Both the position numbers and the translations under genes were made by a program. The notes under the pieces are model-generated. The model had not been told where the DNA came from, made no database searches, and saw nothing but the letters and a program-made list of their open reading frames with translations. A DNA stretch of 50,384 bases from Gimesia sp. (GTDB lineage: Bacteria > Planctomycetota > Planctomycetia > Planctomycetales > Planctomycetaceae), in assembly GCA_002706765.1 (NCBI GenBank), contig PAJV01000048.1:1-50384 (forward strand), in the 5' to 3' direction. Shown here in pieces: positions 1 through 50,384 of this stretch (positions within the stretch are counted from its first letter, which is position 1; every line of letters starts with the position of its first letter).

Positions 1-1062
1 ACGGCCATCATGGTCGGCATCCACGGAAGTGACATCCCAGTTCTCCAATTTGTTGGCCGGTAATGTCATGCGGTATTCGTCTAATGAGAGTTTTCCATCC
101 TGATCCAGGTCAAATCCCGGAAAGGTATAATCAGTTAAAGGTTTCAACCACTTTGCTGTCTGATCGAATAATTCATCTCGATCCAGATAACCGTCCAGAT
201 TAAGGTCCATCTTTTGAAATACAGCGATGGGATCCAGCAAAAGCCCGGGCATCTTTGCCCATTCGCGCAAGGAAATCGTCTGGTTCTGATCGGAATCTCC
301 CGCTTCAAATTTTTGCTTTGCCTGCGATTCGCCATACCGTCCGTAATAGCTCAGATATTCTTCCAGATTCAGTTGGTCATTGTGATCCCGGTCCAGGTTT
401 TTGAAATGCCACCAGTAAACGATCTGCCCCGATGGTAAATACAGTGGCTGACCATCCAGACGCCGCAAACCGTAACAGGCTTCGAGAACCTGTCGGCAAT
501 CTTCGCGACTCACTAATCCGTCTGCATCGCGGTCCCAGTCTTTCAGTACCACCGGCGGTAGTCCTGGGATCTGCTCATTGATTTTCGCGTTCTTCAATTC
601 TTCTGGAGACAGTCTGTCATTTCCGTCTGCGTCCCACGACTTCCAGTGATTCTCGATGACAGACAAACGCTGTTTGATGAGCGGAGTCAATGGGTGCGAT
701 ATCGGACTGCGTAATGATTGAGGAACCAGTCCTGGAATGGAGCAGTACTCAGTGAAAGAGAGAGCATCATCGCCGTCCCGGTTGAACAGCAGAAAATCCC
801 TGCCAGCAGCAGCGTGCCGCTCTTGGGGGAAGGAAGAGATGAATTCCTGCTCTGTGACACGTCCGTCCTGATTAACATCGCGAGACTGAAAAGCAGCTTT
901 TGCTTTTTCAAGAGGAATCGTAGCAGGATCGCTTTTTGGCTTCTCTTTCTTTGTATCTGTAGACTGCTTCTCAGGGTCTGCTGCAAGAAATGAATGACCG
1001 AAGAGAGGAAATATAAAAATGAGTAGACATGAGTAAAAGGCGATTCTGTAAGGTGTATTCAT
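1..1062 (-). CDS. EF-hand repeat secreted protein (3' end beyond the window)
   Basis: Translating the minus strand from the ATG at 1062 gives an open frame of 354 codons that runs off the window edge, so the C-terminus is missing. Residues 1-28 form a signal peptide (hydrophobic core LLIFIFPLF, then SFLAAD). The rest is almost entirely EF-hand calcium loops. I count eight full loops, including DVNQDGRVTEQEF, DADGNDRLSPEEL, DRDADGLVSREDC, DLNLDGYLDRDEL and DLDQDGKLSLDEY, and a ninth (DADHDG) at the edge. One loop (DSDQNQTISLREW) lacks the position-12 acid. Such proteins are common in planctomycetes and are exported, probably as calcium-binding or structural proteins; the exact role is unknown. 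Nothing catalytic was seen in the visible part. Confidence 0.85.
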   Translation of the reverse strand, partial: MNTPYRIAFYSCLLIFIFPLFGHSFLAADPEKQSTDTKKEKPKSDPATIPLEKAKAAFQSRDVNQDGRVTEQEFISSFPQERHAAAGRDFLLFNRDGDDALSFTEYCSIPGLVPQSLRSPISHPLTPLIKQRLSVIENHWKSWDADGNDRLSPEELKNAKINEQIPGLPPVVLKDWDRDADGLVSREDCRQVLEACYGLRRLDGQPLYLPSGQIVYWWHFKNLDRDHNDQLNLEEYLSYYGRYGESQAKQKFEAGDSDQNQTISLREWAKMPGLLLDPIAVFQKMDLNLDGYLDRDELFDQTAKWLKPLTDYTFPGFDLDQDGKLSLDEYRMTLPANKLENWDVTSVDADHDGR

Positions 1063-1216
1063 AGTATTCCTGAAGTCAAGCATGATCTCATGTCCCAAGC
1101 AACAAAATGACAATTAAGCATCTTCACACTACATGTGTACGCACACCTCTACAATGACAATCTAAGTTATTTCCCATATAGTTTGTGCATCGCAAGAGAG
1201 TGGGAATGATCCTGGC

Positions 1217-2305
1217 TTATTGTTCCAGCGGAGTACCACTCAGCGCCGCTCCCTGGGGGCTGGCGAGTGCTGCATAAACTTTTCCATCGATATTTTCCGA
1301 AAGAAACTGGACGTGCCCATCACAGTAGCCGACATTGACACCACCTTTGTGTAATGAATTGGGATAAGGGGCACTCCCTTCCGGCTTAGCGATACCAGCA
1401 TTGATTGCGCTGGATCCTGAATTGGCCAGATTGTAATCGACGTTTCCCTCAGAACAGCTTCCATTTCGACAGGGATTGCCAATATAAAAACTGGTGAGAT
1501 AAGGATTGGGTGAAGCCCAGTTGGAAGCCGAATTTTCAGGATTATAACCGGTGCGAATATTCTCTGAAATCAGCATGGTATTGGATGCGCCATCCGTGAG
1601 ACCAGCCATGGTGTAGTGACGTTTTGCGCGGATTTCGCCTTTCCAGGTTTCATTAAAAAACAGGCCCATCTGAAAAAACAGTTCGCGATCGGAAGGGGTT
1701 CCATCTCCTTCAGTGGATGAGTTACAGCTAATTCCATTTCCATTCAGATCCAGTTTTCCACTGGAAGGACCCACGGGGCAATCATGAATACCCGAAATCT
1801 GCGCTGAAAATCCGACTCCACTGCTGACGACATAGGTTAAATTTCCCTGGCCGGGAACTTCCGAAATATCATCTGGACAAATTAAGACGGGGATATGCGT
1901 TTTTGCCAGCGGCGCGTTCACGGGATTTTTATAATTCACTTCGACATCCCATTGATTATAGAGATTTGCCTGATCAATGTAGGGCAGGGTGGCTACAACC
2001 CAACTGCGATAAGAGCCCCCCGTAGCCGGTGTACCATCACCAAAATAACCACAGGCTGGAAATCGATTGGCACTGTCCGTTGCCTGCAGTATTCCCAGCG
2101 TCACATTTCTCATGTTATTCAAGCATTGCACTTGTCGGGCTGAGTTACGTGCTGACTGCACTGCCGGAAGTGCAAGAGCTATCATGATACTGATCACGGC
2201 CGTAACAACTAACAGCTCCAGGATCGTGTATCCGCTTCTCAGGCGAGATGAATCGGTACGTGGGATTTCCCGCTTATTATCAGCAAATGCGCGTTTACAC
2301 TTCAT
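1217..2305 (-). CDS. DUF1559 prepilin-like protein
   Basis: Planctomycete DUF1559 (SBP_bac_10) family protein. The N-terminus carries a type IV pilin-like class III signal: a basic stretch, then SGYTILELLVV and a hydrophobic helix, followed by the family region ALPAVQSARNSARQVQCLNNMRN. The C-terminus has the family motif HKGGVNVGYCDGHVQFLSE. I chose the ATG at 2305 (MKCKRAF), which overlaps the end of the upstream GYF gene by 11 bases (ATGAAGTGTAA), instead of an upstream start that would overlap it further. The overlap suggests translational coupling. The family is thought to be exported and cell-surface or pseudopilin-like, but its function is not established. The usual [19 protein letters not shown] consensus is more degenerate here than in the second copy at 45.7 kb. 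Confidence 0.9.
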   Translation of the reverse strand: MKCKRAFADNKREIPRTDSSRLRSGYTILELLVVTAVISIMIALALPAVQSARNSARQVQCLNNMRNVTLGILQATDSANRFPACGYFGDGTPATGGSYRSWVVATLPYIDQANLYNQWDVEVNYKNPVNAPLAKTHIPVLICPDDISEVPGQGNLTYVVSSGVGFSAQISGIHDCPVGPSSGKLDLNGNGISCNSSTEGDGTPSDRELFFQMGLFFNETWKGEIRAKRHYTMAGLTDGASNTMLISENIRTGYNPENSASNWASPNPYLTSFYIGNPCRNGSCSEGNVDYNLANSGSSAINAGIAKPEGSAPYPNSLHKGGVNVGYCDGHVQFLSENIDGKVYAALASPQGAALSGTPLEQ

Positions 2306-3428
2306 CAGCGTGGGTCTCCAGCCACCAGGCGGCAAAGTAGGTTAACACTGCGACAAATATCACAACATCCACAAAGTACATCCAATAAGAGAACTGAGAA
2401 CATTCGCCCATGAATGGAAAAATCAATTTTGCTTCAATCGGTTTCCGCGAAGGAAAAATCATGTTCTGTTGCTCTGACCAGTTTAGCAGGCAAAACACGG
2501 TAATACTGGCTGTCGCTATGGTGGCTCCCAGTTTGTAACCGAGACGCAGATAGGGCGAAGCCACATAGACGAGCAGCGAGACAAGTGCGATGCTCACCAG
2601 GAAGGAACAGGCCGAATACACGAGAAACAGTAAGGGAGAGGTTTCGCCGATCAGTGGAAAGTAAAGCTTTCCCTGGCCCAGCCAGTTGACAAAGCCGTAA
2701 ATGCCGACACTGGCACACAGGATTAATACACAGACGAGAATCAGCTTACGAAAGACCGGATGTTCCAGGATGGAAAGTTTGATCGCGGGGACCATCTGCC
2801 GGGGAGGGGGCACCTCTTCCTGTTTGGGAGCCCGCGCATCAATCCGTTCAACGGCTGCATTCACCGTCGATGCCCAGGTCTCTTCTGAATACGCGCCTGT
2901 CGAAACAGCATCCTCCGCTGATTCAACGGGTGCGTTCGGTTCTGGTAGAGCCTCCGCTTCAGACTTGATCTCTTCACCGGGAATTGCAGAACCGTTCGGC
3001 GCAGGTCGACTGAGATCGACACTGACTTCGCGATGAGGGTCGACGGGCACCGGGGGGATTTTGCTGCTCCTTAAGGAAAGCAGTCGCTTGAGCCAACCCG
3101 GCCGTTCAAGTTCCTGGTGCACCGCGTCGGTACCGGTTCCCGCAGGCTCATCTGATCCTTCCAGAAACGCATCCAGATCATCTGCGCCAGCGAGCTCATC
3201 TTCTGGCTTGTTAATAGCATTATTGACAACAGGTAGTGTGGCGGGATCCCGTCGTGCCATATGAAACAGACCAACCACAGAATCAGCCCTCTGCCATTCA
3301 TCCAGATAATGGGGACGGACCATGGTCTCAGGCAAAAGCTGCTCTTCCCGCACCATCTCCATCATTTCACGGAAGGTGAAAGGCCCTGTTGCTTGATCCG
3401 ACTGTTTGCAGTACCACTCGGTTGCCAT
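2295..3428 (-). CDS. GYF_2-domain membrane protein
   Basis: Residues 1-55 match the GYF_2 type (WYCKQSDQATGPFTFREMMEMVREEQLLPETMVRP...EWQRADSV), a small domain that binds proline-rich or other short peptides. A long acidic, proline-rich, low-complexity linker follows (about 65-215). The C-terminal 150 residues hold about four hydrophobic segments (LILVCVLILCASVGIYGFV, LLFLVYSACSFLVSIALVS, a segment around ATIATASITVFCLLNW, and VDVVIFVAVLTYFAAWWL). The GYF domain is therefore probably cytoplasmic and anchored by the membrane part. It precedes and overlaps the DUF1559 gene, so the two are likely co-transcribed. It may be a membrane adaptor; no enzyme motif was found. The start has no strong ribosome-binding site. 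Confidence 0.8.
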   Translation of the reverse strand: MATEWYCKQSDQATGPFTFREMMEMVREEQLLPETMVRPHYLDEWQRADSVVGLFHMARRDPATLPVVNNAINKPEDELAGADDLDAFLEGSDEPAGTGTDAVHQELERPGWLKRLLSLRSSKIPPVPVDPHREVSVDLSRPAPNGSAIPGEEIKSEAEALPEPNAPVESAEDAVSTGAYSEETWASTVNAAVERIDARAPKQEEVPPPRQMVPAIKLSILEHPVFRKLILVCVLILCASVGIYGFVNWLGQGKLYFPLIGETSPLLFLVYSACSFLVSIALVSLLVYVASPYLRLGYKLGATIATASITVFCLLNWSEQQNMIFPSRKPIEAKLIFPFMGECSQFSYWMYFVDVVIFVAVLTYFAAWWLETHADEV

Positions 3429-3734
3429 TTGCAGTCATTCTTAATTACGGGTTTCCCCGCAGTCTGGTCATACTTATTTCATTCAGAACGATACATTTTC
3501 ATCACATCGGAACGTAAGCTCAGTATACAGTGTCCATAAACCAATGCAAATATTAGTTAGTTAAGAGAGGTAATAATCTATGCAAATATACTGACAGATA
3601 GAGCATATCAGACCCAGTATGCATCAATTGACATGATGAGTTAATGGTTCTATGGCTTTTTGATTTCCGCATCATTACCGAAATGACTGGCTGGTAATAG
3701 CTATCTCGCTGAAGCCGGATTCCCATGAGAACTT
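3429..3734. other. Intergenic region, no gene seen
   Basis: AT-rich stretch of 306 bp between the GYF_2 gene and the coiled-coil protein, both on the minus strand. It presumably holds the promoter for the GYF_2/DUF1559 pair. I found no convincing ORF, RNA or strong terminator hairpin. Confidence 0.5.
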
Positions 3735-4019
3735 CTAATTAAAGCGGGAAGCCGCTTGTTCCATGCGGGCGCGTAGGTCGGCCAGCGCCTGTTCCGTTCC
3801 AATTTTCATGTCTTCCCAGGCTTCTTCCCCCGCGGTCTGAATCTCCTGGAATCTGGTCTGCGCCTCGTCTCTTCGTTGTCGCAATTCAACCAGATGCCTC
3901 TCACAGGTGATTTTGAGATCGGCTTCTTTCTGCTGTGCCTTCAATTCCCACTCTTCTATCAACGTGTTGCATTCATCGATTCGTTTTTCCAGTTTCTTCA
4001 AATAATCGTTTCGCAACAT
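3735..4019 (-). CDS. Small coiled-coil protein
   Basis: A 94-residue, strongly charged, mostly helical protein starting MLRNDYLKKLEKRIDECN and ending ARMEQAASRF. It has heptad-like Leu/Ile spacing and a GEEAWEDMKIGTEQALADLR segment. This resembles the short coiled-coil proteins of about 95 residues found in many proteobacteria, which have no known function. I used the ATG at 4019; an upstream TTG/ATG (4067/4064) would add 15-16 residues that do not look like the family, although that site sits behind a GAGGG. The gene lies 52 bp downstream of the ArsP-type permease in the same direction, so a shared transcript is likely. No signal peptide or membrane segment was seen. Confidence 0.7.
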   Translation of the reverse strand: MLRNDYLKKLEKRIDECNTLIEEWELKAQQKEADLKITCERHLVELRQRRDEAQTRFQEIQTAGEEAWEDMKIGTEQALADLRARMEQAASRFN

Positions 4020-4071
4020 GGAAGGAGTTATCCATTTCCAAAAGCATGACGTCTGTCGAGTCATCAATCTG

Positions 4072-5301
4072 TCAGGCCCTCAAATTGAGAAGCAGACCGA
4101 TGACTACCCACACGCCGGAGATACAGGCAATTCCGGTGAGCAACTGGTCCGACCATTTTTTCTTTTTGTGATGATGATGGGAATGTTCGTGTCCCTGATC
4201 TTTTTGATCTCCCATTAATTTTAACCAGAACAGAAGCCCGGTGATGCTCAGAAATGCAAGATTCAGAAATAAAGTATAATCGATTGCAAAACGTTCGGAA
4301 GGTTTTACCTGCTCTGCTGAGGTATTCCCCTGTGGTAATAGATCCAGGAATGAGAAGCCGTAATGCAACACCAGGGCCGAGGCGATCAGAGAGACCAGGA
4401 AAACCGCAAGAATATAGAAAGCCATTTTCCAGCCGAAATATTGTGCAGAGATCCGCAGTACTGGAAATACCACAAGGTCACTGAAGATAAATGCCATGAT
4501 TCCTGCAAAGCTCACCCCATTCGCGTAGAGCAGTGATGCCAGTGGAATATTGCCCATGGATCCAATGAATGTGAAGAAAGCAGCCAGCGGACCTACGATG
4601 GTCTGCAGCAGCACCTGAGCGAAAGACGGATCTGATTCTGACCCTGCACCTGCGAAGAGTGTTGTAAAAAACTCAGCAGGAACAAAAGCGCTGATGATTC
4701 CGGCAACGGTAAAACCAAAGGTCACATCTCGCCAGACCATGCCCCATTCCATGAAGTACTGTCTGGCAACCAGCTTCCAGCCTTTACGCGAGGTCATTCT
4801 CTCCTTCCAGTCTGGTATATCTTCTTTTTCTTCCTCCTCGCCACCGACATGCTCGCGCGCTGCCTCTTCAAGTTTTGCCGGCAACGTCAGCTTGACAATC
4901 AGCCAGGTACACAGAATCAAGAGGCATCCACCCAGATATTCACCTACGACGAACTGCCAGCTCAGGAAGACGGCGATCATGATTCCCAGTTCGATGACGA
5001 GATTGGTCGAAGCCAGCAGGAAAGCCAGGGACGGAACGAGACCTGCCCCTTTCTTGAAGAGCGACTTGGTCGTTGCCAACGCTGCAAAACTGCAGGAACT
5101 GGAGATAAATCCGAAGAATGTGGCGAGTGCGACGCTCTTGGGCCCGGCTTCTCCCATTGACTTCTTCATTCTTTGACGGGTGACAAAGACCTGAATACAA
5201 CTGCTGATGATGTATCCGAGCGCGAAAGCCCAGAACGCCATCCAGAAAAATCCCGCAGAAGTTAAGGCTGCCTTGCTCCAGTTCGAGAGGAAATCATTCA
5301 T
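4072..5301 (-). CDS. ArsP_1/DUF318-type permease
   Basis: A 409-residue polytopic membrane protein of the predicted permease family (PF03773) that includes ArsP, an exporter of trivalent organoarsenicals. Visible marks are FFGFISSSCSFAALATTKSLFKKG and LAFLLASTNLVIELG in the first half, and GPLAAFFTFIGSMGNIPLAS with GIMAFIFSDLVVFPVLR in the second half, giving an internal pseudo-repeat of about 8-10 helices. A charged cytoplasmic loop (about 140-170, rich in E/K) separates the halves. Near the C-terminus is a His/Lys cluster (EHSHHHHKKKKW) that could bind metal. The substrate is not known; many members sit near metal or arsenic genes but none is seen here. An AAGGAGATG lies a little far upstream of the ATG. 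Confidence 0.8.
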   Translation of the reverse strand: MNDFLSNWSKAALTSAGFFWMAFWAFALGYIISSCIQVFVTRQRMKKSMGEAGPKSVALATFFGFISSSCSFAALATTKSLFKKGAGLVPSLAFLLASTNLVIELGIMIAVFLSWQFVVGEYLGGCLLILCTWLIVKLTLPAKLEEAAREHVGGEEEEKEDIPDWKERMTSRKGWKLVARQYFMEWGMVWRDVTFGFTVAGIISAFVPAEFFTTLFAGAGSESDPSFAQVLLQTIVGPLAAFFTFIGSMGNIPLASLLYANGVSFAGIMAFIFSDLVVFPVLRISAQYFGWKMAFYILAVFLVSLIASALVLHYGFSFLDLLPQGNTSAEQVKPSERFAIDYTLFLNLAFLSITGLLFWLKLMGDQKDQGHEHSHHHHKKKKWSDQLLTGIACISGVWVVIGLLLNLRA

Positions 5302-5890
5302 CCGGTCTTACATCTCCTTATCGCCTGGAAATCAGCATCTCTTAAAAGTCAGCTTGATTCCAGGTATTTGCAACATCTTTGCTGGGCAAACTACATTTAC
5401 ACTGGATGCAGATCGCGGAGATTACACTCCGTCTCTTTCCAGAATGTGTGATACAGACTCAATGCGTATTTCTGGAAAGAAGCAAGGCGAATGCCAAAGA
5501 AGCGTTTTTCTCTGGAATCCTGAAAAATGGGAAGAGTTCCTTTCCGATATACGTGAGTCGTATGGTATTTGCAGGGAGATACCTTTTCGTCAAACTGCAG
5601 AGTCTTAGACAGACCAGCGTGTGAGTCATGCATTGTTGTGAAATGGCAATGATCTGTTTGATTTTCTCTGGTTTTACCGCGGTCTGACATTCTGACTCTG
5701 TTCTGCCTGAGCTGAGGAATGATGTATAAGTCAACTGAATGGTGAAGCATCCCGTTGATTGCTGAGCGGTCAATCTGATGTGAAAGCTGTCTGCCAGATT
5801 TGCAGATGTTCAAAGAATTTAATAAAATCTTACCTGGTTAAACTGATATTGCGCTGTGCACAATATTCCTGAATAAAGAACTGCCCAAGC
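5302..5890. other. Divergent intergenic region, no gene seen
   Basis: A 589-bp stretch between the leftward permease gene and the rightward exchanger gene, so it should contain promoters for both. Short overlapping ORFs occur on both strands (for example around 5400-5810), but none has a family-like sequence, a good ribosome-binding site or a consistent composition. Confidence 0.5.
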
Positions 5891-6928
5891 ATGATTCAAC
5901 TGGACCTGCCTCTCTGGGGAGATGTCACTGTATTTGTTATTGCGGCGATCGTGATTGGAATCGGCGGGGTGAAACTGGCTGAATACGCCGATCGTCTGGC
6001 CGACCGGACCGGTCTGGGAGAAGCAGTAACCGGTACCATCATGCTGGGATTGATTACTGCGCTGCCGGGACTGGCAGCTTCTGTTACGGCTGCTCTGCAG
6101 GGGAATGCGGTGTTAGCGTTGAGTAATGCGATGGGAGGCATCGCCTTTCAGACCACAGTGCTGGCGCTGGCAGATCTGCTGCACCGGAATGCGAATCTCG
6201 AACATGCGGCTGCGTCGGCGACCACGATGATGCAGACGATCATGTTGATCCTGCTGATTTCGATTGTGCTTTTGGGATTAAGCAGTCCGGATGTTGTGGT
6301 GGGGCCGGTGCATCCTGCCACTCTGCTGCTGCTGGGAGGAGCCGCTCTGGCATTCTGGTTGACTTATCGTGTGAAGGAACGACCGATGTGGCATCCCCAT
6401 GAAACAGCGGAAACGGTGGCGGACGAACCTGCCGAAGGATCACAGTATGAGCGTCTCTGGCTGCTCTGGACAGGTCTCATTGTTGCCGGTTTACTGACTT
6501 TGATCAGCGGGAGCCTGGTGGCAGAGACTGCCGCAAATATTCAGGAGAAAACAGGCATTTCCGCATCACTGATCGGTGGCTTTCTGATGGCAGGCGCGAC
6601 ATCACTGCCTGAACTCGTCACCTGTCTGGCGGCAGTGAAACGGGGAGCACTCACCCTGGCAGTCAGCGATATTGTCGGTGGAAATTTCTTTGACGTCCTG
6701 TTTATTGCCGCCGCGGATTGCTTCTTTCTTGGTGGTTCTCTCTATCATGCATCCGGTGTGGGAATGCGTGAATTCTTTCTGATTTCCATTACACTGTTAC
6801 TGAATGTGATTCTACTTTCCGGTCTGATCTACAGGCAGAAGCACGGTCCTGCCAATATCGGCTTTGAAAGTGTCTTGATGCTTGTATTATATCTGGGTGG
6901 CTTTGTCATATTATCGTTTATGTACTGA
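5891..6928 (+). CDS. Sodium/calcium exchanger-family membrane protein
   Basis: A 345-residue protein of the Ca2+/cation antiporter superfamily with about ten helices and the two inverted alpha-repeats. Repeat 2 is canonical: AGATSLPELVTCLAAV with Glu241, then AVSDIVGGNFFD with Asp260. Repeat 1 reads GLITALPGLAASV...LALSNAMGG: the Asn (79) is kept, but the ion-coordinating Glu after the Pro is Gly60. In the archaeal exchanger structure the four ligands are two Glu, one Asn and one Asp, so one ligand is missing. The cytoplasmic loop (about 160-190) is short. It may still move cations with altered stoichiometry. It lies alone, with the MBL gene converging on it about 30 bp downstream. Confidence 0.82.
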   Translation: MIQLDLPLWGDVTVFVIAAIVIGIGGVKLAEYADRLADRTGLGEAVTGTIMLGLITALPGLAASVTAALQGNAVLALSNAMGGIAFQTTVLALADLLHRNANLEHAAASATTMMQTIMLILLISIVLLGLSSPDVVVGPVHPATLLLLGGAALAFWLTYRVKERPMWHPHETAETVADEPAEGSQYERLWLLWTGLIVAGLLTLISGSLVAETAANIQEKTGISASLIGGFLMAGATSLPELVTCLAAVKRGALTLAVSDIVGGNFFDVLFIAAADCFFLGGSLYHASGVGMREFFLISITLLLNVILLSGLIYRQKHGPANIGFESVLMLVLYLGGFVILSFMY

Positions 6929-6958
6929 GTATGCTTGCGTTTTATCGATCTGAAACAG

Positions 6959-7765
6959 TCATTCCTGAAGATGCTGAATGTACCGTTCGGCGGATCGATC
7001 AACGGCGGCTCTGGCATTATTCGCTACGGTCTTTCCCCACCAGGCACCATAAATCCGGTCGTACTCAAAGGGCGCGACACTGTCCACGATCTGTCTGACT
7101 TTCGCAGGGGAGAGCGGGATCAGATTGGGGTAACTGTACATGAAGCTGACCCAGCGACGATCCTGCACGACATGGATGATATCCCCGCTCAGCAGTGCTC
7201 CTTTTCCGCACGCTCCCTCGGGCCAGTGTAATACTGTGCCGCCCTCAAAATGTCCGCCGCAGCGAATGAGCGTCAGTCCAGAGCCGATGCTTTTCGTGTC
7301 TCCCTCCCAGAACTCAATCGCAGGACCAGACCGCATGACCCATTTACGATCTGCATGATGGAGAAAGACAGGGCAATCAAACGTCTCAGCCCATTCGATC
7401 ATGCAGGTATAATAGTGCGGATGACTGATGGCGATGGCAGATACTCCACCGATCCCTTTCAACATTTCCACAAGGCTGTTATCCAGCAGAGAGATACAGT
7501 CCCAGAGAACATTTCCCTCGGAATGGGTGATGAGTAAACCCCGTTGTCCAATGGCAAATGAGGGCTCCATCCCAATACCGTACAATCCATTCTCTTCCAT
7601 CCGGATCACATTGCGGTGCGATTGGGCAAGTTTATCGGCGGTGGTCCAGTTTTGCCCGCCCCAGGCAACAAACTCGCGCTCTTCTTTACAGATGGTACAT
7701 TCCTGTGGTGGTTGATCTGTTTTTGCGAACTGAGTGCCACAATTGGTGCAGATATAGTGGGGCAT
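6959..7765 (-). CDS. MBL-fold hydrolase with N-terminal rubredoxin-like zinc ribbon
   Basis: The N-terminus holds a four-Cys zinc ribbon (Cys6, Cys9, Cys23, Cys26: ICTNCG...ECTICK). A metallo-beta-lactamase fold follows. Its metal motif is SHPHYYTC with His115 and His117 in place of the common HxHxDH, so the Asp/His metal-2 site is altered. Further fold marks are GGHFEGGTVLHWP and LLSGDIIHVVQDRRWVSFMYSYPN. The C-terminus (FEYDRIYGAWWGKTV) has the fold's YGAWWG. Proteins of this architecture are widespread in bacteria and largely uncharacterised. The catalytic metal content and substrate cannot be assigned from the sequence. It converges on the exchanger gene, and the SodC-like gene lies upstream on the same strand. 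Confidence 0.78.
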   Translation of the reverse strand: MPHYICTNCGTQFAKTDQPPQECTICKEEREFVAWGGQNWTTADKLAQSHRNVIRMEENGLYGIGMEPSFAIGQRGLLITHSEGNVLWDCISLLDNSLVEMLKGIGGVSAIAISHPHYYTCMIEWAETFDCPVFLHHADRKWVMRSGPAIEFWEGDTKSIGSGLTLIRCGGHFEGGTVLHWPEGACGKGALLSGDIIHVVQDRRWVSFMYSYPNLIPLSPAKVRQIVDSVAPFEYDRIYGAWWGKTVANNARAAVDRSAERYIQHLQE

Positions 7766-7903
7766 CTTATTTTTCTCCCATCGCGGATCTCAGAACCCGC
7801 TGCACTTCGTACGGGGCTGTTTCGCCTCTGTGACAGTTCAACGGTCTGCCGCGACCGCTGACTGTCAGAGGACCGAAATGGAATTGATCTCAATTCACTA
7901 TTT

Positions 7904-8524
7904 TCATTCCGTCTTTTCTTCAATGATGTCGCCAAAGGCCACGCGGTCGCCAGCATCACCTGAAGGCTGGGTAAATTGATCTTCGCCGGCATGCACGACA
8001 ATCGAGCGACCAATAATCGAGTTCTCACCATTCAGTTGAATCACTTCATCAACGATATCCACTTTGGCCACACCTTCTGCATTGGCTTCAATGTTTCCCA
8101 GGTCACCTACGTGACGTTCGGAATCGGTGGGACGACCGTGTGGTTTATCAGTCGGATTGAAATGTCCTCCCGCTGATTTGCCCGTTTCCTTGTCAGACAG
8201 ATCACCTTTTTCATGAACGTGAAAACCGTGTTTCCCAGGTTTCAAACCAGTGATTTCTCCTTCAACATGGATTTGATTTCCTTCTTTTGTGAAATGAATC
8301 ATCCCCGTAACTTTACTGTCACCAATGGGTACGAGCTTACAGACTGCTTTTGTAACCGCCTCCATTTCATTTTCATTTGTAGCCTCCGGGGTCAGTTGAC
8401 CTTCTGCACCCATCTCGGTCTGAGCCGGATTATTGCCTGCCGGTACCTCCGGATTGGTTGTTTGTTCGTTGCATCCTGCAGCAAGCAGGGCAAGCAGCAT
8501 CAAATGAAGTGAGTGGCGTAACAT
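7904..8524 (-). CDS. sodC: Cu/Zn superoxide dismutase-like lipoprotein
   Basis: Superoxide dismutase of the Cu/Zn type, which converts superoxide to H2O2 and O2 in the envelope. The start at 8524 (MLRHSLHLMLLALLAAGC) is preceded by GAGGAG at good spacing and gives a lipoprotein signal with Cys18. Metal ligands are all present: His102, His104, His121, His129, His138, Asp141 and His178 (FHVHEKGD, AGGHFNP, RHVGDLGN, VVHAG), with Arg194 near the active site. Both Cys of the conserved intrasubunit disulfide are absent: the usual GDC reads GDL, and the usual ACG reads AFG. A second copy at 16.5 kb has the same loss. An upstream in-frame extension exists but lacks a good start. Confidence 0.88.
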   Translation of the reverse strand: MLRHSLHLMLLALLAAGCNEQTTNPEVPAGNNPAQTEMGAEGQLTPEATNENEMEAVTKAVCKLVPIGDSKVTGMIHFTKEGNQIHVEGEITGLKPGKHGFHVHEKGDLSDKETGKSAGGHFNPTDKPHGRPTDSERHVGDLGNIEANAEGVAKVDIVDEVIQLNGENSIIGRSIVVHAGEDQFTQPSGDAGDRVAFGDIIEEKTE

Positions 8525-8725
8525 GAAATTCTCCTCGCAAAAAAGGTGAGACAGTTGATCCATCCAACGTGAAGTTGACTTCGACATTGATTTGATCACG
8601 TGGTCTGATAGATCATCAAACCGTTTGAAACTCAAACAAAAGATTCGCAAAAACCGTGCCGAACCAGATACGAACTTCTAAACGAGGCCTGGCTTGTGAA
8701 GTAGTTCCTGCTGTATCAGCCTGCG

Positions 8726-9667
8726 TCAGGGATCGGGCTTGAGAACCAGTTTGCCGCAGAAGCCTCCCTCTTCAATGAGTTGATGTGCTTTGACCGCGTC
8801 ACTGAAGGGAATCATGTCTGCAATAGTGACGATCAGCTGCTTTTCCGACCAGAGCCGCACAAGCTCTGTGAGATCTTCTTTATTCGGATGTGCCAACATG
8901 ACATGGCTTTGTTCTGATTGTGGCCAGGTAAGCACGGAAATGGCCAATCCGCGAAAGCTGGGCTCAGTTGTGACATACTGACCTGTTCGCGCAAGGGAAT
9001 GTTTTACCTGAGAGTAGGAACGCTTCCCGGCAACATCAAAAATAATTTCCCATTTTCGGGAGGAACCAGTAAAGTCTTCCCGTTGGTAATCAAAGAAATG
9101 GGAGGCACCCAGTGAGCGGACAAATTCTTCATGCCGGGCACTGGCGACAGCAGTGACCTCGGCTCCATAAGCAACTGCAATTTGAACGGCAAACGCACCG
9201 ACGCCTCCACTGGCACCATTGATGAGAACACGGTCGCGAGGTTTGATATGCCCATAATTCCGGAGTGACTGTAAAGCGGTTGAACCAGCTAAAGGCAGGC
9301 CCGCTGCCTGTTCAAATGAGAGCGATTCGGGAATTCTGACGACGCAACGAGACGAGCAACCGGCGTACTCAGCGGAAGCACCACCATAGATATGATCCAG
9401 AAATGCGAGAACCCGGTCACCTGGTTCCAGGTCGCTCTCTCGATCTGCCTCCTGTACAATCCCGGCGACATCATAACCAGGGACCCTGGGAAATCTTCCC
9501 GGCAGCAACCATTTCATTTCACCCTGACGAAGTCTCGCATCGATCGGATTGATACCAGCCGCTGCAACCTGAATCAGCACTTCGTAATCCTCGGGATCAG
9601 GTCTGTCTATTTCGGATAACTTTAATACCTGGGGAGAGCCGTATTCATCGTATGTGACAGCCTTCAT
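8726..9667 (-). CDS. NADP-dependent quinone-oxidoreductase-like MDR enzyme
   Basis: A zinc-independent medium-chain dehydrogenase/reductase of 313 residues. The N-terminal GroES-like part is typical (MKAVTYDEYGSPQVLKL, AAAGINPIDARLRQG, PRVPGYDVAGIV). The cofactor domain has INGASGGVGAFAVQIA, the AxxGxxG-like nucleotide loop seen in quinone reductases (QOR, zeta-crystallin). There are no catalytic or structural zinc Cys sets. It probably reduces quinones or enones with NADPH, fitting its stress-type neighbours. The coding end is near 8726. A GGCAGGGC lies upstream of the ATG. The true substrate is unknown. Confidence 0.88.
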   Translation of the reverse strand: MKAVTYDEYGSPQVLKLSEIDRPDPEDYEVLIQVAAAGINPIDARLRQGEMKWLLPGRFPRVPGYDVAGIVQEADRESDLEPGDRVLAFLDHIYGGASAEYAGCSSRCVVRIPESLSFEQAAGLPLAGSTALQSLRNYGHIKPRDRVLINGASGGVGAFAVQIAVAYGAEVTAVASARHEEFVRSLGASHFFDYQREDFTGSSRKWEIIFDVAGKRSYSQVKHSLARTGQYVTTEPSFRGLAISVLTWPQSEQSHVMLAHPNKEDLTELVRLWSEKQLIVTIADMIPFSDAVKAHQLIEEGGFCGKLVLKPDP

Positions 9668-10486
9668 TTTTTTGCCCTGCCGATACTGACCATTACTTAA
9701 TGCTGATGTTCGATTTCACCTGAGATGATTAGCATTATTTATTTAAATCAGGAGAGAGATTGCATTTCGCATTCCGAATCCTTTCATTTTGCGAATTTGC
9801 TAGATGCGCCACACAATAATCATCATGGAACGAACCTGTTATTTAAAAACAAAATAAAATGAAGACAGAACTGAACCGGAGGATCTTTGAAGTTCGACTG
9901 ATCATTGGTTGAACAATATGAACGCTCAGCAACCATAATGTTTCCTGAACCTGGCTGGTCCTGTAAAAATCAGCAGATCGACTGTGAATCAGTTTTTGCT
10001 CTTTATACAAGTCTAATATTCAGTCTATCCCTGAAGAATCAGCTACCAGACTGCAGTCATATTGCAGTGGGGAATTGGAAAAACCGACGACAACCCACAC
10101 TTTCTCCAGGTAAGCGGCATGCGATTTGCGAAACCAACTATTATTCAAAATAATAGATGCTGCCAATCGAAGATCAGGTGCGTCAGAGATGACGTGGTTG
10201 CCCCAACCCGATGAAGGAAGGCTTTCCGCACCTTCGTCTCCTGGAGGGATTGTCTGATTTAATATCAGATGGGTGACATGTCATAGCAGGCAGCATCTAT
10301 TATTTGTTTTAACCAGTCACTTGCCGAGAGTGACGGAGATCTTGCTTCCTGTCTCGCTGTGAGATCGATCAGCCCAATCAACGTCAGCTGATTCGCGTTA
10401 AAGCTAATGCTGTTTCTATCTTTAATGTCAACTTCATAATCACGAATATTGCGTATTGTGCACTGACTCAACATCAGGAGTAATCC
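9668..10486. other. Intergenic region holding a MITE-like element
   Basis: An 819-bp AT-rich region between the MDR gene and the cupin gene. It contains the 158-bp inverted-repeat element at 10148-10305. ORFs at 9905-10153 (plus) and 10265-10525 (minus) have no family look, and one crosses the cupin start, so I do not call them genes. Confidence 0.6.
10148..10305. mobile_element. MITE-like or structured inverted-repeat element
   Basis: A 17-bp perfect inverted repeat bounds this stretch: AAATAATAGATGCTGCC at 10148-10164 and its reverse complement at 10289-10305. Inside are two further stems: GGTTG-CCC-CAACC at 10196-10208, and GATGAAGG (10210-10217) pairing with CCTTCGTC (10231-10238) through one G-U. 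No ORF of meaningful size lies inside. It could be a MITE moved by a transposase elsewhere, or a structured RNA. No target-site duplication was evident to me. Confidence 0.5.
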
Positions 10487-10828
10487 ATGAATGATACAAG
10501 TGTCAAGAAAGTGGATTCTGCCCATTCACCACAGGGATCAATGGGGCAGAAATATTTGGCCTCAGGTGTGACCGTCTCCATGCGACTCTGGGAAGAATCT
10601 CCTACTCAGCCAGATCCCCAGCCAATGAGCCGCGATTACGAAGTGGTGGGCTACGTGATCAAAGGCAGCGCCGAACTGGAACTGGAAGACCAGAAGATCA
10701 TCTTAAACGCTGGTGACAGCTGGGTTGTCCCCAAAGAAGCCGTCCACCGTTACCGCATTCTGGAACCGTTGGTGGCTGTGGAAGCAACAGCGCCACCCGC
10801 TCATATTCATGATCGTGATCAGAAGTAG
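10487..10828 (+). CDS. Small cupin-domain protein
   Basis: A 113-residue single cupin (double-stranded beta-barrel) protein. Visible elements are SGVTVSMRLWEE, the turn VVGYVIKGSAELELEDQKIILNAGDSWVVPKEAVHRYRIL, and the tail AHIHDRDQK. The usual metal-binding motif G(X)5HXH(X)3,4E(X)6G is largely missing in motif 1, while motif 2 keeps GDSWVVPKEAVH. It therefore may bind no metal or only a weakly bound one; sensing or sugar-isomerase roles are possible, but no specific function is assignable. AGGAG lies 7 bases before the ATG. It stands alone just upstream of the RND adaptor gene. Confidence 0.8.
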   Translation: MNDTSVKKVDSAHSPQGSMGQKYLASGVTVSMRLWEESPTQPDPQPMSRDYEVVGYVIKGSAELELEDQKIILNAGDSWVVPKEAVHRYRILEPLVAVEATAPPAHIHDRDQK

Positions 10829-10944
10829 AGAGCGACTTCTTTCCTTCTGGTGATAAAACAATGTTTCTGAGATGCAAATCTGGTTTCTTTAACAGAACTG
10901 AATAAGGGGATTGATACTGCGGGTCTTTGCGAAATGGAGAATCA

Positions 10945-12216
10945 ATGGATTCATCAAATCAGGATTCGGGGCCAGACCAGAAAGCATCTGACAGGACCAC
11001 GAAGAGAAAAGTATCTCTTTTTACCAGTATTTTTCTCGTCCTTCTGGTTGTGGGAGCAGGGTCAGCCGCCTACTGGTATCTGACTGGAACAGCCAGGAAA
11101 GCCCCAGGCCCTCGCAGACCCCCGGCTACTGTGACCGTTGCTCAAGCGGAACAACAGACGTGGCAGAACGAAAGAACCGGCATCGGTACGGTTCGCGCGA
11201 TTCAAGGGACAGACCTGACCAGCGAACTGGCCGGCAAAGTGATAGAGATTCTGTTTGAATCCGGAAAACGGGTCCGCCGGGGGGAGTTGCTGGTTCAGCT
11301 GGATGCTTCCCGCGAAAAAGCGGAACTCAAATCCATCGAAGCCGAGCTGAAACAGGCGCGTTCGAATCTAGCACGGTCGAAAGAACTGTTGCAGAAAGAT
11401 GCGACTACCCAGGAGAATTATGAGCAGATGCTGACCGAAGTGGAGCGACTGAAATCCTCTGCAGACCGTCAGCGCGCGATTATCGATAAAAAGGAAATCC
11501 AGGCGCCATTCACTGGTGAAATAGGCATACGTAAAATCAGCCTGGGCCAGTATCTTTCACCGGAAACCGCCGTCGCCACGTTACAGCAGTTGGATCCGAT
11601 CTATGTCGACTTTGATCTGCCTGAACAGAATGCGGGAGTGATCAGTGAGGGACAGTCGGTCCGGATCACAGTCAGTGCCCATCCCGATCGTGTTTTTCGG
11701 GGGTCTGTCATCGCCATCAATCCTCTGGTTGAAGAGTCGACGCGCAGCTTCAAAGTTCGGGCTCAGCTTGGAAATGAAGAACGCAAGTTACGACCGGGAA
11801 TGTTTGCCCAGGTGGTTGTCGAATTGTCAGGAAATCGTGAAGTGGTTGTGATTCCGCAGACTGCCGTTGCATTTAATGCGTACGGAAAGTCCGTTTACTT
11901 TGTCCAGAAACAAGATCCAAAACAGCAAGCCGACGTTCCTGATCGTCCCGCAGAGAAAAATGCCGCAAACAAAAATGCCACAGAGGAAGACAATTCTGAG
12001 AAAAACGGAAACGATCAAAACGCTGCTCTGGTAGCCAGGCGCTCCTTTATTCAGACCGGGGAACGGCGGGGAAAGCTGATTGAAGTTCGAAAAGGTGTCG
12101 AGCCTGGTGACCGTGTTGTGACTTCCGGTCAGCTGAAAATCGATGATGGGAGCCCTGTCCAGATCGCCCAAACCGACGTCGCCCGTGATGTCGATGCGAA
12201 GGCGACCGCGCCATGA
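10945..12216 (+). CDS. RND efflux periplasmic adaptor (membrane fusion protein)
   Basis: The adaptor links an inner-membrane RND pump to an outer-membrane channel. An N-terminal membrane anchor (about residues 21-40 from the ATG at 10945) is followed by the lipoyl half-motifs (GKVIEILFESGKRVRRGELLVQLD and IQAPFTGEIGIRKISLGQYLSP), an alpha-helical hairpin between them, and beta-barrel plus membrane-proximal domains. A low-complexity N/K/E-rich insertion lies near residues 325-360. The longer frame begins with a TTG at 10927; I prefer the ATG at 10945, with GGAG 5 bases upstream. Its stop overlaps the pump start in an ATGA, which implies translational coupling. Confidence 0.88.
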   Translation: MDSSNQDSGPDQKASDRTTKRKVSLFTSIFLVLLVVGAGSAAYWYLTGTARKAPGPRRPPATVTVAQAEQQTWQNERTGIGTVRAIQGTDLTSELAGKVIEILFESGKRVRRGELLVQLDASREKAELKSIEAELKQARSNLARSKELLQKDATTQENYEQMLTEVERLKSSADRQRAIIDKKEIQAPFTGEIGIRKISLGQYLSPETAVATLQQLDPIYVDFDLPEQNAGVISEGQSVRITVSAHPDRVFRGSVIAINPLVEESTRSFKVRAQLGNEERKLRPGMFAQVVVELSGNREVVVIPQTAVAFNAYGKSVYFVQKQDPKQQADVPDRPAEKNAANKNATEEDNSEKNGNDQNAALVARRSFIQTGERRGKLIEVRKGVEPGDRVVTSGQLKIDDGSPVQIAQTDVARDVDAKATAP

Positions 12217-15200
12217 ATGTTCTGGACCGTTTTATCGAACGTCCCGTCCTGGCGACCGTTGTCGGACTGGTCATTCTACTGTTGGGAGTGCAGGCAATGA
12301 ACTCTCTGACGGTACGACAGTATCCGGAAACCACATCCACAACGATTCGAATTGTCACACCCTACATCGGTGCGAATGCAGAACTTGTTCAGGGCTTTAT
12401 CACGACTCCGCTGGAACAGACAATCGCCACGGCGGAAGGAATCGAATACCTCGAGAGCAGCAGTACCTTGGGGACCAGTACAATCACGGCACGGCTGGAA
12501 CTGGGGTATGATCCCAATGCAGCGGTTGCTGAAATATTGACTAAAATTCAACAGGTCCGAAATCGCCTGCCGGAAGGATCAGAAGACTCGATTGTCACCA
12601 TCAGTCGAGGCAGCGATCAAGCGGCCATGTATATGGCATTCTTCAGTGAAGTCCTCAAAGCAAGTGAAATTACCGATTACCTGACCCGTGCTGTCCGCCC
12701 GCGTCTGGAGACAGTGCCCGGCGTTCAACAGGCACAGGTGATAGGTGCCCAGAATATCGCGATGCGGCTCTGGCTTGATCCCGGTAAAATGGCCTCCCTC
12801 AAGGTGACTCCCAGTGAAGTCCGTCGCTCAATTGCTGAAAGTAATTTCCTGTCTGCCGTCGGGGAAACCAAAGGTCCGCTGATTTCAATTCCATTAAAAG
12901 CAGATACGAATCTGCGTTCAGTCGAAGCATTTGAAAATCTGGTGATTCGGGAAGCAGGTGACACGATTATTCGTCTGCGTGATATTGCCAAAGTGAAGCT
13001 TGGTGCGGAAAGTTATGACAGTTCCGTGATATTTGAAGGGAAAAATGTAGCTTTCATTGGTGTGCAGGTCGCTCCGGAAGCGAATCTGCTTGATACCATC
13101 GCGGGTGTTCGGCAACTGATACCCCAGGTGAAAGATCAGTTACCAGCCGGACTGGAAGGTATTGTTGTTTATGACAGCACCGAAGCGGTGCAAGCTTCGA
13201 TTGATGAAGTCATCCGTTCTCTGATTGAAGCATTGTTCATCGTGACCGTCGTGATTTATCTGTTTCTGGGAGCGTTGCGTTCGGCACTGGTTCCGGGGAT
13301 TGCAATGCCTCTGGCGATCATCGGCGCTTTTTTTCTGATGCAGATGTTGGGGTACTCTGTCAATCTGCTGACATTGCTGGCATTGATCCTGGCGATCGGG
13401 ACCGTGGTTGATGACGGGATTGTGATGGTCGAGAACGCCACGCGGCATATTGAAGAGGGAGCTACCCCCGAAGAGGCAGCGAAAAAAACGGTGCGTGAAT
13501 TAACCGGTTCCATCATTGCCATGAATCTCGTAGTGGTGGCTGTTTTTGCTCCAGTCGGACTGATGGGCGGACTGACGGGCAGCCTGTTTACCGAATTTGC
13601 TTATACGGTTGCCGGTGCGACGCTGATTTCAGGTATTCTGGCGCTCACGGTTTCACCGATGATGTGTGCCCATCTGCTGAAAACCGGTATGCAGAAAAGG
13701 TGGCTGGCCCGCAAAGTCGATCAGGGTTTTCAGGCACTCTCCCGTGGCTATGGAAAGACGCTGGGGCTGGCGCTGGATGCCCGCTGGATTATCCTGGCGG
13801 CAGGGATGTGCATTCTCGTCAGTCTGTATTTTCTGTTTAATGCTGCTAATAAAGAACTCTCTCCGCCGGAAGACGAGGGGTTCCTGATCGTCTCTGCAAA
13901 TGCAGATCCAAATATATCGATCGATCATCTGGAACGCTGGACTGCTGTTCTGGAAGAGAGAGTGAGTCAGGTGGAGGGCGTTCAGTATTTTTTTGCGGTG
14001 AACGGCGGAGGAGGGGATACCGGCGGAGGAAGCAGTTCCGCTTTCGGCGGTGTGATATTAGAAGACTGGGAACAACGCGCGCCCACTCAGATGGAGTTGC
14101 AGCAGAAAATTCAAATGTCTGCTGCACAAGTAGCAGGACTGGAGGCAGTGGTGATTGCTCCTCCCACACTGCCCGGGGCAGGAGAAGGTCCTCCGCTGCA
14201 ATTTGTGATCAGCTCGATTGATGAGCCGCGGGTCGTGTATGAAACATCGCAAACCATTCTGAAGAAAGCCCGGGAGAGTGGATTGTTTACTTTCATCCAG
14301 TCGGATTTCAAGTTTGATAAACTGGAACAGAGAATTAAAATTGACCGTGATAAAGCAGCCGCGCTGGGCATTAATATCAGTACGCTGGGAGGGGATCTGG
14401 CGACCATGTTAAGCGGGGGCTATGTCAATTACTTCAGCTACGATGGCCGCAGCTATCGCGTCATTCCCCAGGTGGCACGCGAACATCGCCTGCAGACGGA
14501 TCAGCTGCTCGACTATCGAGTCGCGACCCGTGACGGGGAACTGGTACCCCTTTCCCTGTTTGTTTCACTGGAAGACGAAATTCAGCCGCGACAACTGAAA
14601 CGGTTCAATCAACTCAACTCCGCGACGTTATCAGGCGTCCCGGCTCCCGGCGTTTCTTTCGACCAGTTAATTGAATTTCTGCAAGCCACCGTCGAAGAGT
14701 CTGTGGGGCAGAATGTGGTAACAGACTGGAAAGGTCAATCCAGGCAGTTTGTCTCTGAAAATACATCACTGCTGGTCGCTTTTGCGCTGGCGATATTGAT
14801 GATGTATCTAACATTGTCAGCCCAGTACGAAAGCTTTCGCGATCCGGCGATCATGTTTGTGAGCATTCCGATGTCACTCGCGGGGGCCATGCTGTTTTTT
14901 GCCCTGGGAATCGCCAGCATCAATATTTATACGCAGATTGGTTTACTGGCGTTAATTGGTTCGATTATTCGCCATGGAATTCTGCTGGTGGAATTCGCGA
15001 ATGAGATTCAACGGTCCGAAGGTCTGGATCGACGAAAGGCGATTGAAAAAGCAGCGGCACTGCGTTTACGCTCTATCTTAATGACGACAATTGCCACACT
15101 GGTGGGATTACTTCCGCTGCTGATCGCTTCGGGAGGCCCCGGGGCTGCCAGCCGCTTTGCCATCAGTTTTACCCTGGGCATAGGCATGGCAATCGGAACG

Positions 15201-15260
15201 ATCTTTACTCTCTACATTGTGCCCGCCCTCTATACGGTGATCGCCACGAAGCATAGCTGA
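12213..15260 (+). CDS. RND multidrug efflux pump, HAE1 (AcrB-like) family
   Basis: An inner-membrane proton-driven exporter of 1015 residues, the usual AcrB size, with 12 helices and two large periplasmic loops. The N-terminus is FIERPVLATVVGLVILLLG. TM4 carries the proton-relay pair Asp400/Asp401 in GTVVDDGIVMVENATRH. The TM10 position that is Lys in AcrB (Lys940, usually KNAILIVEFA) reads RHGILLVEFA, so Arg replaces Lys. TM1 and the family motifs IPMSLAGAML and GLLALIGSIIRHG are clear. No outer-membrane factor gene is next to it, so it must borrow one encoded elsewhere. It overlaps the adaptor by four bases. Substrate range is not predictable. Confidence 0.93.
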   Translation: MNVLDRFIERPVLATVVGLVILLLGVQAMNSLTVRQYPETTSTTIRIVTPYIGANAELVQGFITTPLEQTIATAEGIEYLESSSTLGTSTITARLELGYDPNAAVAEILTKIQQVRNRLPEGSEDSIVTISRGSDQAAMYMAFFSEVLKASEITDYLTRAVRPRLETVPGVQQAQVIGAQNIAMRLWLDPGKMASLKVTPSEVRRSIAESNFLSAVGETKGPLISIPLKADTNLRSVEAFENLVIREAGDTIIRLRDIAKVKLGAESYDSSVIFEGKNVAFIGVQVAPEANLLDTIAGVRQLIPQVKDQLPAGLEGIVVYDSTEAVQASIDEVIRSLIEALFIVTVVIYLFLGALRSALVPGIAMPLAIIGAFFLMQMLGYSVNLLTLLALILAIGTVVDDGIVMVENATRHIEEGATPEEAAKKTVRELTGSIIAMNLVVVAVFAPVGLMGGLTGSLFTEFAYTVAGATLISGILALTVSPMMCAHLLKTGMQKRWLARKVDQGFQALSRGYGKTLGLALDARWIILAAGMCILVSLYFLFNAANKELSPPEDEGFLIVSANADPNISIDHLERWTAVLEERVSQVEGVQYFFAVNGGGGDTGGGSSSAFGGVILEDWEQRAPTQMELQQKIQMSAAQVAGLEAVVIAPPTLPGAGEGPPLQFVISSIDEPRVVYETSQTILKKARESGLFTFIQSDFKFDKLEQRIKIDRDKAAALGINISTLGGDLATMLSGGYVNYFSYDGRSYRVIPQVAREHRLQTDQLLDYRVATRDGELVPLSLFVSLEDEIQPRQLKRFNQLNSATLSGVPAPGVSFDQLIEFLQATVEESVGQNVVTDWKGQSRQFVSENTSLLVAFALAILMMYLTLSAQYESFRDPAIMFVSIPMSLAGAMLFFALGIASINIYTQIGLLALIGSIIRHGILLVEFANEIQRSEGLDRRKAIEKAAALRLRSILMTTIATLVGLLPLLIASGGPGAASRFAISFTLGIGMAIGTIFTLYIVPALYTVIATKHS

Positions 15261-15903
15261 CATGCATTCGATTTGTCACAGATCCATTCAATTTCTCTGG
15301 CTCTCCAGGAATGGAAGCCTGTTTAAATGAATACAGTCTCCATCCAGCATCTGTGCCAAATTGTCGGACATGAATCAGTGATTCCTATCAATAAGTTTCG
15401 TTCTTCTGCCTGCCATTGATCACCTGTTTGATTGCCCAGCAACCAGAGCGGTTTGTGAACTGACGATTTGAAGAGAACAGTCATTCGTGCATCCCCATCG
15501 TATCTGAATGCGGATTAAGAATTAATAAAATGAATGACAGAACGCTGTCTGATTTCGAAAACCCGTTCCCGGCAGTGATCGAAATTACTCTCAAAAGTGA
15601 AGCCCACCCCATCTGAATACATTACAATCACTGCCTGCACTCCTGTATTTAGGCATCTATGTTTCTGTTAACTCGATTGTTTTGGAACTGGTTGCCGAAG
15701 ACGACAGGGATCTTATACGTCCAACCGCACTTTTCATTTTCTCCCTGACCTGGGTTAGTCGCAGATTTGTCAGACGAAGAGGAACTGATTTCGATTCTCG
15801 TGGCATAAAAATTGCGGAGTTTTCTGGTGTTACTGCAATGACAGTGTGTCATTGTCTTGCTTTTCGCGGAACGAAATGTCATTTAAAAATCAGGAGCATC
15901 GGA
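15261..15903. other. Intergenic region, no gene seen
   Basis: A 643-bp stretch after the RND pump and before the YciF-like gene. A long frame from 15682 continues into the YciF-like gene but has no family-like sequence before 15904, so I treat it as non-coding. No clear terminator or RNA was found. Confidence 0.5.
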
Positions 15904-16416
15904 ATGGGATTATTCTCCAGTAAAGAGTTTTCCAACTTAGAGGATTTATTTGTTGAGCAGATTCAGGATTTATACGATGCCGAAAACCGTCTCGTCGATG
16001 CCTTGCCCAAGATGGCTGAGGCCGCTTCCTGCCAGGAACTGAAGTCGGCGTTCCAGACGCATCTGGGCGAAACCAAAGAACATGTGAAACGCCTGGAGGC
16101 TGTCTTCAAGGGGATGGGCGTGGAGCCTAAGCGAGAATCCTGTGAAGCCATGAAAGGATTGATCAGCGAAGGTGAAGAAATGGTGCAGGCGAAGGGGGAT
16201 TCCAATGTCAAAGATGCTGCCTTGATCGCCGCGGCTCAACGTGTAGAGCATTATGAAATGGCCGGTTACGGCTCTGCCCGCAATTTTGCCCAGCGTCTGG
16301 GAAAAACCAATCTGGCTGAAATCCTGCAGGAAACGCTGGACGAAGAAGGTAACGCTGACAAAATTCTGACTCAAATCGCCGAAGAATCGACGAATAAAGC
16401 AGCAGCCCGCGCCTGA
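15904..16416 (+). CDS. YciE/YciF-like ferritin-fold protein (DUF892)
   Basis: A 170-residue four-helix-bundle protein of the YciE/YciF (DUF892) family, which has a ferritin-like fold and is linked to stress responses in Enterobacteria. Characteristic parts are LEDLFVEQIQDLYDAENRLVDALPKMAEAAS, SAFQTHLGETKEHVKRLE, AAQRVEHYEMAGYGSARNFA and ILQETLDEEGNADKIL, which carry the Glu/His residues expected of a diiron site. AGGAG lies 8 bases before the ATG at 15904 (MGLFSSKEF). A longer upstream frame from 15682 is not supported. A terminator follows at 16430. Metal binding is inferred, not shown. Confidence 0.88.
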   Translation: MGLFSSKEFSNLEDLFVEQIQDLYDAENRLVDALPKMAEAASCQELKSAFQTHLGETKEHVKRLEAVFKGMGVEPKRESCEAMKGLISEGEEMVQAKGDSNVKDAALIAAAQRVEHYEMAGYGSARNFAQRLGKTNLAEILQETLDEEGNADKILTQIAEESTNKAAARA

Positions 16417-16429
16417 TGATAATATCTCC

Positions 16430-16470
16430 GCCTCCTCACTGCTGGAGATCGGCGTGGGGAGGCTTGTTTA
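16430..16470 (+). terminator. Rho-independent terminator after the YciF-like gene
   Basis: GCCTCCTCAC (16430-16439) pairs with GTGGGGAGGC (16454-16463) over 10 bp with one G-U, and is followed by the T-rich TTGTTTA. It lies just after the 16416 stop. Confidence 0.7.
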
Positions 16471-16538
16471 ATGGATTGTTTAAAACCGGAGTGATAACAG
16501 AGAATGCTATCACAGTTATCAATTAAGGGATTTGAACC

Positions 16539-17147
16539 ATGAAAATACAAGTCTTATATGTTCTCTCTGCTGTCATTCCCGTGGCGACCTCAATGGTGTC
16601 CGCGGTCCAGTCAGACCTTAAAGAAACAGACTCTAAAACAACGCAGGCAGTAGCCGTAATAATGCCGACCAAAGAATTCAGTGTGAGTGGTATGGTTCAA
16701 CTGAAACAGAGTAAAGGCATGGTACACCTCACGGGTAAAATCGAAGGGCTTTCACCGGGCAAGCATGGATTTCACATTCATGAGTTTGGTGATATCAGTG
16801 CCGTCGATGGCAGTTCCGCGGGGGGACATTATGCTCCTGAAGGTCATCAACATGGGAAACCTGGTAAAAAAGAACATCATGCTGGCGACCTGGGAAATAT
16901 TACCGCCGATCAGAATGGCATCGCGGTGATCGATAAGCGGTCGGAGGATTTTAAGATTTCCGATGTGATTGGCCGCTCCATTGTCGTTCATGCCGGTGCC
17001 GATGATCTGACCAGTCAGCCTTCCGGAGATGCCGGTCCGCGCGCCGGTCTGGGCGTGATTGGAATTGCCAAATCAGAACCGAAAGCGAAAGCTGACTTAC
17101 CGGCTCGAACCCGGGGATCGAATCGCCAGAAAACCCGTGCCTTTTAA
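16539..17147 (+). CDS. sodC: Second Cu/Zn superoxide dismutase-like protein
   Basis: A 202-residue periplasmic SOD of the Cu/Zn type with an N-terminal signal peptide (VLSAVIPVATSMVSA). The metal ligands are present: His79, His81, His97, His105, His114, Asp117 and His151 (HGFHIHEFGD, AGGHYAP, HHAGDLGN, VVHAG), with Arg168. The disulfide Cys pair is again missing (GDI for GDC; AGLGVI for ACGVI). An AAGGGA lies about 8 bases upstream of the ATG. It is similar to, but not the same as, the lipoprotein form at 7.9 kb. The C-terminal tail (about 30 residues) is basic and looks disordered. A long inverted repeat follows at 17192. Confidence 0.88.
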   Translation: MKIQVLYVLSAVIPVATSMVSAVQSDLKETDSKTTQAVAVIMPTKEFSVSGMVQLKQSKGMVHLTGKIEGLSPGKHGFHIHEFGDISAVDGSSAGGHYAPEGHQHGKPGKKEHHAGDLGNITADQNGIAVIDKRSEDFKISDVIGRSIVVHAGADDLTSQPSGDAGPRAGLGVIGIAKSEPKAKADLPARTRGSNRQKTRAF

Positions 17148-17191
17148 GATAAACGTTTTTTAAAACAATGATTGCTCTTACCAGTTATTCG

Positions 17192-17251
17192 GGCTCGGCC
17201 AGATACCGTTCTGTAAATACAGGAAGGTTGGCTTCACAATCTGGCCGGGCC
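17192..17251 (+). terminator. Hairpin after the SodC-like gene, possible terminator
   Basis: GGCTCGGCCAGAT (17192-17204) pairs with ATCTGGCCGGGCC (17239-17251) over 13 bp with one G-U, with a 34-base loop, and is followed by TTTATAT. The T-run is weak, so this may be a terminator or a cruciform. Confidence 0.5.
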
Positions 17252-17258
17252 TTTATAT

Positions 17259-17354
17259 CCTGAAACATATCACACTTAACAATAATGTCTCTCGATCTGT
17301 TATAATCAATCGAACTGGTCCGGGAGATGTTTGAGTAAAACGGGACACAGTCTT
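17259..17354 (+). repeat. Dispersed 96-bp repeat, copy A, upstream of coxB
   Basis: This stretch aligns without gaps over 96 bases to 40878-40973, with 23 mismatches (76% identity). The right end is best conserved: GTAAAAC, then GGACACAGTCTT. It includes TATAAT, with TTAACA 19 bases upstream, so it may carry a promoter pointing into the oxidase operon. The reverse complement reads AAGACTGTGTCC..., resembling an IS terminus, so a remnant IS end is the other reading. Confidence 0.65.
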
Positions 17355-17455
17355 ACGATATCATTTCAAACCACACTCCTGCATTGCAGGTGATTCGATC
17401 TTTCCAGATTATCATAATAATATAGACACAACGAACGTATCGCTTACCCGCCACT

Positions 17456-18466
17456 ATGAAAGTGATTGAAATGCCTGCTGCGAGTGACGCTGTCAAGGCT
17501 AAGCTAATCTGTGCAGGAATTCTAATTTCTGGTTGTTCCGGTTCGCAATCAGCACTGAGTCCTGCAGGAGCAGGAGCCGAGCAGATTGCAAGTCTGTTCT
17601 GGTGGATGGCCGGTGGCGCAACAATCATCTGGGTGATCATGATCGCCCTGTCGATCTATACCCTGCATCTGAATCCTGACGCCCATCATCGGCAGAAATC
17701 CGCCCTGTTTATTATCGGGGGAGGTGCGATCGCTCCCACGATCATTCTGACCATTCTTTTGATCTATGGTTTAAATCTTCTGCCTGCACTGCTGGCTCGA
17801 CCACCGGCGGGGACTCTGCAGATTGAGGTGCAGGGCTACCAATGGTGGTGGCGTGTGCGTTATCCAAATCAAAGCGGGGAGCCGATCGAACTGGCTAATG
17901 AAATTCGACTGCCTCGCGGCGAACCGGTTGAATTTATCCTCTCCAGCAAAGATGTCGTGCATTCGTTCTGGATTCCCTCACTGGGCGGAAAAGTAGACAT
18001 GATTCCCGGCCGTACCACGCACCTCACCCTGCATCCCACCAAGACCGGACGTTTTCGGGGGGCCTGTGCTGAGTATTGTGGTGCGTCTCATGCCTACATG
18101 AATTTTACGGTCGATGTCGTCGAAAAAGCGGAGTATGACGAGTGGCTGGCGCAGCAGTCTGCAGACAGACTGGCACCGCGAAACGAAGCCGCTGAAAGAG
18201 GAGAGGAGCTATTCCTGCAAACGGGCTGTGGTGCCTGTCACACCATACGGGGAACGGAGGCCGACGGAACCATCGGACCGGATTTGACACATATCGGCAG
18301 TCGTAATTCCCTGGGAGCAGACATGTTTGTGAATAATCGGGAAAACCTTCAGAACTGGATCGCGCATGTCTCTGCATTAAAACCCGGTGTGAAGATGCCT
18401 GAATTTCGCGCGCTCAGTGACGATGAATATCAATCTCTGTCAAAGTATTTAGAACAACTGAAATGA
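17456..18466 (+). CDS. coxB: Cytochrome c oxidase subunit II with C-terminal cytochrome c (caa3-type)
   Basis: The electron-input subunit, with a cupredoxin CuA domain and a fused haem c. A lipobox-like LISGC puts a Cys at 27, followed by two membrane helices (about 42-68 and 83-105). The CuA ligands His169, Cys204, Cys208, His212 and Met215 are present (VVHSFWIP, CAEYCGASHAYM). A C-terminal cytochrome c domain has Cys258, Cys261, His262 (CGACH) and the likely axial Met314 (GVKMPEF). The aromatic patch YQWWWRV is intact. The gene starts a six-cistron-like run of overlapping frames, and its stop overlaps the next start in an ATGA. Copy A of the 96-bp repeat lies upstream. Confidence 0.92.
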   Translation: MKVIEMPAASDAVKAKLICAGILISGCSGSQSALSPAGAGAEQIASLFWWMAGGATIIWVIMIALSIYTLHLNPDAHHRQKSALFIIGGGAIAPTIILTILLIYGLNLLPALLARPPAGTLQIEVQGYQWWWRVRYPNQSGEPIELANEIRLPRGEPVEFILSSKDVVHSFWIPSLGGKVDMIPGRTTHLTLHPTKTGRFRGACAEYCGASHAYMNFTVDVVEKAEYDEWLAQQSADRLAPRNEAAERGEELFLQTGCGACHTIRGTEADGTIGPDLTHIGSRNSLGADMFVNNRENLQNWIAHVSALKPGVKMPEFRALSDDEYQSLSKYLEQLK

Positions 18467-21018
18467 AGCCGGACGATATGGATTCTGAACCCTCCAATTT
18501 GATCTCAGAGCAGGATCGTGATTCTGCAGAATACCGTCGGCAGTCTGCAGAGAGACTGTTGAAGGCCTGGGAAACGCCGCGCGGCTGGCGCTACTGGTCG
18601 GCAGTCAATAATTCCGAAGTGGGCTTGTGGTATACCGTCGCTTCGTTCTGTTTCTTTTTGTTTGGTGGCGTGCTGGCGCTGCTGATGCGGATTCAGCTTG
18701 CGGTGCCTGGTAATACATTTTTAACCGCTGATCAGTACAATCAGATCTTTACGATGCACGGCTCGGTGATGATGTTCCTGTTTGCCGTTCCCATTTTTGA
18801 AGCGTTTTCCATCATGGTGCTCCCTGAGATGCTGGGCGCACGCGATCTGCCTTTTCCCCGTTTGTCAGCGTACGGCTTCTACAGTTTCGTGATCGGTGGA
18901 ATCTTTGTCTGTGGTTCCCTGTTTTTCGACGCCGCTCCCAAAGGGGGCTGGTTTATGTATCCCCCGCTGACGACTTCATATCAACCTGGCATAGGCGCTG
19001 ATATCTGGTTACTGGGATTAACTTTCATTGAAATTGCCTCGATTGCTGCCGCGATTGAATTGATAGTGGGTGTCCTCAAATGTCGTCCCCCTGGAATGCG
19101 GATCAATCTGATTCCCCTGTATTGCTGGTACATCCTGGTTGTTGCGGGAATGATTCTGTTTGCCTTTCCGCCACTGATTGCAGGTGACATTCTGCTGGAG
19201 ATGGAACGCGCGTTTGACTGGCCTTTCTTCGATCCCCAGCGGGGCGGTGACCCGCTGTTATGGCAGCATCTCTTCTGGATCTTTGGACATCCGGAAGTCT
19301 ATATCGTGTTTCTGCCCTCGGTTGCTCTGATGGCGATGATGGTACCGACGTTTGCCAGAACTCCAATGGTCGGATACAGCTGGGTCGTGCTGTCGGCGGT
19401 GGGGACCGGTTTTCTCAGTTTCGGGTTGTGGGTCCATCATATGTTTACCACTGGTCTGCCTGGCATCTCGATCGGCATCTTTTCCGCGGCTTCGCAGGCC
19501 GTGGCGATTCCAACCGGAGTGCAACTCTTCTGTTTCCTGGCAACGTTTACTGCAGGAAATGTCAAACGCTCAGTCTGTCTGCATTTCATTTTTGCAGGTC
19601 TCGCGACGTTTATCATCGGCGGATTAACGGGAGTAATGGTGGCGGTGGCGCCCTTTGATTTTCAGGCGCATGATACTTTCTTCATCGTAGGCCATCTGCA
19701 TTACGTTTTGATTGGAGGAACCATCTTTCCGATTATGGCGGGCTTTTACTATTTCTTTCCGCTGGTCAAGGGAAAACAGCTTTCGGAACGGATTGGCAGA
19801 ATTGTTTTCTGGCTCGTATTGATCGGCTTCAATATTACATTTTTTCCTATGCATATCACCGGTTTACTGGGAATGCCCCGTCGCGTATTTACCTATCCTG
19901 CTGACATCGGCTTCGATACTCTGAACCTGATCTCCAGCCTGGGATCGATCATTCTGGCAGCCGGTTTCGTGCTCTTTTTATATGATGTCGTACGGCCTCG
20001 CAGGAACCAGCCGCTTTCGGAGCGAAATCCCTGGAAGGCGGGAACACTGGAGTGGCTGGCACAAATGCCGGATCAACCCTGGGGCGTACGCACGATTCCC
20101 ATCATCAACAGTCGTTATCCGTTATGGGAACAACCTGACTTTGTGCGCGATGTAGATGAAGGTCGTTTTTATCTGCCCGACGCGGTGGAAGGGAGACGGG
20201 AGACGCTGGTCACAACGGTGATCGATGCGGAGCCCATCCAATGCCTGCGGGTAGGAGGGCCGACTTTTCTCACATTTTTTGCCGCATTATTTACGGGTGG
20301 GTTTTTTATTTTTGCGACCTATCACTGGTGGCTGGCTGCAATTCTCAGTGGATTGATCGCGATCGTTGTCATTCTGACCTGGGTCTGGACCGGCACCGCG
20401 GAAATACCCGAAAAAGAAATGAAAGATGTGGGGCTGGGACTCTCGTTGCCCTTGTATATTTCCGGTCCCAGTGCCGTCGGCTGGTGGGCCATGTTTATCA
20501 CGATGACTGCTGACATCACGGCATTCGTCTCACTGATCTTTGGTTATTTCTTTTACTGGACGATTCACGATGATTTTCCTCCCCAACCGCTGCCGGGGCC
20601 GGGAGTCTTCTGGCCGGTCACGGGACTGGTACTGGTGATGATCGCGTATGGCTTGACGTTGCTCTCCCGACGTTGGAATCGGGCGGGGTATACCAGCGCC
20701 TTTTATCTGTCGCTCTCGCTGGCCGCCGTTTTTTCACTGGCAGGTGGCTGTGCGCTACTGGCCGGCCCCTGGTTGACCGGCCTTGATCCCACACAGCATG
20801 TCTACCCGGCAATCGTCTGGGTGTTGACGGGCTGGACTGTGTTGCATGTGATCCTGGGAATCATCATGCAATTGTACTGCCTGGCGAGAAGGGCGGCAGG
20901 GAAAATGACGGACCGCTGGGATGCGGACATTGTGAATGTCTCACTGTACTGGCATTTTCTGGCTTTGACTGTGGTTATGACTGTCGGCGTGATCGCAGGT
21001 TTTCCCAGTGTATCATGA
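18463..21018 (+). CDS. ctaD: Cytochrome c oxidase fused subunits I+III
   Basis: The catalytic haem-copper subunit, 851 residues, fused to a subunit III-like tail. Subunit I ligands match the aa3 numbering closely: His99 (haem a), His276 and Tyr280 in FGHPEVY (CuB and cross-linked Tyr), His325/His326 (CuB), His411 (haem a3) and His413 (haem a). Glu278 of the D-channel end is present. Subunit I ends near 550. A linker with two further helices (about 600-640) follows, and the subunit III-like part at about 670-851 contains AVGWWAMFITMTADITAFVS and WHFLALTVVMTVGVIAGF. No separate coxC follows, consistent with the fusion. It overlaps coxB by four bases and the next gene by four. Confidence 0.94.
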   Translation: MKPDDMDSEPSNLISEQDRDSAEYRRQSAERLLKAWETPRGWRYWSAVNNSEVGLWYTVASFCFFLFGGVLALLMRIQLAVPGNTFLTADQYNQIFTMHGSVMMFLFAVPIFEAFSIMVLPEMLGARDLPFPRLSAYGFYSFVIGGIFVCGSLFFDAAPKGGWFMYPPLTTSYQPGIGADIWLLGLTFIEIASIAAAIELIVGVLKCRPPGMRINLIPLYCWYILVVAGMILFAFPPLIAGDILLEMERAFDWPFFDPQRGGDPLLWQHLFWIFGHPEVYIVFLPSVALMAMMVPTFARTPMVGYSWVVLSAVGTGFLSFGLWVHHMFTTGLPGISIGIFSAASQAVAIPTGVQLFCFLATFTAGNVKRSVCLHFIFAGLATFIIGGLTGVMVAVAPFDFQAHDTFFIVGHLHYVLIGGTIFPIMAGFYYFFPLVKGKQLSERIGRIVFWLVLIGFNITFFPMHITGLLGMPRRVFTYPADIGFDTLNLISSLGSIILAAGFVLFLYDVVRPRRNQPLSERNPWKAGTLEWLAQMPDQPWGVRTIPIINSRYPLWEQPDFVRDVDEGRFYLPDAVEGRRETLVTTVIDAEPIQCLRVGGPTFLTFFAALFTGGFFIFATYHWWLAAILSGLIAIVVILTWVWTGTAEIPEKEMKDVGLGLSLPLYISGPSAVGWWAMFITMTADITAFVSLIFGYFFYWTIHDDFPPQPLPGPGVFWPVTGLVLVMIAYGLTLLSRRWNRAGYTSAFYLSLSLAAVFSLAGGCALLAGPWLTGLDPTQHVYPAIVWVLTGWTVLHVILGIIMQLYCLARRAAGKMTDRWDADIVNVSLYWHFLALTVVMTVGVIAGFPSVS

Positions 21019-21425
21019 GGACCATCATGGAGCAGGAACAACATCATTCTGAAAAATATCATGAAAGGCATGAACGCATCTGGTTCATGTTTCTACCACC
21101 GTTTGTCTGGGCGCTGCACCTGCTGGCCTGTTACCTGACCGCTGCGATCTGGTGCGCGAAATATTCCGGTTCGGCAAACAGTTTTACTACCGTGAGAATC
21201 GCGATTGGAATTTATACGCTATTGGCAATCGCCGTGATCGGCTACTCTGGCTGGAGCGGTTTTCGTCGACATCGACATCTTGCTGCAGATCTTTCTCATA
21301 ATGACGATACGCCTCTGGATCGTTACCGCTTTCTGGGAATGGCAACTTTTCTGCTCGCCGCTTTGAGTACTGTTGCGACCTTGTTCGTAGCGACGGTGGC
21401 ACTGTTTTTTGGAAATTGTGACTAA
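21015..21425 (+). CDS. Small membrane protein of the oxidase operon
   Basis: A 136-residue protein with about three helices (WFMFLPPFVWALHLLACYLTAAIW, VRIAIGIYTLLAIAVIGYSGW, FLGMATFLLAALSTVATLFVATVALFF). The N-terminus is His/Glu-rich (MEQEQHHSEKYHERHERIW). No known domain is visible. The first ATG overlaps the ctaD stop. A second ATG at 21027 (MEQEQHH) has AGGA five bases upstream and may be the real start. The next gene starts on the A of its TAA stop. Its place between subunit I+III and CtaG suggests a role in oxidase assembly or as a small subunit, which is an inference. Confidence 0.7.
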   Translation: MRTIMEQEQHHSEKYHERHERIWFMFLPPFVWALHLLACYLTAAIWCAKYSGSANSFTTVRIAIGIYTLLAIAVIGYSGWSGFRRHRHLAADLSHNDDTPLDRYRFLGMATFLLAALSTVATLFVATVALFFGNCD

Positions 21426-22141
21426 TGAGAACTGGCATGACTGCAATCACGAAGACGAATCAAACGACAAGTGCGGATAACAACCATTCCTCTGCCAGTT
21501 ATCGGAAGGTGCAGGTCTGGTTGCTGCTGGCAGGGCTGCTTAGCCTGGCGGTTGCCTGGTCGGGGCCACTTCCTGCGCTGGCACATCATGCGTTTTTTGC
21601 GCACATGACCATGCATATGCTGGTTGTGGCTGTAGCAGCTCCCTTGCTCAGTCTGGCTATTGCCGGCAGTCGGTTTGATCCCGTGATCAAGTACCCCGTG
21701 TTCTTCGCACCGATCCCGGCGTCGGTGGCAGAACTGATTATTGTCTGGGCATGGCATGCACCAGGGCTGCATCATCTGGCTCGGATGACAGCCTGGGGAC
21801 TCGTTGCAGAACAGGGGTCCTTTCTGCTGGCGGGCGTCGCAGTCTGGATATCCGCTTTCGGCGGGACGATCCTCCGCAGTCGTGCGCGGAGTGCCGCGGG
21901 AGTAGTCGGGCTGCTGTTGACGTCCATGCATATGACCCTGCTGGGCGCTTTACTGGCACTCGCACCACGTTCGGTTTATACACATCATCAGGGATTTTCA
22001 ACCATGTCTGCGCTGCAGGATCAGCATCTGGGAGGTGCAATCATGCTGGTCGTGGGCGGGATTGTTTACCTTTCCGGAGGGATCTGGCTTACAGTGGATT
22101 TATTGTGGATCAAAAGTCAGCGAGAGGAGTTGTCATCATGA
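21425..22141 (+). CDS. ctaG: CtaG-type cytochrome c oxidase assembly factor
   Basis: A membrane protein of the caa3_CtaG family (PF09678), which is required for caa3 oxidase assembly in Bacillus. Visible marks are ALAHHAFFAHMTMHMLVVAVAAPLLSL with a conserved His/Met set, IIVWAWHAPGLHHLARMTAWG, and GLLLTSMHMTLLGALLALAPRSVY. About six to seven helices are predicted. The ORF starts on the last base of the preceding TAA and ends by overlapping the cytochrome gene (ATGA). Copper-handling Met/His residues are present, but the precise step it performs is inferred from the family. Confidence 0.87.
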   Translation: MRTGMTAITKTNQTTSADNNHSSASYRKVQVWLLLAGLLSLAVAWSGPLPALAHHAFFAHMTMHMLVVAVAAPLLSLAIAGSRFDPVIKYPVFFAPIPASVAELIIVWAWHAPGLHHLARMTAWGLVAEQGSFLLAGVAVWISAFGGTILRSRARSAAGVVGLLLTSMHMTLLGALLALAPRSVYTHHQGFSTMSALQDQHLGGAIMLVVGGIVYLSGGIWLTVDLLWIKSQREELSS

Positions 22142-23277
22142 AACGACGCTGGAAAATCATTGGTACTCTAGGCCTGGTTGCTGTCATCGGCGGCGCGCTG
22201 GTCGTCGTCAGTGGCGTGATTCCTGTGAAAGCCAGTTCGGGACACTGGGAAATCACCAGATGGTTTCTGAATTTTACCAAAGAGCGATCTGTCGCGACGC
22301 ACAGCACCGGAATCAAAGTTCCTGACCTTGAGGATCGGGCACTGATCATTAAAGGAGCAGGCCATTATGAAACCGGTTGTCGCGTCTGTCACGGTAAACC
22401 GGACAGCGTGCGCCCGCGACTGGTATCGCTGATGACTCCCCAGCCGCCTGATTTGCAAAAAATCGTCCCGCAGCGTGAACCCCAGGAACTTTTCTATGTT
22501 GTGAAACACGGGATTAAAATGACAGGGATGCCTGCCTGGCCCGAACTGAAGCGCGATGATGAAATCTGGCCTGTCGTTGCGTTTCTGCTGCAATATTCTG
22601 AACTGGATCTTGCAGAATACGATGAACTGGTCTGGGGGGAACATCAAAAGCAGAGTGATCAGTCGATCGATTCAGCAGAAGGAACTTCTTTACCAGTTCC
22701 GCACCTGGTAATCGAAGAATGCGCGGGCTGTCATGGCGTAGACGGGCAGGGGAGGGGACTGGGCGTATTTCCCCGACTGGCAGGACAAAATGAGGCTTAT
22801 TTACGGGTCTCCCTGGAAGCCTATCATCATGACAATCGCTTGAGCGGTACCATGGAGGTAATTGCCAGCAGGATGAATCAGAAAGAGATCCAGGAGATAT
22901 CACGTTATTATTCTCGTCTGCCCCCGTTTCCTTCGAAGGAAAATCAGAACGGAGAAGCATCGAGTAACCGCGATTCTGAAGCAGAAGTTGCGTCATTTGA
23001 ACGCGGTGCCGAGATCGCTGCAGAAGGCATTGCAGATCAGGATGTCCCCGCCTGTGCAGACTGTCACTCTACGACACGCAAGCCATTCAAAAATGCTTAC
23101 CCGACTCTGATCGGACAGTACCAGGATTATCTCGCGCTGCAGATCAAACTGTTTCAAAACCGCAACCGCGGCGGTTCCAAGTCAGCCAATCTGATGCATG
23201 CGGCTGTCGACGGACTGAAGCCGGATCAGATTCGCGACGTCAGTTATTATTACTCGGTGCTTCCTGATAAAGAATAA
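22138..23277 (+). CDS. Tri-haem cytochrome c
   Basis: A 380-codon secreted or membrane-anchored cytochrome with one N-terminal helix (residues 8-28) and three CXXCH sites: Cys81-His85 (CRVCH), Cys195-His199 (CAGCH) and Cys306-His310 (CADCH). Candidate axial Met are in KMTGMP, MEVIASRM and NLMHA. The first domain is of the oxidase-associated single-haem type, and domains 2 and 3 resemble diheme c4/c553-type repeats (GQGRGLGVFPRLAGQNEAYL, then YPTLIGQYQDYLALQIKLF). The true start at 22138 overlaps ctaG by four bases. A longer frame from 21751 is not a gene start. It probably feeds electrons to the caa3 oxidase, which already has a fused cytochrome c. Confidence 0.87.
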   Translation: MKRRWKIIGTLGLVAVIGGALVVVSGVIPVKASSGHWEITRWFLNFTKERSVATHSTGIKVPDLEDRALIIKGAGHYETGCRVCHGKPDSVRPRLVSLMTPQPPDLQKIVPQREPQELFYVVKHGIKMTGMPAWPELKRDDEIWPVVAFLLQYSELDLAEYDELVWGEHQKQSDQSIDSAEGTSLPVPHLVIEECAGCHGVDGQGRGLGVFPRLAGQNEAYLRVSLEAYHHDNRLSGTMEVIASRMNQKEIQEISRYYSRLPPFPSKENQNGEASSNRDSEAEVASFERGAEIAAEGIADQDVPACADCHSTTRKPFKNAYPTLIGQYQDYLALQIKLFQNRNRGGSKSANLMHAAVDGLKPDQIRDVSYYYSVLPDKE

Positions 23278-23540
23278 CCCGTTTCTCAAATCAGAATTGT
23301 CTGAACCGGTGAATTCCCGCCGAGCAGATTGTTCAAAGAGAGAACAGTCAAAGTCGATTCTCGCTGGCACAGACCGTCATTATTTCCGCGAAGGTTACCG
23401 AAGTCCTTGCGCTGAATGCTCTGATGATTTCCTGACGGAATTGGTACGCGAAATGCTGTGATCACTGATAAAAGACTTCTACGAAAAATCTTACGACTCA
23501 TTTTATTTGACTCGAATCAGTAGCACAAAGGAAACGTATT

Positions 23541-24428
23541 ATGCCCCGCCAACAGCCTACGCCGGAATTTCCTCCCCAGGGACTGGAAAAACCTGGAATT
23601 GAAGAAGCGATGGATCCTCATCCGCATTTCGAAGCCCCCGATTACCGAGCCGCAAATAAGCTGGAGGGAAAGGTAGCGTTGATTACAGGTGGAGATTCCG
23701 GAATCGGGCGTTCTGTCGCAACGTTGTTTGCCCGCGAAGGTGCCTGTATTGCGCTGACCTATCTGGAAGAAGAGCAGCAGGATGCGGAAGCCATTCGTAA
23801 CTACATTCAACAGACGGTCGGCAGCAACGGTGGCTGTGATCAGGTCCTGCTGATTTGCGGTGATGTCACTGATGCTTCCTTCTGCAAGTCTGCGGTGGAG
23901 CAAACGGTATCCGAGTATGGTCACTTGGATATTCTTGTGAATAATGCCGCTTACCAGCAGCACCAGGATGGGATCGACGATATCAGTGAAGAACAGTGGG
24001 ACCATACTTTCAAGACGAACATTTATGGATATTTTCATATGGTGCAGGCTGCTTTAAAGCATATGAAAGAGGGTGCGAATATCATCAATACCGGTTCGAT
24101 CACCGGTCTGGAGGGCAGTGGTCGTCTGCTGGATTATTCAGCAACTAAAGGAGCGATCCATGCCTTTACCAAGTCTCTGGCCCAGAATCTGGTGGATCGG
24201 AAAATCCGGGTGAACTGTGTCGCGCCAGGACCGGTGTGGACGCCATTGAATCCGGCGGAACGTTCCGAGGAAGAAGTAAAGGACTTTGGTAGCGGCTCTC
24301 CCTATGGACGTCCCGCCCAGCCGGAAGAGATTGCGCCGGCTTACGTGTACTTCGCTTCCAACGCGGATTCCAGCTATGTCACCGGGGAAGTTCTGACCAT
24401 CCTCGGAGGCGCGACGCGCGCCGGCTGA
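23541..24428 (+). CDS. SDR oxidoreductase, general-stress (YhdF/GSP39) type
   Basis: A short-chain dehydrogenase of 295 residues. It carries the extended N-terminus of the GSP39 subfamily, with PPQGLEKPGIEEAMDPHP before the fold. The cofactor loop is ITGGDSGIGRSVA (Thr49-Gly56), then NNAAY (134-138), with catalytic Ser186 and the Tyr199/Lys203 pair (LDYSATKGA). It probably uses NAD(P) and acts on a sugar alcohol or aldehyde; the substrate is not known. AAAGGAAACG lies upstream of the ATG. It is followed by the small Rho-N-like gene in the same direction. Confidence 0.9.
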   Translation: MPRQQPTPEFPPQGLEKPGIEEAMDPHPHFEAPDYRAANKLEGKVALITGGDSGIGRSVATLFAREGACIALTYLEEEQQDAEAIRNYIQQTVGSNGGCDQVLLICGDVTDASFCKSAVEQTVSEYGHLDILVNNAAYQQHQDGIDDISEEQWDHTFKTNIYGYFHMVQAALKHMKEGANIINTGSITGLEGSGRLLDYSATKGAIHAFTKSLAQNLVDRKIRVNCVAPGPVWTPLNPAERSEEEVKDFGSGSPYGRPAQPEEIAPAYVYFASNADSSYVTGEVLTILGGATRAG

Positions 24429-24501
24429 AATACAGGAAGCACCTGACTGAGTATCGTTCTTTCTGAACAGAGTTTAAGGTTAAATCACTAAGGAGATTAT
24501 C

Positions 24502-24756
24502 ATGGTGAAAAGTCATGGCCCCACCATCAAAGATGATGAGCAATATCAAACCCTTCGCGATAAAGGAATGAGTAAGGAAAAGGCAGCCCGCATTGCCAAT
24601 TCCGATCGTCAGACAACCGGGAAACGGGGAGGCAAAGCAGGGAAATACGAAGACTGGACGAAAGAGGAGCTTTACAATAAAGCGAAAGAAGTCGGTATCG
24701 AAGGTCGTTCGAAGATGGACAAAGATGAATTAATTCATGCACTCAGAAATCACTGA
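24502..24756 (+). CDS. Small Rho-N-like protein
   Basis: An 84-residue basic protein. The N-terminal part (GPTIKDDEQYQTLRDKGMSKEKAARIANSDRQT) matches the short DUF7218-like segment often found in stress loci. The C-terminal half (YEDWTKEELYNKAKEVGIEGRSKMDKDELIHALRNH) is a SAP/Rho termination factor N-terminal-like helix-extended-loop-helix motif, which in other proteins binds nucleic acid. AAGGAG lies close before the ATG. It probably forms a stress-associated DNA/RNA-binding protein; function is unproven. Confidence 0.8.
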   Translation: MVKSHGPTIKDDEQYQTLRDKGMSKEKAARIANSDRQTTGKRGGKAGKYEDWTKEELYNKAKEVGIEGRSKMDKDELIHALRNH

Positions 24757-24831
24757 GCATTCCCGTTTGGCTCATCACTCTGATCCAGCGGCAACGTAAT
24801 CACGTTCTCTCGATGGATTCCAATGAATTCT

Positions 24832-25854
24832 TTAGAGTTCGTTGTTACGTTCAGCCGCTTTCTGAGTCAATTCCGTCAACCAGGACTCAGACCATCTCGA
24901 CTGACTTTCTGCTCCCTTTTTTCGAACATACCCGGCGGGACCTGGTGCGGGCAGGATGCGATTGACAATGCCCAGCGCATCACCCATCAGGCCGGGACAG
25001 AGCGCATACAGTTTTTCAGCCAGCTTGACATGTAACCCCAGTACAAGAAATCCGTCATTGTGTTGACAGGCCTTGAGAATCTGTCGGGCTGCCTTTTCAG
25101 AACTCATGGAGATCAGAGGCAGGGAATCGCTTATTTTAAACAGAGCGTATTCTGCTTCATGCTGTCCTTTAAAGTACGCGTTCTGGGGGCTGCCCGTTCG
25201 CATCATACCGGGACAGACCGTTACAACGCCGATCCCCTCTTTTGCCAGTTCACTCCGCAATCCGAGCGAGTAGCCGACAAGGGCGAATTTACTGGCACTG
25301 TAGGGCAGCATGTGAGGCACACTGATGCGACCACCGATGGATGAGATATTCACGATGCGGCCAGCACCACGTTTCCGCATTCCGGGAAGGACCGCTTCGA
25401 TTACATGTAACGGACCATAAAAATGGGTTTGCATTGTCTCCTGGTAATCCTGTCGCTCCATGGATTCCATCGGACCGACCTGAATGATGCCGGCATTGTT
25501 CACCACCACATCAATGCTGTTAAAATGCCGTTCAATCTGGGAGACCATCTCTTTGACCTGGTCCGGTTGAGTCACATCGCAGGTGATACAACTGACGTTG
25601 GCGCCATTTTCAAATAACTCTTTGCCTGCCCGCAGAAGTTTATCCTTATTGCGCCCACATAAAATCAGTTTCGCCCCTTGCGCTGCAAACTGACGCGCCA
25701 GCACCAGGCCCAGTCCGCGGGAACCTCCCGTTATTAAGACAGTGCGGCCTGACAGGTTTAAGCGATTCATCCGCCGGTAAAGAGAACGTCCTGCCAAAGC
25801 CAGTCCGAGACCGGCAGATGCCCATACGAGTTGTTGTTTTAAGCTGGATTTCAT
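24832..25854 (-). CDS. Membrane-anchored SDR oxidoreductase
   Basis: A 340-residue short-chain dehydrogenase with an N-terminal helix (about residues 8-25) that may anchor it. The cofactor loop is [14 protein letters not shown] (Thr42-Gly48), with NNAG at 119-122, catalytic Ser171/172 (NISSIGG), and Tyr185/Lys189 (LPYSASKFA). This is the DUF/SDR subfamily often paired with zinc alcohol dehydrogenases. Its start overlaps the end of the adjacent zinc ADH (ATGA), so the two are translationally coupled. The C-terminal part (about 265-340) has no catalytic residues and may help oligomerise or bind substrate. Confidence 0.88.
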
Positions 25855-27020
25855 GTCTGTAATACTACCTTAATGCACTCGTCCTGCTTCTGTTCAAAAA
25901 TCCGATACATGTCCGCAGCCTGTTCGAGTGAACTGCGATGTGTAATCAGGAACGAAGGATCGAGTTCGCCTTCACGAATATATTCAAGCAATCGTGGTAA
26001 ATAACGATGCACGTGTGTCTGGCCCATTCGCAACTGCAGTCCTTTTCCGAATGCCGCCCCAATAGGAACTTTGTCCAGAAAGCCGCCATAAACACCGGGG
26101 ATCGAAACGGTTCCTCCTTTGCGACAACTATGGATGACCTGCCGCAAGACATGCCCGCGGTCTGTTTCCAGCAGCAGTTTCTCTGCAGCCAGGTCATACC
26201 ACGCATCCAGAGTCGTGCCGTGCGCTTCGCTGCCAACGGCATCGATACAGGAATCCGGTCCGCGTCCGCCCGTTAATTCCTGAAGCATGGTGAATACGTC
26301 CACTTCTTCGTAATTGAGCGTTTTGGCTTTGCAATATTCCCGGGCCAGTTTCAAGCGTTCGGGGAAGCGATCAATGGCAATCACCTGTCCTGCCCCTAAT
26401 TTATAGGCACTCCAGATGGCAAACAGTCCCACAGGACCACAACCCCAGACCGCGACCGTGTCACCTTCTCTGATCTGACAATTTTCAGCAGCCATAAAGC
26501 CGGTAGGGAAAATGTCTGACAGGAACAGTACCTGCTCATCGGAGAGCCCTTCAGGCACAGTGATCGGCCCGACATCAGCGAAGGGCACGCGTACGTATTC
26601 CGCCTGCCCGCCAGCATAGCCTCCCAGCATGTGTGAATACCCGAACAGTCCAGACGGAGAGTGACCGTATAGTTTTTCCACCATCCAGGCATTGGGGTTC
26701 GAATTATCGCAGAGAGACCAGAGATCGTGTTTGCAGAAATAGCAGCCGCCACAGGCAATCGTAAAGGGGACGACGACTCGATCACCGATCTGGAGATTCG
26801 ACACTTCGTGCCCCACGGCGACGACTTCTCCCATGAATTCATGGCCGAGAATATCTCCCGCATGCATCGTCGGAATTCGTCCCGTATAAAGATGCAGGTC
26901 CGATCCGCAAATGGCTGTAATACTGACTTTCACGATGGCGTCGCGGGGATTTACAATCTGTGGATCGGGAAATGTTTCTACACGAATGTCTTCTTTTCCA
27001 TGCCAGGAAACAGCTCTCAT
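25851..27020 (-). CDS. Zinc-dependent alcohol dehydrogenase (FdhA-like)
   Basis: A 389-residue MDR enzyme of the glutathione-independent formaldehyde dehydrogenase-like subclass. Catalytic zinc residues are Cys38, His60 and Glu61 ([18 protein letters not shown]). The structural zinc has Cys90, Cys93, Cys96 and Cys104 ([15 protein letters not shown]). The cofactor loop is [11 protein letters not shown]. It probably oxidises a simple aldehyde or alcohol with NAD+. It is the first gene of a leftward pair with the SDR. The ribosome-binding site is weak. The SRPBCC gene lies about 75 bp upstream on the same strand, so one transcript could cover all three. Confidence 0.9.
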
Positions 27021-27094
27021 GATAATCTCACATCTGTTAAATGGTTATTGGAAGTGGTGGCTCCTGTTTAAAACACGAGCAAGGAGATCGACAA

Positions 27095-27895
27095 TTATGA
27101 TTTATCTACCTTCAGATCGAACATCACCGGTTTCTGGATCTGACCCGGTTCCGGTGCGATCGCGTTCGTCGCAATCTCACCCGCCTCAAGAAGTTGTTTA
27201 AATTCCCTCAGATCCTGATTCAATTCCGTCTGAAGATCCTGTCCCAGCAGATGCGCGATTTGAGTGACGATTTGTCCGCCGGGGGGATTGTACATGATCG
27301 AAACCACAAGTTCCGTGCCGGCGCCCGTAGACGAATCTTTAAAATGAACAGAACCTGCGGTATCCACCTGAGAACCGGGTAATGACTGCCAGGCGATCAC
27401 TTCCCCCGGTTTGTCTGTGATAATCTCGGCTTCCCACTGCAGCGTTTTTCCGAATGGCGCGCGGGCCACCCATTCAGAACGCTTTTCATCGATCACTGTC
27501 ACCGATTCCAGGTGCTGCATGATTTGGGGAAGGTTTTCCAGATTTCGCCAGAACTCGTAAATTTCCTGGCGATCACGATTGATGTGCAGGGCACTATGTA
27601 CTTTGCTTCCCTGGTGCGAGGCAACACCGGGTCGCGTTCGCTGTGATTCAGCCGTGTTAATACCCAGACCTTCATACAGGTGACAGTGCCCCGTCCACCC
27701 GCGATATAGCAGTGAGGCTCCTGCGGCCACGCCCAGTAAACCTGCGCCCGAACCACGTCTCAATCCCATCAAGAGCAGGCTTCCCCCTCCCAGTAACGAA
27801 AGCACACGCTCGCTGTTAGCGACATTCTGTGAGAGAGGGCATTGTTTTGCCGATTGACTGGAAGAACACGTTGAATTCATTAATCCCGTTTTCAT
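27095..27895 (-). CDS. SRPBCC (START-like) protein with N-terminal membrane segment
   Basis: A 266-residue protein. Residues 1-75 hold a Cys-rich, DUF2892-like hairpin region with a glycine-rich hydrophobic part (VLSLLGGGSLLLMGLRRGSGAGLLGVAAGASLLYRGWTGHCHLYEGLG). Residues 95-230 form a START-like (SRPBCC/polyketide-cyclase) lipid-binding cup, with INRDRQEIYEFWRNLENLPQIMQHLESV and WQSLPGSQVDTAGSVHF. A linear acidic tail closes the protein. The ligand is unknown. A strong GGGAGGAAAG sits immediately before the ATG at 27895. Proteins like this recur in stress islands beside SDR and zinc ADH genes. Confidence 0.82.
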   Translation of the reverse strand: MKTGLMNSTCSSSQSAKQCPLSQNVANSERVLSLLGGGSLLLMGLRRGSGAGLLGVAAGASLLYRGWTGHCHLYEGLGINTAESQRTRPGVASHQGSKVHSALHINRDRQEIYEFWRNLENLPQIMQHLESVTVIDEKRSEWVARAPFGKTLQWEAEIITDKPGEVIAWQSLPGSQVDTAGSVHFKDSSTGAGTELVVSIMYNPPGGQIVTQIAHLLGQDLQTELNQDLREFKQLLEAGEIATNAIAPEPGQIQKPVMFDLKVDKS

Positions 27896-28557
27896 CTTTC
27901 CTCCCTGTTTTATTATCTAGCGACACCCGTACCAAAAGCGCGCTCACTGGTAAGCAGACTCACGCAACCTCCGCTCAGAATCACTTCACTGGCATGAACT
28001 AATCATTCCCATTTGCTAATAGCAGCAAATATAGCGAGCAAATCGCGGGCCACTACACAGGATCGGTGAGAAACAAAGTTCGACCAGCGTTCCTGAGCGG
28101 TAATATTTCCTGTAATGCCGTGGCTTGTCGCGTTTTCCGGTTCTTCTCACTGCCTGAGTCGATGCGCGTGATGCTTATTCTTCGACTTATCTGTTTCTGG
28201 TCTATCAACGCGCACGATGCGCCATGGGCGATCAATGATTCCGGCTTATTTAAGCGGGTGGAAATTTGCTTCTGAAACGCGAAAACGGCGATTTGATAAT
28301 AGTTTAAAATCTTCTGTTCTGACTGGCTCATCATTTGCAAGGGTGTTTCTCGCTGCGAAGGGCAATTGATTCCGACGTGTTTTCTCTCAGTTTCTGCGAG
28401 TTAAAAATGAGACGTCGGGAGATACGAGACAGGAGCCCTTTCAGTGGATGTTACTTGATATGTCTAAAATTGTTTGACAGTCACCATTACACAAACTTTT
28501 TTGAGATGGTGGCATAGGAAAATACATACGAGGTTCACATTGAACTAAGGAGAGAAA
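27896..28557. other. Divergent intergenic region
   Basis: A 662-bp region between the leftward SRPBCC gene and the rightward GT4 gene, presumably with promoters for both. It contains the perfect palindrome ATTTGCT-N6-AGCAAAT at 28011-28030. A short minus ORF (28053-28340) has no family resemblance. Confidence 0.5.
28011..28030. promoter_or_regulatory. Palindrome, possible operator
   Basis: A perfect 7-bp inverted repeat (ATTTGCT and AGCAAAT, 6-bp spacer) in the divergent region between the SRPBCC and GT4 genes. The size and layout fit a dimeric regulator site, but no regulator is encoded nearby. Confidence 0.3.
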
Positions 28558-29685
28558 ATGCGGATCGCCCAGGTTTCACCATTGATTGAAAGCGTTCCTC
28601 CACAGACCTATGGGGGAATTGAAAGAGTGGTCTCGAATCTGACGGAATCACTTGTTAAGGAAGGGCACGATGTCACCTTATTTGCATCGGGAGATTCAAA
28701 AACGACCGCCGATCTGTATGCGATTATAGAGCAATCGCTGCGTTTATCTCAGACGCCGCGAGATCCGGAGATCGCTCAGATCATTCAACTGGAAAAGCTG
28801 ATCCAGATGCGTGACCGCTTTGATATTATCCATTTTCATATCGAAACGATTCATTTTCCCCTGGTGCGTCATCTTGACATCCCGCATGTGACCACACTGC
28901 ATTCCCGCCTGGACCGACCGGATGTGATTTCCCTGTACCAGGAATTTCCAGAAGTGCCTGTTGTCTCTATCTCAGATGCGCAGCGGCGTTTTATTCCTGA
29001 TGCCAACTGGGTCTCAACCGTGTATAATGGAATTCCCGTTAATGAAAAGTACAATGACAGCCCCGGAGATTACCTGCTGTTTCTGGGAAGATTCTGTCCC
29101 GATAAAGGTCCGGAAGAAGCGATTGATATCGCTCTGAAATCCAACACCCATCTGAAGATGGCAGCCAAGGTGGATGCGACTGATAAAGCCTATTTCGAAT
29201 CCCGGATCAAGCCCTTTCTGGAGCATCCCCTGATTGAATATCTGGGGGAAGTCGGTGAGCCCCAAAAATCAGAACTGATATGTGGTGCCCGCGCCCTGTT
29301 GTTTCCCATCAAATGGCCAGAACCGTTCGGTCTGGTCATGACCGAAGCGATGGCCTGTGGCACTCCCGTGATTGCCTTCATGGAAGGTTCTGTCCCGGAA
29401 GTCGTCAAACCTGGCGTGAGCGGGTTTATTGTGGAGACGGTACAAGAAGCGGTTGCAGCGGTTTCAAAAATCAGCCAGCTGGATCGACGGCTCTGCCGAA
29501 AGTATTTTGAAAACCGTTTTACCTGTCAGCACATGGCACAAGGCTACCTGCAAACTTATCAGAACGTACTCGCTGAGTGGAAGAGAAAAGCACATCCCAG
29601 CAAACCTGTCTTTAAAAACCAGGACCATCATGCTTCATCAGCAACGCAGCCCGTAATTTCAAAGGGAATTGCTTTTCAAAAGTAA
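28558..29685 (+). CDS. Family 4 glycosyltransferase
   Basis: A retaining GT-B glycosyltransferase of 375 residues. The N-terminal acceptor domain starts [28 protein letters not shown]. The donor-site motif [21 protein letters not shown] (EX7E) lies near residue 260-280. No signal peptide is present. AAGGAGAG lies just upstream of the ATG. It is next to the debranching-type glucosidase, so an alpha-glucan or glycoside product is likely, but the donor and acceptor cannot be read from the sequence. The last ~25 residues are poorly conserved. Confidence 0.88.
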
Positions 29686-29732
29686 AGTACAGCTCAGACA
29701 AGCTGTCGGCCTTAACTGGAAAAGAACACCCT

Positions 29733-31898
29733 ATGGATGACGTCATTCAAATCGACGATCAGTGGTATTACGCTGCCGGTTCACAGAAAACCGACTCTCG
29801 AAATCAGGTTCTAAAACAGGGAGACACCTTTGCCGTGCTTGACCTGCTGGGGGATATCTCCCGTACCGGGCTCGGAGAGCAGGGGGTGTATCACCTGGGG
29901 ACGAGACATCTTTCTCACTGGGAACTGCTGATCAACGATCGTCGGCCCATGCTGTTGAATTCTACGATGAAAGAGGACAATAGCGTATTGATGGTTGAAC
30001 TGACAACGCCTGATATCCACGAGGGAGACCGTCTGGTGTTACCGAAAGGGCAACTGCATGCTTCCCGTTCCATCATCATTGAAGGCGCCATCCTGTATGA
30101 AAACCTGAGACTGACGAACTATTCCAATGCGCCACTGGTTTTCGAAATAAAATATCACTATGCGGCTGATTTTTTCGATATTTTTGAAGTGCGCGGGAAT
30201 CATCGCAGTCGGCGGGGATCGGTGCTGCCTGTCGAAGTCAATTCTGACTCCGCCCTGCTTAAATATCGGGGGCTGGATCAAATCGAACGCAGCACGGAAA
30301 TTGATGTCCAGGGAAAGGAGCAAACCGTCTCTGACAAAGAAGCGAACATTCGCATTCAACTTCAGCCAGGTGAATCCGATACTCTGCGGACCATCGTCGC
30401 CTGCCAGAATGACCAGATCCCGGTTACGAAACGCAGCCATCAACAGGCGATCCAACAGGTTTCGACTTTTATCGATCAGTTCAATCTGGAGAGAACCTGC
30501 ATCGAAACTTCGAATGAGCAGTTTAATGACTGGATCAACCGTTCCACCTCCGATCTGATGATGCTGACGTCTGAAACCCCCCATGGTCCTTATCCTTATG
30601 CGGGGGTCCCCTGGTTTTCCACTCCTTTCGGACGTGATGGAATCATTACTGCTCTGCAGACGTTGTGGATTCATCCACAGCTTTCAAAAGGCGTTCTCAA
30701 CTTTCTGGCAGCCACGCAGGCTACAGAACTCGATTCTGTTGCTGAATCAGAACCAGGAAAGATATTTCATGAAATCCGTGAAGGGGAAATGGCGGCTTTA
30801 GGCGAGATTCCCTTTCGGCGTTATTACGGGACTGTGGATGCCACTCCCTTGTTTGTGATCCTGGCTGCCCATTATTACTGGCGGACAGGAGATCTGGAGT
30901 TCCTGGAAAAAATCTGGACGAATATCAAACGCGCCATCGCATGGATCGACAGCTATGGAGATCCCGACCGCGATGGTTTTCTCGAGTACATGAGGCAGAA
31001 TGAAGATGGCTTAAAGCAACAGGGCTGGAAAGACTCGGATGATTCCGTCTTTCACGCTGATGGAAAAAATGCAGAAGGCGCCATCGCACTCAGCGAAGTT
31101 CAGGGATATGTGTATGCTGCAAAAAACAGGGCCGCTGACCTGGCAGAAATCTTTGGTGAGAAAGAATGGGCCAACCAGCTGCGTGCAGAGTCAGTCGATC
31201 TGAAAAAAAAGTTTAATGAACGGTTCTGGGTCGATGCGATTGGAACCTTTGCCATTGCCCTGGATGGAGATAAAAATCCCTGTGCCGTTAAAAATTCCAA
31301 CGCCGGTCATCTCCTGTATAGCGGGATTGTGGAAGAACAGTACGTCAAGCGACTCGCAGAGACGTTGATGGATGAGGATACCTTCAACGGCTGGGGCATT
31401 CGCACCATTTCCCGCGGGGAATTGAGATATAATCCGATGTCCTATCATAACGGCTCCATCTGGCCCCATGATACTGCCCTGTGTGCTGCCGGCCTGTCGC
31501 GTTATGGATATCAGTCAGAGTGTACCCGACTGCTGGCAGGGATGTTCGATGTCTCCTGTTTTCTGGAATGGCATCGCTTGCCGGAACTCTTTTGCGGTTT
31601 CGACCGAATCAACGGACACGCACCGACCTTGTATCCGGTCGCCTGTGCTCCCCAGGCCTGGGCCGCTGGTTCCGTGTTCATGCTGCTGCAATCCTGTCTG
31701 GGTCTCAAGTTCTATTCCCATCTGTCTGAAATCCGCTTTGAAAATCCCATGTTGCCGCCTGCCATTCAGTGGATCTCGATCAAAAATCTGCGCATGGGTG
31801 AAGCAACCATCGACTGCACCTTGCGTCGTCACCCTCGTGATGTGGGGATGAATGTGGATCGGAAAGAAGGCAATGTGAAAATTGTTCTGGTCTCCTGA
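29733..31898 (+). CDS. Amylo-alpha-1,6-glucosidase-like (glycogen debranching) protein
   Basis: A 721-residue protein with an N-terminal GDE_N_bis domain (about 25-215) and a C-terminal (alpha/alpha)6 barrel (about 255-700). The barrel carries [54 protein letters not shown] and [20 protein letters not shown], with acidic residues in the places expected for a GH63/GH37-like catalytic site. It probably hydrolyses alpha-glucosidic links in a branched oligosaccharide. It follows the GT4 gene by 47 bp in the same direction and has no signal peptide, so it acts in the cytoplasm. GGAAAAG is the only weak SD candidate. Confidence 0.88.
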
Positions 31899-32221
31899 GA
31901 CAGATTGTCGCCCTTAATCCTCGATCTACTAATCAGCTTACTCAGAACAGGAAATTTCCTGTTGCTCCCAATCCTAAAGGTACGGGAATTGCGTGAATTA
32001 AAATCAGCCACAGATGGGAATGACCGTTCAAACAAAAAGATCCTGTCTGGCAGGAAGATTATCCGTAAAGCGGAAGCAAACCGGACTTCCGGCTGGTTGC
32101 AGAGCGTCCGGTCTGAAGGCTCAAGCGACAGTCGCAACCAGCGTCAAACTATTGAAATCCATGAAGAGAACAATGTGTCCTGGCAACATCCAAAAAAACT
32201 CTCATCAACTGGAATGAAATT
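31899..32221. other. Intergenic region, no gene seen
   Basis: A 323-bp gap between the glucosidase and the CYP152 gene. A 106-codon frame (31905-32225) overlaps the CYP152 start and has unremarkable basic content, so I rejected it. The region probably holds the promoter for the CYP152 gene. Confidence 0.45.
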
Positions 32222-33520
32222 ATGAATCCGATTCCACAATTGCAGAAATGGGACAGTACTCTTGATTTGTTGAGAGACCCTTATGGATTCATTTCCAGAA
32301 ACTGTCAGAACGAACAGTCCGATCTGTTTGAGGCGCGACTGTTGTTGCAGAAAACGTTCTGCATGCGAGGACAGGAAGCCGCTCAGGTGTTTTATGATCC
32401 CGATCTTTTTTGTCGAGCGGGAGCGGCACCCAGGGCAGTCATGAAAACGTTGTTTGGCCAGGGAGGCGTTCAGGGGCTGGATGAAGACGCACATCGACAT
32501 CGCAAGCAGATGTTTTTGTCGATCATGACGACCGAGCAGATCGATCATTTAGAAGTGCTGACGGAACGACAGCTGTCAGCAGCCGTACCTCGCTGGAAAG
32601 AGATGGCGGAAGTACCTCTGTACGAAGAATTCCAACGGGCACTGACAATCGCTGTCTGCGACTGGGCAGGGGTTCCCCTCGCGGATTCCGAAGTGGAGTT
32701 ACGAACCAGGCAGTTGACGTCACTGTTCCACGATGCAGCGAAAATCGGCATGGGACATTTTCGTGCACGTATGGCGCGGCGACAGACGAATGCCTGGATC
32801 ACAGACTTGATAAAACAAATCCGAGCCCAGGAGATTTCGCTCCCCGCACACAGCCCGGCGTCGACCATCGCCTGGCATCGTGATCTGAAAAATAATCTGC
32901 TGGAACCGCAAGTCGCCGCCGTCGAACTGTTGAATCTATTGAGACCGGTCGTCGCGATTTCCGTGTATATGACGTTAATCGCCCATGCTCTGCATTTTCA
33001 TCCCGATTGTCGGGAAAAACTGAAATCTGGTTCTGATGAATATGTACGAGCTTTTGTGCAGGAAGTGCGACGCTACTATCCATTTTTTCCTTTTACAGCG
33101 GCGATTGTGCAGACTTATTTTGAATGGAACGGTTTTGAATTTCCACGGGGGAAGCGTGTACTGCTCGATTTGTATGGCACGAATCACGACGGTCGCATCT
33201 GGAAAGAGCCGGAGCTGTTTCAACCCGATCGATTTTCGCAGCGGGAACCGACTCCCTATGATTTCATCCCCCAGGGAGGTGGTGAATATGCGTTAAATCA
33301 TCGCTGCCCGGGAGAATGGATCACGGTCAGTCTGATGCAACTGACTTCTCGGTTTCTGACACAAAAGATTCACTATGAAGTGCGAGATCAGAAACTGGAG
33401 ATCGACTTCTCTCAAATGCCGGCTTTACCGCGAGACCCGTTCATGATTTCCTCGGTACGTGCCGCAGGAAGTCAGCCCGTGGCCACGTCGCCTTCTCAGC
33501 CGCATCGCGTCCGGATTTAA
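32222..33520 (+). CDS. CYP152-family cytochrome P450 (fatty-acid peroxygenase)
   Basis: An H2O2-using P450 of the CYP152 family, 432 residues, close in length to P450 BSbeta and OleT. The haem Cys362 lies in the family signature FIPQGGGEYALNHRCPGEW. Arg241-Pro242 (LLRPVVAI) is the family's carboxylate-binding pair that replaces the usual threonine/acid. Gln84 (GVQGLDEDAHRHRK) occupies the position that is Gln in the hydroxylase BSbeta and His in the decarboxylase OleT, so alpha/beta-hydroxylation is the likelier chemistry. It has no membrane anchor. Weak SD. It needs peroxide, which would fit the nearby SODs, but that link is an inference. Confidence 0.9.
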   Translation: MNPIPQLQKWDSTLDLLRDPYGFISRNCQNEQSDLFEARLLLQKTFCMRGQEAAQVFYDPDLFCRAGAAPRAVMKTLFGQGGVQGLDEDAHRHRKQMFLSIMTTEQIDHLEVLTERQLSAAVPRWKEMAEVPLYEEFQRALTIAVCDWAGVPLADSEVELRTRQLTSLFHDAAKIGMGHFRARMARRQTNAWITDLIKQIRAQEISLPAHSPASTIAWHRDLKNNLLEPQVAAVELLNLLRPVVAISVYMTLIAHALHFHPDCREKLKSGSDEYVRAFVQEVRRYYPFFPFTAAIVQTYFEWNGFEFPRGKRVLLDLYGTNHDGRIWKEPELFQPDRFSQREPTPYDFIPQGGGEYALNHRCPGEWITVSLMQLTSRFLTQKIHYEVRDQKLEIDFSQMPALPRDPFMISSVRAAGSQPVATSPSQPHRVRI

Positions 33521-33638
33521 CAGAAGTCTCAATGGAAGCACGGTCGCTGAATAGAGTTCATTTAAATTATGATAACCCGGAACGGAGACCATTTCAGAAA
33601 TGGCTTATCCGTCGTTCATTTAAACAGGAGAATCAGTC

Positions 33639-35009
33639 ATGGCATATGTCAGTATCAATCCTCTCACCAATGAAACACTCAAGGAATATGATCCGCTCAC
33701 GCGGGAACAGACAGTCGAGGCGATTGAGCAGGCTGATGAGGCTTTCGATTGCTGGCGGCATACTTCCTTTGACGAACGTAAAAACCTGATGTTGCAGTAT
33801 GCAGCAGGACTGCGAGAGCGCATCGATGAGTTTTCCAGGCTGATTACACTGGAGATGGGCAAACGAATCTCAGAAAGCCGCGAAGAAATCAATTTCTGTG
33901 CGGAAATTGCCGAGTTCTACGCCAATGGTGCTGAAAAGTTTCTGGCCGACCAGCCTATGGAAGTCGACGATGCGGATGCGTATGTGCAATATGCACCGAT
34001 TGGCGTTCTGTTGGGGATAATGCCCTGGAACTTTCCCTTTTACCAGGTCACGCGGTTCGCCGCTCCGAATATCATGGCAGGAAATACGGTTCTGGTAAAA
34101 CATGCCAGCAACGTTCCGCAGTGTGCGCAGGCTATTCATGATCTGTTCAGAGACTGCGGTGCACCCGAGGGTGTTTTCACAAATCTTTTTATTCCCAAGG
34201 AATTCATCAAGTCTGTCATCGAAGACGACCGCATTCAGGGCGTTTCACTGACGGGCAGTGATAAGGCAGGTGCGATCGTCGCCGGAGAGGCAGGGCACAA
34301 ACTCAAGCGTTCGGTTCTGGAACTGGGCGGCAACGATCCGTTTATTGTGCTGGAAGATGCGGATATGGAACATGTGATTAAAATGGCCGTCCAGGGAAGA
34401 ATGACAAATACAGGGCAATCCTGTGCAGCTTCAAAACGATTTATAATTGTCCAGAAAGTTGCCGATGAATTCCTGTCTGCCTTTAAAGAGGAAATGTCTA
34501 AACTCAAGCTGGGTGATCCGCTCGATCCGGAAACCGATGTGGCGCCACTGTCGACCGAGGAGGCTGCGGTCAACCTGGATGAAATGGTGCAGAAAACCAT
34601 CAATGCCGGCGCAACCGTCGTGCTGGGGGGAGGACGGCCCGACCGTGAGGGCGCATTCTATAACCCGACCATTCTGACTGACATCACCCGCGATATGCCG
34701 ACTTATGATCAGGAATTATTCGGTCCCGTCGCGAGTGTCTATGTTGTTAAAGATGAAAAAGAAGCGATCCAGGTTGCCAATGATTCGTCTTACGGACTGG
34801 GTGGCTCTGTCTATACCAAGGATATTGACCGGGCCCGTCACGTGGCGGAACAGGTCGATACGGGCATGATGTTCATTAATCAGCCGACAAACTCGCAGGC
34901 AGAATTACCATTCGGAGGTACAAAACATTCCGGCTACGGTCGTGAGCTGTCTCATCTCGGGATTCTGGAATTTGTCAATAAAAAACTGATTCATGCGATG
35001 AAATCCTGA
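33639..35009 (+). CDS. NAD(P)-dependent aldehyde dehydrogenase (succinate-semialdehyde type)
   Basis: An aldehyde dehydrogenase of 456 residues. The N-terminal part and MPWNFPFYQVTRFAAPNIMAGNTVLVKHA match the family. The catalytic Glu lies in LELGGNDPF (about 227) and the catalytic Cys in NTGQSCAASKRF (about 261). The Cys motif and short N-terminus are those of the YneI/Sad-type succinate-semialdehyde dehydrogenase. AGGAG lies 8 bases before the ATG. It follows the P450 gene and precedes an MDR gene in one direction, and may handle aldehydes formed from hydroxy-fatty acids, but that is inferred. The true substrate remains open. Confidence 0.9.
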   Translation: MAYVSINPLTNETLKEYDPLTREQTVEAIEQADEAFDCWRHTSFDERKNLMLQYAAGLRERIDEFSRLITLEMGKRISESREEINFCAEIAEFYANGAEKFLADQPMEVDDADAYVQYAPIGVLLGIMPWNFPFYQVTRFAAPNIMAGNTVLVKHASNVPQCAQAIHDLFRDCGAPEGVFTNLFIPKEFIKSVIEDDRIQGVSLTGSDKAGAIVAGEAGHKLKRSVLELGGNDPFIVLEDADMEHVIKMAVQGRMTNTGQSCAASKRFIIVQKVADEFLSAFKEEMSKLKLGDPLDPETDVAPLSTEEAAVNLDEMVQKTINAGATVVLGGGRPDREGAFYNPTILTDITRDMPTYDQELFGPVASVYVVKDEKEAIQVANDSSYGLGGSVYTKDIDRARHVAEQVDTGMMFINQPTNSQAELPFGGTKHSGYGRELSHLGILEFVNKKLIHAMKS

Positions 35010-35079
35010 GTGTCTGTCAGTTCGCTGAATTTTTGAAATGAAACAAAATAGCTCGTCTGAGAGGAAAGGAAAAGAGAAT

Positions 35080-36084
35080 ATGCAATCGCGACAATTTCAG
35101 CTCACAGGCTATCCCGAGGGACTGCCGACTCTGGATCACTTTGAACTGGTCGAAACCGAACTCAAGTCTCCCGGGGAAAATGAATTTCTGGTGCAAAACG
35201 AATGGCTGTCCGTCGATCCTTACATGCGGGGACGGATGCGTGAAGGTGAGAGCTATGTGAAGCCGTTTCAGATTGGTGAGCCGATGGAAGGCGCGTGCGT
35301 TGGCAAGGTAATAGAATCCCGGAATCAGGAGTTTTCCGAGGGGGATTATGTGCTGGGTAACCAGGGCTGGCGGGATGTCTGGCTGTCTGATGGAACCGGG
35401 GTGATGAAAGTCGATCCCGAAGCGGTTCCTCTGCAGGCTTACCTGGGTATTCTGGGGATGACCGGTATGACCGCTTACGTAGGACTGCTGAAGATCGGCG
35501 AACTGAAAGAGGGAGACCGCGTCTTTGTATCAGCGGCATCCGGTGCCGTTGGTTCGACTGTCTGCCAGATTGCAAAACTTCACGGTTGCTTCGTAGTGGG
35601 AAGTGCCGGCTCAAAACAGAAGATCGACTGGTTGAAAGACAAAGCCGGCATCGATGCTGCTTTCAATTATAAAGAGGTGGATGATGTGTCCGCACGGTTG
35701 AAAGAACTGGCTCCGGAAGGCATCGATCTTTATTACGACAATGTGGGAGGGGACCATCTGCAGGCTGCCCTTGATAACCTGAATGACTTCGGGCGCATCG
35801 TCTGCTGTGGCATGATCTCGACTTATAACGACAAGTCTCCTCAGCCAGGGCCGGACAACCTGTTTAAAATCATCACCAAACGACTGAGAATGCAGGGATT
35901 TATCGTCCGGGATCATGGTGATCAGCAGGATGAGTTCCAGAACAGAATGACAGAATGGATCCAGGCAGGAAAAATGCATTGGGAAGAGACCGTGACGACA
36001 GGTCTGGAACAGACGCCTCAAGCATTCATCGATTTATTTCACGGCAGCAAAATGGGAAAAGCGGTCGTGAAATTAACCGAATGA
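35080..36084 (+). CDS. NADP-dependent MDR reductase (enone/leukotriene type)
   Basis: A 334-residue zinc-free MDR enzyme of the leukotriene B4 12-hydroxydehydrogenase/CurA type. Family marks are SVDPYMRGRM, LGMTGMTAYVGLLKIGELKEGDRVFVSAASGAVGSTVCQIAKL and DLYYDNVGGDHLQAAL, with NADP-binding RxxK-like elements in the Rossmann part. I start at the ATG at 35080 (MQSRQFQLTGYPEG), with AGGAAAAG upstream; the frame from 35038 adds a basic 14-residue leader without an SD. It likely reduces alpha,beta-unsaturated carbonyls. It lies about 70 bp after the aldehyde dehydrogenase gene. Confidence 0.88.
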   Translation: MQSRQFQLTGYPEGLPTLDHFELVETELKSPGENEFLVQNEWLSVDPYMRGRMREGESYVKPFQIGEPMEGACVGKVIESRNQEFSEGDYVLGNQGWRDVWLSDGTGVMKVDPEAVPLQAYLGILGMTGMTAYVGLLKIGELKEGDRVFVSAASGAVGSTVCQIAKLHGCFVVGSAGSKQKIDWLKDKAGIDAAFNYKEVDDVSARLKELAPEGIDLYYDNVGGDHLQAALDNLNDFGRIVCCGMISTYNDKSPQPGPDNLFKIITKRLRMQGFIVRDHGDQQDEFQNRMTEWIQAGKMHWEETVTTGLEQTPQAFIDLFHGSKMGKAVVKLTE

Positions 36085-36504
36085 TCGTCTCTCGACTGTC
36101 TCCGGTATGACCGTAGCGTTTCCCAGGTCATTGGGACCGCGTGTCATTGAATGATAGACGCTCTCATTCAATGTGATGCGCAATCGACGTTCACAAATTC
36201 AAGCCCTCTGCTGCCGAGAGAGAGCAGAAGGTGCTTCAGAAGCCCCTCGATGCGTTTCTGGCCTGGTAGATTTCGGTCCGACACCGCTTCTGTACAAGCT
36301 GTTTGCTGAACGACCAGTCTGGCTGATCGTGACTCGCGCAAGGCAGCCTGACTCCTCAATTTACACGTGTTTTCAGTGTTCAAACAGGGAGAAAACGGCT
36401 GTAAACAAAAGCTTAGAATATTGGCACATTTTTCGCTATGCATCTGGTATCCCTGCTTCAGGGCTCCAATCCCACCTGCCCAGTATAACCAGAGGTCGCA
36501 GCCG
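36085..36504. other. Intergenic region before the SbnA-like unit
   Basis: A 420-bp region with a perfect 10-bp inverted repeat at 36145-36173. Two frames overlap it (a 111-codon plus frame and a 136-codon minus frame), but neither has family-like content. The region likely holds the promoter for the three-gene unit. Confidence 0.5.
36145..36173. promoter_or_regulatory. Inverted repeat, possible operator
   Basis: CATTGAATGA (36145-36154) and TCATTCAATG (36164-36173) form a perfect 10-bp inverted repeat with a 9-bp spacer. It follows the MDR stop by 60 bp and has no T-run, so an operator is more likely than a terminator. It precedes the three-gene unit by about 330 bp. Confidence 0.35.
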
Positions 36505-37596
36505 ATGATTGACAACCGAAAAAAAACAGTGGAGAAAGCCCAGGCCCGGGAAGGTGTGCTGGAAACCATCGGGGCCACGCCTTTGATCCGCCTGCGTCGC
36601 TATCTGGGCAGTCCCGATGTGGCCCTCTTCGCCAAAATGGAGTGCTTTAACCCGGGAGGCAGTGCGAAAGATCGGCCGTCGCGTGCCATGATCGAAGAAG
36701 CCTTTCAGACGGGAGAGATTAATTCTCATACCACGATCATTGAGTCTTCTTCAGGAAATATGGGGATTGGACTGGCTCAAGTCTGCCGGTATTACGGGCT
36801 CCCCTTTATTTGTGTGGTAGACGTACGGGCTCAACCTCAGAATATTGCGATTATGAAAGCACTGGGTGCAGAAATCGAAATGGTGACGGAGCCACTGGAA
36901 GGTGACTTCCTGAAAGCCAGACTGGCTAAGGTTAAATCGCTGCTGAAGACAATCCCTGATTCGTTCTGGCCTAATCAGTATGGTAACAGACATAATCCTG
37001 CAGCGCATGAAAACGGTACGATCAGAGAGATCGACGAGGCGCTTAATGGTCAGCTCGATTATCTGTTTGTTGCCACCAGCAGTACGGGAACCATTCGTGG
37101 TTGCCGCGATTACCTGCGGAAGCGCGGGCGAAAAACAAAGATCGTCGCCGTCGATGCCATGGGAAGTGTGTTGTTTGGCGGACAGGCAGGCGAGAGACGC
37201 ATCCCCGGCCTGGGCGCAGGGAATATTCCCGACCTGGCAGAAGGTCAGCAGTTCGATGCCGTACGGCGCGTCTCTGAACTGGACTGCGTCGCCGGCTGCT
37301 GGCGCATGGTTCAAAAAGAAGCGATGCTCGTCGGTGGTTCGGCAGGGGGAGTCCTGGAAACGGTTCGCGCAATGAAACACGAACTGCACGACAAAATCTG
37401 TGCGGTGATTTTACACGATTCAGGCACTCGTTACCTGGATACCATCTTTTCCCCGGAGTGGGTGGAAAGCCAATTGGGTTATACCGAATCCGAAGTGCAA
37501 CAACGTCTGGAGAGTAATCTCTGTGTCGATTGTGGCCTGCGTGATCGTGGTTTTTCCTTTCACCCTCCTCAGTACTCTGATTTGTCCCAATTCTGA
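36505..37596 (+). CDS. SbnA/Y4xP-like PLP-dependent beta-replacement enzyme
   Basis: A fold-type II PLP enzyme of 363 residues, related to cysteine synthase. The PLP lysine is Lys55 in NPGGSAKDRPS, the phosphate loop is SSSGNMGIGLA and the ring-binding loop is GGSAGGVLET. The closest characterised type is SbnA of staphyloferrin B synthesis, which makes N-(1-amino-1-carboxyl-2-ethyl)glutamate from O-phosphoserine and glutamate, together with NGR234 Y4xP. The C-terminal extension holds CVDCGLRDRGFSFHPPQYSDL. A start at 36505 (MIDNRK) is used, with AGAGG upstream; the longer frame lacks support. The stop shares one base with the next start (TGATG). Whether the product is diaminopropionate is inferred. 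Confidence 0.82.
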   Translation: MIDNRKKTVEKAQAREGVLETIGATPLIRLRRYLGSPDVALFAKMECFNPGGSAKDRPSRAMIEEAFQTGEINSHTTIIESSSGNMGIGLAQVCRYYGLPFICVVDVRAQPQNIAIMKALGAEIEMVTEPLEGDFLKARLAKVKSLLKTIPDSFWPNQYGNRHNPAAHENGTIREIDEALNGQLDYLFVATSSTGTIRGCRDYLRKRGRKTKIVAVDAMGSVLFGGQAGERRIPGLGAGNIPDLAEGQQFDAVRRVSELDCVAGCWRMVQKEAMLVGGSAGGVLETVRAMKHELHDKICAVILHDSGTRYLDTIFSPEWVESQLGYTESEVQQRLESNLCVDCGLRDRGFSFHPPQYSDLSQF

Positions 37597-39308
37597 TGCC
37601 CGATCTCATTGAACAGCAAGGTCCACTTACCGCCCCCGCGAGTAAGAGAGAACCGTTTCGTATCGCCCTGGCCGGATGTGGTCCCAAAGGCATGTACTGC
37701 CTGGAACGATTGATTCAGCGTCTGAATCAATCTGACTCTCGTGATGAAATTCAAATTATCATATTTGATCCCGAGAATGTGCCGGGCGCCGGCCCCGTGT
37801 ATCACCCCGATCAACCACACTATCTGCGGATGAATTATGCATCCGGCTTAATTGATACCTGGTCTGAATCTCCGGGCTCTCGAGAGAAAGACGAGTACCC
37901 TGACCTGGTTCACTGGCTGCAGCGGCATTATCCGGAAATGGCTGATCCGAACGGGTTTATCCCGCGTGCTGTTACGGGGGAATATCTTGCGGACTGTTAC
38001 AAGAAAATCCTGCAGTGTTGCCCTGCTTCCTGCAGCATTGAACATAGACAGCAGAAAGTGATTGATATTCAACGAATTGAACACCGCTGGATGTTGAAAA
38101 CGAATGCGTCTGCAGAAATCTATGACGAAGTCTTGATCTCCATCGGACATGAAGGGTGGCGGAGTGCTGCAGATAACCAGGACCAGCCTGAAACAGTCAT
38201 ACCGCATGTATTTCCCGTCACCGAGATGCTGACTTACGGTCGAATTCCTGCCGGCTCGCGCGTCGCTGTGCGTGGTTTTGCACTCACATTTATCGATGCC
38301 TGCCTGGCTTTGACGGAGGGTCGGGGAGGGTCTTTTTCCTGCCAGCAGGGCGAATGGAAATATCAACGCTCGGGGAATGAAGTGGACTGTATCCTGCCTT
38401 TCTCGCGTAGCGGTCGGCCGATGTTTCCCAAGCCTGACAAGCATCGGCTCTCACTGCCGGATCAGCTGGAAACGATCTGGGAGCAGGGGCGGTCTCGATT
38501 GATGCATCTGGATCAGCCGGAACAGGGACTGGAATTCAAGAGCATGATCTGGCCGGTCATTCTGCAGACCGCGGCCAAAGCGCTGGTGCTGGTCAATCCA
38601 GAGCAGTTTCCCGAGATGAAGCCGACGACGAAGCAACTGGCTCACTGGTACAATCAATGGACCAGCAGCACCTGTTCGGGAGCAGAAGTCTTCGCACTGT
38701 TAAAACATGCTTACCATGTCGCGACAGGGAGGGAACAACCGGATGAAATCTGGGCAGTGGGTGAAACCTTTCGGCAGCTCTATTCCGCACTCGTACGCAG
38801 AATCAGTCACGGCGGCTTATCTGTTTCCAGCTGGCATGAGTTTTCAGAATGTGCAGTCGAAATGGAACGGCTCGCGTTCGGGCCTCCTGCGGAGAATGTC
38901 GGGCGGATGCTGGCGCTGATCGAAGCGGGTCTGATCAATCTGGATTTTCTGAAAGGTAGCGTGGTCCAGAAGGAGCATACGCTTAAACTGACACAGCAGG
39001 GCAGGGCGATTGACGTGGATCGACTCGTGCATGCTGTGATTCCTCACTCTCAACAGTTCGCGAAGGATTCGATCCTTTCGAAAATCATTTCTGCCGGATG
39101 GGCACGCTGTATCCAGGGAGCAGGGGGCATCGAAGTCAATCGATCTGGTCGTCCTGTTGCAGTCACTGGGGAGATCATGCGCGGACTGGCCGTCATCGGC
39201 CGGGCTACGGAAGGCTGTGTTCTGGGGAACGACACCCTGACGCGACTGTTACATAAGCATCCCGATCAGTGGGCTCGTTCTGTCTGTCGTCGCATTCAGC
39301 AAAGGTGA
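37596..39308 (+). CDS. FAD/NAD(P)-binding protein of the SbnA-like unit
   Basis: A 570-residue cytoplasmic protein of the NAD_binding_9 type (PF13454). It has an N-terminal Rossmann loop (RIALAGCGPKGMYCLERLI), then DPENVPGAGPVYHPDQPHYLRMNYASGLID, as in N-hydroxylase-like flavoproteins. A second nucleotide region (VAVRGFALTFIDACLALTEGRGG) follows near 220. The C-terminal half (about 330-570) matches no domain that I recognise. It takes the position that SbnB, an NAD-dependent dehydrogenase, takes in staphyloferrin B clusters, but is of a different family. It starts at the TGATG overlap with the previous gene and ends 6 bp before the decarboxylase gene. The substrate is not known. Confidence 0.78.
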   Translation: MPDLIEQQGPLTAPASKREPFRIALAGCGPKGMYCLERLIQRLNQSDSRDEIQIIIFDPENVPGAGPVYHPDQPHYLRMNYASGLIDTWSESPGSREKDEYPDLVHWLQRHYPEMADPNGFIPRAVTGEYLADCYKKILQCCPASCSIEHRQQKVIDIQRIEHRWMLKTNASAEIYDEVLISIGHEGWRSAADNQDQPETVIPHVFPVTEMLTYGRIPAGSRVAVRGFALTFIDACLALTEGRGGSFSCQQGEWKYQRSGNEVDCILPFSRSGRPMFPKPDKHRLSLPDQLETIWEQGRSRLMHLDQPEQGLEFKSMIWPVILQTAAKALVLVNPEQFPEMKPTTKQLAHWYNQWTSSTCSGAEVFALLKHAYHVATGREQPDEIWAVGETFRQLYSALVRRISHGGLSVSSWHEFSECAVEMERLAFGPPAENVGRMLALIEAGLINLDFLKGSVVQKEHTLKLTQQGRAIDVDRLVHAVIPHSQQFAKDSILSKIISAGWARCIQGAGGIEVNRSGRPVAVTGEIMRGLAVIGRATEGCVLGNDTLTRLLHKHPDQWARSVCRRIQQR

Positions 39309-39314
39309 GGTCGC

Positions 39315-40829
39315 ATGGAGTCTGTCAGATCTGATCAGTCCTCAAAAAATTCGAGTCTCGTATTGGAAGACACGCAGGCGATGCTGCGGGAATACTGCCA
39401 GGGGCTTGTTCCGCTACCCGCCAGACTGGAAACCTGGATGTTGTCGTTGTGCAGCAGTCCGGTCCTGCCTGAAATGGTGCACGAGTACGGTTCCCCGCTG
39501 AATGTACTCTCTCTTCAGCCGTTCCAGAAGAATTTAAACCTGCTGCGGGAGACAGCCCAGGCATTTGGTCTGGATTTCGAAGTCTATTTTGCCCGCAAAG
39601 CGAATAAATGCCTGACGTTCGTGGAAGCGGCCAGTCAGCAGGGCTGTGGGATCGATACCGCCAGTACGAATGAAATCAGACAGTCGCTTGACCTGGGAGT
39701 TCCCGCTGAAAAAATCATTTGCACAGCGGCTGTTAAAAGTGAGGAATTGTTGCATTTGTGTATCAATGCGGGGATTACGATTGCCATTGATAACACGGAT
39801 GAGCTGTTACTCACAGAACGTCTGGCGCGGGAAGCGAAACGCACGACGAAGATCGCATTAAGGATCAGCGGGTTTGCTTATGAGGGCAAAAAGCTGAACT
39901 CGCGGTTTGGGTTCGATATTGCAGAAGTCCCTTCTGTGGTTCAACGTTTCTGGTCGCAGGAAACTGAAACGGTAAGTACTCTGTCGATTACGGGACTGCA
40001 TTTTCATCTGGATGGGTACAGCCGACACCAGCGGATTGCGGCGATTCGACAACTGCTGCCTTACATTGATGATTTGCGGTCGCAGCAGCATCCGGTTGTG
40101 TTTCTGGACATGGGAGGTGGCTTTCCCATGAGTTATCTCGACTCGAAAGCTGCCTGGGAGCGTTTCTGGCGAGAACACCGTCAGGCTCTGCTGGGAAATC
40201 GAAATCCGCTGACCTGGGAGAATCATGGCCTGGGCCTGATTGCAGATGAGGGCAGACTGCTGGGTAAGCCTAAGTGTTATCCCTATTACCAATCGCCAGT
40301 TCAGCAGGACTGGTTACAGGATCTGTTGCAGGCAGACTGCGAAGACACAACCATTGCCAAAGCACTCTGCCGCCGCAAGCTTCAACTGCGGTGTGAACCT
40401 GGACGAAGTGTCTTAGATGGTTGTGGCCTGACCGCGGCACGAGTAGAATTTCGTAAGCAGCGCAGCGATGGCAGCTGGTTCATCGGGCTTTCCATGAATC
40501 GCACGCAGTGCCGTACCAACAGCGATGATTTTCTGGTAGATCCTTTGTTGATTCCGGTAGATAAAGAGAAGACTGTGTCGGAGACAGCACCAGCGATGGA
40601 AGGTTACCTGGTGGGTGCGTACTGTAATGAATCGGAATTCTTAAGCCTGAGGCGTTTGCAGTTTCCACAGGGGGTGTCGATTGGCGATCTGGTTGTGTTT
40701 CCAAATACAGCCGGTTATTTCATGCATTTTCTGGAGAGCCGATCACATCAGTTTCCACTTGCCAGAAACGTGTTTTTTGATCCGGAAACGGAACAGGTCG
40801 ACCTTGATCCGATAGATCAGGAGATTTGA
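39315..40829 (+). CDS. Y4yA-like PLP-dependent decarboxylase
   Basis: A fold-type III PLP enzyme (Orn/DAP/Arg decarboxylase 2) of 504 residues. PLP Lys lies in FEVYFARKANKCLTFVE; GIDTASTNEI and GLHFHLDGYS follow the DAP-decarboxylase pattern; RCEPGRSVLDGCGLTAARV is the EPGR phosphate loop. The C-terminal catalytic Cys region reads AYCNESEFLSLRRL, with Glu where Asp is common, then GDLVVFPNTAGY. Y4yA of Rhizobium NGR234 lies beside the SbnA-like Y4xP, and SbnH of staphyloferrin B is in the same fold family. It is the third gene of the unit, 6 bp after the FAD protein gene, with an AGGTGAGG before the ATG. The substrate is unproven. Confidence 0.82.
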   Translation: MESVRSDQSSKNSSLVLEDTQAMLREYCQGLVPLPARLETWMLSLCSSPVLPEMVHEYGSPLNVLSLQPFQKNLNLLRETAQAFGLDFEVYFARKANKCLTFVEAASQQGCGIDTASTNEIRQSLDLGVPAEKIICTAAVKSEELLHLCINAGITIAIDNTDELLLTERLAREAKRTTKIALRISGFAYEGKKLNSRFGFDIAEVPSVVQRFWSQETETVSTLSITGLHFHLDGYSRHQRIAAIRQLLPYIDDLRSQQHPVVFLDMGGGFPMSYLDSKAAWERFWREHRQALLGNRNPLTWENHGLGLIADEGRLLGKPKCYPYYQSPVQQDWLQDLLQADCEDTTIAKALCRRKLQLRCEPGRSVLDGCGLTAARVEFRKQRSDGSWFIGLSMNRTQCRTNSDDFLVDPLLIPVDKEKTVSETAPAMEGYLVGAYCNESEFLSLRRLQFPQGVSIGDLVVFPNTAGYFMHFLESRSHQFPLARNVFFDPETEQVDLDPIDQEI

Positions 40830-40877
40830 CGGGGTACACCAATTACAGTGAGGCTTTAAAAATCATGTTCTGATCTT

Positions 40878-40973
40878 CCTGAAGCGTATCACATTTAACC
40901 ATAGTGTTTCTCAATCTATTATACTCGGTTCAAATGTCCCTGGAGACTCTACAGTAAAACTGGACACAGTCTT
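40878..40973 (+). repeat. Dispersed 96-bp repeat, copy B, upstream of the flavoprotein gene
   Basis: This stretch aligns without gaps to 17259-17354 over 96 bases with 23 mismatches. It ends 17 bases before the ATG at 40991. It has TATACT at the same place as TATAAT in copy A, with TTAACC 19 bases upstream. Here the repeat almost reaches the start codon, so it would supply the promoter and leader. Confidence 0.65.
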
Positions 40974-40990
40974 GATGAAAAGAATGGGTT

Positions 40991-42346
40991 ATGACCACAC
41001 AATTCGACATCCTGATTCTGGGATCGGGTCCCGCGGCGACCCGGATTGCTGAGCAGTGCGCAGAAAAATTCAAGGTCGCTGTCATTGATTCGCAGCAAAT
41101 TGGAGGCACCTGTGCTTTGCACGGCTGCAATCCCAAGAAAGTACTGGTTCACGCCGCCGAGTTGGCTGACTGGACACGACGGTCGAAAGGGCAGTTAATT
41201 GCTGATGACAGCCAGGCCAGGATTGACTGGTCGCAGTTAATCGCTTTTAAAGAGACGTTCACAAAACCCGTTACGCCTCAAAAAACAAAAAAGTTTGAAA
41301 AGAAGAATATCAGCATCATCCAGGGCACTGCGCGCTTCACGGGTTTGCAGACTATCCAAGTCGATGACGCCGAACTGGAAGGGGAAAAAATTGTGATCTG
41401 CACCGGCGCCAGGCCGGCAACCCTCAATATTCCCGGAGAGGATTTGCTCACTCACAGCGATCAGTTTCTGCAGACGCCCCGGTTACCCGCAGAGATCCTC
41501 TTTATTGGCGGGGGTTATATCTCGTTCGAATTTGCCCATGTGGCTCAACGGGCAGGTGCAGCAGTCACGGTAATGGATCACAATAAACGACCACTGAGTG
41601 ACTTTGAACCCTCCCTGGTCGACCGCCTTGTGAAATATTCGCGTGACCTGGGTATCAACATCATTCTGTCTGCAGATGTACTGTCCTTATACAAAAATAA
41701 GAACAGAAAACTGGAAGTGACTGTGAGGCAAAACTGGATGGAGAAAGAGTATTATACCGACATGGTCGTACATGGTGCCGGTCGCGTCCCGGCTACCGAG
41801 GGACTGGATCTGGAACGGGCGGCGATTGAATATGATGAAACGGGAATCAAGGTCAATCAATTTATGCAGAGCATTTCCAATCCGCATGTCTATGCCGCCG
41901 GTGATGTGGCTGGCACCGATCAACCCAAACTGACGCCAGTCGCCAATCAGCAGGGTTTTACCGTGGTGAAAAATATTATGGAGGGCAATCAGGCGACTCC
42001 CGATTATGGCGTAGTACCTCGCGTCCTGTTTACTGTACCTCAACTGGCATCAGTGGGGATGAACGAAGACCAGGCCAGCGAAGCGGGATACGATTTCGAG
42101 GTTCAGGACGGCGATATGAGCAGTTGGGGCTCGCTGCGAAAGGTGGGAGCCACCTGTGCGGCGTATAAAATCCTCATCGACAGGCAGACCGATCAGATCC
42201 TGGGAGCACATCTGCTTGCCCCTGATGCGGGGGAAACCATTAATCTGTTTGCGCTGGCTATGAAGTTCCGTCTGACCGCGACCGACGTTAAATCGGTGCT
42301 GTTTGCGTTTCCGACCTCTGCCTCTGGCATTCGCAATATGCTTTGA
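40991..42346 (+). CDS. Glutathione-reductase-like flavoprotein
   Basis: A 451-residue FAD/NAD(P) disulfide-reductase-family protein. The FAD loop is DILILGSGPAATRIAE, with the redox Cys pair at Cys41 and Cys46 in GGTCALHGCNPKK. The NAD(P) domain starts EILFIGGGYISFEFA, and the second FAD site is YAAGDVAG. The C-terminus lacks the usual His-Glu dyad: the HPT..E region reads FAFPTSASGIRNML, with Phe in place of His and no Glu. The redox pair is intact, but without the base the usual dithiol exchange would be impaired. It may act on another acceptor or as a sulfide- or metal-handling enzyme; the assignment to glutathione reductase is not supported. Confidence 0.83.
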   Translation: MTTQFDILILGSGPAATRIAEQCAEKFKVAVIDSQQIGGTCALHGCNPKKVLVHAAELADWTRRSKGQLIADDSQARIDWSQLIAFKETFTKPVTPQKTKKFEKKNISIIQGTARFTGLQTIQVDDAELEGEKIVICTGARPATLNIPGEDLLTHSDQFLQTPRLPAEILFIGGGYISFEFAHVAQRAGAAVTVMDHNKRPLSDFEPSLVDRLVKYSRDLGINIILSADVLSLYKNKNRKLEVTVRQNWMEKEYYTDMVVHGAGRVPATEGLDLERAAIEYDETGIKVNQFMQSISNPHVYAAGDVAGTDQPKLTPVANQQGFTVVKNIMEGNQATPDYGVVPRVLFTVPQLASVGMNEDQASEAGYDFEVQDGDMSSWGSLRKVGATCAAYKILIDRQTDQILGAHLLAPDAGETINLFALAMKFRLTATDVKSVLFAFPTSASGIRNML

Positions 42347-42636
42347 GAATCATTGCCCCGGATAATTCATATCGCAACGATTGGACATGAACACAGCGGG
42401 TTCTGCCTGCAAGCGTCCGACTGTCAAAAGCCAGTTCGTTCAGACCTGTTCAGTCAGTTGCTTTTCATGAGAATTCTGATAAGACCGTGAATCATGGGAA
42501 CGAAATTCGCAATTACGGAACCAGGCGTGTAAATATCGTGCTGACATATTGATTCCTGTCCAGGAAAGCAATATTCTTGCGCACGTCCTGCAAATACATT
42601 AGGCACGCCTGTCTCTGCCTGACTCTTAAAAAAGTA

Positions 42637-45390
42637 ATGATATCTATGCCAGAAGTTGAATGGGAACGTCTTGTCGCCGAATCGGAGCGTGAACCGGGTG
42701 CCAACTGGAAACGCTGGGGACCGTATCTGGCTGAGCGTCAGTGGGGAACCGTACGCGAGAGTACCGCCATCAGTGATCCCTGGCTGAATTTCACACACGA
42801 AGGAGCCACCTGGCGCACTTATCGCTGGGGGGAAGATGGTCTGCTGGGCATCTGCGACCGGCAGTGCCGACTCTGTTTCGGACTGACTTTCTGGAACGGT
42901 AAAGACCCGATTCTGAAAGAGCGGCTGTTTGGTCTCACCGGGCCGGAAGGCAACCATGGGGAAGACGTCAAAGAGGCCTATTATTACCTGGACTCGACTC
43001 CCTCGCATTCGTATCTGAAGGCGCTGTATAAATATCCGCAGTCCGAATTCCCGTATGCAAAGCTACGTGAAGAAAATGCGAAGCGTTCCCGAAAAGAGCC
43101 GGAGTATGAACTGACCAATACCGGTATCTTTGACGAAGGGCGTTACTTCGATATTGAGATGGAATACGCCAAGGCGGCTGACGAAGACATTCTGATCCGC
43201 GCCACCGTGTTTAATCGCGGGCCGGAAGATGCGCCGCTGCACGTACTGCCGACCTGGTGGTATCGCAATACCTGGAGCTGGGGTGATACGCTGGACCGCC
43301 CCCGGCAGAAGCCGAGCCTGGCGCAACTGGAAGACGATCGATTAGTCGCGAAACATGAATCACTGGGTGAGTTTCAGCTGATCGCTGATGTGGGTCCGGA
43401 CGGCGCACTTCCGCAGTGGATGTTTACCGAGAATGAAACGAACACGTGGCGGTTCGATGATCCCCAGAGTAAACGTCCTTCCTGTAAAGATGCCTTTCAT
43501 CTGGCAGTCGTGGAGGGAATCGAAGGCGTAGTCAATCCCCGTCCAAAGGGAACAAAATCAGCCGCCCATTATCAGTGTGTGGTTCCCGCGGGAGAATCTG
43601 TCGAGTTTCGCCTGCGCATGTCAGCAACACAGATATTACCGGTCGAAGCATTTGGCGCCGGGTTCGACGAGGTGTTCGCCCAGCGCATTGAAGAAGCGGA
43701 TCGGTTTGCCAGTTCGCTGGTCTCGCCGGGCCTCTCGGATGACGAAGAGCAGATCCTGCGTCAGGCAAATGCAGGCCTGTTATGGACGAAACAGTTCTAT
43801 CACTATGTGATTCCCCGCTGGTTGAAGAATCCACGCAAAGGGGAAGATGAGACCCCCTCGCCGGGGCTGCCGAATCCGCGCAATGCCGACTGGGGGCACT
43901 TGTACAATCGAAATATTATTTCGATGCCCGACAAGTGGGAATACCCCTGGTACGCCGCCTGGGATTCTGCCTTTCACCTGATTCCATTTGCGAAAATCGA
44001 TCCCTTTTTCGCGAAAGAGCAGGCGATTCTGTTTCTACGTGAATGGTATATGCACCCCAACGGCCAGTTGCCTGCTTACGAGTGGAACTTCAGCGATGTG
44101 AATCCGCCCGTCCATGCCTGGGCCTGCTGGCGCGTGTACCAGATGACCGCGTCCAACGGTGACCGCGATCGCAACTTTCTGGAACGCGTTTTTCAGAAGC
44201 TGCTGCTGAATTTTACCTGGTGGGTGAACCGCAAAGACATTCGCGGCAAGCATGTTTTCAGCGGTGGTTTCCTCGGCCTGGATAACATTGGAATTTTCGA
44301 TCGCTCCAAGCCATTGCCGACAGGCGGGCATCTCGAACAGGCTGATGGCACCGCCTGGATGGCCTTTTACTGTTCCAGCATGTTGTCGATTGCCTTCGAA
44401 CTGGCAGATGGCAACCCCGCTTACGAAGACATGGCTTCAAAATTCTTCGAGCATTACGTGTCGATCGCCGAAGCGATGAACTCACTGGACGGAACCGGTC
44501 TGTGGGATGAAGAAGACGGTTTCTATTACGATCATCTGTACCTGGATGATCGCAGTATCCCGCTCAAAATCCGTTCGATCGTGGGATTGATTCCGCTGTT
44601 TACGGTCGACGTGCTGTTTGATGAGACGATTGACAAACTGCCCGGCTTTCGCAAGCGGATGGAGTGGTTCCTCAAGAGTCGACCCGATCTGACCCGCTTC
44701 ATGACTTACATGGAGCGCGACCAGGAAACCGCGGACTGCGGACGCCGCCTGCTGGCGATTCCCACCCGCGAACGACTGCTGCGGATGTTACGCTACCTGC
44801 TGGACGAAGACGAGTTTTTATCCACCTTCGGAATCCGCTCACTTTCGAAATACCACGAAGAACATCCGTTCGAGTATGAATTGAACGGAGAGAAACTGTG
44901 TGTGCAGTATATGCCGGCGGAATCGGATAGTGGCCTGTTTGGCGGAAATTCCAACTGGCGGGGACCCATCTGGTTTCCGCTGAATTACCTGTTGATTGAA
45001 GCACTCGAGCGCTATCACCTGTTTTATGGTAAATCGCTACGGGTGGAATGCCCGACCCGCTCGGGGAATTACATGGATCTGCAGGAAGTTGCCGACGAAA
45101 TCCGCAAGCGGCTTTCAAGACTGTTCCTCTCGCAGGATGACGGGGACCGCCCCAGTTATGCACGCACGAACGTCCTGTTGAATGATCCGCACTGGCGTGA
45201 CCTGGTTCTGTTCTATGAGTATTTTGATGCGGAAACAGGCCGCGGCTTAGGCGCCAGCCACCAGACCGGCTGGACGGCACTCATCTCACCAATTCTGGGA
45301 ACACTGGCCAGTCGCTGCCAACCGGGTGAGCAAAATAAAGAGTCTGCACCCGGAGCCATGCAGCCGGCAGATTCTGATTCGAACCCTTAG
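42637..45390 (+). CDS. GH63/MGH1-like alpha-glucosidase
   Basis: A large protein of about 917 residues from the ATG at 42637. The N-terminus holds the family marks NWKRWGPYLAERQWGTVRE and RTYRWGEDGLLGICDRQ. The (alpha/alpha)6 barrel follows at about 370-880 with WDSAFHLIPFAKIDPFFAKEQ, GLDNIGIFDRSKPLP, LWDEEDGFYYDHLYL and FGGNSNWRGPIWFPLNYLLIEAL, which include the acidic residues expected for GH63 catalysis. No signal peptide is seen, so it is cytoplasmic. Another ATG at 42646 (MPEVEW) is possible; no SD supports either. It probably cleaves alpha-glucosidic links in a cytoplasmic glucan or glycoside; the GT4/glucosidase pair at 28.5 kb may work with it. Confidence 0.87.
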   Translation: MISMPEVEWERLVAESEREPGANWKRWGPYLAERQWGTVRESTAISDPWLNFTHEGATWRTYRWGEDGLLGICDRQCRLCFGLTFWNGKDPILKERLFGLTGPEGNHGEDVKEAYYYLDSTPSHSYLKALYKYPQSEFPYAKLREENAKRSRKEPEYELTNTGIFDEGRYFDIEMEYAKAADEDILIRATVFNRGPEDAPLHVLPTWWYRNTWSWGDTLDRPRQKPSLAQLEDDRLVAKHESLGEFQLIADVGPDGALPQWMFTENETNTWRFDDPQSKRPSCKDAFHLAVVEGIEGVVNPRPKGTKSAAHYQCVVPAGESVEFRLRMSATQILPVEAFGAGFDEVFAQRIEEADRFASSLVSPGLSDDEEQILRQANAGLLWTKQFYHYVIPRWLKNPRKGEDETPSPGLPNPRNADWGHLYNRNIISMPDKWEYPWYAAWDSAFHLIPFAKIDPFFAKEQAILFLREWYMHPNGQLPAYEWNFSDVNPPVHAWACWRVYQMTASNGDRDRNFLERVFQKLLLNFTWWVNRKDIRGKHVFSGGFLGLDNIGIFDRSKPLPTGGHLEQADGTAWMAFYCSSMLSIAFELADGNPAYEDMASKFFEHYVSIAEAMNSLDGTGLWDEEDGFYYDHLYLDDRSIPLKIRSIVGLIPLFTVDVLFDETIDKLPGFRKRMEWFLKSRPDLTRFMTYMERDQETADCGRRLLAIPTRERLLRMLRYLLDEDEFLSTFGIRSLSKYHEEHPFEYELNGEKLCVQYMPAESDSGLFGGNSNWRGPIWFPLNYLLIEALERYHLFYGKSLRVECPTRSGNYMDLQEVADEIRKRLSRLFLSQDDGDRPSYARTNVLLNDPHWRDLVLFYEYFDAETGRGLGASHQTGWTALISPILGTLASRCQPGEQNKESAPGAMQPADSDSNP

Positions 45391-45755
45391 ACTATGACAG
45401 TTTGACTGTGACATTTCCAGGTCTTCTCGAACGTGTTGACTCGCCTGAGAAACGCGATTCTCAAAATGCTGCGCGCTGGAAATATTCAGCATTGCACAAT
45501 CGATTCTTCCCGAGATTCTTAACGATTTGTACATCAAAAAATTGACAAAGCTTTAGAACTACGTAAGAATACACATCCAGAGATTTTGATTCGTGCTGAC
45601 AATAAAGACCAGCTCCTTTGGTGAAGACGAAGGAATTGAAAGCACGAGCCCGCTTGCGTGCACTCGTAACGAATCACTCTCTGCCTTCCTTCAGTTGACA
45701 ATGTTGAGCTCGCCTGTTCCTGATTGCTTTCCTCTTCATTTTATAGCAGGGTTTC
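45391..45755. other. Intergenic region before the DUF1559 gene
   Basis: A 365-bp region between the GH63-like gene and the DUF1559 gene. A sigma70-like promoter candidate lies at 45542-45570. I saw no credible ORF. Confidence 0.5.
45542..45570 (+). promoter_or_regulatory. Sigma70-like promoter candidate
   Basis: TTGACA at 45542-45547, a 16-bp spacer, then TAAGAAT from 45564. It would give a leader of about 180 bases to the DUF1559 gene. The -10 matches only in part. Confidence 0.4.
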
Positions 45756-46733
45756 ATGATGCAACGTCGTGGATTTACGCTGATCGAATTGTTGGTGGTC
45801 ATTGCCATCATTGCTATTTTAATTGCTCTACTACTCCCCGCGGTCCAGCAGGCACGGGAAGCGGCTCGTCGCTCCAGTTGCAAAAATAATCTGAAACAGC
45901 TGGGTATCGCCTTGCACAACTACCACGAAGCCCATTCGGTCTTTCCCCCCGGCTGGGCGGTCCCGCAGTTCATGTCTGCGGGGGGCACACCGGTTCCCAG
46001 TAATGATCATCGCTATGTAGGCCATAACCCCGCCTGGGGATTATACCTGCTCCCGTATCTGGATCAGGCGCCGCTGTACAACCTGCAGAATTTTAACAAC
46101 AGTGACTACCAGGGTTATGCACACGGAGGATCATTCGTTTCAGGCCATGGTCTGTTACAGGGCCCCAACAGTACCAACAAGCTTGGCGGTACATTATCGG
46201 TTTTCTCCTGTCCGTCTGACACACAATTTAATAAAGGCACAACGATTAACGGCTACGGCCGATCCAGCTATGTGAGCTGTCGCGGCAACATCAACAATTA
46301 TGGACAGGCAACTTCCATGAACCCGATGCCCGGCGTGTTCTATACAAATTCCGCCACACGATTTCGCGATATCATTGATGGCACGAGTAATACCATCGCC
46401 CTGGGTGAAGTGAGTAATAATCAATACACCGAAGTGGACAGCAGCTCGATTTACGAAACAGGCGGCGCCTGGGGGGGAATCGGAATCCACAAACGTTACA
46501 CCCTGATTTCACGCAATACAAATTCGACACGTCCCATCAATCGCAGTTCCCCCGATGATGACGGTATCTATCCGTTCGTGGTCGACAGCGATGGCTTTGG
46601 CAGCCTACATCCGGGCGGCGCTCATTTTACGCTCTGTGATGGCAGCGTGCGGTTCATCAGTGAAAACGTCAGCATCGCCATCTATGGGAATCTGGGTGAC
46701 CGGGCAGACGGTAAAGTCCTGGGCGAATTCTAA
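45756..46733 (+). CDS. DUF1559 prepilin-like protein
   Basis: A 325-residue planctomycete DUF1559 protein with a near-consensus class III signal ([20 protein letters not shown]) and the family region [15 protein letters not shown], then [17 protein letters not shown]. The C-terminal DG motif reads [19 protein letters not shown]. It is expected to be membrane-inserted or surface-exposed through a pseudopilin-type helix; the function is not established. The start is the first ATG of ATGATG; the second is equally possible. It is followed 76 bp later by the lipoprotein gene, the arrangement commonly seen in planctomycetes. It is a better match to the family than the copy at 1217. Confidence 0.95.
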
Positions 46734-46809
46734 GTAAACCGACGTCTTCCGTTTTTGTCTGCACACTGCTTCGTTTGTTTCTTATCTGGATTGAGGGGGA
46801 GATATCAGG

Positions 46810-47247
46810 ATGAACCGCCTGTCGTTTGCTGTTTTGTTGAGTCTGTATTGCTGCCTGTCTGGTCTGTCCGGTTGTGGAAGCAGCAATGATGGTCCTGAAC
46901 GCTATGATGTTTCAGGGTCCATCAACTATAAAGGGGAGCCGCTGGAAAGTGGACGTATCACGTTTGTGCCCGATGCCGAAAAAGGAAACGAAGGCCCCGT
47001 AGGCTATGCCATGATTAAAGGGGGTAAATACGACACCGGCGCTTCCGGCGGAAAGGGGACCGTCGCAGGTGCCATTCAGATCCTGATCACCGGTTATGAT
47101 TTCACGGCCACTGGATCGAAAGAAATTCGCCCGCCACTGTTTGAAGATTACCAGGCAACGGCAGAGATCGACGCCGCACAGTCTGAGACCACGCTCGACT
47201 TCGATGTCCCGGCGACGGCCGCCAGCAAGAAACAGGCAGGCCGCTGA
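46810..47247 (+). CDS. Small planctomycete lipoprotein
   Basis: A 145-residue lipoprotein with a signal peptide ending at the lipobox LSGC (Cys22). The mature part is one beta-sandwich-like domain (YDVSGSINYKGEPLESGRITFVPDAEKGNEGPVGYAMIKGGKY), of the carboxypeptidase-regulatory-like type often found behind DUF1559 genes. A GAGGGGGAG lies upstream of the ATG. It probably sits in a membrane facing the periplasm. No enzyme residue was seen. It probably works with the DUF1559 protein. Confidence 0.88.
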   Translation: MNRLSFAVLLSLYCCLSGLSGCGSSNDGPERYDVSGSINYKGEPLESGRITFVPDAEKGNEGPVGYAMIKGGKYDTGASGGKGTVAGAIQILITGYDFTATGSKEIRPPLFEDYQATAEIDAAQSETTLDFDVPATAASKKQAGR

Positions 47248-47438
47248 CACGCAGAAGAAAAGTCTGGCGTGGCTGGAACAGCTCTGGTCGGCTGGTGAGC
47301 AACTTCGCTGCGATCTCATACAGCGCCAGGCAAAAGGAACGGGGGCCGCTTTGATTGCGCCATTGATTGATAACGGCAATCAGATTGAGTAGCCTTTAAA
47401 GTTGGTTCTGGTTTCTTATCAACCGTCTCCTGTAATCG

Positions 47439-48518
47439 ATGGAATTTCCTATGCTGCGCAAATCCCGACTCCGGTCCCGTCATTTCTGTTGTCTTCTCAC
47501 AGTCGTTGCAGCTGGTTTTGCTTCCAGTGTGGTGGATTCTGCAGAAAAATACACAGAGGATCCCGGCACGCAGGGCAATGGGAATCACGTGACGGGCCCC
47601 GATTACAAAATTGCTGCCGATCTGACTGATCAGGGCAATCCGAAAGGAAAACATTTCGAGTTCGAAATGCCACTGGCGAACAGTAAAATCTTTCCCGGCA
47701 CGGATAAAACCCTCGATCCGAAAAAGCCAGTGCGGGAAACTCGCAAGATATTCGTGTATGTCCCCGCTGAATACAAAGATGGTACAAAGGCACCGATCCT
47801 GGTGATGCAGGACGGACCGAGCCGCATGGACCTGGTCTGTCATGCCCTGGACAACCTGACGATCTCGCAGGATCCCGCTCGCAGGCTGCCGGCGTTTATC
47901 GTCATCGGCGTCCAGAACGGCGGAAACGACGGCAAGGGGAGTGAGCGCGGTCTTGAGTACGATACGATGTCCGACCGCTATGCCCGCTTCATCAATGACG
48001 AAGTCCTGCCGGCCGTGCTGAATAATAAAGAGATCAAAGCGGCTTACCCCAATATTGCTTTTACCGACAATCCCTGGGGCCGGGCCACGATGGGCTGCAG
48101 TTCGGGCGGAGCGGCTGCGCTGACAATGGGCTGGTTCCGTCCGGATCTGTTCCGTCGCCTGATTACCTATTCCGGCACGTTCGTCGATCAGCAGGACGAC
48201 GATGCCCCTGAAGAAGCAGAGTTCCCCCTGGGGGCCTGGGAATACCATTCCAGCATGAAGTTGATCGAAAACAGCGACAAGAAGCCGCTGCGAATCTTCA
48301 CGCACGTCGCCGAAAACGACCTCCGTGCCAACGATCCTGAAGAAACTTATCACAACTGGGTGATGGCCAACAAGCGAACTGCCGATGCCCTCAAGGCCAA
48401 AGGCTACGACTACCGCTACGTCTTCAGCAAAGGTACCCGGCACTGCGACCGCAAAGTCTTCGAACAGACTTTAGCTGACACCCTGATCTGGACCTGGCGC
48501 GGCTGGCACGCTGAGTGA
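47439..48518 (+). CDS. Secreted esterase (enterochelin-esterase-like alpha/beta hydrolase)
   Basis: A 359-residue alpha/beta hydrolase of the esterase D/Fes type. Residues 1-34 hold a signal peptide (CCLLTVVAAGFASSVVDSA). The strand TRKIFVYVPAEYKDGTKAPILVMQDG leads into the nucleophile elbow MGCSSGGAAALTMGW (Ser in GCSSG). Candidate Asp is in HVAENDLRANDPEETYHNW and candidate His in KGTRHCDRKVF. It likely cleaves an ester in the periplasm; a siderophore ester is only one possibility. A possible second start (MLRKSR) lies four residues in. Antisense to it lies a long open frame, which I regard as a shadow. Confidence 0.88.
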   Translation: MEFPMLRKSRLRSRHFCCLLTVVAAGFASSVVDSAEKYTEDPGTQGNGNHVTGPDYKIAADLTDQGNPKGKHFEFEMPLANSKIFPGTDKTLDPKKPVRETRKIFVYVPAEYKDGTKAPILVMQDGPSRMDLVCHALDNLTISQDPARRLPAFIVIGVQNGGNDGKGSERGLEYDTMSDRYARFINDEVLPAVLNNKEIKAAYPNIAFTDNPWGRATMGCSSGGAAALTMGWFRPDLFRRLITYSGTFVDQQDDDAPEEAEFPLGAWEYHSSMKLIENSDKKPLRIFTHVAENDLRANDPEETYHNWVMANKRTADALKAKGYDYRYVFSKGTRHCDRKVFEQTLADTLIWTWRGWHAE

Positions 48519-48879
48519 TTTGACTGCGGACCATGAACCACACCGATCAATCAGCAGAGTAAGTGAATAGAAGGGGTTGGCCCGAATGTAATTCGTGCCG
48601 AGCGCAGCGAGTAGGAAACTGGCAGAGAAAACGGAAAATATTAAAGGGGTCAGGAACCGAAAATGGACTGGAACTGATGAATCGGGGTCTGACCCCTTAA
48701 TCGCCTTCTGACCCCTTATCCGCCTTCCTATTCAAACAAAACCAAAAGCCAAAGTGCCTGCTTGCGACAGAGCATAGTCACTGCGAGCCCATGGTGATTA
48801 AATTGGATAAAGCGTGTTGCCATTGTAGCGGTTCGCTGTCAAGGTATTCGTAATATTCTCATCGGATAGAAAGAGCGGT
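48519..48879. other. Intergenic region with REP-like repeat
   Basis: A 361-bp region between the esterase and the repeat-membrane-protein gene. It holds the REP-like hairpin at 48641-48700 and a partial further arm (CTGACCCCTTA at 48708-48718). No gene was seen. Confidence 0.6.
48641..48700. repeat. REP-like palindromic repeat, copy 1
   Basis: A 60-bp repeat starting TTAAAGGGGTCAG and ending CTGACCCCTTAA; the arms are inverted repeats. A second copy (about 90% identical, one insertion) lies at 49699-49759. The motif AAGGGGTCAGACCCC-type occurs in REP families that go with RAYT transposases, but no RAYT gene is in the window. Confidence 0.7.
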
Positions 48880-49773
48880 GTGTATATGATTTTGAATCAA
48901 ATCAAAACCAAACGTTTTCGTGTGGTCTGGATATTGTGTTCATTGATCACTTTGTATGCATTGGAAATAAGGCCGATCCTCTTTGGGGATACTCAATTGA
49001 TGAGCGCCTTTGATGCTACTCGCCTGAGCCTGTTCTGGCATCTCAGTGCAGCGTGTTTGATTGGCCTTGTTCTCGCACTTGTTGCACTGATGGCAATCGA
49101 AACCAAACGTTTTCGCGTGGTTTGGCTATTGTGTTCATTGATCACCTTTTGCATTCTGTTGTTTTCCTACCAGATTAGTGCTTCGTTTCCATCGGAGTAT
49201 GAAACTGTCGATGGCACATTGGGCCTTTACTATATCTGGTGCACATTGGGTGAATGGTATGAATTGGAATTCAGGTGTGTTCTCTATGGGGGTATTCCAA
49301 TGCCGATCGCCTCTTGTGCTACTCGCCTGATGCTGTTCTGGCATGTCATTGCAGCATGTTTAGTTGGCCTTGTTTTCGCACCTGTTACGCTGATGGCAAT
49401 CAAAACCAGGCGTTTTCGCGCGGTTTGGCTATTGTGTTCATTGATCACTTTTTGCATTCTGTGGTTTTCATACAATATTTATGGTTCGTTTCCTGTCGCT
49501 TGCTTTGTCGCTTGCTCATTGGGTAACTGGTATGAATTAGAAATCAGGCGTGTTCTCTTTGGGGAGACTCCAGTGTTTAGCACCTCTGATCATACTCTCC
49601 TGATCCTGTTTAAGCATGTCAGTGCATCGTGTTTAATTGGCCTTGTTCTCGCACTTGTTACGCTGAAGGCAATCAAACCTGCTGACAATGAAGAGGATTT
49701 AAAGGGATCAGGAACCGAAAATGAGACTGGAACTAATGAATCAGGGTCTGACACGTTAAAAACATCACAATAG
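48880..49773 (+). CDS. Membrane protein of three tandem repeats
   Basis: A 297-residue protein of unknown function. Three tandem units follow one another: residues about 8-72, 73-173 and 174-264. Each starts I(K/E)T(K/R)RFRVVW(L/I)LCSLIT and ends in a helix like FWHVSAACLIGLVLALV. Units 2 and 3 contain an extra luminal-type segment with YELE(I/F)R that unit 1 lacks in part. DNA copies are clearly similar (unit starts at 48901, 49096 and 49399), so the duplication is fairly recent. Each unit has two helices, about six in all. The last 22 or so residues come from the REP-like repeat. No ribosome-binding site is strong. Confidence 0.72.
   Translation: MYMILNQIKTKRFRVVWILCSLITLYALEIRPILFGDTQLMSAFDATRLSLFWHLSAACLIGLVLALVALMAIETKRFRVVWLLCSLITFCILLFSYQISASFPSEYETVDGTLGLYYIWCTLGEWYELEFRCVLYGGIPMPIASCATRLMLFWHVIAACLVGLVFAPVTLMAIKTRRFRAVWLLCSLITFCILWFSYNIYGSFPVACFVACSLGNWYELEIRRVLFGETPVFSTSDHTLLILFKHVSASCLIGLVLALVTLKAIKPADNEEDLKGSGTENETGTNESGSDTLKTSQ
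49699..49759. repeat. REP-like repeat, copy 2, inside the coding end of the repeat protein
   Basis: Sixty-one bases align with copy 1 (48641-48700), with five mismatches and one insertion. It encodes the tail residues LKGSGTENETGTNESGSDTL in the frame of the gene at 48880. The outer inverted arm is damaged (GACACG versus GACCCC). Confidence 0.7.
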
Positions 49774-49786
49774 AATTTCGAATCTT

Positions 49787-50221
49787 ATGTTCTCGAATAC
49801 AAACAAAAATTATTTGATTTATCTGCGAACGACCATAGGGCTTTTACTGCTCGGCTTTCTTCTGGGGTTGATTTGCGCTGGTGTGCAATTTGCCGGAGCC
49901 TTCTTGTTGTTTATGTGCTTTGCCCTGGCGACTTTCATTGTCTACAGCTTTGATTTAAGAGGAAAGCTGGTTGGTGTTGTGAGCATGGATGCTGGATTGA
50001 TCGCAGGAGCCGCCGTTCGTGCCGCCTACTGGCGGTCACAACATGGATTCGATACTTTAGTAAATTGGAAACTGGGAGGTGAATTATTTATCGTTGCTCT
50101 ACTGATTTCGGGAGCTATGAAAGGGGTTTTCTTTCTCATCGAATTGATCTGGCCACTTAATGAATCTTCAGAAACAACGCCTCTCAGCAATGAAGATCCG
50201 ATAGAGAGGCATGAACCATGA
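49787..50221 (+). CDS. Membrane protein of unknown function
   Basis: A 144-residue protein with about four helices: TTIGLLLLGFLLGLICAGVQFAGAFLLFMCFALATFIVYSF near the N-terminus, a segment around GVVSMDAGLIAGAAVRAAYW, and LFIVALLISGAMKGVFFLIELIW. The C-terminal tail (SSETTPLSNEDPIERHEP) is polar. No known domain is seen. It starts about 14 bp after the repeat protein and ends by overlapping the small frame at 50218 (ATGA). Confidence 0.6.
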   Translation: MFSNTNKNYLIYLRTTIGLLLLGFLLGLICAGVQFAGAFLLFMCFALATFIVYSFDLRGKLVGVVSMDAGLIAGAAVRAAYWRSQHGFDTLVNWKLGGELFIVALLISGAMKGVFFLIELIWPLNESSETTPLSNEDPIERHEP

Positions 50222-50289
50222 TGGAAATGTTGACATTTATTCCGGGAGTCATGATCTCACTTAATCTCTTCTTCACACGAGGTTTCTAG
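50218..50289 (+). pseudogene. Small hydrophobic ORF, probably cut by an IS
   Basis: ATG ATG GAA... reads 23 residues (MMEMLTFIPGVMISLNLFFTRGF), then a TAG that lies at the edge of an IS-like sequence. The start overlaps the previous stop, so it was translationally coupled. The frame looks like the first helix of a membrane protein whose remainder is gone or lies past the IS. It could also be just a short leader. Confidence 0.4.
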
Positions 50290-50384
50290 AAGCTGTCTCA
50301 AAAGGTCAAAAAAAGTGAACTGTTTGGCGTGACGTTTGCGTGTAATGTTCTCCGGAAAGGAGAATTTCTCATGTATATGACACT
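50284..50384 (+). mobile_element. Left end of an insertion sequence (partial)
   Basis: TAGAAGCTGTCTCAAAAGG resembles IS5-family-type terminal repeats, and the gene start at 50371 (ATG TAT ATG ACA) has AGGAGAA seven bases upstream. A hairpin TTCTCC-GGAAA-GGAGAA (50348-50364) would hide this SD, a common feature of transposase leaders. Only the first few codons are in the window, so the family is not certain. Confidence 0.45.

What the first reader, a model, noticed from the sequence alone, without database searches (positions are those of the whole stretch)
36505..40829. Three-gene SbnA-like/FAD/Y4yA-like unit, possibly a new amino-acid-derived metabolite pathway
Three genes are packed with 1-bp and 6-bp joins: a cysteine-synthase-fold enzyme like SbnA, an FAD/NAD(P)-binding protein, and a type III PLP decarboxylase like Y4yA/SbnH. 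SbnA and SbnH types belong to staphyloferrin B synthesis, but the NIS synthetases and SbnB are missing here, and a flavoprotein of another family sits in the middle. The set suggests a beta-amino or diamino acid is made, oxidised and decarboxylated, which I do not recognise as a known pathway. The nearest remembered relative is the y4xP-y4yA region of Rhizobium NGR234.
Basis: partly seen in the sequence, partly recalled or inferred. Interest (0 to 1): 0.75.

Follow-up and report, generated by a model that had tools for sequence, protein, structure and literature searches.

The report
Three-gene N-oxygenated diamine pathway cassette
Three joined genes, found in the same order in many distant bacteria, appear to build a small nitrogen-rich molecule from phosphoserine by joining, oxidising and decarboxylating it; the product is not known and no description of the set was found.

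Summary
In detail: three + strand genes (36505-37596, 37596-39308, 39315-40829) joined by a 1-base overlap and a 6-base gap. Of 90 loci holding the middle gene, 84 carry all three in this order and strand, in seven phyla by hand assignment; in 9 of the 84 two of the genes are fused. Gene 1 is SbnA-type: the three O-phosphoserine-binding residues of S. aureus SbnA are together in 83 of 85. Gene 2's best structural match is FzmM, an NADPH/O2-dependent aspartate N-hydroxylase; the catalytic Asn is kept (50 of 50) but much of the aspartate-binding cluster is not, so another substrate is likely. Gene 3 is a fold-III PLP decarboxylase. The own genome has no NIS synthetase and no SbnB over cut-off; no exporter or receptor recurs beside the trio. 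Best reading: phosphoserine is joined to an amino acid, the new amine N-oxygenated, the alpha-carboxyl removed. Substrates, product and intracellular use are inferred.

The parts
36138..36180 (+). imperfect inverted repeat (20-nt arms, 80% complementary) between the upstream reductase gene and the trio; possible terminator, suggesting that the trio is its own transcription unit
   Evidence: function inferred
36505..37596 (+). SbnA-type PLP enzyme, predicted O-phospho-L-serine + amino acid beta-substitution (363 aa)
   Evidence: TIGR03945 383 bits over cut-off 350; best PDB match S. aureus SbnA 5d84, E 1.7e-71; Arg132/Tyr152/Ser185 equivalents present
37596..39308 (+). FAD/NAD(P) flavoprotein, FzmM-like N-hydroxylating monooxygenase (570 aa)
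   Evidence: PF13454; model pLDDT 93.5; Foldseek FzmM 8cp2 E 3.8e-36, TM 0.77; profile hit to 8cp2 E 3.5e-71; catalytic Asn conserved 50 of 50
39315..40829 (+). Y4yA-type fold-III PLP decarboxylase (504 aa)
   Evidence: PF02784; invariant Lys95, Pro-Gly-Arg 362-364, Cys437 in 45 of 45; model pLDDT 92.2, best fold matches diaminopimelate decarboxylases

Best explanation
The three genes are a self-contained biosynthetic cassette. Step 1 (residues support it, substrate pair inferred): the SbnA-type enzyme makes the aminoacrylate of O-phospho-L-serine and adds the amine of an amino acid (glutamate in S. aureus SbnA), giving an N-(2-amino-2-carboxyethyl)-amino acid. Step 2 (enzyme class supported, substrate inferred): the FzmM-like flavoprotein uses NADPH and O2 to N-oxygenate the new beta nitrogen, in the slot that an SbnB-like or opine dehydrogenase gene fills in other Y4yA clusters; this may leave an N-hydroxy compound or break it through a nitrone. 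Step 3 (class supported, substrate inferred): the Y4yA enzyme, which needs a free alpha-amine to bind PLP, removes the alpha-carboxyl. The product would be an N-oxygenated 2-aminoethyl (ethylenediamine-type) compound. As no exporter, receptor or synthetase recurs beside the trio, it is more likely used inside the cell than secreted; this last step is the weakest.
For: 84 of 90 loci with the same order and strand. SbnA+FAD in one ORF in 7 loci, FAD+Y4yA in 2, pointing to hand-over in this order. Co-inheritance r 0.85-0.87. In four congeners and four family members, 19.5-kb stretches around the trio share none of 13 neighbour genes of the window, except one DUF1559 protein at 35% in one (tblastn E 1e-15), so the cassette is just these three genes. 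OPS-pocket residues Arg, Tyr and Ser in 85, 85 and 83 of 85, against Arg + Ser/His/Tyr + Gly in all 10 SbnA-like proteins of nine other Y4yA clusters. A ParB-domain gene related to the one at the head of the NGR234 cluster overlaps the SbnA gene in 3 of 90 loci, L020, L022 and L082; that SbnI-type proteins make phosphoserine is recalled. FzmM is the best fold and profile match over nearly the full length. Of nine other Y4yA clusters read, eight have an ornithine-cyclodeaminase-like (SbnB-like) or octopine dehydrogenase gene beside Y4yA and SbnA; L095 has neither.
Against: No substrate or product was tested. PF13454 is broad, and N-oxygenation is inferred from one solved homologue at 22% identity. 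Arg577, another aspartate ligand of FzmM, lies beyond the alignment and was not mapped; a conserved Arg (43 of 50) near the C-terminus may be its counterpart, so the pocket may be less changed than the other residues suggest. Flavoprotein genes without the two partners occur in 4 of 90 loci (L036, L072, L077, L081), so it may act elsewhere too. Transporter families do occur as scattered neighbours (MacB/FtsX 3, ABC ATPase 3, BPD permease 2, FecCD 1, DctM 1 of 366), and genomes were not searched for exporters. Below its cut-off the SbnB model matches relatives in 35 more of 51 genomes, the own genome included, which could supply that activity. L029 and L031 have Gly at the Ser185 position.
Confidence: 0.45

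Rival explanations
1. The flavoprotein is a stand-in for SbnB: it oxidises the SbnA product to L-2,3-diaminopropionate plus 2-oxo acid without leaving an N-O bond, and Y4yA decarboxylates diaminopropionate to ethylenediamine.
For: The gene occupies the position of SbnB-like or octopine dehydrogenase genes in eight of nine other Y4yA clusters read; SbnB passes its cut-off in only 1 of 51 genomes searched; seven SbnA+FAD fusions.
Against: Closest fold and profile match is an N-hydroxylase and the Asn over flavin C4a is kept in 50 of 50.
Confidence: 0.22
2. The set makes a secreted metal chelator (aminopolycarboxylate metallophore like EDDS or rhizobactin) whose exporter and uptake genes lie elsewhere.
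For: Y4yA and SbnA-like genes sit in clusters with MATE/MFS, IucA/IucC, TonB or iron-ABC genes; N-hydroxy amines bind metals (general chemistry).
Against: Homologues of those exporters, of the TonB receptor and of IucA/IucC: 0 of 90 flavoprotein loci in the stretches held (single-sequence searches, E 1e-6; eight stretches of the window's relatives are under 5 kb); an iron-ABC permease lies within 5 kb in 2 of 90. PF04183 in 3 of 50 genomes and 0 in the own genome. Unlinked exporters were not searched for.
Confidence: 0.25
3. The flavoprotein works as FzmM/CreE itself: it makes nitrosuccinate (nitrite) from aspartate, which nitrosates a diamine made by the other two enzymes, as proposed for L-alanosine.
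For: Full-length homology to FzmM; L-alanosine joins diaminopropionate with CreE/CreD-type nitrite release, still debated (PMC11705231 and PMC7347517, passages).
Against: Arg412 is kept in 0, Asn413 in 2, Arg416 in 3 and Arg276 in 3 of 50. No lyase gene is part of the conserved trio; a search for a CreD-type lyase was not made.
Confidence: 0.1
4. Ordinary cysteine synthase, oxidoreductase and diaminopimelate decarboxylase that lie together by chance.
For: Fold families are common.
Against: Order kept in 84 of 90 loci and fusions; SbnA cut-off passed, cysteine-synthase and LysA cut-offs failed.
Confidence: 0.02

Closest known systems
Staphyloferrin B precursor pathway, SbnA + SbnB (+ SbnH) of Staphylococcus aureus
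   Same: SbnA-type first enzyme with all three phosphoserine-binding residues; a fold-III decarboxylase is present
   Different: an unrelated flavoprotein stands where SbnB would; no NIS synthetase in the own genome; SbnB below cut-off there; decarboxylase not close to SbnH
FzmM / CreE L-aspartate N-hydroxylases (fosfazinomycin, cremeomycin)
   Same: full-length fold and profile match, catalytic Asn
   Different: aspartate-binding cluster partly not conserved; linked to SbnA-type and Y4yA genes instead
y4yB-y4yA-y4xP-y4xO-y4xN-y4xM of Sinorhizobium fredii NGR234 and related Y4yA clusters
   Same: Y4yA and SbnA-like genes close together
   Different: redox gene is octopine dehydrogenase or ornithine-cyclodeaminase-like (none in L095); exporters in most and IucA/IucC in some; SbnA-like pocket is Arg + Ser/His/Tyr + Gly
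[S,S]-EDDS (aes genes, Amycolatopsis japonicum) and rhizobactin, ethylenediamine-containing chelators
   Same: predicted chemistry of a decarboxylated diaminopropionate unit
L-alanosine pathway
   Same: diaminopropionate-derived N-hydroxy intermediate is proposed (PMC11705231 passage)
   Different: carrier-bound diaminopropionate and a different putative hydroxylase (PMC7347517 passage); no Y4yA known to me

Membership tests
SbnA (TIGR03945) | score over the curated cut-off | tested here: met
   383 vs 350 bits
SbnA (TIGR03945) | Arg132, Tyr152, Ser185 that select O-phosphoserine | tested here: met
   present in the window; 85, 85 and 83 of 85 proteins
SbnA (TIGR03945) | glutamate as second substrate | not testable with these tools
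   needs an assay
Staphyloferrin B pathway | SbnB partner | tested here: not met
   own genome best 110 bits against cut-off 327; 1 of 51 genomes over cut-off, 36 of 51 with some match at E 0.001 or better
Staphyloferrin B pathway | NIS synthetases | tested here: not met
   0 in own genome; 3 of 50 other genomes
FzmM/CreE aspartate N-hydroxylase | full-length fold | tested here: met
   TM 0.77, E 3.8e-36; profile E 3.5e-71
FzmM/CreE aspartate N-hydroxylase | Asn62 over flavin C4a | tested here: met
   50 of 50 in A5; 88 of 90 in the wider set
FzmM/CreE aspartate N-hydroxylase | aspartate-binding Arg/Asn cluster | tested here: not met
   Arg13 and Arg266 stay basic (50 of 50 each) and Arg409 is kept in 38 of 50, but Arg412 in 0, Asn413 in 2, Arg416 in 3 and Arg276 in 3 of 50; Arg577 not mapped
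FzmM/CreE aspartate N-hydroxylase | nitrosuccinate lyase partner (CreD/FzmL) | not tested
   not part of the conserved trio; no dedicated search made
Fold-III PLP decarboxylase | PLP Lys, EPGR motif, catalytic Cys | tested here: met
   Lys95, Pro362-Gly363-Arg364, Cys437 invariant in 45 sequences, Glu361 in 90% or more; roles recalled from the fold family
Y4yA metallophore clusters | opine- or OCD-type dehydrogenase and MATE/MFS exporter | tested here: not met
   0 of 90 flavoprotein loci hit by those proteins in the stretches held
EDDS (aes) cluster | homology to AesA-D | not testable with these tools
   primary paper not held; no Amycolatopsis locus among the 79 fetched

The most novel reading that the evidence does not exclude
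A widespread, undescribed three-enzyme pathway makes an N-oxygenated 2-aminoethyl (ethylenediamine-type) metabolite from phosphoserine and an amino acid, with an FzmM-type monooxygenase that has changed substrate and taken over the redox slot of SbnB. It travels as a minimal cassette among at least seven phyla and serves inside the cell, possibly in stress protection.
Probability: 0.35. Interest if true: 0.8.

Novelty: new variant of a known kind. Interest (0 to 1): 0.62.

Why it matters
If right, three soluble enzymes would give a short, expressible route to a new class of N-oxygenated diamine, and the FzmM fold would be shown to work on something other than aspartate. The cassette occurs in planctomycetes, alphaproteobacteria, actinobacteria, Bacteroidota, verrucomicrobia, gemmatimonads and an acidobacterium, so the product is probably useful to many bacteria. 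The public labels in Sulfitobacter, "2,3-diaminopropionate biosynthesis protein SbnA", "FAD/NAD(P)-binding protein" and "Y4yA family", give no hint of a joint pathway and may suggest a siderophore.

Tried and rejected
Plain cysteine synthase: rejected (cut-offs, residues). NIS siderophore with scattered genes: no PF04183 in the own genome. EDDS operon: attractive chemically, but the paper is not held and no Amycolatopsis locus came back; left open. The first genome scan with the single protein found nothing; an alignment query did. Pseudosulfitobacter hits (46 plasmid records, one read, L008) were left out of the counts; the one read lacks the partners. Taurine/cysteate idea: NCBIfam cysteate synthase only 181 of 600 bits; dropped.

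Stress role: 366 neighbour proteins of 66 loci were scanned (368 listed, two long ones left out; nearest three ORFs of 110 aa or more on each side, some may not be real genes). DUF421 occurs 10 times; 57 copies in 51 genomes would give about 0.09 if genomes hold 4500 genes (my assumption; loci not independent). Catalase occurs 4 times and DUF2383 at least 3 times. The tool shows only the 25 commonest families per scan, so rarer ones are unseen, and most neighbours are diverse; a hint only. A GGAAC-N16-19-GTT promoter-like match upstream in 4 of 9 alphaproteobacterial loci (background 0.02 per 350 nt) came from loosening a pattern after a stricter one found none, and three of the four are Sulfitobacter; a hint only. 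My first notebook entry calls the Tsukamurella flavoprotein gene frame-broken; one search shows one open frame, so that entry is wrong. L085 has its flavoprotein match split over two ORFs and is still counted among the 84.

Papers: searches (lists capped; titles and abstract starts seen) showed no paper on this trio. Passages only were read in PMC3973906, PMC4881576, PMC4993170, PMC6103462, PMC10486106, PMC9252823, PMC7676072, PMC10320115, PMC9248904, PMC13379591, PMC12414870, PMC11705231, PMC7347517 and PMC3179956; abstract, outline and passages in PMC10404684.
Full report
What is there. The window carries three + strand genes: 36505-37596 (363 aa), 37596-39308 (570 aa) and 39315-40829 (504 aa). 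The ORF tool starts the first at an upstream in-frame GTG, 36367. The joins are a one-base overlap and a six-base gap. The window is one whole contig of a 7.9-Mb genome. An inverted repeat at 36138-36180 follows the upstream reductase gene, so the trio may be its own transcription unit.

Conservation. A scan of named genomes with an alignment of the middle protein matched 138 stretches, of which 119 encode relatives; the best 80 were kept as 79 loci. These were found by patterns taken from trio proteins, so the numbers describe close relatives, not the whole PF13454 family. With the window, eight loci of its family and two plasmid loci there are 90. In 84 all three genes lie in the same order and strand. 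Two more are cut by contig ends (L035, L089), and four have the flavoprotein alone (L036, L072, L077, L081). I assigned the 84 by hand: Planctomycetota 21, Bacteroidota/Balneolota 34, Actinomycetota 14, Alphaproteobacteria 9, Verrucomicrobiota 3, Gemmatimonadota 2, Acidobacteriota 1. The window and its eight unnamed family members are put in Planctomycetota only because their nearest named relatives are planctomycetes. SbnA and flavoprotein share one ORF in L046, L054, L058, L059, L068, L080 and L087; flavoprotein and Y4yA share one ORF in L047 and L057. Pairwise distances of the three proteins correlate at 0.85-0.87 over 81 loci (the 84 less L007, L056 and L085). Within the genus 5 of 17 genomes have the flavoprotein, within the family 9 of 170, own genome included. 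In eight of these relatives, 19.5-kb stretches around the trio share none of 13 tested neighbour genes of the window except one DUF1559 protein in one. So the unit is a patchily spread cassette of just three genes, and the P450, aldehyde dehydrogenase and glutathione-reductase-like genes beside it here are not part of it.

Gene 1. It passes the SbnA family cut-off and none of the cysteine-synthase ones. The best solved relative is S. aureus SbnA. A 2025 paper names Arg132, Tyr152 and Ser185 of SbnA as key for selective binding of O-phosphoserine (PMC12414870, passages). All three align with identical residues in the window (mapped by counting along the printed alignment). Over 85 proteins Arg and Tyr are invariant and Ser is present in 83 (exceptions L029 and L031). 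Ten SbnA-like proteins from nine other Y4yA clusters have Arg, then Ser, His or Tyr, then Gly. A ParB-domain gene overlaps the SbnA gene in L020, L022 and L082; I recall that the related SbnI makes phosphoserine.

Gene 2. A confident model (pLDDT 93.5) matches FzmM, an aspartate N-hydroxylase, far better than anything else: E 3.8e-36, TM 0.77, next SidA at 5e-12. The profile finds FzmM at 3.5e-71 over nearly its whole length. The FzmM paper (PMC10404684, abstract and passages) describes a class B monooxygenase that uses NADPH and O2, with Asn62 on the flavin C4a and an arginine/asparagine cluster around aspartate. In 50 relatives the Asn is invariant and Arg13 and Arg266 stay basic; Arg409 is kept in 38; Arg412 in 0, Asn413 in 2, Arg416 in 3 and Arg276 in 3. 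Arg577 lies beyond the alignment and could not be mapped; an Arg kept in 43 of 50 near the C-terminus may correspond. The same catalytic machinery with a partly altered pocket argues for N-oxygenation of a different, still partly anionic, substrate.

Gene 3. It is a fold-III PLP decarboxylase with the PLP lysine, the Pro-Gly-Arg motif and the catalytic-position cysteine invariant in 45 proteins (roles recalled). Its model matches diaminopimelate decarboxylases best; SbnH first appears at rank 42.

The missing pieces. No NIS synthetase in the own genome and in only 3 of 50 other genomes (50 of the 79 scanned loci given, one of them, L036, without the full trio). SbnB over its cut-off in 1 of 51; 36 of 51, that one and the own genome included, have some match to the model. 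Against proteins from other Y4yA clusters, 0 of 90 flavoprotein loci hit the MFS or MATE exporters, the TonB receptor, IucA/IucC, octopine dehydrogenase or ornithine-cyclodeaminase-like proteins; an iron-ABC permease lies within 5 kb in 2. Those were single-sequence searches at E 1e-6 in the stretches held, eight of which (the window's relatives) are under 5 kb; controls were hit in the source clusters, except that the short ParB protein's own locus was outside the control ORF set of 200 residues or more. Among 366 neighbours other transporter families do appear singly or a few times (MacB/FtsX 3, ABC ATPase 3, BPD permease 2, FecCD 1, DctM 1). So no exporter recurs, but unlinked or scattered ones are not excluded.

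How it probably works. In eight of nine other Y4yA clusters read, Y4yA and SbnA-like genes come with an SbnB-like or opine dehydrogenase gene. In the trio the flavoprotein holds that place. Since PLP decarboxylases need a free alpha-amine (general chemistry), oxygen should be added to the beta nitrogen made by the SbnA-type enzyme. That gives phosphoserine + amino acid, then N-oxygenation, then decarboxylation to an N-oxygenated aminoethyl compound. Shown: the genes, their linkage, fusions, families and residues. Inferred: every substrate, the order of steps 2 and 3, the product and its use.

Role. Neighbours are diverse. DUF421 membrane genes are over-represented (10 of 366 neighbours), with four catalases and at least three DUF2383 genes, and the window itself has DUF892, SodC and other stress-type genes within about 21 kb. 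This hints at a stress role but does not prove it.

Verdict.

Noticed in passing
L092:6579-13624 (NGR234), also L097 and L098: Y4yA, SbnA-like, octopine dehydrogenase and IucA/IucC genes in a row (an annotated MFS gene follows in L092 and L098) would fit synthesis of rhizobactin (lysine, ethylenediamine, alanine-type unit, malate). This is my inference; one search listed no paper.
   Followed up: partly
L093:4283-9774 (M. avium pMAH135); L094; L096; L100; L095: SbnA-like, ornithine-cyclodeaminase-like, Y4yA and MATE genes recur together in four of these; L095 has Y4yA and MATE beside an ArsR/SmtB-type regulator but no cyclodeaminase-like gene, suggesting metal-controlled small chelators.
   Followed up: partly
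L006:9844-10632, L028:7841-8629, L030:7798-8682: A conserved sulfotransferase gene precedes the trio on the same strand in three Sulfitobacter loci.
   Followed up: partly
L020, L022, L082 upstream of SbnA: ParB-domain (SbnI-type) gene overlapping the SbnA gene, making a four-gene unit.
   Followed up: yes
L036, L072, L077, L081: Close relatives of the flavoprotein without the SbnA and Y4yA genes beside them in the stretch held.
   Followed up: no
window 32222-33520: CYP152-type fatty-acid peroxygenase (543 bits, under the 600-bit NCBIfam cut-off) in a run of oxidoreductase genes.
   Followed up: no
window 15682-24428: DUF892, Cu/Zn superoxide dismutase, caa3-type oxidase genes and a short-chain dehydrogenase in a row, stress-type content upstream of the trio.
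   Followed up: partly
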